Made by a program: the position numbers and the translations under genes. Shown here piece after piece: positions 1-40,888 of a stretch of 40,888 nucleotides of DNA (positions are counted from its first letter, which is position 1; each line of letters opens with the position of its first letter). The notes beneath the pieces are model-generated. The model had not been told where the DNA came from, ran no database searches, and saw only the letters and a program-made list of their open reading frames with translations. The stretch lies in the NCBI GenBank assembly GCA_902793635.1, contig CADBEA010000020.1, positions 1 through 40,888 on the forward strand. Reading direction: 5' to 3'. Origin of the DNA: an uncultured Erysipelotrichaceae bacterium (lineage in GTDB: Bacteria; Bacillota_I; Bacilli_A; Erysipelotrichales; Erysipelotrichaceae).

Positions 1-86
1 CATGAATAAGTTCTTCCGCATATACTACGCAAGATCCATGGAGACTTATAGAACCTAAGTAATAATCACTACAATCAGCCCGAAAG

Positions 87-112
87 AAAATCGTTCTATA
101 TAGAACGAATTT
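87..112. promoter_or_regulatory. 18-bp perfect palindrome, possible operator
   Basis: Positions 91-108 form a perfect palindrome built on two GTTCTATA half-sites. Symmetry continues to 87-112 with one mismatch. It lies about 90 bp beyond the 3' end of the leftward WYL regulator gene. A TTGACA hexamer occurs at 147-152, but no rightward gene follows it. The site could be an operator for a gene left of the window. The rest of 1-200 shows no gene. Confidence 0.4.
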
Positions 113-200
113 TCATAATGTGTATTATTCTTTAATGCATTTTGTGTTGACAAACCTTAGCGAGTTTTTTGTAATCTACTATTACATCTACATCAGGGCA

Positions 201-1145
201 TTAATCAGCCTTGAAATAATCAACCAGCTTTTCCGGAAAGACCGGAGTAATAATGTCTGAATATTTCTGTGAGAATATGATTAGTCCCTGAAAAGATGCT
301 CTAACAGAAAGGATGAAATGCTGCGGATCATCTTTAATTGGTATGAACCTGGCATCCATACCGAATTCGTCGATCATGATATCAAATACATTTTGGGTGA
401 TCCTGCATTTGAATTTTGCCTGAATGTTTTCTCCGGCAAACATGAAGATCTTTGATGCTGCATACTCATAGGCGTCTTCAATGCTGAAAGTAGTATCAAT
501 ATCCTTTTTAAGGATCTTCAGATTCCGGAGCTTATCAATACGGAAATGCGTAGGTTCTTTATGATGATCGTCGGTCGTGATCAGATAGGAATGCATATTG
601 TCAAAAGCGATAAACCTCGGCTCGCGGAAATATGGCTCTTTTCGTGAAACGAGGTTTTTATTGATGTCGTAATGAACATAATCAAACCGGATCCATTGGT
701 TCCGATAGATTGCTTCTGAGATCTGATCCATATTGCTGAGCCATTCTTCATTTCCGGCGTTCTTAGGATTCATCAGATAGACCGATTCCCGGAATTCCTG
801 CCTCTCACAGCTGCTGAGGCAGGTGAGCAGCTTGTCCTCCAGATTCCGGATTTGTGTCGGTGTCATTGAATTGGTCGAATGCACCGCATGGCAAAGGTGA
901 AGTACTTCTGCTTTGCTGAACTGACGGCTGATCAGATAATAGCCTTTGCGGTTTTCGGTGTAGGGACTGATTTTAAACAGACCGGACAGAACCCGTATTG
1001 CTTTATAGAACTTCTTAATGCCGATCTTAATGCTGTACCGATCTTCGAGGATTTCAATGATCCTGACGGCAGACAGGGGGTTGTTTTCATCAGTTTCTGA
1101 CTGCAGGATTTCGTAGATTGCGAAAAGATATGCTTCTTTTTCCAT
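201..1145 (-). CDS. WYL-domain transcriptional regulator
   Basis: This 314-residue protein has the architecture of WYL regulators. An N-terminal winged-helix-like part (about residues 1-75, with KFYKAIRVLSG) is followed by a WYL-like sensor domain (about 140-225). The sensor contains IRFDYVHYD, an EPYFREPRFIAFD segment and THFRIDKLRNLKIL, which correspond to the usual ligand-binding beta-barrel elements. A C-terminal WCX-like tail follows. The start at 1145 is supported by AAAGGAG about 9 nt upstream. The gene lies 67 bp downstream of the small XRE gene on the same strand, so the two are probably one transcript. WYL proteins often repress mobile-element or phage-defence genes and sense nucleic acid or nucleotide ligands. 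That role is an inference from the family and from the neighbouring STAND ATPase gene. Confidence 0.82.
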   Translation of the reverse strand: MEKEAYLFAIYEILQSETDENNPLSAVRIIEILEDRYSIKIGIKKFYKAIRVLSGLFKISPYTENRKGYYLISRQFSKAEVLHLCHAVHSTNSMTPTQIRNLEDKLLTCLSSCERQEFRESVYLMNPKNAGNEEWLSNMDQISEAIYRNQWIRFDYVHYDINKNLVSRKEPYFREPRFIAFDNMHSYLITTDDHHKEPTHFRIDKLRNLKILKKDIDTTFSIEDAYEYAASKIFMFAGENIQAKFKCRITQNVFDIMIDEFGMDARFIPIKDDPQHFILSVRASFQGLIIFSQKYSDIITPVFPEKLVDYFKAD

Positions 1146-1212
1146 TTTCAGATGCTCCTTTCAAGATGAATATTATTTTTGTTCAGAGCATCCGCAATAA
1201 AAAATGGAGCAG

Positions 1213-1464
1213 TTATCTGATCTCCTGCTCCAGGTTGTCGAACTCGTCGGTGTCGAAGAAGTCTTTCAGCTTTATGTCGAGACCGTCACATATGATTTTT
1301 ATTGTTTTGATGCTAGATGTCTTCGATTCGCCGCTCATGATGTCTCTGATGGTTGATCGGTTGAGACCGCATTTTGTGGCAAGTCCGGATATAGTGATTT
1401 GATTCTGTTCGCATAGTTCTGCGATACGGTGGACGATTGCTTCCTGAATGTTCTTGGCTGCCAC
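1213..1464 (-). CDS. small XRE-family HTH regulator
   Basis: An 83-residue, single-domain Cro/CI-type repressor. The helix-turn-helix is visible as ITISGLATKCGLNRSTIRDI (residues about 23-42), followed by the usual SIKTIKIICDGLDIKLKDFF helices. An acidic C-terminal tail closes the protein. The start is GTG at 1464, chosen because AGGAGG lies 8 nt upstream on the minus strand. It is the first gene of a leftward pair with the WYL regulator. It is transcribed divergently from the XRE-STAND genes, which is a typical arrangement for a regulator of both units. No ligand domain is present. Confidence 0.8.
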   Translation of the reverse strand: MAAKNIQEAIVHRIAELCEQNQITISGLATKCGLNRSTIRDIMSGESKTSSIKTIKIICDGLDIKLKDFFDTDEFDNLEQEIR

Positions 1465-1708
1465 AAACGGTTCCTCCTCTTAAGAAAAATGATAGAGAAA
1501 TGGAAACCAGAAAGTGGGCGGTGCACCGCCCAAAATGGCAGATAGTTTGTTTGAAGTGTACATACTCGTGTACACCTCTATAACCGGTGATATGTAATAA
1601 TCAGGTCGTAAAAGATAATGGCTGAAAATATATAAAGATAAGATAATTGCTCTGCCAAAAATGGCCGAGCGATTTTTATATAGTTTTTTCAGGGGTATAT
1701 GGTCTACC
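1465..1708. promoter_or_regulatory. divergent control region with several palindromes
   Basis: This 244-bp region separates the leftward XRE-WYL pair from the rightward XRE-STAND pair. It contains a perfect 16-bp palindrome at 1516-1531 (GGGCGGTGCACCGCCC), which would form a hairpin in the leftward leader. Two TGTACA half-sites lie at 1557-1562 and 1569-1574. Two copies of a GCCNAAAATGG-like motif lie near 1528 and 1654. The second copy lies just upstream of TATATA at 1677-1682, a possible -10 element for the rightward gene. These are candidate operators for the flanking XRE proteins. Which protein binds which site cannot be told from sequence. Confidence 0.5.
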
Positions 1709-2038
1709 ATGACCAAAGCACATACATCTATCATGGAATACAATTGCGATTACATATATGATCTGTGCTCGATCGGCATGCGGATCCGGCTGCTTCGAGA
1801 TCTCAAACATGTTACCCAGAGAGAACTGGGTGATGCGATCGGTCTTTCCCGTGAGCGCATCAGTAAAGTCGAGCAGGGGCGTACAGGTCTTTCGCCTGAA
1901 GTCATGATGCGGCTTGCAGATTATTTTGACGTGCCGCTGGAATATCTTTATTTTGGGAAAACAGGAGATTCCTGTTTCAGAGATCTGCTTCTGGCAATCG
2001 CTGACCAGCTGTATCTTCTGGCTGGAATACTGAAATAA
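1709..2038 (+). CDS. XRE-family HTH regulator (copy 1)
   Basis: A 109-residue Cro/CI-type regulator. HTH residues are visible in IRLLRDLKHVTQRELGDAIG and LSRERISKVEQG, followed by SPEVMMRLADYF and VPLEYLYFG. A C-terminal helix (DLLLAIADQLYLLAGIL) may serve dimerisation. It is a clear paralogue of the gene at 5853. In both genes the alignment extends exactly eight residues upstream of an internal Met, so the ATG at 1709 matches the GTG at 5853. AGGGG lies 13 nt before 1709. The reading frame is open further upstream to 1661, but that codon would lie inside the likely promoter. The stop is 93 bp before the STAND gene, suggesting joint transcription or control of that gene. Confidence 0.75.
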   Translation: MTKAHTSIMEYNCDYIYDLCSIGMRIRLLRDLKHVTQRELGDAIGLSRERISKVEQGRTGLSPEVMMRLADYFDVPLEYLYFGKTGDSCFRDLLLAIADQLYLLAGILK

Positions 2039-2131
2039 TCTTTTCAGATTATTATTCCTGCATACTCCGACAAACGGTAAAATATATGTAATCAGTATCA
2101 GATGTTTATAATGCAGCTGCAGGAGGGCAGT

Positions 2132-5100
2132 ATGGCCAGAAAAGCACTGAAATATACCCTTGAGGATTCTTCTAAAGAGAAAAATAAAAATAAGAAAGCA
2201 TTTGTGGACCGGGTGGTTCCGATTCAATGCTTTGAAAGGGAACTGAATGAGCTGAGAGAAGATCATGATGCTTTTTCAGTACTTTATTACTGGGGTGTCG
2301 GCGGTATCGGCAAAACTCATCTGATGGAACATTTGCTGCGTGAAGCCGATCATTCCTCCGATTCGACCATGCTGATCGATACTATGCCGGCGCTTCTTGG
2401 CGAAGATCAGCTCAGAGTCAAATACTCACTGGATATCTCAACCAATGAAGTTGAAGTCCTTTATAGGCTCCGTACAAAGCTGAAGGAAGAGTATAAGAAA
2501 AGATGCGATAAGGATTTTGATTTCCTGTTATTTGATATTGCTGTTGCAGCGTATGAAGAAAAATCCGATGAAGAACACAGGATCGGGGAAAAGTCCTCAT
2601 CGCGTAGCAGTATTCTGGAAGACCTGAAGAGTATGGGCGAAGTGGCCGGTATTTCAATTCCTTTTTATGACGTCTATGAAAAGGTGAAAAAGGGCTACAG
2701 TGCGACGAAGAATATCATGAGCAGATATGCCGAAGGTAAAGTGCTGAATCAGTATGCGGAATATATCACATCACTGAACAACAGCAGTTCGGAACAACTG
2801 CTCAAAAGACTGCACAGAGGATTCAGCTATGACCTGGTGCGCATGATCGAAAGCCTGCAGAAGAGTTTTCCGGAATCTCTTCCCGTCGTGATCGCAATCG
2901 ATACTCTGGAACGTCTGGATTATAAGACGACAGAAAATATCAATAATCCCGAATATGATGATTCATGGCTGTTTGGCCGTCCGGATACTGACGGGCAGTA
3001 TGTAGGCGGACTGATCGAGTCTGTTCCTTCTGTGCTCTGGCTTTTGTGCGGAAGGGACCAGATCGATGACAGAAAACTGTCCTCAGAATATCAGATCAGA
3101 ATTGATAAACTGGCAGAATCAGATGTCAAAGAGCTTCTGGAAATCAGAGATGTCAATGTTTCTGATGAGATTGCAGCAACCATCTGTGAAGTGACTGAAG
3201 GTGTTCCGGTATATGTAGATATCTGTATCGATATGTGCATTGAAAAAGATGAAAACGTGACAAAAAAGGATTTTGAAGGCGGAATCACCCAGATCGTAAA
3301 CCGTTATCTGCAGCTGATGAGTGATCAGGACAAGCTGAATCTATATCTTATGTCGAGTCTCGGACAATGGACAGATGACGATTTCAAAGCGATATCGGAT
3401 CGACTCAGCGATTTCAGAAGCCTTGAGATCAGCTATAACAAATTGATGAGAAAATCGTTCATCTACACAGATGACGGAGTCAGAAGGATCTTCCATAACA
3501 TCGTAAGAGAAGCAATCTTTGCTGACCGCGATTATTCACCTGGCAGTAAAAAGGAAAATCTCAAGGCTATCACCGGATATTACAAAGAACAGCTGAACAG
3601 AAAAGAAATCAGTAACGAAAGAGTGTTGTTCCTGACGGATCGGATTATTTTTCTGTGCCAGGAAATCATATCCGGCAGAGATGAATTTGAATATATAAGG
3701 CCGCTGTTTGATTTATGCAGCAGGGCTTTGAAGACAGTGAATATTCATAAGGATCTGGAACTGAAACTGGCTGTTTACAACAATGCGGATCAATATGGTC
3801 TCAGTAACAGAGAAAAAAGCTCTGTCGAATTAGTTCTTTCGGCTTCTTATTCGCTGAACGGAAATGAACAGGAAGCGCTGAAACTGAAGGAACATGCTGT
3901 AAATAACCTGATATCTGAATATGGAGAAAAGGATCATGTTGCTATAAGGGGGTTGAATGATCTTGCAAATTCGCACTATACACTGGGGCATTATGAAGAA
4001 GCTTTGAAAATCCGTGAAAGATTATATGAAACATGCAAGGAAGTGTTTGGCGATGATGATGATCTGACTCATATTGTGCTGTTTAATCTTTCGAATTCAT
4101 TATCCAGGGCAGGGAAAAAAGAAGAAGCTCTCAGGATTCTGGAAGAATTGTATGACATTCGAAAAAAAAGGTTTGGAGAAGATCACCCGGATACATTAAT
4201 GACACTGAATAATATAGGAAGCCGATATTCTGACTCGGGTCAATATGAGGAAGCGAGAAAACTCTTTGAAGAAGTATATCAAAAGCGAAATGTGATTCTG
4301 GGAGAGAATCATCCTGATACCTTGAATGCTCTATATAATCTTTCCACTGCCTGCAGCAAACTTGGGATGAAAAGTGAAGCACTGCAGTATGCGGAAAAGG
4401 TGTACGAAAAACAGAAAGAGATGCTTGGGGAGACACATCCCGAAACTCTGAAGACCCTGAATGATTTGTCAGATATCTATGCTGCTCTTGGTCGGAATCA
4501 GGAGGCACTGGAAGCTGGAATAACAGTATATGAGCAGCGAAGAATACTGTTTGGAGAGAGTCATGAATTTACAATTTCTGTATTACGAACACTTCCTTCT
4601 AAATATACGAAGGTTGGCCGTAATCAGGAAGCGCTGAATACCAGCAAAGCAGTATATGAAAACTATACGAAAACATTAGGGGAATCTCATCCCACTACAC
4701 TTGCCTGGCTTAACTCTATAGGACCTTTATATTACTTGATGAATCAGATCGTGGAGGCGAAGGATTGTTATCAACGGACTCTGGCCGCTTGTAAACAGAA
4801 GGATGTATTGACAGACAAAGAGGAAGCAGTCATGTCGGAAGCACTTTTCTGGCTGGCGGAGATCAATGCTGCAGATCAGAAAGTGAGTGAGGCGGAAGAA
4901 CTGTATAATAACACCTTCCAATATCTGCAGAAAACTTATGAGTCCGACAATGAAGGATTCCTCAGATCATACCTGGGAAAATGCTTTAAGTATCTGTATT
5001 TCCTGAATAAGCAGAATAAAAAGGAAAAATCACTTGAGATATATCAGAATGCAATCAGAGCTTTCAGGGACCTGAGACTTATGAAAGACAGAAAGCCTGA

Positions 5101-5482
5101 CAATCAGGAACTTGATACATACTATAGAGCCGGAATGACAGCGATCAGACTTGGAAAGAAGGATGAAGGATTTATTTGGCTTCTTGAATTGGTCCGTCTT
5201 ATGGAAGATTATTCAGTGGTCGGTTATGAAAAAAGAAAAGCGAATGTCTTTCATCTGTATGCTCTGTTTTTTGAAGTCAATGGACAGTTTCAGGACGCAA
5301 TTTTATATCATAACAAAGCATTGGATCTCTATATGGAACTCTCGAAGGAAGATCCGAAATGTCTTGAAAAAGTGGATCAATGTGCAGAGAGACTCTGCCG
5401 GCTTTATGAAACAAACGGAAATCCTGAAGAAGCAGAACGCATTCGCGGATTGAAGGATACGGCGCATGCCCAAAATGGGTGA
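2132..5482 (+). CDS. STAND-type P-loop NTPase with TPR repeats
   Basis: The predicted product has 1116 residues. A Walker A motif (GVGGIGKT, residues about 55-62) is followed by a Walker B-like VVIAIDTLERLD (about residue 255) and a sensor-like strand ending in LLCGRD. A winged-helix-like segment comes next (about 380-480). From about residue 600 to 890 there are tandem 42-residue TPRs of kinesin-light-chain type, each with a G-E-x-H-P-x-T-L signature at a 126-nt spacing. Further TPR-like helices run to about 1110. This is the STAND layout: ATPase switch plus repeat sensor. No N-terminal effector domain or transmembrane segment is visible. The start at 2132 has AGGAGGG 4 nt upstream; an in-frame ATG at 2102 lacks this. 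STAND-TPR proteins include phage-sensing immune ATPases and transcription activators. The defence role is inferred. Confidence 0.82.
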   Translation: MARKALKYTLEDSSKEKNKNKKAFVDRVVPIQCFERELNELREDHDAFSVLYYWGVGGIGKTHLMEHLLREADHSSDSTMLIDTMPALLGEDQLRVKYSLDISTNEVEVLYRLRTKLKEEYKKRCDKDFDFLLFDIAVAAYEEKSDEEHRIGEKSSSRSSILEDLKSMGEVAGISIPFYDVYEKVKKGYSATKNIMSRYAEGKVLNQYAEYITSLNNSSSEQLLKRLHRGFSYDLVRMIESLQKSFPESLPVVIAIDTLERLDYKTTENINNPEYDDSWLFGRPDTDGQYVGGLIESVPSVLWLLCGRDQIDDRKLSSEYQIRIDKLAESDVKELLEIRDVNVSDEIAATICEVTEGVPVYVDICIDMCIEKDENVTKKDFEGGITQIVNRYLQLMSDQDKLNLYLMSSLGQWTDDDFKAISDRLSDFRSLEISYNKLMRKSFIYTDDGVRRIFHNIVREAIFADRDYSPGSKKENLKAITGYYKEQLNRKEISNERVLFLTDRIIFLCQEIISGRDEFEYIRPLFDLCSRALKTVNIHKDLELKLAVYNNADQYGLSNREKSSVELVLSASYSLNGNEQEALKLKEHAVNNLISEYGEKDHVAIRGLNDLANSHYTLGHYEEALKIRERLYETCKEVFGDDDDLTHIVLFNLSNSLSRAGKKEEALRILEELYDIRKKRFGEDHPDTLMTLNNIGSRYSDSGQYEEARKLFEEVYQKRNVILGENHPDTLNALYNLSTACSKLGMKSEALQYAEKVYEKQKEMLGETHPETLKTLNDLSDIYAALGRNQEALEAGITVYEQRRILFGESHEFTISVLRTLPSKYTKVGRNQEALNTSKAVYENYTKTLGESHPTTLAWLNSIGPLYYLMNQIVEAKDCYQRTLAACKQKDVLTDKEEAVMSEALFWLAEINAADQKVSEAEELYNNTFQYLQKTYESDNEGFLRSYLGKCFKYLYFLNKQNKKEKSLEIYQNAIRAFRDLRLMKDRKPDNQELDTYYRAGMTAIRLGKKDEGFIWLLELVRLMEDYSVVGYEKRKANVFHLYALFFEVNGQFQDAILYHNKALDLYMELSKEDPKCLEKVDQCAERLCRLYETNGNPEEAERIRGLKDTAHAQNG

Positions 5483-5610
5483 GCCAGGGATGCTAAGACT
5501 GGATCAGGATCGGCATTCCTTTCAGGCAGCTGCGATTCGCTTTTGAGGGGTAATACAGTTTGTTTCAGATCCATAATAATCCAGGCTGAATTTATATTGG
5601 ATTTTGCAAA

Positions 5611-5645
5611 AACAGTTCCGCTGAATTTGTCGGAGCTGTTTTTTT
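5611..5645 (+). terminator. rho-independent terminator after STAND gene
   Basis: AACAGTTCCG (5611-5620) pairs with CGGAGCTGTT (5631-5640), with one G-U pair and a 10-nt loop. An uninterrupted T tract of seven follows. It ends the XRE-STAND transcript. Confidence 0.85.
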
Positions 5646-5714
5646 GGTGGGCAGGAAGGCTTCCGGCGGTTTTGGGAGTGATTTGACCGAGGGTCAGGGG
5701 TGGCGGAAAATTTT

Positions 5715-5757
5715 GGGCTGGGCATCATCGGTTGTCGGTGGTGCCCAGCCCGTTTTT
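5715..5757 (+). terminator. long-stem terminator or attenuator before XRE copy 2
   Basis: The arm at 5715-5729 pairs with 5737-5751: a 10-bp perfect GC-rich part plus five further pairs including G-U pairs, with a 7-nt loop. GTTTTTG follows. The stem lies about 100 nt before the second XRE start, so it could be a second terminator for the STAND transcript or an attenuator for the XRE gene. Confidence 0.75.
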
Positions 5758-5852
5758 GCTTTTGGTCGGAACGCTGTTCCGGTGCCTGCGGCGCATTTTG
5801 TGCACAATATGCACAGATGGTGCATTCTTGGGGTCTTACGGGTGGGGTGGTT

Positions 5853-6188
5853 GTGAGATACGCTTTGAATGACACCATGAATGATGACAGAGACTACATT
5901 TACGATATCCGCTCGATCGGGATCCGGATCAGGCTTCTGCGGGAGCTGAAGCATGTGACGCAGAAGGAACTGGGTGAAACGATCGGGCTTTCACGGGAGC
6001 GTTTCAGCAAGGCGGAGAATGGCAACAAGGGACTATCGCCTGAGATCATGATGCGCCTGGCAGATTACTTTGAGGTTCCGCTGGAGTTTCTGTATTTCGG
6101 CAGGGTGAAGGATGTGCGGTTAAAGGATCAGCTGCTTGAAGTGGCAGAGGTGCTCTGTCTGCTGGCCGGCGAAAAGAAAGAGCAGTGA
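5853..6188 (+). CDS. XRE-family HTH regulator (copy 2)
   Basis: A 111-residue Cro/CI-type regulator paralogous to the gene at 1709. The shared core includes DYIYDIRSIGIRIRLLRELK, an HVTQKELGETIGLSRERFSK helix-turn-helix, and SPEIMMRLADYFEVPLEFL. The GTG at 5853 is chosen because the alignment with the first copy then begins at the same position, and GGGG lies 5 nt upstream. ATG at 5877 is the alternative. Its codons are richer in G/C than those of copy 1. The downstream SHOCT-like gene begins 18 nt after its stop, so it probably heads the recombination cassette transcript and may repress it. Confidence 0.76.
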   Translation: MRYALNDTMNDDRDYIYDIRSIGIRIRLLRELKHVTQKELGETIGLSRERFSKAENGNKGLSPEIMMRLADYFEVPLEFLYFGRVKDVRLKDQLLEVAEVLCLLAGEKKEQ

Positions 6189-6205
6189 GCCTGGAAAGGA
6201 GAGAT

Positions 6206-6379
6206 ATGAAAATGGAGGTTGGTCCTGATGAAAAAAGCACGCGGAAACATGAAAAAGTGGTGCACGCTTTGGGGCAGCTGAGCATGCTCAACCAACTGAA
6301 AAAAGCTGGGCTGCTGAGGGAGGAAGAATATGAAAAAGTGCGAAAAATGATTATGCAGGAGATCAGAAATGTGAGATAA
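6206..6379 (+). CDS. SHOCT-like small protein
   Basis: A 57-residue protein whose second half (LSMLNQLKKAGLLREEEYEK, then VRKMIMQEI) matches the SHOCT-type short C-terminal helical motif: a helix, a G-L-L-[TR]-E-E-E-[FY] turn and a second helix. The first half is charged and has no recognisable fold. ATG 6206 is chosen because AAGGAG lies 4 nt upstream; the frame is open to a GTG at 6185 that overlaps the previous stop. SHOCT proteins are often found next to serine recombinases and phage-like genes in Bacillota. Its exact role is unknown. Confidence 0.62.
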   Translation: MKMEVGPDEKSTRKHEKVVHALGQLSMLNQLKKAGLLREEEYEKVRKMIMQEIRNVR

Positions 6380-6385
6380 TACTAT

Positions 6386-6453
6386 TGTATTCAAAAACAA
6401 CGTACGTATTCAGAATATGCGTAAAACCAAGGGTTATTTAGTTTTTGAATACA
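6386..6453. repeat. nested inverted repeat, possible recombination site
   Basis: TGTATTCAAAAAC at 6386-6398 is repeated as its perfect reverse complement at 6441-6453. Between the arms is a second imperfect dyad centred near 6412 (ACGTATTC / GAATATGCGT). The structure sits in the 123-bp gap between the SHOCT-like and HTH genes, just upstream of the recombinase cassette. It lacks a terminal T-run, so it is a poor terminator. It could be a regulatory site or a binding site for the recombination proteins. Confidence 0.6.
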
Positions 6454-6502
6454 TCTGTTCTGCCACGCATAATGAAGGAAATGCAGGAAAGGAAAATGCA
6501 GA

Positions 6503-6712
6503 ATGGATAATCTGTTGATGCGTGTTGAGGATGCCGCAGGAATCCTGCAGAGGGAACGGCATTACGTCTATAAGATGCTGAAGCTGGGAAAGCTGAAAGG
6601 TGTCAGGCTGCTGGGCAGATGGATGATCTACAGCGACAGCGTATATGAATTCCTCAGACAAAGGGAAGAGGATGAAAGAAACGAAGCTGCACGAAAATGT
6701 CGGAAGATCTGA
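6503..6712 (+). CDS. excisionase-like HTH protein
   Basis: A 69-residue protein of the HTH_17/excisionase type. It begins MDNLLMRVEDAAGILQRERH, then YVYKMLKLGKLKGVRLLGRW and MIYSDSVYEFL. This is the MerR-like winged helix used by Xis proteins and small DNA-bending cofactors. A charged tail follows. AGGAAAGG lies upstream of the ATG at 6503. Its last 16 nt overlap the start of the next gene, implying translational coupling. It is a natural candidate for the recombination directionality factor of the recombinase encoded downstream, though some HTH_17 proteins are simple regulators. Confidence 0.72.
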   Translation: MDNLLMRVEDAAGILQRERHYVYKMLKLGKLKGVRLLGRWMIYSDSVYEFLRQREEDERNEAARKCRKI

Positions 6713-7908
6713 GTGCAAAGGTTTACACGCCCGAAGGACTGGAAACCTTATCCGGTGAAATGCGTGCAGATGACGGATGTTATGACGGGACGATGGAAGA
6801 AAAGGCTGTGAGGCTGATCTATGATCTGTATCTTGACGGATACAGTCTGAAGCTGATCCGCCATGAACTGGTGCTTGGAGGATACAGGAAAAAGAGCGGC
6901 AGGGAATATAAGGAAAGAAGCATACTCGGAATATTGAAAAACAGGAAGTATGCCGGTAATCCAGAGATGCTTAGGTCTGATCGTCATTCTGACCTGCAGA
7001 AAAGACAGGCGGCTGGCGGTATGATCGATGAACCGGTTCCCAGTGGCCGTAAGAAAGCGATCATCCCTCAGTCTCAGTTCGATCAGGTTCAGGAAGAAAT
7101 CCGGAAGCGGGAAAAATGGGAACGCCTGAGAAGGGAGCTTGGAACAGTATTCCCGTTTGTCGAATGTGCATACTGCTCGTCACGTCTGAAGCGTAAAAAG
7201 ATCCATAACAGCAATCAGCCTGCCTATTTTGTCTGGAAATGCGCAAGGAAAGATGAAGGCAGGGCAAGTGAATGCCCTTCATCAAAGGCAGTTCATGAAG
7301 ATGCGATCATTCTTGCGTTTGAGACCTGCTTCAGGCAGCTTGCCTCTGAAGAGACGGATCTGATTACATCCATCCTGAAAAAGACGGAAAGGGATCTTGA
7401 AGAAGATGACCCTCTGATCCGGCTTTTGCGGAATGAAACGACACGAAAAGAACTGCAGGAAACTGAACTGCGCTTAACGGAATTACTGGAAAGCGGTCAG
7501 ATCATAAAGGCGGAATATGTGCTGCGCCATCAGGTCATCGTTCAAAGAATGAACGACCTGATCGAAACTGATCAGAAGCTGAAATGTGCCGGAAAGGTCA
7601 GGATCAGATATCTGAAATACATCCGGCAGTTTCTTCCGGATTTCGAAAAGGATCAGAAAATCAAGTTTGATCCGATCCTGCAGCATATCCTGGTGGAAAA
7701 GATCGTTGTCGGAAACGGTGAAGATCCCTTTACGCTTTCGTTCTTTGTAAGAAGTAACACAGAGAAGGATGGTGCAGGGGAAGAGATCCTTCTGGAAACA
7801 TCGATACCGTATCAGCATGTCCGTCTGGAAAAAGTGAATGAGAACCATGGCGAACGGCGGATCAAAGAAAACATCCGTGTCCGCATCCTGCGCAGTCGCC
7901 ATATATAA
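6697..7908 (+). CDS. serine-recombinase relative lacking the catalytic domain
   Basis: A 403-residue protein that aligns only with the DNA-binding half of large serine recombinases. It has a Recombinase domain (about residues 25-130; KAVRLIYDLYLDGYSLKLIR and SILGILKNRKYAGNP). A zinc ribbon follows (CAYC near residue 156, then WKCARK and ECPS), then a coiled-coil-like segment (about 225-310) and the C-terminal LVEKIVVGNGEDPF strand. The Ser-containing resolvase domain is absent. The protein starts just where that domain would end, and the frame is intact and coupled to the upstream HTH gene. This suggests a functional partner rather than random decay. It is a close parallel of the next gene in domain order. 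It may act as a DNA-binding accessory or directionality factor. Confidence 0.78.
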   Translation: MSEDLSAKVYTPEGLETLSGEMRADDGCYDGTMEEKAVRLIYDLYLDGYSLKLIRHELVLGGYRKKSGREYKERSILGILKNRKYAGNPEMLRSDRHSDLQKRQAAGGMIDEPVPSGRKKAIIPQSQFDQVQEEIRKREKWERLRRELGTVFPFVECAYCSSRLKRKKIHNSNQPAYFVWKCARKDEGRASECPSSKAVHEDAIILAFETCFRQLASEETDLITSILKKTERDLEEDDPLIRLLRNETTRKELQETELRLTELLESGQIIKAEYVLRHQVIVQRMNDLIETDQKLKCAGKVRIRYLKYIRQFLPDFEKDQKIKFDPILQHILVEKIVVGNGEDPFTLSFFVRSNTEKDGAGEEILLETSIPYQHVRLEKVNENHGERRIKENIRVRILRSRHI

Positions 7909-7924
7909 AATAAGAGGAGATCCT

Positions 7925-9994
7925 ATGGGAAAAGTTGAAAAGATCGAAGGTGTGAAAAGGGCAGACAGGAGTCCGGCTTCGCTTGCGGAGAAGGAACTGA
8001 GGGTCTGTGCATACTGCCGGGTTTCAACGGAACTGGAGGATCAGAAGAATTCCTATGAATCACAGATGCTGTATTACGGCAATTACATCCGGCAGCATAA
8101 AAACTGGCAGTTTGCCGGCCTCTATTCCGATGAGGCAATCACCGGCACGAAAACGGACAAGCGTTTCGGCTTTCAGAAGATGATTGCCGATGCGGAATCA
8201 GGGATGATCGATCTGATCATATGCAAGTCCATTTCCCGTTTTGCCAGAAATACTGTCGATACCCTCCAGTACGTCAGACGCCTCAAGGAGATCGGCGTTG
8301 AAGTCTGGTTTGAAGAGGAAAACATCCGGACTCTGACGATGGATGGGGAGTTGTTGCTGACGATATTGTCATCCGTTGCCCAGCAGGAGGTGACAAACAT
8401 CTCCGAACATGTACGGGCGGGCATGCTGCACAAGATGGCAGAAGGAGTGCCGGTAGGATTCTCCGAATGTCTTGGATATCGGTATGATGCCAGGAAAAAA
8501 GAGTTTACGATCGTTGAATCCGAAGCAGAAATCGTCCGGCTGATCTTCGATCTTTATCTGAGAGGCTGGGGAACCACCATGATCAGACGTGAGCTGAACC
8601 AGAGAGGATGCAGGACGAAGCGCAATGTGGGTGAATGGAACGAATCGACGATCATCGGCATTCTTAAAAACGAAAAGTACGTCGGTGATCTTCTGATGGG
8701 CAAGACAACATCTCTTGATCCGATCTCAAAGAAAAGGGTCCGTAATAACGGACACTCTGACAAGTTTCTGGTACGTGACGATCACGAAGCAATTATCTCC
8801 CGTGAGGATTTTGAAGCGGTGCAGAAGGAGATCGCCCGAAGGGCTAAGCTCCACATGACGGATGAGAAGGGAAGAAAGTCGAGACTCAGCACGGTCACAC
8901 CGTTTTCCTCCAAAATCCGCTGCGGTTTCTGCGGGGCAATGGTCAATCGTCGCAGCGTCCACAGCGGCAGTGCTTTCAAGAAGGTCGTATGGATGTGCTC
9001 GGACAAGGTCTTCCGCGGAAAGGAAGCCTGTCCCGATTCGAAGATGGTTCATGAAGAAATGATCGAGAAGGCCTTCGTGCAGTGTTTCAACCACATGATT
9101 ACCAACAAATCTGCAGTCATCAGTGACTTGATGAAAAAGGTGGAAACAGCACTGGCAAACAGTGATGCGGAGGATTTACTGAAGGAAAACAAAAGACGGC
9201 AGAGAGCGCTGGAAGAAAAGAATTCCAATCTGATCGATTTGTTGCTGGAAAAAAGGATCGAAGAAAGTGAATACAACCAGAAGCATTCAGACAATCTAAA
9301 TAAACTCCGTGCTCTTCAGGAGGAAGAAAAGTCTCTGGTCGAGATGAAGAACATCAGATCCGAGTGCATGAAAAGAATCAATTCATTTCAGAAGCTATTG
9401 GAAAGAAAAGAGCCAATGGCAGAATTTGATCCAATGATATTTAACGAATTGGTCGAGAACGTCATTATTGGTGGTTATACCAACGGTAAGCCAGATCCTT
9501 TCAAATTATTGTTTGTCTTTAAAACAGGATTATCTTCTTCGACAGACAGTTCTCAGTTCAGAACTGATAAACGTTTCAAGAAAACTGTAAATAAAATAGA
9601 ACAAAACAAACCTGTAGTGATGATTTCAGGTAATAAGAGTCAGAACAGTACCGTAGATGGTTCAAAACCAGTAATGTACTCCGGAGCAACTGATAACAGT
9701 GAGGTAATGGATTATTTAACTGGAAAAAAGACCATCGTTCTGCTGGTCATTTCCGTGCTTTTTCTGCTTACGGTTCCCAACATTCAGAAGACCATGGAAA
9801 TCGTCAATAACAAAGGCTGCAAAGCAATTGAGAAGGTGGCGGATGCCGCGATCCTCGAGTACAAAATGCAGTATGACGATTATCCTGGCAGCGTCTCCGA
9901 CCTGATCGCGGCAGGACTGCTCAGCGAGGATCAGGCGACCTGCGGCGGCAATAAGACACTGGTGATCTCCGGTGGCCAGGCCTACGTTGAATAG
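7925..9994 (+). CDS. large serine recombinase fused in frame to ComGC C-terminus
   Basis: The reading frame encodes 689 residues. The N-terminal catalytic domain has YCRVSTE with the nucleophile at Ser34, plus SISRFARN and SSVAQQEVTNISE. A Recombinase domain follows (about 190-310; FDLYLRGWGTTMIRRELNQR), then a zinc ribbon (CGFC near 331, WMCSD, ACPDSK), a coiled coil (about 400-490) and LVENVIIGGYTNGKPDPF. From about residue 603 the sequence becomes ComGC (TIVLLVISVLFLLTVPNI onward) to the stop. The ATG at 7925 has AGAGGAG just upstream; an open frame to 7838 overlaps the previous gene. The recombinase has no stop before the junction, so the element end lies inside comGC. In the integrated state the product would carry the ComGC hydrophobic helix and could be membrane-tethered. 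Confidence 0.88.
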   Translation: MGKVEKIEGVKRADRSPASLAEKELRVCAYCRVSTELEDQKNSYESQMLYYGNYIRQHKNWQFAGLYSDEAITGTKTDKRFGFQKMIADAESGMIDLIICKSISRFARNTVDTLQYVRRLKEIGVEVWFEEENIRTLTMDGELLLTILSSVAQQEVTNISEHVRAGMLHKMAEGVPVGFSECLGYRYDARKKEFTIVESEAEIVRLIFDLYLRGWGTTMIRRELNQRGCRTKRNVGEWNESTIIGILKNEKYVGDLLMGKTTSLDPISKKRVRNNGHSDKFLVRDDHEAIISREDFEAVQKEIARRAKLHMTDEKGRKSRLSTVTPFSSKIRCGFCGAMVNRRSVHSGSAFKKVVWMCSDKVFRGKEACPDSKMVHEEMIEKAFVQCFNHMITNKSAVISDLMKKVETALANSDAEDLLKENKRRQRALEEKNSNLIDLLLEKRIEESEYNQKHSDNLNKLRALQEEEKSLVEMKNIRSECMKRINSFQKLLERKEPMAEFDPMIFNELVENVIIGGYTNGKPDPFKLLFVFKTGLSSSTDSSQFRTDKRFKKTVNKIEQNKPVVMISGNKSQNSTVDGSKPVMYSGATDNSEVMDYLTGKKTIVLLVISVLFLLTVPNIQKTMEIVNNKGCKAIEKVADAAILEYKMQYDDYPGSVSDLIAAGLLSEDQATCGGNKTLVISGGQAYVE
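9731..9994 (+). pseudogene. comGC: comGC, 5' end replaced by mobile element
   Basis: These 87 codons match the mature major competence pseudopilin ComGC without its first dozen or so residues. Present are the hydrophobic helix TIVLLVISVLFLLTVPNI, the NNKGC cysteine, DDYPGSVSDLIAAGLL and the second cysteine in ATCGGNK, ending LVISGGQAYVE. Missing are the start codon, the positively charged leader and the G/FTLVE peptidase site, which the upstream recombinase reading frame replaces. ComGC builds the DNA-uptake pilus, so competence should be off in this configuration. The 3' end overlaps comGD in the usual way. Precise excision of the element should restore the gene if the 5' part survives left of the element. 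Confidence 0.88.
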
Positions 9995-10298
9995 CGGCTT
10001 CACACTTGTCGAAATCTGTATGGTGATTCTGTGTCTTTCCGTGCTGGCATTGTTCACACTGCCGCCTCCCTTACCGGATACGGACAGTTTTCATACCTTT
10101 CCGGATGCCTATCTCAGGGCCCAGTCGGAAGCGATCCGCAAAGCCGATTATGCGGTCTGTTATTCCGAAGACGGCAGTGTGCCGGATATCACGTTCAATG
10201 AAAAAGGGAATGTGAACAAGGCGATGACTCTGCATTTTGAAAAGCACAGGACATCGGTGATCATCGAACTGGGAGGCGGCCGGCTTGTCTTCCGCTAA
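9972..10298 (+). CDS. comGD: competence pseudopilin ComGD
   Basis: A 108-residue minor pseudopilin. The prepilin peptidase site is visible as NSG/FTLVEI, followed by the hydrophobic helix CMVILCLSVLALFTL and a beta-rich C-terminal part ending in GGGRLVFR. The GTG at 9972 overlaps the end of comGC by 23 nt; TTG at 9987 is an alternative that shortens the leader. ComGD is a minor component of the transformation pilus with ComGC, ComGE, ComGF and ComGG, processed by ComC. Its transcription now depends on read-through from the inserted element, or on excision. Confidence 0.82.
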   Translation: MARPTLNSGFTLVEICMVILCLSVLALFTLPPPLPDTDSFHTFPDAYLRAQSEAIRKADYAVCYSEDGSVPDITFNEKGNVNKAMTLHFEKHRTSVIIELGGGRLVFR

Positions 10299-10506
10299 AA
10301 GCGGCTTCCTGCTGAGCGACGCGCTGATCGCGGTGCTGATCACGGCTCTGATCGGTTCTCTGATCACAGCCGCTGTCACACTTGTACTGCAAAGTCAGAC
10401 GGCAATCCATACCGCTGTTACGGAAATGGAAGATCACTATGAGGCAGGTTTCATGAATCTGAAAGGCTGTGCGATCACATACGGGGACGAAACGGATCCA
10501 TCATGA
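10285..10506 (+). CDS. comGE: competence pseudopilin ComGE-like
   Basis: A 73-residue protein with a type IV pilin-like N-terminus: KSG/FLLSDALIAVLI, with Asp at the position usually held by Glu5, followed by a hydrophobic helix to about residue 35. The remainder is short. The TTG start at 10285 overlaps comGD by 14 nt, and the end overlaps comGF by 4 nt. Assignment as ComGE rests on its position in the comGC-GD-GE-GF-GG order and on the pilin motif, not on sequence similarity beyond the helix. Confidence 0.68.
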   Translation: MSSAKSGFLLSDALIAVLITALIGSLITAAVTLVLQSQTAIHTAVTEMEDHYEAGFMNLKGCAITYGDETDPS

Positions 10507-10874
10507 TGACGGACGTTGTTCTTTCCGTCATGATCGTTATCATGCTGGTACCGGCTCTGATGATATCGGTCGCTGTCATGCATGACAGTCTGCGCTTCAA
10601 TGAAGAAGTGCAGGATGAAGTGGCACTGACCCAGCTGCGCCGCATTCTGCTGATCAGCTATGATCTCGAATGCCGTTCCGGTTCGCTGCAGTTTGAATAC
10701 CAGGGCAGAGACTGTGTTCTGCAGCAGGTCAACGATCATCTGATCATCCAGCCGGGCACCCAGATCATCCTGGCCGATATTGATTCCTGCCGCTTTGAAC
10801 AGATGGGAAATACCGTGATCCTTTATTATGAACGTCATGGACAGATATCACGGGCAGCTATCGCGGCTGTCTAG
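10503..10874 (+). CDS. comGF: competence pseudopilin ComGF-like
   Basis: A 123-residue protein. An N-terminal hydrophobic segment (VVLSVMIVIMLVPALMISVA) is followed by a globular part with the LTQLRRILLISYD helix, ECRSGSLQFEYQGRDCVLQQ and a VILYYERHG strand, which match the ComGF pattern. There is no clear G/F peptidase site after the ATG at 10503; no upstream in-frame start supplying one was found. This gene may therefore start atypically, or its product may be unprocessed. It overlaps comGE by 4 nt and comGG by 47 nt. Confidence 0.7.
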   Translation: MMTDVVLSVMIVIMLVPALMISVAVMHDSLRFNEEVQDEVALTQLRRILLISYDLECRSGSLQFEYQGRDCVLQQVNDHLIIQPGTQIILADIDSCRFEQMGNTVILYYERHGQISRAAIAAV

Positions 10875-11304
10875 AAGCGGCTTCATCAGCACGCTGTTTC
10901 TCTCGGTCTTCCTGTGCCTCTGTTTGTATACAGGCATTCTGGCGGCGAATATCAGAAACCGCAGTGAAGTGATCCTGAATCTGAAACGCGAACAGGAATA
11001 CTTTCTTTCGGAAGCTGATGTCATCAGAGAGGCCATGTGTACTTTGCAAAAAGAAAAGAAGCAGGCGGAAGAGAAGGAAAAGGAGGAAACAGAAGAGGAA
11101 ACCGGAGAAGCAGAGAAGACTGGAGAAGAACCGGAGGAGTGGCTCGGTGACACGGAGAAACTGACGGATCAGCTGGAAGGCAGTATTCTCAGGATAACGG
11201 TTGATGGGCCGTATCCGGAGGAAGTGCTGCTGACAATAGATCCGGAAAGTATGAAAGTGATTGACTGCATGATGCTGCGCAGTGAAGGAGATGACATCCC
11301 GTAA
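10828..11304 (+). CDS. comGG: competence pseudopilin ComGG-like
   Basis: A 158-residue protein at the comGG position. The N-terminus has RSG/FISTLFLSVFLCLCLYTG, a peptidase-like site and hydrophobic helix. A coiled-coil helix comes next, then an unusual Lys/Glu-rich stretch (about residues 70-105). The C-terminal part, SILRITVDGPYPEEVLLTID, is beta-like. The Met at 10837 is an alternative start. A rho-independent terminator follows, so this is the last gene of the comG operon. The identification is positional; ComGG proteins are poorly conserved. Confidence 0.68.
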   Translation: MNVMDRYHGQLSRLSRSGFISTLFLSVFLCLCLYTGILAANIRNRSEVILNLKREQEYFLSEADVIREAMCTLQKEKKQAEEKEKEETEEETGEAEKTGEEPEEWLGDTEKLTDQLEGSILRITVDGPYPEEVLLTIDPESMKVIDCMMLRSEGDDIP

Positions 11305-11311
11305 GCAGAAG

Positions 11312-11345
11312 AAAGACCGTATACAAGTAAATACGGTCTTTTATT
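11312..11345 (+). terminator. terminator of the comG operon
   Basis: AAAGACCGTAT (11312-11322) and ATACGGTCTTT (11331-11341) form a perfect 11-bp stem with an 8-nt loop, ending in TTTTATT. Confidence 0.88.
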
Positions 11346-11395
11346 GACGATCTGATTTCCGGATGGAAAGGGGTGGCTGCACCGGGACGATTTCA

Positions 11396-11423
11396 TTGAC
11401 AAAAGAAGGCATTTTAATACAAT
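11396..11423 (+). promoter_or_regulatory. predicted sigma-A promoter of efp
   Basis: TTGACA (11396-11401) and TACAAT (11418-11423) are separated by 16 nt. They lie 26 nt upstream of the efp start. Confidence 0.7.
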
Positions 11424-11449
11424 AATATAGGATAGACAGGTAGAGAAAT

Positions 11450-12022
11450 ATGGTAATTGTTAACGATTTAAAACAAGGTATGACCATTCAGGAAGATGGT
11501 GAATTATACAACGTCCTTAACGTTGATCATAACAAGACCGCGATGCGTCAGATGATCATTAAAGTTAAGGTCAAGAATCTCCGTTCCGGTGTTATCAAGG
11601 AACTGAACTACACCGGCGGTGACAAAGTTGAAGACGTCCGTGTTGAGAGAAAGGAAATGCAGTATCTGTATGATGACGGCATGAACCTCGTATTCATGGA
11701 CAACAACACATACGACCAGATTGAAATCCCGAAGGAAAGACTTGAATGGGAAATGAAATTCATGAAGCCGAATGACAATGTTCAGATTTCCGTATTCGAA
11801 AAGAACGAAAACGAATCCGAGATCCTCGGTGTCATTCTTCCGGATAAGGTCGAACTGCAGATCACAGAGTGCGAGCAGGCAGTCAAGGGTGACACAGCCA
11901 CATCTGCTTCCAAGAACGCTGTTGTTGAAACTGGTCTGCAGATCAAAGTCCCGCTGTTCATTCAGAACGGTGAGATGGTAGTGATTTCCACTGTTACAGG
12001 TGAATATTCCGGCCGTGCTTAA
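11450..12022 (+). CDS. efp: elongation factor P, atypical tip loop
   Basis: A 190-residue EF-P with the three OB-like domains: N-terminal VNDLKQGMTIQEDGELYNVL, a middle domain with YDDGMNLVFMDNNTYDQIEI, and the C-terminal signature GLQIKVPLFIQNGEMVVIST. EF-P rescues ribosomes stalled at polyproline. The domain I loop that normally reads K-P-G-K-G, with a modifiable Lys or Arg at the tip, here reads H-N-K-T-A-M-R-Q at the same length, so Met occupies the usual tip position. A single gene with its own promoter and a weak terminator, it follows the comG operon. EF-Ps with non-Lys/Arg tips are known, so it is probably functional. Confidence 0.93.
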   Translation: MVIVNDLKQGMTIQEDGELYNVLNVDHNKTAMRQMIIKVKVKNLRSGVIKELNYTGGDKVEDVRVERKEMQYLYDDGMNLVFMDNNTYDQIEIPKERLEWEMKFMKPNDNVQISVFEKNENESEILGVILPDKVELQITECEQAVKGDTATSASKNAVVETGLQIKVPLFIQNGEMVVISTVTGEYSGRA

Positions 12023-12064
12023 TTTGTACCGCCGATTTCCACAGTATTATTTCTCATAAACAGG

Positions 12065-12087
12065 ATGTGCTGCAAAGCACATTTTGT
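12065..12087 (+). terminator. weak terminator after efp
   Basis: ATGTGCT (12065-12071) pairs with AGCACAT (12076-12082) around a GCAA tetraloop. A short TTTTGT follows. Confidence 0.6.
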
Positions 12088-12118
12088 ATATTAAAGATTC
12101 CATTTTAGAGGCGACTTT

Positions 12119-14074
12119 ATGAGCAAGACATATTTAGGAGCAAAGAGAAAACGTACCAACACTCCTGCTGAAAACAGAAAAAGAACAGTTGAATACAGAC
12201 ATCTCAGATATGCGAAAACACCGGCAGTCCGTGATGAAGAAGAAACTGTGATCGTTCTGCCGGAATTTCCTCGGGCTGACGTAGCTGATGAAGCAGAAGA
12301 GGCGGTTGTCGTATTGCCGGAAACAGAAGAACCAGTTGGGGGAAAACCGGTTGTCACTGTTTCGGAACCGGTCAAAGAGAGTACTGAAAAAGGCGGCTTC
12401 TTCGCTAAAATAACGGCCTTCTTCGCCGGTTTGTTCGGCACAAAGTTATTAACGGACACAGATGTCGACGATGAGAATGTCCGGGCTGCGGAACTGCTGG
12501 AAGTACCGTCAGATTCGGAAGAACCGGAAGCAGAAGAAGTCTTATCAAAGACAGCTGAAGAACCGGCTGCTGAAGCAGATACTGCCGTACCGGCTGAAAC
12601 AGCTGAAACTGAACCGGAAGCGGAAGAAGCATCCGAGGCGGCTGAAACTGAAACAACAGAGGATACAGAGACTGAAACTTCTGAAGAAGAGACAGTAACT
12701 TCCGAAGAAGAGGAAACTGCAGAAGAGACAGAAACAGCTGAAGCAGAGTCTTCTGAAGAAGCAGAAGAATCTGAAGAAGCAGAGACTTCGGAAGAGCCGG
12801 CTGAAGAGGCTGAGACTTCTGAAGAAACTGCCGAATCGGAAGAGAAGGCAGAAGAAAGCGAATCTTCAGAAGAGGCTGAGGTTTCTGAAAGCACTGAAGA
12901 AGAAACTGACGCTGCTGAAGAAACAGAAGAACCGGAAGCAGCAGAAAAAGCAGCTGCGGTTACCGAGGAAACGGAAGAAACCGCGGAAGCAGTGACCGAG
13001 TCCCCGGAAGAAACTGAGACTTCTGAAGAAAAGGAAGAAACAGAATCTGAAACTTCTGAAGAGAAGGAAGTAACAGAATCCTCCGAAGAAAAGAAAGAAA
13101 AGACGGAGACTTCTGAAGAAACAGCAGAAGAATCTGAAAAGATGGAAGAGGAAACAACATCCGAAACTTCTGAAGAAAAAGAAGAAACGGAATCCTCTGA
13201 AGAAAAGAAAGAAGAGACAGAGACTTCTGAAGAAACTGAAAAAGTAACGGAAGAAGCGGAAAAGACAGACGAAGAAAAGGAAACGGAAACTGCCGAGGAG
13301 AAGACAGAAGAAACAACTGAGTCTGAAACAGAAGAAAAGAAAGAAGAACCATCTGAACCGGAGAAGCCGAAGAAGTCACTGGCTGAACGCTTCATGGAAT
13401 TCAAAGCTTACAGAAGACGCAAGAAGCTGGAAAATCTTGATGAAATGATCGACCGGCCGACAGCGAACATCCTGCAGATGATGGTCGCACCCGGCACAGC
13501 TATGGAACGTGTTTCCAAAGCAGGCTATGCGACAGTCAGCCGTTTCACGATTCTGGCATTCAATATCCTCAAATGGATAATCTTCGGCGCCTTCTTCGGA
13601 AGTGCTTTGCGGATGATCATCACATCTGTGGAATTCAGCATTGTGCAGATGAACTTCTCATCTGCGTCCGGCATTGCCGTTAAGATCGCTCTGTTCACAC
13701 TGGCGGCGGAATATCTCAGTTATTATCTGATTTCCATTGTCAGCGGACTGATGAGAAAGCAGATCACCATGCCGGTGCTGATCGACGTGACCGGCCGCTC
13801 ATCGCTGTCTTCCGCGCTGATCTTCCTGGTTGCCTGCTTTGTACTGAAGCACAATATGGCACTCGGCTTTGCGATTCTCATTGCCGGTCTGGTTTATGAA
13901 ATCGCCATGAAGACATACGGCATCGGCCTCGTATCGGAAGACATCAGCCGCAATATCCAGTTCTGGTTTATCGCTCTGCTGGTTGTCCTCATCGCCATGC
14001 TGTCATTCACATATTTCCGGATGACCATGAGCAATGTCGTTGAGATCTTCAGCAAGATCATGAATCTGAATTAA
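12119..14074 (+). CDS. acidic low-complexity multipass membrane protein
   Basis: A 651-residue protein with no recognised family. It has four parts. The N-terminus is basic (residues 1-45, KRKR and RKR clusters). An amphipathic GGFFAKITAFFAGLFGTKLL segment lies near 90-110. A long Glu/Thr/Ser-rich region (about 135-415) is built from degenerate SEE, TSEE and EETE repeats. The C-terminal domain (about 420-651) starts with SLAERFMEFKAYRRRKK and has four or five hydrophobic helices near 475-500, 520-545, 560-600 and 615-635. AGAGG lies 7 nt before the ATG. The gene stands alone between two terminators. The acidic segment would probably be a cytoplasmic disordered linker. The encoding GAA/GAG repeats create a long open frame on the opposite strand, which is an artefact. 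Confidence 0.78.
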   Translation: MSKTYLGAKRKRTNTPAENRKRTVEYRHLRYAKTPAVRDEEETVIVLPEFPRADVADEAEEAVVVLPETEEPVGGKPVVTVSEPVKESTEKGGFFAKITAFFAGLFGTKLLTDTDVDDENVRAAELLEVPSDSEEPEAEEVLSKTAEEPAAEADTAVPAETAETEPEAEEASEAAETETTEDTETETSEEETVTSEEEETAEETETAEAESSEEAEESEEAETSEEPAEEAETSEETAESEEKAEESESSEEAEVSESTEEETDAAEETEEPEAAEKAAAVTEETEETAEAVTESPEETETSEEKEETESETSEEKEVTESSEEKKEKTETSEETAEESEKMEEETTSETSEEKEETESSEEKKEETETSEETEKVTEEAEKTDEEKETETAEEKTEETTESETEEKKEEPSEPEKPKKSLAERFMEFKAYRRRKKLENLDEMIDRPTANILQMMVAPGTAMERVSKAGYATVSRFTILAFNILKWIIFGAFFGSALRMIITSVEFSIVQMNFSSASGIAVKIALFTLAAEYLSYYLISIVSGLMRKQITMPVLIDVTGRSSLSSALIFLVACFVLKHNMALGFAILIAGLVYEIAMKTYGIGLVSEDISRNIQFWFIALLVVLIAMLSFTYFRMTMSNVVEIFSKIMNLN

Positions 14075-14085
14075 AGACATGACAG

Positions 14086-14113
14086 GAACAGTCCTCACGG
14101 GCTGTTCTTTTTC
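14086..14113 (+). terminator. rho-independent terminator
   Basis: GAACAGTCC (14086-14094) pairs with GGGCTGTTC (14099-14107), one G-U pair, with a TCAC loop, and TTTTTC follows. Confidence 0.85.
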
Positions 14114-14133
14114 TGTCTGCGCATTCATAACAC

Positions 14134-14162
14134 TTGTCACTCCATGGCCGCGGTCTTATAAT
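14134..14162 (+). promoter_or_regulatory. predicted promoter of the FMN riboswitch-ribU unit
   Basis: TTGTCA (14134-14139) and TATAAT (14157-14162) have an ideal 17-nt spacer and lie directly upstream of the riboswitch. Confidence 0.82.
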
Positions 14163-14176
14163 GTAAAGCGATAAAA

Positions 14177-14280
14177 CTCAGGGCAGGGTGCAATTCCCGA
14201 CCGGCGGTAAACCCCGCGAGCCGAAAGGCCGAATCGGTGCGATTCCGATGGCGACAGTACAGTCTGGATGGAAGAGATCG
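14177..14280 (+). promoter_or_regulatory. FMN riboswitch (RFN element)
   Basis: The conserved RFN sequences are present in order: AGGGCAGGGTGCAATTCCCG, ACCGGCGGTAAACCCCGCGA, GCCGAAAGGCC, GGTGCGATTCCGATGGCGAC, and the closing AGTCTGGATGGAAGAGA. It controls the RibU-type transporter 75 nt downstream in response to FMN. A GCCTC/GAGGC hairpin at about 14322-14340 abuts the AGGGAGG ribosome-binding site, which suggests translational control. No convincing terminator with a T-run was found in the leader. Confidence 0.93.
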
Positions 14281-14354
14281 TTTATCCATTTCATATTCAA
14301 CCTGGAGGTTTTTATCAAATGCCTCTTTTCTTTTTGAGGCAGGGAGGAAACCAA

Positions 14355-14933
14355 ATGAATGATACGACAAAGAAACTGACAAAAATCGCAATTCTGGGAG
14401 CTCTGGCCGCGGTGCTGATGTGGATCGAATTCGCCATACCACCGTTCCCGAGTTTCTACAAACTGGACTTCAGTGAAGTGCCGGTACTGCTTGGTGCTTT
14501 CTCAATGGGCCCGCTGGAAGGCATTGCCATTGAAGCGGTCAAGATCCTCATCAAACTGCTGATCAAGCCGACTTCCACCATGTTCATCGGTGAACTGGCG
14601 AACTTTATCGTCGGTGTCGCGCTGGTTGTTCCGGCGGCTATGATCTACACCCGTAACAAGACCAAGAAGAGCGCCATCATCGGTATGGCTGTCGGTACGG
14701 TATGCATGGGTATTGCCGGAGCGCTGTTCAACTACTTTGTCCTTCTGCCGATGTATGTCAATGTCATGGGACTGGATGCGATCCTCGGAGCAGCCAGTGA
14801 CATGTCTGTTATCAAGAATCTCGAGACGCTGGTCATCTTCGGAACCTTACCGTTCAATATGATCAAAGGTATCATCGTCAGTGTGGTCACGACCCTGATG
14901 TACAAGCATCTCTCACCGCTTCTGCACCGTTAA
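14355..14933 (+). CDS. ribU: riboflavin ECF transporter substrate-binding component RibU
   Basis: A 192-residue membrane protein of the ECF S-component family, with about six hydrophobic helices (IAILGALAAVLMWIEFAIPP at the start; the last near VIFGTLPFNMIKGIIVSVVT). The segment FYKLDFSEVPVLLGAFSMGP and the GPLEGIAIEAVKILIK loop are typical of RibU proteins. It would bind riboflavin and work with the shared EcfA/EcfA'/EcfT energising module, which is not in this window. AGGGAGG lies just before ATG 14355; an open frame extends upstream into the riboswitch but is not translated. FMN control from the riboswitch strongly supports the substrate. Confidence 0.92.
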   Translation: MNDTTKKLTKIAILGALAAVLMWIEFAIPPFPSFYKLDFSEVPVLLGAFSMGPLEGIAIEAVKILIKLLIKPTSTMFIGELANFIVGVALVVPAAMIYTRNKTKKSAIIGMAVGTVCMGIAGALFNYFVLLPMYVNVMGLDAILGAASDMSVIKNLETLVIFGTLPFNMIKGIIVSVVTTLMYKHLSPLLHR

Positions 14934-14944
14934 CTGCTGATCAG

Positions 14945-14972
14945 CACCTGCCTTTATCTGGCAGGTGTTTTT
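14945..14972 (+). terminator. terminator after ribU
   Basis: CACCTGCC (14945-14952) and GGCAGGTG (14960-14967) form a perfect stem with a 7-nt loop, then TTTTTC. Confidence 0.9.
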
Positions 14973-15077
14973 CTTTGCTTGACAGAGATTCATGGCGGAA
15001 GGCAGTAAAAACAGCGTAAAAACAGGCAAAAAAACAGTCCTGAGGCCTGGATGAGGAGGCGACATTTGATTATCCTA

Positions 15078-15086
15078 TGATATAAT
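15078..15086 (+). promoter_or_regulatory. extended -10 promoter of the cmk-der-gpsA operon
   Basis: TGATATAAT is an extended -10 element 23 nt before the first start codon of the operon. The -35 region (GGCGAC near 15058) is weak. Confidence 0.55.
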
Positions 15087-15108
15087 TATCTGGATATTGG
15101 AGAAATTT

Positions 15109-16098
15109 ATGGCAGAGTTATCACGTACCGAAAAATACAGAGAGCTGAGGAACCGTCTTCAGCATGATATTGATGATGACATTTCGACAAAGGAACTGTC
15201 CAGATATAAACGCCGCCTGAATCAAATTAACTCTGACAACTTCGCGGCTCCGGAGGACTACACCGAAGATGATCATGATGCCGCACATGCCAAAGTGCTG
15301 CCGCCGTCTGATGATCCTATCTTCACGGAAACACCGGAAATCGATCTCGGCTTCAACGCTGACGATATCTTTGAACAGAACGAGAATCATTCCGGCTTTG
15401 ACAATGATTATCTCGATGAGTATATCCGCGAAGTAAAGCAGTACAACATTGATCAGGGACATGCTGTATCCGACAAGACCAGTCTGAATGTTCTGAATCA
15501 GCTGGATGCGACCCGCAAGATGCAGGAAGCGTCTTCCGCGCCGCTGCGTCCTTACCCGCGGCCGGCAACCTCACCGGCACCTGCACCGAAGCCGGCACCG
15601 GAACCGGTCAAACCGGCTGTCAAGCAGCCGAAACCGAAACCAAAACCGAAGGTGGAAGAGATCACCAACGAAACATCGGATATTCCGTACTTCGTACCGC
15701 ACGGCGGAAGCTTCGGCGGCAGTGAGAATACCGAGCGGATGGATCCGATTCCTTCAACTGCACCGGAAGAAGACACCAAGACGATGTCCAAGGAAGACAT
15801 CATGGCGGAAGTACAGAGCCTGGTCAACGGCAAACGTACCGGAACTTCCGATTATATGACTGATGATTCCTACCGCAGTCATCTTGATTCCGACCGCAAT
15901 ACCCGCCAGCAGCTGCTGAATGAAACAACGCAGATGCGGGCTCAGCTGGATGATTATGAAGACAATCTCAGCGAGGTCAACGACAAGATGAATCAGACCA
16001 ACCGGATCCTGAATATTGTTCTGATCGTTCTGATCGTCGCTGTCGCAGTTCTCTTATTGATCGTTCTTTACTGGATCTTCATCGTATCAGGAAGGTAA
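15109..16098 (+). CDS. single-pass membrane protein of unknown function
   Basis: A 329-residue protein without a recognised domain. The N-terminal part is charged and probably cytoplasmic. A Pro/Lys/Ala-rich linker spans about residues 140-185 (PAPAPKPAPEPVKP, then KPKPKPK). A coiled coil (QLLNETTQMRAQLDDYEDNL and SEVNDKMNQTNR) leads directly into one transmembrane helix at the C-terminus (ILNIVLIVLIVAVAVLLLIV). The ATG at 15109 has GGAG 6 nt upstream; a TTG four codons earlier is less likely. It is the first gene of an operon with cmk, der and gpsA, with only 5 nt before cmk. The layout resembles bacterial division or envelope adaptor proteins, but this is only an analogy. Confidence 0.75.
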   Translation: MAELSRTEKYRELRNRLQHDIDDDISTKELSRYKRRLNQINSDNFAAPEDYTEDDHDAAHAKVLPPSDDPIFTETPEIDLGFNADDIFEQNENHSGFDNDYLDEYIREVKQYNIDQGHAVSDKTSLNVLNQLDATRKMQEASSAPLRPYPRPATSPAPAPKPAPEPVKPAVKQPKPKPKPKVEEITNETSDIPYFVPHGGSFGGSENTERMDPIPSTAPEEDTKTMSKEDIMAEVQSLVNGKRTGTSDYMTDDSYRSHLDSDRNTRQQLLNETTQMRAQLDDYEDNLSEVNDKMNQTNRILNIVLIVLIVAVAVLLLIVLYWIFIVSGR

Positions 16099-16103
16099 AA
16101 AAT

Positions 16104-16775
16104 ATGCGTATTAACATTGCTATCGACGGACCGAGTGCTGCCGGAAAAAGCACCATTGCCAAAGAACTGGCAAAGATTCTGAATTACGTTCATCTCGATA
16201 CCGGTGCGATGTACCGCTGCACAGCCCTGAAGGCGCTGCAGAGCGGTATTGCGCTGGATGATGAAGTTGCTGTATGCGAGATGCTGAAGAATACGGATAT
16301 CACTCTGACACCGGACGGAAAGGTCTTCCTGGACGGTAAGGACGTTTCGACAGACATCCGCGCCGATGAAGTCAGTATGGCGGCCAGCGACGTTTCCAAA
16401 CTGGAAAAAGTGCGTGAAGATCTGGTAGCCAGACAGCAGGAAATGGCGAAAGCCAAGGGCTTTATCATGGACGGCCGTGATATCGGCACCGTGGTATTGA
16501 AGGATGCGGAAGTCAAGATCTATATGACAGCGTCCGCTTATGCGAGAGCTGAACGCCGCTACAAGCAGAATATCGAGAAGGGTATTCCGACTTCCGATAT
16601 TGAAACGATCGCCAAGGAAATCGCTGAGCGTGATTATCAGGACATGCACCGTGAACATTCACCGCTGCGCAAGGCTGATGACGCGACTGAGATCGATACT
16701 TCCGACATGACGATTCCGGAAGTGACAGAGGCGATCTATCAGCTCTGTGAAAAATTCCTTCAGAAGGAGGAGTGA
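16104..16775 (+). CDS. cmk: cytidylate kinase
   Basis: A 223-residue CMP kinase that phosphorylates CMP and dCMP with ATP in pyrimidine nucleotide salvage and synthesis. The P-loop GPSAAGKST is at residues 9-17. It is followed by the family motif HLDTGAMYRCTALKAL, by FIMDGRDIGTVVLKDAEVKI (which contains the substrate-binding DGRDIG) and by the lid-like ARAERRYKQNIEKG. The length is typical. AGGAAGG precedes the ATG, and the gene lies 5 nt after the membrane protein gene and 2 nt before der. The cmk-der-gpsA order is common in Bacillota. Confidence 0.96.
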   Translation: MRINIAIDGPSAAGKSTIAKELAKILNYVHLDTGAMYRCTALKALQSGIALDDEVAVCEMLKNTDITLTPDGKVFLDGKDVSTDIRADEVSMAASDVSKLEKVREDLVARQQEMAKAKGFIMDGRDIGTVVLKDAEVKIYMTASAYARAERRYKQNIEKGIPTSDIETIAKEIAERDYQDMHREHSPLRKADDATEIDTSDMTIPEVTEAIYQLCEKFLQKEE

Positions 16776-16777
16776 CA

Positions 16778-18091
16778 ATGAAATCAGGAGTAATTGCGAT
16801 CGTAGGCAGACCGAATGTCGGTAAGTCTACGATCTTTAATCGAATCGCCGGTCAGCGTGTTTCCATTGTCGAAGACACGCCCGGTGTGACCCGTGACCGC
16901 ATCTATGCCAAGGGCGAATGGACCGGCAGTACGTTTCAGCTGATCGACACCGGCGGTATTCAGCTGCAGGATCAGCCTTATCAGGAAGAAATCAGAGCCC
17001 AGGTACAGATAGCCATCAACGAGGCGGACGTCATTCTGATGGTCACCAACGGCAAAACCGGTCTGACTGATGATGACCGTTATATTGCCGGCATCCTGCA
17101 GAGACAGGACAAGCCTGTCGTGCTGGCCGTCAATTTCATCGATGATTCCACCCGGGCCATGAATATCTATGAATTCTATAACCTCGGCATCGGTGATCCG
17201 ATTGCCTGTTCCGGCATTCATGGTATCGGCATCGGTGATATTCTTGACGAATGTGTCAGACTGATGCCGGAAACCGATCCTGATGCCCGTCAGGAAGGCA
17301 TTCATATCGCCGTGATCGGTGAACCGAACGTCGGCAAGTCCTCGCTTGTCAACGCCATCCTCAAAGAAGAACGCTCGATCGTTTCCGATGTACAGGGAAC
17401 GACCAGAGACGCGATCGATACCGCTTTCGAACATGAAGGCAGACCGTATGTCATTGTCGATACCGCCGGTATCCGCAAGCGCGGCAAAGTCTATGAATCA
17501 GTCGAGAAGTATTCGGTGCTGCGGGCTATGACAGCCATTGAGCGCTGTGACGTGGCGCTGTTTTTGATCGACGGAGCGGCCGGCATCCGCGAACAGGACA
17601 AGCATGTGGCGGGTTATGCCAGTGAAGCAGGCAAACCGATCATCATCGTCGTCAACAAGTGGGACGCGGTCGAGAAGGATGACAAGACAATGAATCAGTT
17701 CATTGAACGCATCCGTGTTGAATTTGCTTATCTGTCCTATGCGCCGATCGTTTTCGTCAGTGCGAAAACACACCAGCGCGTCGATACGATCATCCCGGTC
17801 GTCGACAGGGTCTATGAAAATGCCTGCCGCCGTATCCCGACCAACATTCTCAATGAGGTCATCGCTGATACCCAGATCACCAATCCGGCTCCGGCCCGCA
17901 ACGGCAAACGGTTCCGCATTTATTACGCGACTCAGGTTGCGACCCAGCCGCCGACCTTCGTGCTTTCCTGCAATGATCCGAAACTGCTGCATTTCTCCTA
18001 CCAGCGTTTTCTCGAGAATTCACTGCGTCAGGCATTCGATCTTGAAGGAACACCGATCCGTATCATTGTCAGAAAGAAGGTGTCGGAATGA
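16778..18091 (+). CDS. der: ribosome biogenesis GTPase Der
   Basis: A 437-residue tandem GTPase (EngA/Der) needed for 50S subunit maturation. Domain 1 has GRPNVGKST near residue 10 and DTGG; domain 2 has GEPNVGKSS near residue 183 and DTAGIRKRG with NKWD. A C-terminal KH-like domain contains the ITNPAPARNGKRFRIYYATQ segment. In domain 1 the G4 motif, normally N-K-x-D, reads N-F-I-D, so the guanine-contacting Lys is absent. Domain 2 is intact. The ATG at 16778 is chosen because AAGGAGG precedes it; the frame also opens at a GTG two codons earlier. The stop overlaps the gpsA start by 4 nt. Confidence 0.96.
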   Translation: MKSGVIAIVGRPNVGKSTIFNRIAGQRVSIVEDTPGVTRDRIYAKGEWTGSTFQLIDTGGIQLQDQPYQEEIRAQVQIAINEADVILMVTNGKTGLTDDDRYIAGILQRQDKPVVLAVNFIDDSTRAMNIYEFYNLGIGDPIACSGIHGIGIGDILDECVRLMPETDPDARQEGIHIAVIGEPNVGKSSLVNAILKEERSIVSDVQGTTRDAIDTAFEHEGRPYVIVDTAGIRKRGKVYESVEKYSVLRAMTAIERCDVALFLIDGAAGIREQDKHVAGYASEAGKPIIIVVNKWDAVEKDDKTMNQFIERIRVEFAYLSYAPIVFVSAKTHQRVDTIIPVVDRVYENACRRIPTNILNEVIADTQITNPAPARNGKRFRIYYATQVATQPPTFVLSCNDPKLLHFSYQRFLENSLRQAFDLEGTPIRIIVRKKVSE

Positions 18092-19098
18092 AAACCGTAA
18101 TACTCGGCACCGGCAGCTGGGGCACCGCTCTTGGCCAGGTGCTGGCTGACAATCATCAGGAAGTGGTCATGTGGGGCAGAGATCAGACGGAAGTCAACGA
18201 TATCAACCTGCAGCACCGCAACAGCCGTTTCTTTGCTACAGAGATCAATGAAGCACTGAAAGCTTCGGATGATATGAGCATTGTCAAAGATGCCGATATT
18301 CTTCTGCTGGCGGTACCGACCAATGCGATGGAGTCGGTTCTGCAGCAGGCAATCGGATATCTCAGCAAACCGGTCATTGTCATCAATGTCGCCAAGGGTT
18401 TCCATCCGGTTTCCCATAAGCGGCTGTCCCAGGTGATTCAGGAAACCATGCCGGAAGGCACTCTGAAAGCTGTCGTATCACTGATCGGTCCATCTCACGC
18501 GGAAGAAGTCATCATCCGCAAGCTGACCGTCATCAACGCCGTCAGTGACAACGAAGAAGCAGCCGTTCTGATTCAGAAGATGTTCTCAAATGAGTATTTC
18601 CGTGTTTATACGAACAACGACGTGACCGGTGCGGAAATCGGTGTCGCGCTGAAGAACATCATGGCGATCGCTTCCGGCGTGCTGGAAGGGGTAGGCCAGG
18701 GCGACAATGCCAAAGCGGCTCTGATCACCAGAGGTCTGGCTGAGATGACCAGATTCGGTGTGCTGCTCGGTGGCCGTCAGGAAACGTTCCTAGGTCTCGA
18801 CGGCGTCGGTGATCTGATCGTCACCTGCACATCCCGTCATTCCCGTAACTTCATGTCAGGTTATGAAATCGGTAAGGCAGGCGGGGCGGCGGAATTCATG
18901 AAGAACAACACGAAAACCGTCGAAGGTATCTTTGCCTGCAAAGTCGTTCATGAAGAAGCGATGCGGCTTGGCATTGAAATGCCGATCACCGATCAGGTAT
19001 ATGCCGTACTGTATGAAAACAAAGATCCTCATCAGGCTATTTCCGAACTGATGGCCCGTGATCTGAAAAAAGAGGGAAAAGGCAATTACAAGCGCTGA
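18088..19098 (+). CDS. gpsA: NAD(P)-dependent glycerol-3-phosphate dehydrogenase
   Basis: A 336-residue enzyme that reduces dihydroxyacetone phosphate to sn-glycerol-3-phosphate for phospholipid synthesis. The Rossmann motif GTGSWGTALG is at residues 7-16. NVAKGF, the IGPSHAEEV segment and the catalytic region GVALKNIMAIASGVLEG are all present, as is the substrate-binding GDLIVTCTSRHSRNF. The length and motif order are typical. The start overlaps the der stop (ATGA). It is the last gene of the operon and is followed at once by a terminator. Confidence 0.96.
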   Translation: MKTVILGTGSWGTALGQVLADNHQEVVMWGRDQTEVNDINLQHRNSRFFATEINEALKASDDMSIVKDADILLLAVPTNAMESVLQQAIGYLSKPVIVINVAKGFHPVSHKRLSQVIQETMPEGTLKAVVSLIGPSHAEEVIIRKLTVINAVSDNEEAAVLIQKMFSNEYFRVYTNNDVTGAEIGVALKNIMAIASGVLEGVGQGDNAKAALITRGLAEMTRFGVLLGGRQETFLGLDGVGDLIVTCTSRHSRNFMSGYEIGKAGGAAEFMKNNTKTVEGIFACKVVHEEAMRLGIEMPITDQVYAVLYENKDPHQAISELMARDLKKEGKGNYKR

Positions 19099-19100
19099 AA

Positions 19101-19125
19101 GACATACATGACGTATGTCTTTTTC
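19101..19125 (+). terminator. terminator after gpsA
   Basis: GACATAC (19101-19107) and GTATGTC (19113-19119) form a perfect stem with a 5-nt loop, and TTTTTC follows. Confidence 0.88.
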
Positions 19126-19134
19126 ATTTGCGGA

Positions 19135-19168
19135 TAACAAAAGAAAGAGGACTGGATGTCCTCTTTCT
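19135..19168 (-). terminator. terminator of the leftward PBP gene
   Basis: GAAAGAGGAC (19144-19153) and GTCCTCTTTC (19159-19168) form a perfect 10-bp stem. Read on the minus strand it is followed by TTTTGTT. Confidence 0.82.
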
Positions 19169-19184
19169 GTTCATGTATGGTGAT

Positions 19185-21731
19185 TCAGTTTTTTGGCTCC
19201 TCAGGCACTGAGGTGTTTACCGTACAGGCTTCTTCGTTTTCAACGACGGATCCGTCCGGACACGTAAAGGTTGTAGGCTCAGGAGGAGTATCCGGCTGCG
19301 GCGGATCCGGTTCCTCAGGTGGATCCGGTGGTGTATCCGGCTGCGGCTGTACCTTACAGCCACTCGCATCAGGTGCCCACGTACCATCCGGGCACTGATA
19401 GGTATAGGCCGGTTCTTCTGTAGCGGGCTGAGACGGTGCCGTGTTGGTTGTTTCGGCAGGGTCAGATTCCTCATCGTCATCGTCGTCTTCTTCACTCTTG
19501 TCGCTGCGGTAGTTGGTCATCCGGCAGTTGTTGCATTCCGCGCCGGAGATCAGCGGTGAGTTTTCCAGACCGGCGACCGAGGCCATGGAGGTCACGATAC
19601 TGCCGCTGACACCGCCCGGCATAACGTGCGGGAAGGTGCCCTGTACATAGGAGACGGTTGTCAGATCAGGCGGCATCGCAACACCGCCCAGATTGCTTGC
19701 GTAGTATTCTTCGACATCGAGCAGATGCATGTTGATGCGTCCGGTTATATTCAGATTCAGCTTCCACATAGGCATCCAGGTCATGCCGCCCGGTTCACCT
19801 TTGTCATAGCCGAGCCAGACAGCGTTCGTGTAGTTGGATGTGCTGGAAACCATCAGATGGTCTTTGGCCGCACCCTGCGGGATACCGAACTGCAGACCGT
19901 CGTCACCCCAGTCAGTCGTACCGGTCTTGGCGTAGACCGGGTAGCCTCTCTGCAGGACCTGCATGTAGTTGAAGGCACGGTAATTGACGTTGTTTTCCAT
20001 CAGCAGGTCAACCAGATAGCAGCTGCCGGGTGAGAGAACACGGACGTTCTGATTCTGCGGGTAATATGTTTCACCGCTTTCCAGTTCAACTTTGCGGACG
20101 GTATGCGGCTCGTTGTATACACCGAGATTGATCATCGTCGCATGAGCACCGGCCAGTTCCTTGACAGTCAGTTCGAACTGGTTGGCACCAATGGCATATG
20201 ACAGGTGGAAGGTGTCATAGTCGGCATGGCTGATACCCATGTCCTTCAGATATTTGACAATGACGTCGCTGCCGACTTTCTCCTGCACACGCTGCAGGGT
20301 GATGATAGCGGGAATGTTAAGCGAGCTGCCGACCGCGTCACGGATACTGACCATGCCGGAGTAGTTGCCGGTGGCATTGACCAGGATACGGCTTTCACCC
20401 GGATAGGTGATCGGCTTGTCTTCCAGAACTTCGTCCATCGAATAGCCAAGGTATTCAAAGGCGAGGGCATAGGAGAGGAACGGCTTGACGGAAGAACCTG
20501 GCTGCTTGTACTGCGATGTGGCACGGTTAAGCAGACGGGCGCCGCCGCTGTAATAACGGCCGCCGCCGATGCCGGCGATCTCACCGTTGGTATTGTTGAC
20601 TGAGATAATGGCACACTGTATCAGTTCATCAGGGAAGATAATATCGGTCTGTTCGTTTTCGATTGCTTCGATTTCGTCCTGAATGCCGGGGATCAGCGCG
20701 GTGTAGATGTTCATGCCGACGTAGACCGGATCATAGCCGGTCATGGCCATGACTTCTTCGAGAACCGCGTCGATATACTGTCCGTACGAACTGCTTTCGA
20801 TGCGCATGTGATCTTCACCGATCAGCTGGTCTTCAACCTTGATGGCCTTAGCCAGGGCGCTTTCTTCTTCGGTGATATAGCCGTGCTGGACCATATAGTC
20901 GAGTACTTCGTTGCGGCGGGCTGTCGCCTTGTCCAGATAGTTGTACGGGTTATAGCCATTCGGCAGGTTGATGATACCGGCCAGCAGGGCGCTTTCACTC
21001 AGATTCAGCTGATTGGTATGTTTGTTGAAGTAATACTGGGCAGCTTTTTCAATGCCGCGGATACGCTGGCCGAAATTCATCTTGTTCAGGAACAGTTCGA
21101 AGATCTGCCGTTTGTCCAGGTAGTGCTCCAGCTCCATCGACAGGATGATCTGCTGGGCTTTATAGTTCAGGGTCGCTTCACGCTCAACACCGCCGGTCTC
21201 GATGTCATCGATCGAGAAGTAGGTATTCTTGACCAGCTGCATCGTGAAGGTGGAGCCGCCCTGGGTATTGTGACGGATCAGGGTTTCAATGGCCGCCTTT
21301 GAGAAACGCGGAATATCGAAACCGTTGTGTGAGAAGAAACGGGAATCTTCGACCGCCAGGAAGGCGTCGATCAGCACTTCCGGACAGTCTTCGTAGGTAA
21401 TGTTCTCACGGTAGTAAGTACCGATTTCCGTTACCAGCGAACCGTTGGCGTCGTAGATCTTACTGGATTCCTCACTGATGAAGTCGGCAATGCGCAGCTC
21501 CGGCATGCCTTTCAGAAGTTTCTGGGCAAACCAGAGACCGCCGATACCGACAGCGCAGTAGACCGCTACCATGAAAACCATGAAGCCGACGCCGATCCGT
21601 TTCCAGATCAGTTTGCTGCGGGCCTTGGAGCGCTGCTTCCAACGTTCGTCGGAAACATTCTCGAGTTCCTTCAGCTTTTCTGTATCTACTGTATTCACAG
21701 TTATTTCCTTTTTGGTTTTGTCTTTTTTCAT
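19185..21731 (-). CDS. class A penicillin-binding protein (PBP1A family)
   Basis: An 848-residue bifunctional cell-wall synthase. A charged cytoplasmic tail and one transmembrane helix (about residues 46-70) are followed by a GT51 glycosyltransferase with LAVEDSRFFSHNGFD (Glu near residue 128) and QGGSTFTMQLVKNTYF. The transpeptidase domain has GSSVKPF (SxxK, near 413), SSLN and AKTGTTDWG (near 601). The C-terminal tail is unusual: after an acidic DDDDDEE stretch come two short C-P-D-G...C motifs (YQCPDGTWAPDASGC and TFTCPDGSVVENEEAC) joined by Pro/Asp/Glu repeats. The ATG at 21731 is chosen because GGGAGA precedes it; an ATG ten codons upstream lies in the likely promoter. It is transcribed leftward, divergent from dnaE. 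Confidence 0.93.
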   Translation of the reverse strand: MKKDKTKKEITVNTVDTEKLKELENVSDERWKQRSKARSKLIWKRIGVGFMVFMVAVYCAVGIGGLWFAQKLLKGMPELRIADFISEESSKIYDANGSLVTEIGTYYRENITYEDCPEVLIDAFLAVEDSRFFSHNGFDIPRFSKAAIETLIRHNTQGGSTFTMQLVKNTYFSIDDIETGGVEREATLNYKAQQIILSMELEHYLDKRQIFELFLNKMNFGQRIRGIEKAAQYYFNKHTNQLNLSESALLAGIINLPNGYNPYNYLDKATARRNEVLDYMVQHGYITEEESALAKAIKVEDQLIGEDHMRIESSSYGQYIDAVLEEVMAMTGYDPVYVGMNIYTALIPGIQDEIEAIENEQTDIIFPDELIQCAIISVNNTNGEIAGIGGGRYYSGGARLLNRATSQYKQPGSSVKPFLSYALAFEYLGYSMDEVLEDKPITYPGESRILVNATGNYSGMVSIRDAVGSSLNIPAIITLQRVQEKVGSDVIVKYLKDMGISHADYDTFHLSYAIGANQFELTVKELAGAHATMINLGVYNEPHTVRKVELESGETYYPQNQNVRVLSPGSCYLVDLLMENNVNYRAFNYMQVLQRGYPVYAKTGTTDWGDDGLQFGIPQGAAKDHLMVSSTSNYTNAVWLGYDKGEPGGMTWMPMWKLNLNITGRINMHLLDVEEYYASNLGGVAMPPDLTTVSYVQGTFPHVMPGGVSGSIVTSMASVAGLENSPLISGAECNNCRMTNYRSDKSEEDDDDDEESDPAETTNTAPSQPATEEPAYTYQCPDGTWAPDASGCKVQPQPDTPPDPPEEPDPPQPDTPPEPTTFTCPDGSVVENEEACTVNTSVPEEPKN

Positions 21732-21890
21732 ATCGTCTCCCGAATTACTAGAAGCATCCATATTATGTTACCATATTCTGCCGCGGATAAACATCACCAA
21801 CCACCTTGGATTTTCATGAAATCACCGGGATTCATCCTTATATTATTGAAAACACGGTTTTAGCATGGTGAATGGTATATAATGACAAAG

Positions 21891-24800
21891 ATGACGACAC
21901 ATTTAATGGTACGCAGCTGCTATACGCTTCTGGACAGCACCGTCCGTATACCATCCTACGTGCAGAAGACCGCTGAGATGGGTTTTCGTTATGCCGTACT
22001 GAGCGACCGCAATGTCATGCACGGCGTTCCGCTGTTTCTTCGGGAATGCAGGAAATACAATATCAGACCGATCGTTGGTCTGGAAGCGGACTGCCTCTAT
22101 CATGAGCAGACGGTTCCGTTTCTTTTGCTGTGCAAGGACAATATCGGCTATCGGAATCTGATGCGGCTTTCCAGTCTGCTCTGCAGTGAAAACCGGCCGT
22201 GCACTCTGACGGAGCTGAATGAATATGCCGGTCATTGTTTCCTGATTGCCTATGGCGAAGGGGGATGGCTGGATGACGCTCTGATCAGCGGCCGCAGCGA
22301 GGTTATCACGGAACGCCTGCAGATCATGAAGCAGGAACTGCCGCCTTTTGATATCGCCCTGTCATATCAGAACGCTTCTTTGTGGAAGGAACGCAATGCC
22401 ATGCTGAAACGGCTGGCGGTGAATCAGGGCATCCGCACCGCCGCTTTGAACAAAGTCTATTATCTGAACAGGGAAGATGCTGAGGACTACCGTATCCTCT
22501 GCGGCATCCGTACCCAGAAGAATATCAATGACCCGACGCTCGGAGTGATCAGCGGCCGCTATCTGCTTTCCGAACAGGAGATGGCTGCTCTGTACGATCC
22601 GGATGATCTTGGAAGAACCGATGAAATCGCTTCTGAATGCCGGGCGGATTATCAGCTGGAAAAGACCAGTCTGCCGTCCTATCCGGTCAAAAACGGAACC
22701 GACAGCGCCGCGTATCTGCCGCGTCTTTGTCAGGCAGGTTTAAAAAAGCGTTTGCAGGGGAAGAATGATCCGGCCTATCAGAAACGTCTTCAGTATGAAC
22801 TGGACGTTATTGCCCGCATGCATTTTGAAGACTACTTCCTGATCGTCTATGACTTTATCCGTTATGCCCGCAAAAACGGCATCTACGTCGGTCCCGGCCG
22901 GGGCAGCGCCGCCGGCAGTCTTGTTGCCTACTGTCTTGGCATCACAATGGTGGATCCGCTGAAATACGATCTGCTGTTCGAACGTTTCCTGAATCCGGAA
23001 CGAGTATCCATGCCGGATATCGATACGGATATTCCCGACGACCGCCGTGACGAGATCCTGCAGTATGTCTATGAAACATACGGCGAGGAACATATTGCCA
23101 ATATCGTGACGTTCGGCACGCTGGCCGCAAGACAGGTGATCCGTGACGTCGGCAAGGTTTTGAATGTCAATGCCCGCGATATATCCACTTTGCTGAAACT
23201 GATCCCCAACGTGCCGAAAATGACGCTGGAAAAAGCCCTGAAACAGAACAGCCGTCTGAAGCAGATGGCGGAAAGCGACAGCCGTTTTATCCGTCTGTTC
23301 CAGATTGCCGAAAGGCTGGAAGGACTGCCGCGGCATGCGTCAATTCATCCGGCCGGCATCATCATGTCTTCGAAAGAACTGTCGGATGTCATTCCGCTGA
23401 TGCGTCTGCAGGAAGGCATGCGCACCAGTCAGTTCACGATGGATTATCTCGAGGAAAGAGGCCTGATCAAGATGGACTTCCTCGGTCTGCGCAATCTTTC
23501 GCTGATCGACGAAATCGTCCGCAAAATTCAGGAAGAAGATCCTGATTTCAATATCATGAATATCCCGCTCGACGATGAAAAGACATGCCGTCTGTTCGCG
23601 GCGGCTGATACGGTCGGTGTTTTCCAGTTCGAATCGGAAGGTATGAAATCACTGCTGCGGAAAATGCAGCCGGAAACCTTCGCCGATATTACCGCCGCGC
23701 TGGCATTGTACCGACCGGCGTCAATGGAAAGCATCCCGCTGTATATCGAAAATAAAAAACATCCGCAAAGCATCCGTTATCCGGCTGCTGGCCTGGAAGA
23801 AGTCCTGAAGGATACCTTCGGGGTCATGATCTATCAGGAACAGGCGATGAAGACAGCCGAGATCTGCGCCGGTTTCTCGCTTGGCCGGGCTGATGTGCTG
23901 CGTAAAGCGATGTCCAAAAAGAAGGAAGACGAACTGCAGGCGCTGAAGGATGAGTTTGTTTCCGGGTGTCTGCATAATGGCTACAGCCACGAAACAGCTG
24001 AGGAACTGTTCGATCTTGTTTCCCGTTTCGGTGGCTACGGCTTCAACAAATCGCACGCGGTCGCCTACAGTCTGGTATCCTGGCAGCTGGCTTATCTGAA
24101 AGCCAATATGCCGCTGCATTTCTATACGGCGCTTCTCAACCACGTCATCGGTGATGAGACAAGGACGGCTCTCTATATCGACGAATGCCGTCAGAAACAG
24201 ATCCGTGTCTACGCACCGCATATCAACTACAGCACCACAGTCTATCAGCAGAAGAACAGCCGTATCCTCTGTCCGCTCTCAATCGTTAAAGGCGTCGGTG
24301 CCCACGCATCCGAAGCATTGATCACAGAACGTGAGGAAAACGGTCTCTATACGGATTTTTATGATTTCACAGCCCGCGCACTGCTGCGCAAAGTCAGCCG
24401 GGCGATGATCGAGGCATTGATCGACAGCGGCGCGCTTGACTGTTTCCAGATGGGCCGGACGACCATGCGGCAGGGACTGAATGAAGCAATCAGCTATTCG
24501 GAACTCGTGCAGATCCGCCGCGGTGATATCGTGACGATCGACCTCGGCCTTGTATCCAAACCGTCCCCGGTCCGGATGAAGGACGATGACGAGGAAATCA
24601 GCGAACGGGAGAAGGAAGCGCTTGGCTTCAACCTCGGCCTGCAGCCGGTCGTCATCATCCGCGAAAAGAACCGGATCGACGTGCCGCGGCTGGCCAGTAT
24701 CAGTCTGCACAAGGGAACGATCAGCAGTTTCGGCGTGATCCGCAGCGTCCATCAGCACCGCACCCGCAAAGGTGACATGATGGCCTTCCTGAAAGTCGCG

Positions 24801-24956
24801 GACGAGACAGGGCAGGCGGACATGGCTGTTATGCCGTCGCTTTACAGAAATGTGTCACAGAATCTCGTACGTGGCGCATATATCCTCTTTAATGCTAAAA
24901 TATCCGATGACGGAAGCCTGCTGGCCAATTCGATCACCGTCATCCAGAAGAAGTGA
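21891..24956 (+). CDS. dnaE: DNA polymerase III alpha subunit (DnaE type)
   Basis: A 1021-residue replicative polymerase of the short Gram-positive DnaE type. The N-terminal PHP domain begins THLMVRSCYTLLDST. The palm has GPGRGSAAGSLVAYCLGIT and PDIDTDIPDDRRDEI with the catalytic Asp residues. The Pol III signature GYGFNKSHAVAYSLVSWQLA and a helix-hairpin-helix region follow. A C-terminal OB fold contains GVIRSVHQHRTRKGDMMAFL. In the PHP domain the usual H-x-H-S is replaced by M-V-R-S, so metal binding is probably lost. The start was placed at ATG 21891, where DnaE homology begins. A TATAAT-like box at 21878-21883 overlaps the ATG at 21882 and makes that codon unlikely. It heads an operon with a two-component system. 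Confidence 0.94.
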   Translation: MTTHLMVRSCYTLLDSTVRIPSYVQKTAEMGFRYAVLSDRNVMHGVPLFLRECRKYNIRPIVGLEADCLYHEQTVPFLLLCKDNIGYRNLMRLSSLLCSENRPCTLTELNEYAGHCFLIAYGEGGWLDDALISGRSEVITERLQIMKQELPPFDIALSYQNASLWKERNAMLKRLAVNQGIRTAALNKVYYLNREDAEDYRILCGIRTQKNINDPTLGVISGRYLLSEQEMAALYDPDDLGRTDEIASECRADYQLEKTSLPSYPVKNGTDSAAYLPRLCQAGLKKRLQGKNDPAYQKRLQYELDVIARMHFEDYFLIVYDFIRYARKNGIYVGPGRGSAAGSLVAYCLGITMVDPLKYDLLFERFLNPERVSMPDIDTDIPDDRRDEILQYVYETYGEEHIANIVTFGTLAARQVIRDVGKVLNVNARDISTLLKLIPNVPKMTLEKALKQNSRLKQMAESDSRFIRLFQIAERLEGLPRHASIHPAGIIMSSKELSDVIPLMRLQEGMRTSQFTMDYLEERGLIKMDFLGLRNLSLIDEIVRKIQEEDPDFNIMNIPLDDEKTCRLFAAADTVGVFQFESEGMKSLLRKMQPETFADITAALALYRPASMESIPLYIENKKHPQSIRYPAAGLEEVLKDTFGVMIYQEQAMKTAEICAGFSLGRADVLRKAMSKKKEDELQALKDEFVSGCLHNGYSHETAEELFDLVSRFGGYGFNKSHAVAYSLVSWQLAYLKANMPLHFYTALLNHVIGDETRTALYIDECRQKQIRVYAPHINYSTTVYQQKNSRILCPLSIVKGVGAHASEALITEREENGLYTDFYDFTARALLRKVSRAMIEALIDSGALDCFQMGRTTMRQGLNEAISYSELVQIRRGDIVTIDLGLVSKPSPVRMKDDDEEISEREKEALGFNLGLQPVVIIREKNRIDVPRLASISLHKGTISSFGVIRSVHQHRTRKGDMMAFLKVADETGQADMAVMPSLYRNVSQNLVRGAYILFNAKISDDGSLLANSITVIQKK

Positions 24957-24965
24957 GGTACACCT

Positions 24966-25628
24966 ATGGCAAGAATACTGATTGTAGATGATGAACAGAA
25001 CATCCGCGAAGTCGTGCACGAATACTGCGAACTCAACGGCTATGAAGCTGATGAGGCGGAAGACGGCATGGATGCGCTGGAAAAATTGAAGACAACGCAT
25101 TATGACTGCGTCGTACTGGACGTCATGATGCCGAAGCTTGACGGCTTTTCAACCTGCCGGGAAATCAAACGTATCTGCAATGTGCCGGTAATCATGTTAA
25201 GTGCCCGCACTGAGGAATATGACAAACTGTTCGGCTTTGAACTGGGCGTCGATGACTATGTCTCCAAACCGTTCTCGCCGAAGGAATTGATGGCCCGCAT
25301 CAAGGTGATCCTGGAACGCGGCAAGCCGGTTGACAAAAACACACTCAGATTTGACGGTCTTTCGGTTGACGTACTGGGCCGCACGGTAACCGTGGACGGT
25401 GTCCGTGCCAACCTGACACCGAAGGAAATCGATCTGCTGATCTATCTGCTGTCTCATCCGAACATCGCGCTTTCCCGCCGTACGCTCCTGCAGGAAGTCT
25501 GGGGCTTTGACTATTACGGCGAAGACCGCACGGTCGATACGCATATCAAGATGCTGAGAAGAAATCTCGGCAGATACCGTGAGAGAATCGTTACGGTACA
25601 TGGAACGGGGTATAAGTTTGAAACTTGA
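24966..25628 (+). CDS. OmpR/PhoB-family response regulator
   Basis: A 220-residue response regulator. The receiver domain has the acidic pair DD at residues 8-9, the phosphoacceptor Asp52 in VVLDVMMPKLDG, a Ser/Thr-type switch in MLSARTEEYDK and Lys in VSKPFSPKEL. The C-terminal winged helix (about 125-220) has LTPKEIDLLIYLLSHPN and RTVDTHIKMLRRNLG, typical of OmpR-type DNA binding. It starts 9 nt after dnaE with a GAGG-containing upstream sequence, and its end overlaps the histidine kinase gene by 11 nt, so the two form one two-component system. The target genes are not evident. Confidence 0.94.
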   Translation: MARILIVDDEQNIREVVHEYCELNGYEADEAEDGMDALEKLKTTHYDCVVLDVMMPKLDGFSTCREIKRICNVPVIMLSARTEEYDKLFGFELGVDDYVSKPFSPKELMARIKVILERGKPVDKNTLRFDGLSVDVLGRTVTVDGVRANLTPKEIDLLIYLLSHPNIALSRRTLLQEVWGFDYYGEDRTVDTHIKMLRRNLGRYRERIVTVHGTGYKFET

Positions 25629-27063
25629 TACACATGGCATACGTTTTCGATTCTGGCTGTCTTTCTTTCTGCTGGCGGTGGGCATCATTGTCTTCATCGG
25701 TGTCCTGCAGACCGGTCTGATCCGTCCGTATTACCGGAACTCCAAGGTTCAGACGGTCCGCACTCTGGCCGATACGGTGCAGAGTGACCTGCTTGATCAG
25801 AAAGCGACCGAGAAAGGTGTTTCCGCGGCTTTGAAGGAAGTCGTTGACAACAATGCCTGCATTCTGATCTTCAATGACAGCGGCCGACAGATCTATGACG
25901 CTGACAGCCTGGGCACCAGCTGTGTTCTGAGTGGTAATGTGCCGGAAGAAGTGACACAGCTTTTTGATACTGCCAGAATGAACGAATTGCTGGGGACAAA
26001 TCGCGAATACAGCATCAATGTGACCAATCCCAGCACCTCGCAGGAAATGATCGTCTTTGCCCGCCGCATTCAGGCGGAACTGGGCAATTATTATATCTAT
26101 GTCAATACGCCGCTCGAACCGGTCGATTCGATCGTCACGTTTTTTACCCGCCAGTATGTCCTTTATACGCTGATTGCGATGATCGCGGCTTCCGTGGTGG
26201 GCTTTTATATTTCCCGGACGGTTACCGATCCGATCGTCAAAATGAAGAAGGAAGCGGGAAAACTGGCCCGGGCTGATTACAGTGCTGATTTTGACGGCGG
26301 CTCCTTCACCGAGACAAAAGAACTGGCGTCCACCCTGAACCACGCCAATGAAAAGCTTTCCAGCATCGATGCGCTGCGCCGCGATCTGATCGCCAACGTA
26401 TCGCATGATATCCGCACACCAATTACCGACATCAAAGCATATGCGGAAATGATCCGCGATATCTCCGGCAACGATCCGATCAAGCGCGACAAGCACCTGG
26501 AAGTCATTCTCAAGGAAGCCGACTACATGAACAGTCTGGTAACCGATATGAGCGAACTCTCGAAGATGCAGACAGGCACCTATATTCCCCGCAAGGAAAA
26601 TATGGATCTCTCGGAAAAAATCTATGAAGTTGTCGACATGAACCAGCTGCTGATCGATGACGCCGGTGTTGAGGTGAAAATCGACGTACCGGAATATCTG
26701 ACCGTTTACGCGGATGAGCTGAAGATCGGCCAGATCATCACAAACTATCTGACCAATGCCATCAAGCATACCCCGAAAGGCGGTAAGATCACGATCCGCG
26801 CCTGGATGAAGGAAGACGAGGAAACCGTGCGGATGGAAGTCATTGATGAAGGTGAAGGCATCAAGCCGGAAGATCTGCCGAATATCTGGGACCGTTATCA
26901 GAAATCGTCGCATTCCTTCTCCCGTTCACAGACCAGCACCGGCCTCGGTCTTGCCATTGTCAGAGCGATTGCTGAAAGCCATGGTGCCGGCTATGGTGTG
27001 GAGAGCGAAGAGGGGAAGGGTTCCACGTTCTGGCTGGAACTGAAGGAGACCCATGAAGGCTGA
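25618..27063 (+). CDS. membrane sensor histidine kinase
   Basis: A 481-residue kinase paired with the preceding response regulator. The domain order is TM1 (FWLSFFLLAVGIIVFIGVL), an extracytoplasmic region of about 140 residues, TM2 (VLYTLIAMIAASVVGFYI), HAMP (SRTVTDPIVKMKKEAGKLAR), HisKA with NVSHDIRTP (His near residue 263), and an ATPase domain. The ATPase domain has an N-box NYLTNAIKHTP, a G1 box VIDEGEGIKPEDLPNIW and a G2 box TGLGLAIVRAIAESHG. The TTG at 25618 is chosen for GGGG 7 nt upstream; ATG at 25600 in the same frame is the alternative. Its stop overlaps the methyltransferase gene by 11 nt. The signal sensed is unknown. Confidence 0.93.
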   Translation: MKLDTHGIRFRFWLSFFLLAVGIIVFIGVLQTGLIRPYYRNSKVQTVRTLADTVQSDLLDQKATEKGVSAALKEVVDNNACILIFNDSGRQIYDADSLGTSCVLSGNVPEEVTQLFDTARMNELLGTNREYSINVTNPSTSQEMIVFARRIQAELGNYYIYVNTPLEPVDSIVTFFTRQYVLYTLIAMIAASVVGFYISRTVTDPIVKMKKEAGKLARADYSADFDGGSFTETKELASTLNHANEKLSSIDALRRDLIANVSHDIRTPITDIKAYAEMIRDISGNDPIKRDKHLEVILKEADYMNSLVTDMSELSKMQTGTYIPRKENMDLSEKIYEVVDMNQLLIDDAGVEVKIDVPEYLTVYADELKIGQIITNYLTNAIKHTPKGGKITIRAWMKEDEETVRMEVIDEGEGIKPEDLPNIWDRYQKSSHSFSRSQTSTGLGLAIVRAIAESHGAGYGVESEEGKGSTFWLELKETHEG

Positions 27064-27739
27064 TTATCTTAACGGCACAGACTATACGATCATCCAGCCG
27101 GCTGGCATGTATCATATCAATTCCGACACGGAACTGCTCGGCCGCTTTATGCATGTCCGCAAAAACGACCGCATTCTCGATATCGGCTGTGCCGGCGGCG
27201 CTCTGCTGCTGTACGCGGCTCATCAGGGAGCTGGAAATCTTTACGGCATTGACTTGTTCGACGACGTTCTGCGGATATGTGAAGACAATCTGCACCGTAA
27301 TCAGGTTGCGGCGGTTCTGGAAAGAAGCCGTCTGCAGGACTACAAGGCCGAACGCTTCGATGTGATCGTATGCAATCCGCCGTATTTCCGAACCATGGAC
27401 GAACGGCTGAAAAACAGCAGTGAGATCATCCGGGCGGCCCGCCATGAAGAATATCTCAGACCAGCAGAACTGTTTTCATCAGTGAAACGACTGCTGAAGG
27501 ATAACGGCCGCTTTTATCTGGTGCATCGGGCCAGCCGGCTGAATGAACTGCTGCAGGAAGCCCAAAAGAACAATCTGCAGGCGGTGCGCATGCGTATAGC
27601 CTATGCGTCAGTAAACGGTGACGCCCGCAGTGTGCTGATTGAATTCCGGCCGGGAAGCGGCCGGGAGCTGAAGATACAAAGACCTGTCTTTCTTGATCAG
27701 AGAGAGACTTTCGCGGATGAAAGGGAGGAGAAAAAATGA
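27053..27739 (+). CDS. tRNA1(Val) adenine-37 N6-methyltransferase-like
   Basis: A 228-residue class I SAM-dependent methyltransferase. The SAM-binding motif DIGCAGGALLLYAA is near residue 43, and the amino-methylating motif IVCNPPYF is near residue 108. This NPPY tetrad and the ILDIGCAGG start match the TrmN6/YfiC family of m6A tRNA methyltransferases, which are often encoded near replication or two-component genes in Bacillota. It overlaps the upstream kinase gene by 11 nt and the downstream gene by 4 nt. An N6-adenine target in tRNA is inferred from the family; rRNA or another base is possible. Confidence 0.85.
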   Translation: MKADYLNGTDYTIIQPAGMYHINSDTELLGRFMHVRKNDRILDIGCAGGALLLYAAHQGAGNLYGIDLFDDVLRICEDNLHRNQVAAVLERSRLQDYKAERFDVIVCNPPYFRTMDERLKNSSEIIRAARHEEYLRPAELFSSVKRLLKDNGRFYLVHRASRLNELLQEAQKNNLQAVRMRIAYASVNGDARSVLIEFRPGSGRELKIQRPVFLDQRETFADEREEKK

Positions 27740-28884
27740 CACTGCTCATCGTCATGACAGTCTTTTTCTGCCTCATGCTGGCGGTGCTGCTGGCTGTGCT
27801 TTTTTTGCATCCCCGTTTTCCCGAGAAGGAAAGCACGCCGTCATTGCTGAACCGTGATCCGCTTCCTTATGCGGAAGACGAAACGCATTCTGACCACCCG
27901 CAGCTTTACAATGATCTCAAGACCCGCTATGTCGATCTGGCTTTCTTCATGGACGCTGAAGTCATGCCGGAAGGAATTCTTCTGCACTGGCTGAACAGCC
28001 GTCTGAGTGATCAGCAGGTTCTCTTTGATGTGACCGATGCGAAAGCGGCTGATCTGCTGCTGAAGGCTTTGCAGAAGATGCATTGGCAGAAGGTGCCGGC
28101 GCGCTATGACGTCTATGTGCTGATCCGGGCGGATGCCGAGGCCGCAGAGAAAACCAATGCCTTCTTCAGCCGGTATTTTCAGGATCATAACCTGGCGTTC
28201 GCGGCAGCTTTATGTGAGACGGAAGGCCTGTATGCCAGCAACGGCAATCTGTATGCATTGATTGCTGAAGAACGCTGGCCGGCCATTGATTTCGCGATGG
28301 ACTGTGACGAAGGCATGACGCGGGAAATCATCAGCCGTTTTCAGAAGAAGATCACCCCGCATCGGGAAAAGAACGATAAGGAATACTATGCCGTGCTGAA
28401 AAAAGCCATGCCTGCTGAAGTGAAACTGCCGTTTGGCCGTAAAGAGGCGATTGCTGAAATTCTCAAGGAAATGCCGTTTGCCGAAATCCGTTTCCGGCCG
28501 GCTGCTGAATTCCGCAGGGAAGCGGACACAAACCTGATTCACCTGAGCGCTGAGAATGAGGAAGAACTGGAAAAGGGCATCAGTGTCATGGCTGAACTGC
28601 TGCAGGAAACAGATCTTTCCTACGGCATTCTGCATCAGAACCGTTCCGCTGAAACGATGCGCTGCAGCTGTTTCCTTTTGGCTGACATCAAAAAAGCAAT
28701 CGGCGATGTCTATACCCCGCGGGCGATTATCGATCATGGCGATACCGCACTTGCCGGCTGGCCGGGAATTGATACGATTGGCTTTGCGCCGTATCGGAAT
28801 GACGGACAGGACGACAGGGAAAAACAGCAGGCTTTCTACCGCAGTCTGATCGGTTCTCAGGAACCCGAAACAAAAGAAGAATAA
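27736..28884 (+). CDS. membrane-anchored protein, possibly M20-peptidase-like without metal site
   Basis: A 382-residue protein with an N-terminal transmembrane anchor (LLIVMTVFFCLMLAVLLAVL) and a large globular part. Several stretches recall M20 (carboxypeptidase S-type) peptidases: AAALCETEGLYASNGNLYAL followed by IAEERWPAIDFAMDCDEG, and the C-terminal GDTALAGWPGIDTIGFAPYR. The expected H-x-D and later metal-binding residues cannot be found, so if related it is catalytically dead. The resemblance is weak and judged by eye. It starts inside the stop of the methyltransferase gene (4-nt overlap) and is the last gene of the dnaE operon, followed by a terminator. Confidence 0.6.
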   Translation: MTLLIVMTVFFCLMLAVLLAVLFLHPRFPEKESTPSLLNRDPLPYAEDETHSDHPQLYNDLKTRYVDLAFFMDAEVMPEGILLHWLNSRLSDQQVLFDVTDAKAADLLLKALQKMHWQKVPARYDVYVLIRADAEAAEKTNAFFSRYFQDHNLAFAAALCETEGLYASNGNLYALIAEERWPAIDFAMDCDEGMTREIISRFQKKITPHREKNDKEYYAVLKKAMPAEVKLPFGRKEAIAEILKEMPFAEIRFRPAAEFRREADTNLIHLSAENEEELEKGISVMAELLQETDLSYGILHQNRSAETMRCSCFLLADIKKAIGDVYTPRAIIDHGDTALAGWPGIDTIGFAPYRNDGQDDREKQQAFYRSLIGSQEPETKEE

Positions 28885-28889
28885 TTCAG

Positions 28890-28914
28890 GCGCCTTATGA
28901 AAAGGCGCTTTTTC
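28890..28914 (+). terminator. terminator ending the dnaE operon
   Basis: GCGCCTT (28890-28896) pairs with AAGGCGC (28902-28908), a short loop between, followed by TTTTTC. Confidence 0.87.
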
Positions 28915-28923
28915 TTTTGGCAT

Positions 28924-28949
28924 GAAAAAGCATCCGCTGCTGCGGATGC
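28924..28949 (-). terminator. terminator of the leftward metallophosphoesterase-like gene
   Basis: GCATCCGC (28930-28937) and GCGGATGC (28942-28949) form a perfect stem. On the minus strand it is followed by TTTTTC. Confidence 0.88.
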
Positions 28950-28958
28950 CGGTTCATA

Positions 28959-30074
28959 TTATTCTGTCTGTTCGCTGTTTTCCGCCGGTGCTTCTTCCGG
29001 TGCCGGTTCTTCCGTTGGTTCTTCCACAGGTTCTTCCGCCGGTGGTTCTTCTGTCGGAATGTCTTCTGTTGTTTCTTCTTCGCCGCCGTAGTATTCGAAG
29101 GTTTCCGATTCGTCATAGGCCTCTGACCAGACGTCGTTATCTTCTTCAGCCGGCGGTTCGTTTTCCGCCGGTTCTTCGGTTGGCTGTTCAGCCGGTGTTT
29201 CTGTTTCCAGTTTCACTTCTTCCTGAATGACCAGATTGTGCAGGGTATAGACAGCGACTTCACAGCTGGTCAGGAAACGGACGTCGTACATGCGGGTGCC
29301 GAAGCCGCTTGAAACATCGAGAATGAACTGGTTGTCGATATTCGTCTTACCCCGGAAGAACTGTTCAGCCATCGGCTGTTCATACAGGGAACCGAAGAGA
29401 TACCATACCTGACCGGCATGGGAGTGGGCAGCCAGGAAGTAATCGGTAAGATCCGCCGGCACACTCAGAGCGGAATCCGGTGTGTGGCATACCGCGATGA
29501 CATAAGCAGTATGTGAAACCGTGCTGTAGGCCTGTTCGGCATTGAAACCGCTGAGACCGCTGTCCAGTCCGACAAGCGTAATGGACTGGGAGCCGGTATT
29601 GTGCAGGTTGATGCTCTGATTGCGGAGCACTTCGAAGTCACCGTTGTTCAGTACCCGGACCATGGCGGCCGCGGTTTCTTCATCACGTGCGTCACTGTCA
29701 CCAAGCACGGCGAATTTGCCGAGCGGCGCTTTGATCTGCCGGAACAGCCGGCTGATCTGTTCATTCTCGTTTTCATTGGGAATGGCGTCGGTGTCATACA
29801 GGTCGCCGCCGAAGATGACGACATCGGGAGCGAGGTTGTTGATATGGTCGATCAGCGTCTGGGCGCGTGCTTCATCCACATAGGTGCCGTAATCGAGATC
29901 GGCGAAGAAGAGGATCTGCACGTCGTCAAGCTGATTGGGAATCTTCACATTGGTGAGGTCAGTGCGCCGGGTTGTGATGCGGCGGGGAGCGATAAAGAAA
30001 GCGTCAAACGCAAAATAGCCTGCGATCAGGCACAGCGACAGGATAATAATCAGAACTTTCTGCCAGGTTTTCAT
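28959..30074 (-). CDS. membrane-anchored metallophosphoesterase-like protein, altered active site
   Basis: A 371-residue protein of the YaeI-like calcineurin phosphoesterase type. A signal anchor (VLIIILSLCLIAGYFAFDAF) is followed by the phosphoesterase fold: FFADLDYG, VIFGGDLYD, VLGDSDA, AVCHTPD and AAHSHAGQVW. The usual D-x-H of motif I is D-L-D and the usual G-N-H-D of motif III is G-D-S-D, so two metal or catalytic His/Asn residues are lost; motifs II, IV and V are kept. A Glu/Pro/Thr-rich tail (about residues 285-371) with repeats of EEP is added. It is transcribed toward its own terminator, convergent with the dnaE operon. A binding or reduced-activity role seems likely. Confidence 0.82.
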   Translation of the reverse strand: MKTWQKVLIIILSLCLIAGYFAFDAFFIAPRRITTRRTDLTNVKIPNQLDDVQILFFADLDYGTYVDEARAQTLIDHINNLAPDVVIFGGDLYDTDAIPNENENEQISRLFRQIKAPLGKFAVLGDSDARDEETAAAMVRVLNNGDFEVLRNQSINLHNTGSQSITLVGLDSGLSGFNAEQAYSTVSHTAYVIAVCHTPDSALSVPADLTDYFLAAHSHAGQVWYLFGSLYEQPMAEQFFRGKTNIDNQFILDVSSGFGTRMYDVRFLTSCEVAVYTLHNLVIQEEVKLETETPAEQPTEEPAENEPPAEEDNDVWSEAYDESETFEYYGGEEETTEDIPTEEPPAEEPVEEPTEEPAPEEAPAENSEQTE

Positions 30075-30151
30075 GTCTTTCTTTTTCTCTTTCGCGTAAT
30101 ATCATAACACATACTGTCATTCTTAGGTGGTACAATAGGTAGGGTGCTTTT

Positions 30152-30916
30152 ATGATCGATCAGCTGCATATCTTACAGACCGAAGTATTATTGAACGGAC
30201 GCCGTCCCCGTCCCGGGGCAATCGAACTGATCCGATTTTTTCGCGAACGGAATATTCCTTATCTGATTCTCAGTGAACAGAGCGGCCGCAGCCGTTCGAT
30301 GCTGGCGGATCTCTTTGAAAGTGCCGGCTTCGAAAGAATCTATGACCATCGCTTCTACACGACCGCCATGGCGGCTGTTGACTGGCTGATGGCCTATGAG
30401 CCGGATATCCGCAAGGTGGACTTTATCGGCGGCAATGCCATCCGCAGTGCCATTGAAGTCAGCGGCCTGACCGTATCCCACAAGGAAGCACAGGCATTCT
30501 TGCTCGGTCTTGACCGCAACATGACCTACCAGGATTACTCCGAAGCCCTGCAGACGCTGCTGGGCGGAGCCGTGCTGCTGAGTACCGACAACCGCCGCAG
30601 GGTGCGTTTTGACGGTATGGAACAGGTCGGCAACGGCGCCATCGTGAAAATGTTCGAATATGCCACCGGCCGCAAAGCTGCTGATTTCGGCCACGGATCA
30701 CTGCAGACGCTGCGCATGGCGCTGCGTTATCTGAAGCTCTATCCGGAAGATGTGCTGATGGTCGGCAACGATTATCAGAAGGATATCCTGCCGGCGATCG
30801 AACTGGGAATGCCGAGCGTTTATGTGACGGAAGGACGCAGTATTGAGAACCTTGATATGAGCGGTGACAGACATCCTGATTTCATCGTCGAGGATCTTGC
30901 CGGTCTGACCCGATAA
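30152..30916 (+). CDS. NagD-like HAD-fold protein lacking the nucleophile
   Basis: A 254-residue protein with the layout of HAD-IIA (NagD-type) phosphatases: an N-terminal loop before VLLNGRRPRPGAIELIRFFR, ILSEQSGRSRSML, a cap domain (about 80-180), the conserved GHGSLQTLRMALRYL and a C-terminal VLMVGNDYQKDILPAIELGM. The family begins with D-x-D-G-x-L, but here the same position reads L-Q-T-E-V-L. Both catalytic Asp residues are missing, whereas the C-terminal Asp loop is kept. This suggests a pseudo-phosphatase. A TACAAT-type -10 lies near 30131. It is divergent from the metallophosphoesterase-like gene, whose active site is also altered. Confidence 0.8.
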   Translation: MIDQLHILQTEVLLNGRRPRPGAIELIRFFRERNIPYLILSEQSGRSRSMLADLFESAGFERIYDHRFYTTAMAAVDWLMAYEPDIRKVDFIGGNAIRSAIEVSGLTVSHKEAQAFLLGLDRNMTYQDYSEALQTLLGGAVLLSTDNRRRVRFDGMEQVGNGAIVKMFEYATGRKAADFGHGSLQTLRMALRYLKLYPEDVLMVGNDYQKDILPAIELGMPSVYVTEGRSIENLDMSGDRHPDFIVEDLAGLTR

Positions 30917-30921
30917 GGTCA

Positions 30922-30950
30922 TTGCGGTTTCTTCTGAATATTGCTAAAAT
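30922..30950 (+). promoter_or_regulatory. predicted promoter of the leuS leader
   Basis: TTGCGG (30922-30927) and TAAAAT (30945-30950) are 17 nt apart, directly upstream of the T-box leader. Confidence 0.68.
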
Positions 30951-30959
30951 ATCGATAAT

Positions 30960-31155
30960 GCGATGAGAAAGACCAGTAGCAGGGGACGGATCATTCAGAG
31001 AGACGGTGTGTGGTGCGAACCGTTTGAGACAAGCCTGTGACTCACCTTTTGAGCAAACGTAATTCAGGCGTTAACTGAAACAAGAGGGCACAGAAATGTG
31101 AACTAAGGTGGTACCGCGTATATTACGTCCTTAGAAGTAAGGACGTTTTCTTATT
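30960..31155 (+). promoter_or_regulatory. T-box leader sensing uncharged tRNA-Leu
   Basis: The conserved T-box sequence AAGGTGGTACCGCG lies at 31105-31118. It is followed by a terminator hairpin, ACGTCCTTA (31124-31132) with TAAGGACGT (31137-31145) and a T-rich run. In the specifier region GTGA-CTC-ACC at about 31037-31046 places a Leu codon (CTC, 31041-31043) in the usual sequence context. An AGAGAGAC segment at 30997-31004 fits the conserved stem I motifs. Uncharged tRNA-Leu should stabilise the antiterminator and turn on leuS. Confidence 0.93.
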
Positions 31156-31178
31156 ATCTGCAGAAAAGGGGAGAGAGT

Positions 31179-33581
31179 ATGACATACAATCACAAGCAGA
31201 CAGAAGCCAAATGGCGTAAATACTGGGAAGACAACAAGACATTTCGCACCGATGCATGGGATTTCAGCAAACCGAAGTTCTATGCCCTGGACATGTTCCC
31301 GTATCCGAGCGGCGCCGGCCTCCACGTCGGCCATCCGGAAGGCTATACAGCCACCGACATCGTTTCGCGTAAAAAGCGCATGGAGGGCTACAACGTCCTG
31401 CATCCGATGGGTTTTGACTCGTTCGGTCTGCCGGCTGAACAGTATGCGATCAGCACCGGCAATCATCCGGAAAAATTCACCAAGGACAATATCGCTTTCT
31501 TCACGAAACAGCTGAAGAACATCGGTTTCTCCTATGACTGGGACAGAGAAGTCTCCACCTGTGATCCGTCTTTCTATAAATGGACACAGTATATTTTCAC
31601 ACTGCTGTTTGAGGAAGGCCTGGCCAAATGCGTGGACATGCCGGTCAACTGGTGTGAGGAACTCGGCACCGTTCTGGCCAACGATGAAATCATCGACGGC
31701 AAGAGCGAGCGCGGCGGCTATCCGGTCGTCCGCCGCAACATGAAGCAGTGGGTCATCGACATTGTCAAATATGCCGACCGTCTGCTGGAAGGTCTGGATG
31801 AAATCGACTGGCCGGAAAGCACCAAGGAAATGCAGCGCAACTGGATCGGCAAATCGATCGGTGCCCATGTCAACTTCAAGGTGGACGGCTATGACGACAG
31901 TTTCACCGTCTTCACGACCCGCTGTGACACACTGTTCGGCGCGACCTACTGCGTACTGGCACCGGAGCACCGCCTGGTCGAACAGATCACGACAGCGGAA
32001 CAGAAGGAGGCGGTCGATGCCTATGTGAAGGCATGCGCCACCAAGTCCGATCTGGAAAGAACCGAACTGAACAAGGAAAAAACCGGCGTCTTTACCGGTG
32101 CCTATGCGATCAATCCGGTCAACGGCAAAAAGATCCCGATCTGGATCTCCGACTATGTTCTTGCGACATACGGAACCGGCGCCATCATGGCGGTTCCTGC
32201 CCATGATACCCGTGACTATGAATTCGCCCGCAAATTCGGTCTGGAGATCATTCCGGTCCTGGAAGGCGGCGACGTCACGAAGGAAGCATGGACGGAAGAC
32301 GGCATTCATATCAACAGCGGCTTCATGGACGGCATGAACAAGGAAGACGCCATCAATGCGATGATCGACTGGCTGAGTGAAAACGGTCTGGGTGAAAAGA
32401 AGGTCAACTACCGTATCCGTGAATGGATCTTCGCAAGACAGCGTTACTGGGGTGAACCGATCCCGATCGTTCATCTGGAAGATGATAATCTTGTCGCGCT
32501 GCCGCTTGATCAGCTGCCGCTGATCCTGCCGGAGCTGGATGACTACAAACCATCGTCCACCGGCGCTTCACCGCTGGAAAAAGCAACCGACTGGGTCAAT
32601 ACCACGGTAGACGGTAAAGCGGGCAAACGGGAAACGAGTACGATGCCGGGCAGTGCCGGAAGCTCCTGGTACTTCCTGCGCTATATCGATCCGCATAACG
32701 ATAAGGAACTGGCTGATCGGAAACTGCTGGAACACTGGCTGCCGGTCGACCTCTATGTCGGCGGTCCGGAACACGCGGTCGGCCATCTGCTCTACAGCCG
32801 CATGTGGAACAACTTCCTCTATGACAAAGGCATCGTGCCGGTTAAGGAACCGTTTGCGAAACTGGTCCACCAGGGTATGATCCTCGGTGCCAACGGCATC
32901 AAGATGGGCAAGCGCTATCCGGAATTCATCGTTGATCCGAACGAGATCGTCGACCTCTACGGTGCTGACACACTGCGTCTGTATGAAATGTTCATGGGTC
33001 CGCTGGAAGCCAGCAAGCCGTGGAGTGAACAGGGTGTCGAAGGTGCCCGCAAGTGGATCGAAAGAGTATGGCGTCTCTGCATGGAGAGCGATGAGAAGAT
33101 CACCGATGAACCGACACCGGCGCTTGATTATTCCTATCACTTCACAATCAAAAAGGTCAGTGAGGATATCGACAGCCTGAATTTCAATACTGCGATCAGC
33201 CAGATGATGATCTTCATCAACGACTGCTACAAGGCGGATAAGGTTAACCGTGACATGATCATCGGCTTCATCAAGGCACTGAGCCCGATCGCTCCGCATG
33301 TCTGCGAAGAGATCTACCAGCACTACACAGGCGCGGAAACACTTGCCTATGCGCCATGGCCGACATATGATCCGGCCAAACTTGTCCAGGATACGGTAAC
33401 CATCGTCGTCCAGGTCAACGGCAAGGTCAGAGGCAGATTTGAGATCGCCAAAGACAGTGACCAGAAGGAAGTTGAAAAAGCAGCCTTCGAAGTTGACAGT
33501 GTCAAACAGCATACGGAAGGCAAGACGATCCGCAAAGTCATCGTCATTCCCAACAAGATCGTCAATATCGTGGCGGCCTGA
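31179..33581 (+). CDS. leuS: leucyl-tRNA synthetase
   Basis: An 800-residue class Ia synthetase. Present are the HIGH-type motif HVGHPEGY with PYPSGAGL before it, an editing (CP1) domain with [20 protein letters not shown] and a T-rich segment, [32 protein letters not shown], and a C-terminal anticodon-binding and LeuRS-specific domain ending [14 protein letters not shown]. The KMSKS motif reads K-M-G-K-R. The length is typical for Bacillota. GGGGAGAG lies upstream of the ATG at 31179. It is a single gene under T-box control, which confirms leucine specificity. Confidence 0.97.
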
Positions 33582-33598
33582 CAATTGCATGTATCCAG

Positions 33599-33631
33599 CC
33601 GGGAAATTGTAGTTTCCCGGTTGGTTTTTTG
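33599..33631 (+). terminator. terminator after leuS
   Basis: CCGGGAAA (33599-33606) and TTTCCCGG (33613-33620) form a perfect stem with a 6-nt loop; TTGGTTTTTT follows. Confidence 0.88.
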
Positions 33632-33638
33632 TTATAAT
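33630..33638 (+). promoter_or_regulatory. extended -10 promoter of scpA
   Basis: TGTTATAAT, an extended -10, ends 12 nt before the scpA ATG, and no convincing -35 or ribosome-binding site is seen. Transcription would start within a few bases of the start codon, so the scpA message is probably leaderless or nearly so. Confidence 0.6.
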
Positions 33639-33650
33639 ACCTAAGTTAAT

Positions 33651-34391
33651 ATGGGAAAAGAGTTTAACATAACGATCGACCAGTTCGACGGACCCCTGGA
33701 TCTGATGCTCAATCTGATCCGGGAAAACAAGATGGACCTGATGAATCTTGACATCAATCTGCTGACCGATCAGTATATCGCATATCTCAACAGCATGAGT
33801 GAACTGCAGTTGGAAATCGCCAGTGAATACCTTGTCGAAATGGCTACTCTGATCGAATACAAATCGAAAAAGATGCTGCCGGGCAACAGGGATACGCTGG
33901 AAGGCGAAGAGGAAGAAGATCCCCAGGAGCGGCTGGTACGCCGTCTGCTGGAGTATCAGCAGTTCAAGGAAGCTTCCATGGAACTCATGTATCTGTATGA
34001 GAACAGACAGCTGATGATGAGCCGGCCGCTGAGTTCGGAAGCGGACGAGTTCATGAAACCGGCGGAAGACGAACACTACACCGGCAATCCGTATGACCTG
34101 ATGAAGGCCATGCGGCGGATCATGCTGCGGATGCAGCTGCAGAGGCCGATTGAAACACGCTATACCGTCAGAGAGATTTCCATGGAGGAAAGAGTCGTGG
34201 AAGTGCGGGCGAAGCTGGACAGGCTGCCTGCCACCTTCCGCTTCGAGGCTCTGCTGGATGACTGCCACGACGTGCCGATGTTCATCGCCACTTTCCTGGC
34301 TGTTCTTGATCTGGCCAGACAGCACCGGCTGGTCTTTACCGTGGAAGAAGATGAATCGATCTGGTTTTCAAGAGGGGATAAGTACGCATGA
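33651..34391 (+). CDS. scpA: segregation and condensation protein A
   Basis: A 246-residue kleisin that bridges the SMC heads with ScpB in chromosome condensation. The N-terminal signature FNITIDQFDGPLDLMLNLIR is followed by LDINLLTDQYIAYL and YLVEMATLIEYKSKKMLPG. An acidic linker (EGEEEEDPQ) and the C-terminal winged-helix part (AKLDRLPATFRFEALLDD) complete the typical layout. The ATG at 33651 lies just after a promoter with no obvious SD. The stop overlaps the scpB start (ATGA), as in most Bacillota. Confidence 0.95.
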   Translation: MGKEFNITIDQFDGPLDLMLNLIRENKMDLMNLDINLLTDQYIAYLNSMSELQLEIASEYLVEMATLIEYKSKKMLPGNRDTLEGEEEEDPQERLVRRLLEYQQFKEASMELMYLYENRQLMMSRPLSSEADEFMKPAEDEHYTGNPYDLMKAMRRIMLRMQLQRPIETRYTVREISMEERVVEVRAKLDRLPATFRFEALLDDCHDVPMFIATFLAVLDLARQHRLVFTVEEDESIWFSRGDKYA

Positions 34392-35149
34392 GTGAAGAGA
34401 ATATGATTCCTGAAGAGGAATATACAATCGAACCGGAAGAAGACCAGGAAAACGACAGGATACTGGATGACAACCTGCAGGTCATTTCATCTGCCAGTGA
34501 CGATGCTGCATCCTTTGGCGAGGAAGCGGAAACGGAAGTTCTGCTGGGTGAAGAAGAGAATCCTTCGGAAACCGGCGATCCGGAAGATGAGGAAAGCTTC
34601 CTGCATCTTGCTGCCGTTCTTGAAGGTCTGCTGTTTCTGACCGGCGACGAAGGCATGACGATGGAACAGGCTGCTGACACACTCGGCACCAGTGAAGAAT
34701 ATACGAACCGGCTTCTCGATTACCTGCAGCGTTATTACAGCGATGACGCCCGCGGTATTGAACTGGCCCGTTTCGGTGAGACATGGCGCTTTCTCAGCAA
34801 AGCCGCCATCCACGAATATGCCCGCAAGCTTTTCCAGATCAGCAAGACCAGCAAACTGTCTAACGCCGCGCTGGAGACGCTTGCCATTATTGCCTACAAG
34901 CAGCCGATCACCCGCGTGGAAATCGAAGAACTGCGCGGTGTCGGAGCGGATGTTATGCTGCGTAAGCTGGAAGCCCGCGGCCTCATTAAGGAAGCGGGAA
35001 GATCAGATGCGCCGGGCCGGCCGATCCTGTACGCCGTGACCGACGAATTCATGGATGCATTCCAGCTGTTAAGTCTCGATGAGCTGCCGGAACTGCCGCA
35101 GTTCAGCCAGGAGCAGGAAGGAAGCGATGACCTATTTATACAACGATGA
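34388..35149 (+). CDS. scpB: segregation and condensation protein B
   Basis: A 253-residue partner of ScpA. After an unusually long acidic N-terminal extension (about residues 1-72, rich in Glu and Asp) come the two winged-helix domains. The first has LEGLLFLTGDEGMTMEQAAD; the second has the family signature SNAALETLAIIAYKQPITRV, then EIEELRGVGADVMLRKL. It binds ScpA and Smc to compact the nucleoid. It is translationally coupled to both neighbours by 4-nt overlaps. Other ScpB proteins usually lack such an acidic leader. Confidence 0.94.
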   Translation: MSEENMIPEEEYTIEPEEDQENDRILDDNLQVISSASDDAASFGEEAETEVLLGEEENPSETGDPEDEESFLHLAAVLEGLLFLTGDEGMTMEQAADTLGTSEEYTNRLLDYLQRYYSDDARGIELARFGETWRFLSKAAIHEYARKLFQISKTSKLSNAALETLAIIAYKQPITRVEIEELRGVGADVMLRKLEARGLIKEAGRSDAPGRPILYAVTDEFMDAFQLLSLDELPELPQFSQEQEGSDDLFIQR

Positions 35150-35901
35150 AGAAAACGCTGACGATTCTGACTGCCTTCTGTCTGCTGTGCGGATGTGCCC
35201 CGGCGGAAGTCGAAGAGCAGCCGGTTGAAGAAGAGCAGGCCTATGCCTGTCGTTATATTGACTTCTACGATTACAACACGCCGGTTCCCGCATCGGAGCC
35301 GATCCAGGATATATATTTCGAAGACACGATCTTCGGCGGTGACTCACGGATGGGAAGCCTCTATCTGTTTTCCGATCTGCGTGACCGCGGTGCCGAGATT
35401 CACTATGTGACTTCCCTGAGCCTGTGGCGGATCTATGACATGGAACTGGAAACAGCCGAAAACAACCTCTACGATATTCTGATCAATACTGACCGCAGCA
35501 GCATCTACATGCTGATCGGTATCAACGAGATTCGCAGCGATGACTTCACAGCCTGGGCGGAGGAGTATCAGACGATCGTCCAGGAACTCCGCAATGCCCA
35601 CCCGCAGTGCGATATCTATCTGATCCTGGCCTATCATCCGGAAGAGATCTCCGGGCTTGATGCCAATGAACTGAGCGCCCATCTGAAAATGGAAAACGAC
35701 GGTCTGATCAATGTTGCTCAGATGGAACATGTTTATTACCTGAACCCTGACGAAGCCCTGACCGGCAGCGACGGGATCGTTATGTCTGATATTGTCTGGG
35801 ACGGTCTGCATCTCAATGAGACCGGCTCTCAGATGTTCGCGGATTTTATCGCGACCCATGTAGTTAGAAAGGATGTATATGTTAAAGAAGTTTGTGAGTA
35901 G
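35146..35901 (+). CDS. SGNH/GDSL-type hydrolase lipoprotein
   Basis: A 251-residue secreted lipoprotein. The signal peptide has the lipobox LLCGC (Cys near residue 18), and the mature part starts with an acidic linker. The SGNH hydrolase blocks are visible: IFGGDSRMGSL (Ser nucleophile), IGINEI (block III Asn) and DGLHLNETGSQMF (block V D-x-x-H). These enzymes remove acyl groups from lipids or cell-wall sugars; the substrate here is unknown. It overlaps the scpB stop by 4 nt and the next lipoprotein gene by 23 nt, so all are probably on one message. Confidence 0.86.
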   Translation: MKKTLTILTAFCLLCGCAPAEVEEQPVEEEQAYACRYIDFYDYNTPVPASEPIQDIYFEDTIFGGDSRMGSLYLFSDLRDRGAEIHYVTSLSLWRIYDMELETAENNLYDILINTDRSSIYMLIGINEIRSDDFTAWAEEYQTIVQELRNAHPQCDIYLILAYHPEEISGLDANELSAHLKMENDGLINVAQMEHVYYLNPDEALTGSDGIVMSDIVWDGLHLNETGSQMFADFIATHVVRKDVYVKEVCE

Positions 35902-36373
35902 TATGCTGGCCGTGCTTCTGATTACCGGCTGCTCGGCTCCGGCATCTTCGGATGGCCAGGAGACAGCGCCTATCAGCCACGCGCCGGTTGAACAGATGGC
36001 CGACAGTCTGGTTAAGGACCTCGGCATGAGCGAACTGAAGGAAGTCAAGGAACGAGTTCTGTACGGCATGTTTTTTGAGACCAAGAAGGACGCGGAAGAC
36101 AACTTTGTGACCAACGGCAAGGTTTACCGCGGCGAAGACAAGAATGCCGATACGGTCGGTGTGTTTGAAACGACCGATACGGATAAATGTCTGGAGTATT
36201 TGAACAAATATCTGGATACCCAGAAAGCAAATTCCCAGATGTATTCACCGGAAGAAGTATTCAAAATTGACAACGCCATTCTGGAAACCAGCAAAGACGG
36301 CAGTGTCGTCGTTCTGGTTGTCAGCAGTGAAATAGAAAAAGCACAGACGGCAGTCAGCGAACTGCTGAAATAA
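35879..36373 (+). CDS. small lipoprotein, DUF4358-like
   Basis: A 164-residue lipoprotein with signal peptide and lipobox LITGC. The mature region resembles the DUF4358 group of Bacillota lipoproteins, with an early LGMSELKEVKERVLYGMFFE and a late CLEYLNKYLDTQKANSQMYS followed by a SVVVLVVSSE strand. The start was placed at ATG 35879 because AAAGGA lies 5 nt upstream; another ATG lies two codons earlier. Its function is unknown. It is last in the scpA operon, next to the SGNH lipoprotein, and a weak hairpin follows. Confidence 0.75.
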   Translation: MLKKFVSSMLAVLLITGCSAPASSDGQETAPISHAPVEQMADSLVKDLGMSELKEVKERVLYGMFFETKKDAEDNFVTNGKVYRGEDKNADTVGVFETTDTDKCLEYLNKYLDTQKANSQMYSPEEVFKIDNAILETSKDGSVVVLVVSSEIEKAQTAVSELLK

Positions 36374-36378
36374 GATGC

Positions 36379-36402
36379 GGGTTCCACGAGAGGAACCCAT
36401 TT
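36379..36402 (+). terminator. weak hairpin between lipoprotein and purB
   Basis: GGGTTCC (36379-36385) pairs with GGAACCC (36392-36398), 6-nt loop, followed by only ATTTCC. It may be a partial terminator. Confidence 0.5.
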
Positions 36403-36425
36403 CCTGTTAAGGACGGAGGATGAAT

Positions 36426-37721
36426 ATGATTGACAGGTATTCCCGCAAAGTAATGCGTGACATCTGGAGCGAAGAGGCCAAATTCCAGGCCTGGCTGGAT
36501 GTCGAGATCATGATTGACGAAGCCTGGAGTGAACTGGGCGTGATTCCCAAGGAAGATGTCGAAAAGATCAGAGCCAATGCGACGTTCAGCGTCGACAGGA
36601 TCCTTGAAATCGAAGCTGAGACAAGACATGACGTTGTCGCCTTTACGAGATGTGTTTCGGAAAGTCTCGGCGAAGAGAAAAAGTGGGTGCACTACGGTGT
36701 GACCAGCACGGATGTCGTTGATACTGCCTATGGTATCCGCTACAAGAAAGCCAATGCCATTCTGCGTCAGGATATTCTTGATTTCATGGAAGTTCTGAAG
36801 GAAAACGCCCTGAAATACAAGGATACGATCATGATGGGAAGAACCCACGGCGTGCATGCCGAGATCACGACCTTCGGTATGAAATTCGCTCTGTGGTATG
36901 AAGAAATGAAGCGCAATCTGGAACGCTTCGACGCCGCCGCGAAAGAAGTGGAAGCCGGCAAGATCTCCGGCGCGGTAGGTACTTTCGCCAATATTCCACC
37001 GTTTGTACAGGACTATGTCTGCGAACATCTCGGCATTCAGAGTGCCGCGATTTCCACCCAGATCCTGCAGCGTGACCGTCATGCCGCATACTATTCCGTT
37101 CTCGCCCTGATCGGTGCAACACTCGAACAGATGGCCATGGAAGTCCGTCATCTGCAACGTACCGAAGTACGGGAAGCGGAAGAACACTTCAACAAAGGCC
37201 AGAAGGGCTCCAGTGCGATGCCGCACAAGCGTAATCCGATCGGTTCGGAAAACATCTGCGGCTGTGCCCGTGTGCTGCGCGGCTATATGTTAACTGCCTA
37301 TGAAGACGTGCCGTTATGGCATGAACGTGACATTTCTCATTCCAGTGCGGAAAGAGTCATCGCCCCGGATGCGACAGCATTGCTTGACTACATGCTGACA
37401 CGCTTCGGCCGGATCCTGAAGAATCTGACCGTGTTCCCGGAAAACATGATGAAGAATGTCTGGCTGACCAACGGTGTCATCTTCTCCCAGCGTTTCATGC
37501 TGAAGCTGGTTGAAAAGGGATGGTCCCGTGAAAAGGCCTATGATACTGTCCAGCCCCAGGCCATCCGTGCGTGGGAAAACAATCTGAATTTCAAAGATCT
37601 GATGTATGCTGTTCCGGAGGTGTGCGAAACACTGACACCGGAAGAAATTGAAGACTGCTTTGATCCGATGTATCACGTGCGCAACGTTGATACGATCTAT
37701 CAGCGGGTCGGCATTCTCTGA
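36426..37721 (+). CDS. purB: adenylosuccinate lyase
   Basis: A 431-residue member of the fumarase/aspartase superfamily that acts at two steps of purine synthesis, releasing fumarate from SAICAR and adenylosuccinate. The signature [19 protein letters not shown] is present near residue 260, with the upstream [14 protein letters not shown] and [19 protein letters not shown] active-site segments. The ATG at 36426 is preferred because GGAGG lies 6 nt before it; an ATG two codons upstream directly abuts that SD. The gene has its own terminator. Confidence 0.96.
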
Positions 37722-37732
37722 ACGTAAGATCT

Positions 37733-37765
37733 GATACCGGATCAGAAAGATCCGGTATCGTTTTA
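37733..37765 (+). terminator. terminator after purB
   Basis: GATACCGGATC (37733-37743) and GATCCGGTATC (37749-37759) form a perfect 11-bp stem, with GTTTTATC following. Confidence 0.87.
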
Positions 37766-37793
37766 TCCGGCTGACTGAGAAAGGAGGCAGAAG

Positions 37794-38531
37794 ATGAAAA
37801 AATTTATCCGTTTGATCGTGATTCTGCTGGTCCTTGCCGGTCTGCTGGGGACTGCTGAATACGCGGTCCGTCATAAGCTGATCGTGATCAACGATTACTT
37901 TGTCAAGGAAGATGACACCATCGGAGTGGATCTTTCCGAATATCAGGGTGAAGTCGACATGGACGTCCTGACTTCCCAGGGCATCAGTTTCGTCATTATC
38001 AAGGCGACGGAAGGCAGCGGACATGCCGATCCGTATTTCGCTGTCAACTGGGAGAATGTCAAAAAGACCGGTGTTCTGGCCGGTGCCTATCATTTCTTTT
38101 CGTTTGACAGCAGCGCGGTTACCCAGGCGGAGCAGTATATCCGTACCGTCGGGTCACTGAAAAGCATGATGCGGCCGATCGTCGATATCGAGTTCTATGC
38201 TGACAAGAAAGAGAATCCGCCGACGGCTGAAGAAGTCAGAAGGGAAGTAGGTATCTTTCTGGAACTGCTGGAAAACGAGTATCAGGTGAAACCGATCATT
38301 TACGCGTCTGATGAAGTATACAGGAAATACCTTTCCGGCTATTTTGACGAATATCCCCGCTGGGTCACCAATATGTATTACCCGGCTTCCGTGCATAACG
38401 GAAACAACTGGCTGCTGTGGCAGTATTCCGACCGCGGTGAACTGGATGGTTTCAGCGGCCGGGAAAAATATATCGACCTCAATGTTCTGAACCGAAACGC
38501 TTCTCTGGATGATCTCAGGAGCGGTTATTAA
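37794..38531 (+). CDS. GH25-family lysozyme
   Basis: A 245-residue muramidase with an N-terminal signal anchor (FIRLIVILLVLAGLLGTAEY) and a GH25 catalytic domain. The motifs are TIGVDLSEYQGEVDMDVL, FVIIKATEGSGHADPYF, GAYHFFSF and the catalytic RPIVDIEF, with WVTNMYYP and WLLWQYSDRG near the end. The acidic residues in DIEF and GVDLSEYQG are kept. It should cut peptidoglycan glycan strands outside the membrane. AAAGGAGG precedes the ATG at 37794. It stands at the head of a cluster with two HD proteins and an esterase, with 12 nt before the next gene. Confidence 0.93.
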   Translation: MKKFIRLIVILLVLAGLLGTAEYAVRHKLIVINDYFVKEDDTIGVDLSEYQGEVDMDVLTSQGISFVIIKATEGSGHADPYFAVNWENVKKTGVLAGAYHFFSFDSSAVTQAEQYIRTVGSLKSMMRPIVDIEFYADKKENPPTAEEVRREVGIFLELLENEYQVKPIIYASDEVYRKYLSGYFDEYPRWVTNMYYPASVHNGNNWLLWQYSDRGELDGFSGREKYIDLNVLNRNASLDDLRSGY

Positions 38532-38543
38532 AAAAGGAATCAT

Positions 38544-39374
38544 ATGATGTATACAGAAACCCGGTTATTTCAGATTTTCAGCGAGTATCTCAACGAAAAC
38601 GGCTGCCCTGATAAGCCGGGTTTTATGCTGAAAAAGAATCATACGCAGCGGGTCATGAAACTGAGCCGGATGATCAGCGAAGCACTCGGATGTTCCAAAG
38701 AGGATGTCGATCTGGCGGTGCTGATCGCGCTTTTGCACGACATCGGCCGCTTTGACGAACTGCGCATCCTGCAGATGTTTGACAGCAGCCGTTTCAATCA
38801 TGCCATGTACGGCGCGGCAATGCTGTTTGATCAGGGACTGATCCGCCGCTTTCAGGAAGATGACCGTTATGACGGACTGATCCGCAAAGCCATTGAGAAC
38901 CACAACAGACTGGCAGTCGAAGAGGGACTCGATGAAAGAACACTGTTTCATTGCCGCGTGATCCGTGATGCCGACAAACTGGATAACTTCCATGTCAAAC
39001 TGACGGAGAAGGTCGGTGATACCTTCGCCGGTACCGGCATCAGCCGTGAGACAGTGGAGGATTCCCGTATTTCTCCGGCGGTTCTTCAGGCTATCAGAGA
39101 ACGGCGCTGTGTGAAACTGGCCGACCGGCATGAACCTCTGGATTATTATGTCTGCATCATGGCTTTTGCCTTTGATCTGTATTTTCCCTGCAGCTATGCG
39201 TATGTAATCGAAAAAGACTATATCAGACGCATGTACGAACAGTTTTCCTATCATGATCCGCGCACGGCTGAGCAGATGCAGGAGATCTTTGAAATCATCA
39301 GTGCCTATGTGAAAGCTAAGGCGGAAGGGAGCGGTTATGATCAGACTGACATGTCCGAAAACCATCCGCAGTGA
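38544..39374 (+). CDS. HD-domain hydrolase
   Basis: A 276-residue protein with an HD-type metal-dependent phosphohydrolase domain. Metal ligands are visible as His in KKNHTQRVM, LIALLHDIGRFDE (the HD pair), FNHAMYGA, ENHN and IRDADKLDNF. HD proteins of this kind act on nucleotides or phosphodiesters, and the substrate cannot be deduced. AAAGGA lies before the ATG at 38544. It follows the lysozyme gene by 12 nt and overlaps the esterase gene by 38 nt. Confidence 0.84.
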   Translation: MMYTETRLFQIFSEYLNENGCPDKPGFMLKKNHTQRVMKLSRMISEALGCSKEDVDLAVLIALLHDIGRFDELRILQMFDSSRFNHAMYGAAMLFDQGLIRRFQEDDRYDGLIRKAIENHNRLAVEEGLDERTLFHCRVIRDADKLDNFHVKLTEKVGDTFAGTGISRETVEDSRISPAVLQAIRERRCVKLADRHEPLDYYVCIMAFAFDLYFPCSYAYVIEKDYIRRMYEQFSYHDPRTAEQMQEIFEIISAYVKAKAEGSGYDQTDMSENHPQ

Positions 39375-40170
39375 AACGGTGCGGATCAACGGCCGCAAAA
39401 CCCTGATCCTTCGCAGTAAAAAGGAACAGAGCATTTCCGCCGGGCTGCTGTGGATCCATGGCGGCGGCTATATCACCGGCATGAAGGAAATGGTCTACGC
39501 TTCAAGAGCCATCGACCTCGTTGAACGTTTCGGCATCACGGTTCTCAGCATCGATTACCGGCTGGCACCGCGTCATCCGTATCCAGCCGCACTGGAAGAC
39601 TGTTACGCGGCATTGCTGTATATGAAGGAAAACGCTCTGGCTCTGAATATCCGCAGTGATCAGATCATGGTCGGCGGTGAGAGTGCCGGTGGCGGTCTCT
39701 GCGCTGCTGTATGTCTGAAGGCGAGAGATGAAAAACAGGTGAACATCGCTTATCAGATGCCGCTGTATCCGATGCTGAGCTGTCTGGATACAGCTTCATC
39801 AGCTGACAACCATGGCCGTATCTGGAATACCAGGAAGAATCATTTTGCCTGGAAACAGTATCTGAAAGGCATAGACAGGGATCATATTCCCGTTTACGCT
39901 TCACCGGCCTTGTGCACGGATTACCGCGGTCTGCCGCCGGCGTACACGTTTGTCAATGACGGCGAACCGTTCTTTCAGGAAACAAAAGACTATATCGCCC
40001 ATCTGCGTGACGCCGGCATCGAAGCGGAAATCGATATTTACCACGGTGACATGCATGCCTTTGACATGCTGGATCCGAAAAGTGAAACAGGGAGAATGGC
40101 TGCGGAACGCTTTATCAGTCATTTCGAATATGTCCTGACGCATTACAGCGCCAGACAGGAGGAATCATGA
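39337..40170 (+). CDS. alpha/beta hydrolase (HSL-type esterase)
   Basis: A 277-residue esterase of the hormone-sensitive-lipase group. The oxyanion motif HGGGYITG is near residue 41, the nucleophile elbow GGESAGGG near 110, and the likely acid and His lie in VNDGEPFFQETKDY and GDMHAFDML. YRLAPRHPYPAALED is also characteristic. GGAAGGGAG precedes the ATG. The gene overlaps the upstream HD gene by 38 nt and the downstream HD gene by 4 nt. The substrate is unknown; a small acyl or aryl ester is likely. Confidence 0.9.
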   Translation: MIRLTCPKTIRSETVRINGRKTLILRSKKEQSISAGLLWIHGGGYITGMKEMVYASRAIDLVERFGITVLSIDYRLAPRHPYPAALEDCYAALLYMKENALALNIRSDQIMVGGESAGGGLCAAVCLKARDEKQVNIAYQMPLYPMLSCLDTASSADNHGRIWNTRKNHFAWKQYLKGIDRDHIPVYASPALCTDYRGLPPAYTFVNDGEPFFQETKDYIAHLRDAGIEAEIDIYHGDMHAFDMLDPKSETGRMAAERFISHFEYVLTHYSARQEES

Positions 40171-40679
40171 AAATCAATGAAATCATGCTGAAAATGATCA
40201 GCGAATCTGACGGCAATCTGGACGACATCGAACATTATGTCAAAGTGACATGCTACGCCCGTATGATCGCAGACGCGGAAGGGCTGGACGAAAAGACGAA
40301 GTGGCTGTGTGAAGCCGAAGCGATCGTTCATGATATCTCCTGCCCGCTCTGTAGGAAAAAGTACGGCAATACCAATCACAAGATGCAGGAAAAGGAAAGT
40401 GAAGCACTGCTGAGAGAATTCTTTGCCGGCACTGATGTCAGCGAAGAGGATCTGGAACGGATCATTGCTGTCATCAGCCGGCACCATTCACCGCATCTGA
40501 TCGACGGCATCGACAACCAGATCCTGATTGAAGCCGATTATCTGGTCAATGCCAATCAGAGCAGCTACCCGGCCGCAGCCATTCATACGTTCCGGAATAC
40601 ATATTTCCGGACAGCCTGCGGAACGAAGATGCTCGATCTGATGTATGCCGAAAAACTGCATGAAGCGGAAACGGCATAA
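40167..40679 (+). CDS. HD-domain protein
   Basis: A 170-residue HD-type phosphohydrolase. Key residues are EHYVKVTCYARMIADAEG, CEAEAIVHDISCPLC (HD pair), ISRHHSPH and EADYLVNANQS. It is shorter than and different from the other HD protein in the cluster. It overlaps the esterase stop by 4 nt. Its substrate is unknown. Confidence 0.84.
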   Translation: MKINEIMLKMISESDGNLDDIEHYVKVTCYARMIADAEGLDEKTKWLCEAEAIVHDISCPLCRKKYGNTNHKMQEKESEALLREFFAGTDVSEEDLERIIAVISRHHSPHLIDGIDNQILIEADYLVNANQSSYPAAAIHTFRNTYFRTACGTKMLDLMYAEKLHEAETA

Positions 40680-40703
40680 ATCCTGAAGACCTGATCGGGA
40701 CAG

Positions 40704-40728
40704 AAAAAAGGACGGTGGAACCGTCCTT
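40704..40728 (-). terminator. terminator of a leftward gene
   Basis: AAGGACGG (40708-40715) and CCGTCCTT (40721-40728) pair around TGGAA. On the minus strand the stem is followed by TTTTTTC, so it serves the gene entering from the right edge. Confidence 0.8.
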
Positions 40729-40755
40729 CAGATAAACAGTAATATGTTTGCCATG

Positions 40756-40784
40756 CACCATATCAATTCTGGTATGGTGTTTCT
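40756..40784 (+). terminator. terminator of the lysozyme-HD-esterase-HD cluster
   Basis: CACCATA (40756-40762) pairs with TATGGTG (40773-40779), 10-nt loop, followed by TTTCTTT. It overlaps the 3' end of the convergent gene. Confidence 0.6.
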
Positions 40785-40888
40785 TTCTGCAGGAAAGAAA
40801 GGAAACGCTGCAGGGCGACATTGTCATTGCGTTTTTTCCAGAGAGCGTCGATCTGTTCGACTTCCTGATCACCCCGCATATCGACAAA
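40763..40888 (-). CDS. partial gene, C-terminal end (possibly LysR-type regulator)
   Basis: The last 41 codons of a leftward gene enter from the right edge of the window and stop at 40763. The visible tail contains VDMRGDQEVEQIDALWKKRN and DNVALQRFLSFLQKE. The LWKKRNDNVALQRFLSFL pattern resembles the extreme C-terminus of LysR-type regulators, where a Trp-basic segment is followed by an F-x-x-F-L helix. The sequence is too short for a firm call. A leftward terminator lies just beyond it. Confidence 0.5.
   Translation of the reverse strand, partial: FVDMRGDQEVEQIDALWKKRNDNVALQRFLSFLQKETPYQN

Follow-up and report, generated by a model that had tools for sequence, protein, structure and literature searches.

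The disruption of competence genes by elements encoding large serine recombinases (LSRs) has been published before, one case being a pneumococcal phage in the very comGC codons considered here, and competence genes are enriched among LSR targets (PMC10083194). The pneumococcal comGC prophages use a serine integrase, have their core in these codons and abolish transformation (PMC7600539, PMC8637289). Their integrase, Int2b, comprises 481 residues and was aligned with TP901-1 Int by its authors (PMC8637289). Further examples are phi1207.3, which uses a GA target in comEC (PMC4260502), and a prophage in comGA of S. pseudintermedius (PMC7029219). Insertions into comYC, comFA, comK and comM have been read as a defence against removal by transformation (PMC4774983).

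The locus analysed here is located in a stretch of 40,888 nucleotides (the window) from an uncultured Erysipelotrichaceae bacterium. Very probably, an LSR-encoding integrative element has inserted at a GA dinucleotide in the GFTLLEMT codons of comGC, yielding a recombinase-ComGC chimera and presumably disarming the competence pilus. The fused frame (7925..9994, + strand) consists of an LSR and a ComGC remnant. Its 689 codons are uninterrupted from the ATG at 7925, with AGGAG immediately upstream, to the stop codon at 9992-9994. As described in the earlier note, the recombinase lacks a stop codon of its own and reads into 87 ComGC codons that include both cysteines, which is confirmed by this frame and by alignment with the intact comGC of the nearest relative, G067. 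The Pfam matches of the chimera comprise the parts that define an LSR, namely the Resolvase catalytic domain (PF00239, residues 28-175, E=5.6e-32), the Recombinase domain (PF07508, residues 199-306, E=7.1e-28) and a zinc ribbon (PF13408, residues 326-385, E=5.6e-8). R32, S34, R105 and R108 as well as the zinc cysteines C333, C336, C358 and C369 are invariant columns in an alignment of 27-28 relatives. Judged from its sequence, the comGC recombinase appears to be an intact and complete LSR.

The conserved recombinase core (8006..9562, +, residues about 28-546) encompasses the catalytic domain, the Recombinase domain, the zinc ribbon and a coiled coil, and was delimited by Pfam, the invariant residues and a structure model. 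The model is confident until about residue 546 and has low pLDDT from 548 onward; it served only for placing the core end, the tail being of low confidence at the available alignment depth. The following recombinase tail (9563..9730, +) extends up to the attachment site and is variable to the point of being unalignable among relatives. In total, the recombinase is about 600 residues long. It shares 28% identity with TP901-1 Int across 325 residues, and at this low identity a close descent from TP901-1-type integrases is unlikely.

To the right, the frame continues into the ComGC remnant (9731..9991, +), which matches the NCBIfam ComGC model NF040999 at chimera residues 604-673 (E=4e-15). TIGR02532, the prepilin GFxxxE domain, is matched in the ComGC of the intact relative and absent from the chimera. 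The product of the intact G067 gene is 98% identical over the 89 common residues, and the DNA of the comG region is 86% identical across window positions 9726-18848. In a base-by-base alignment, the identity per 20 bases rises from 0.40 to 0.95 exactly at window position 9730, and the homology beyond this point is far more than chance similarity. The comparison with related genomes proposed in the earlier note thus gave a sharp boundary. The break sits within the conserved GFTLLEMT codons, and the motif GFT[L/M]LEM is found at the break point in 45 of 45 comGC genes of relatives examined in full. The GA dinucleotide at 9730..9731, where homology with intact comGC starts, is a candidate attR core; the crossover is placed there provisionally, since one visible junction cannot fix its exact point.

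Because homology begins inside the GFTLLEMT codons, ComGC has lost its leader, cleavage site and Glu5. In type IV pilins, this glutamate is required for pilin assembly. A ComGC pilin without these features should not form a competence pilus, and the earlier expectation that competence is off is shared here on these sequence grounds. Rescue of the pilin by an internal start at 9707 was considered and rejected, as the resulting peptide MDYLTGKKTIVLLV has neither GFTLxE nor Glu5. The hydrophobic helix of ComGC (9731..9787, +) is retained. No other 19-residue stretch of the chimera is strongly hydrophobic; the hydropathy maximum is 2.17 at residue 603 (next best elsewhere, 1.07).

An intact comGC elsewhere in the genome and the same fused frame in relatives, both named in the earlier note as contrary findings, were sought. 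No second comGC was found in a genome-wide search, and no relative spans the junction besides the window among the matches listed from 234 family genomes with a match. Downstream of the chimera, the gene order is comGD, comGE, comGF, comGG (9972..11304, +) and then efp. This agrees with the earlier annotation of comGD-GG and is based on weak family matches for comGD and comGF, and on position and synteny for comGE and comGG. Past efp, a putative membrane protein of 651 residues with a long Glu/Thr/Ser-rich low-complexity region is encoded at window positions 12119-14074.

On the left, the insertion is less visible. The window is the entire contig C20 of a draft assembly (G000; 79 contigs, 95% complete), and the left end of the element lies outside the visible sequence. 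In the relative G011, comGC is preceded, in this order, by murC, a DEAD-box helicase gene, nfo, ispG, two small genes, comGA and comGB. In the genome of the window, contig C45 bears the nfo-to-murC side and ends about 120 bases beyond nfo inside a repeat, which recurs at several other contig ends; a different repeat is located at the left end of C20. The short repeats at C20:71-170 and C45:1-96 are each 95-100% identical to several other contig ends, and they probably stem from insertion-sequence ends at which the assembly broke off at the locus. The earlier note had suggested looking for comGA, comGB and the 5' end of comGC to the left of the window. This search was unproductive: comGA and comGB have no match anywhere in the assembly, the 5' motif of comGC is not present in it, and ispG is absent as well. 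The left boundary is invisible for these reasons. Since ispG is also missing and the contigs end in repeats, a deletion of comGA-comGB is not assumed; an assembly gap is likelier than the joint loss of comGA-comGB and a core gene of isoprenoid synthesis. Of the proposed mobile element in comGC, the right junction is thus corroborated, and the second boundary is absent from the assembly.

Given that the draft comprises 79 contigs, that contigs end in repeats near the locus and that one junction is visible, the element might have been wrongly joined to comGC during assembly. This is extremely improbable. The join is located at the 3' end of the recombinase, where its kin have their att site, the GA dinucleotide is kept, and the codons are those used by the pneumococcal comGC phage, a pattern that a random misjoin would not produce.

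The remaining part of the element was characterized upstream of the chimera. Directly 5' of the full recombinase lies a recombinase paralogue (6697..7908, +) with PF07508 and without PF00239, i.e. without a catalytic domain. The same arrangement is found in locus L074. Paralogues at L074 (5905-6978) and L143 (7496-8569) likewise have no catalytic domain and retain the DNA-binding parts. Such paralogues could be regulators or directionality factors. Further upstream, a small HTH_17 protein (6503..6712, +; PF12728, E=6e-8) is a possible excision or directionality factor of the comGC recombinase. The sequence up to the contig end (1..6502) was assigned to the element by position and encodes a WYL regulator (201-1145, -) and two similar XRE-type regulators (1661-2038 and 5700-6188) on either side of a TPR protein of 1126 residues (2102-5482). 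A related WYL/HTH arrangement is also found 5' of the recombinase in L094. The TPR protein has an apparent N-terminal P-loop (GVGGIGKT), many TPR repeats and marginal AAA_16/AAA_22 matches, and is cargo-like; the label of a defence system was rejected, as PADLOC gave no match. No phage structural genes were recognised in the element proteins scanned from the visible 9.7 kb, and most of the element may be missing. Searches of IMG/VR, GTDB contigs and phage records revealed no close copy of the element (best match 51%). ComGC relatives in viral contigs are limited to two (32-34% identity), and the five ComGC matches among phage records are in short records that lack annotation and resemble host DNA.

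The relatives of the recombinase put the fusion into context. A motif of the rRNA methyltransferase gene rumA, HVETVVL, is found within the recombinase frame at rumA-type loci (L040/L094, which are one locus, L041, L048, L058, L095, L174, L175 and L176), always in frame +1 or +2 relative to the recombinase. An exception is L098, where the motif is in frame but follows the recombinase stop. Similarly, HQLYRY, a motif of comFA, is in frame +1 at three comFA loci (L051, L057 and L238). Integrated recombinases of this clade run into host DNA such as rumA or comFA because the att site overlaps the recombinase 3' end, and the host DNA thereby supplies the last recombinase codons. As far as these alignments indicate, recombinases of this LSR clade generally read through the att site, and the host gene is normally in another frame. 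The special status that the earlier note gave to the in-frame fusion is accordingly not upheld. Being a single example with a one-in-three chance, it looks incidental and needs no function. General selection for in-frame fusion was rejected, since the frames do not match at the other host targets. In the phylogenetic tree, in which the comFA rows are partial sequences, the comGC recombinase groups with the comFA recombinases (support 100/99). The next group is the rumA recombinase of G091 (96/94), and the surrounding clade is mainly rumA-targeting. The plain reading of this tree would be a retargeting from rumA to competence genes.

The single strong hydrophobic helix of the chimera, located in the ComGC part, underlies the proposal that it anchors the recombinase in the membrane or restrains its activity, thereby stabilising integration. 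The directionality of serine integrases can indeed be altered by C-terminal fusions, as in engineered integrase-RDF fusions (PMC5737554). However, the rumA and comFA relatives receive unrelated out-of-frame tails, and an in-frame fusion is seen in one case only. In phiC31 integrase, moreover, residues past the last strand are dispensable, linkers barely matter and long C-terminal fusions stay active (PMC5737554). A functional chimera is quite improbable on this basis. In a broader version of the idea, the att site inside the open recombinase frame allows the enzyme to end in either of two ways, with a tail read across the joined att site of the circle or with one supplied by the host. Integration would then rewrite the C-terminus and lock the element in place, the ComGC helix being an extreme case of this. 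By analogy with the engineered fusions, this would require the tail to set the direction of recombination (PMC5737554), and we consider such a lock a very doubtful speculation.

In the same genome, a second element splits comFA between CTT and HQLYRYY (L238, C24:16000-33009; L260, C13). C13 encodes the N-terminal half of comFA, and C24 the C-terminal half. Both junctions are readable, with attL as ...ACT followed by CATGGTGTATGAG and attR as ...GAAGAGG followed by CATCAGCTC; the empty site in G067 is ...ACC followed by CATCAGCTT. Joining the host flanks results in an uninterrupted in-frame comFA. The element end on C24 encodes a TraG/VirD4-type coupling protein and a MobL relaxase, and its recombinase is reduced to a C-terminal remnant at the right end. 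Read through a joined att site, the frame of the recombinase would continue into an element-encoded frame of 130 residues with a helix-turn-helix-like stretch, which has its own ATG and is possibly a separate gene.

The probed ComFA segment is present in 60 of 70 genomes of the genus. Most intact comFA frames have about 375-430 residues, and roughly 20 places have just about 200-255, many of these shortened frames being contig edges. Element sequence adjoining the comFA break was directly shown for five genomes (G000, G008, G069, G070 and G080). In G088 and G020, comFA ends at a contig edge right at HQLYRYY, and others end at or near those codons, perhaps due to mixed populations. Overall (L208-L257), comFA appears to be a hot spot of integration in the genus, at its HQLYRYY/DEPDAF motif.

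These observations bear on whether the comGC element is an active genetic switch, i.e. whether conditional excision repairs comGC and restores competence as for the Listeria comK prophage. The apparently intact recombinase, the HTH_17 protein encoded upstream of it and the precisely rejoinable host flanks of the comFA sister are in favor. By analogy with this sister, the earlier suggestion that excision would restore comGC and change the recombinase C-terminus is plausible for the comGC element itself. On the other hand, the genome has its comFA split as well, by an element with a recombinase remnant only, and ComEC (PF03772) has no match in the assembly; comEC may be lost, unassembled or itself interrupted. 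Repair of comGC alone probably would not restore DNA uptake for these two reasons, and a switch that controls competence is improbable. At the opposite end, the element could be immobile and the fused frame a decaying scar. The C-terminal recombinase remnants of comFA elements in the genus and the adjoining paralogue without a catalytic domain (6697-7908) point in this direction. They are set against a full-length comGC recombinase with all catalytic and zinc residues in 689 stop-free codons, so that a frozen remnant is unlikely, while retaining a real chance.

The preferred reading remains the integration of an LSR element into comGC. Its cause would be LSR-mediated recombination of the element's attP with an attB in comGC, and the left junction would be joined to the 5' part of comGC. 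With the att site at the recombinase 3' end, integration is expected to swap the last recombinase codons for the adjoining host sequence, here comGC in a matching frame, giving the chimera. With the truncated ComGC, the competence pilus is not expected to form, and the presumed loss of competence would shield the element from being removed through transformation. Directly observed are the right junction, the truncated ComGC, the overlapping att sites of the clade and the comFA-splitting sister element. They support the view that mobile elements escape curing by transformation through disarming DNA uptake.

Among the known systems, the Listeria comK prophage (A118/10403S type) is also a serine-integrase element that interrupts a competence gene, and its regulated precise excision has been reported. 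The comFA elements of the genus (G000, G008, G069, G070 and G080) share sister recombinases, a competence target and an att site at the recombinase 3' end. They differ by being out of frame, by a core around CAT and, in G000 and G008, by a C-terminal recombinase remnant. The rumA elements phi-SgaBSJ31_rum, phi-SsuZKB4_rum and Erysipelothrix phi1605 have recombinases that are 42-44% identical and whose frame also runs into the target gene. In contrast to the comGC element, they target a non-competence gene, near the 3' end of rumA, out of frame and with a short host-encoded tail. phi1207.3/Tn1207.3 in streptococcal comEC resembles the comGC element in its competence-gene target, the GA dinucleotide and the serine recombinases arranged in tandem at its right end (38% recombinase identity), and differs in comEC as target, resistance cargo and three recombinases.

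The pneumococcal group 2b/PPH100 prophages in comGC (comYC) likewise use a serine integrase (Int2b) and the same gene (PMC7600539, PMC8637289, PMC4774983). Their core ACCAACATCTCCACCAA is the reverse complement of TTGGTGGAGATGTTGGT and lies in the same FTLxEM codons. In both cases the pilin is truncated; transformation is lost in pneumococci, and its loss is predicted from the sequence here. No in-frame recombinase-pilin chimera was found described in the literature on these prophages. The recombinase of about 600 residues is set apart from the 481-residue Int2b indirectly, via TP901-1 Int (28%), and on this comparison independent convergence of two LSR lineages on the same comGC codons is likely, not proven. 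An apparently separate serine-recombinase lineage lands on the codons of the pneumococcal comGC phage, with sisters in comFA and one genome containing both. This extends the conflict between competence and mobile elements to the Erysipelotrichaceae and adds recombinases whose C-terminus changes upon integration. New compared to the described systems are the different LSR lineage, the host family, the in-frame chimera and the two com genes hit in one genome.
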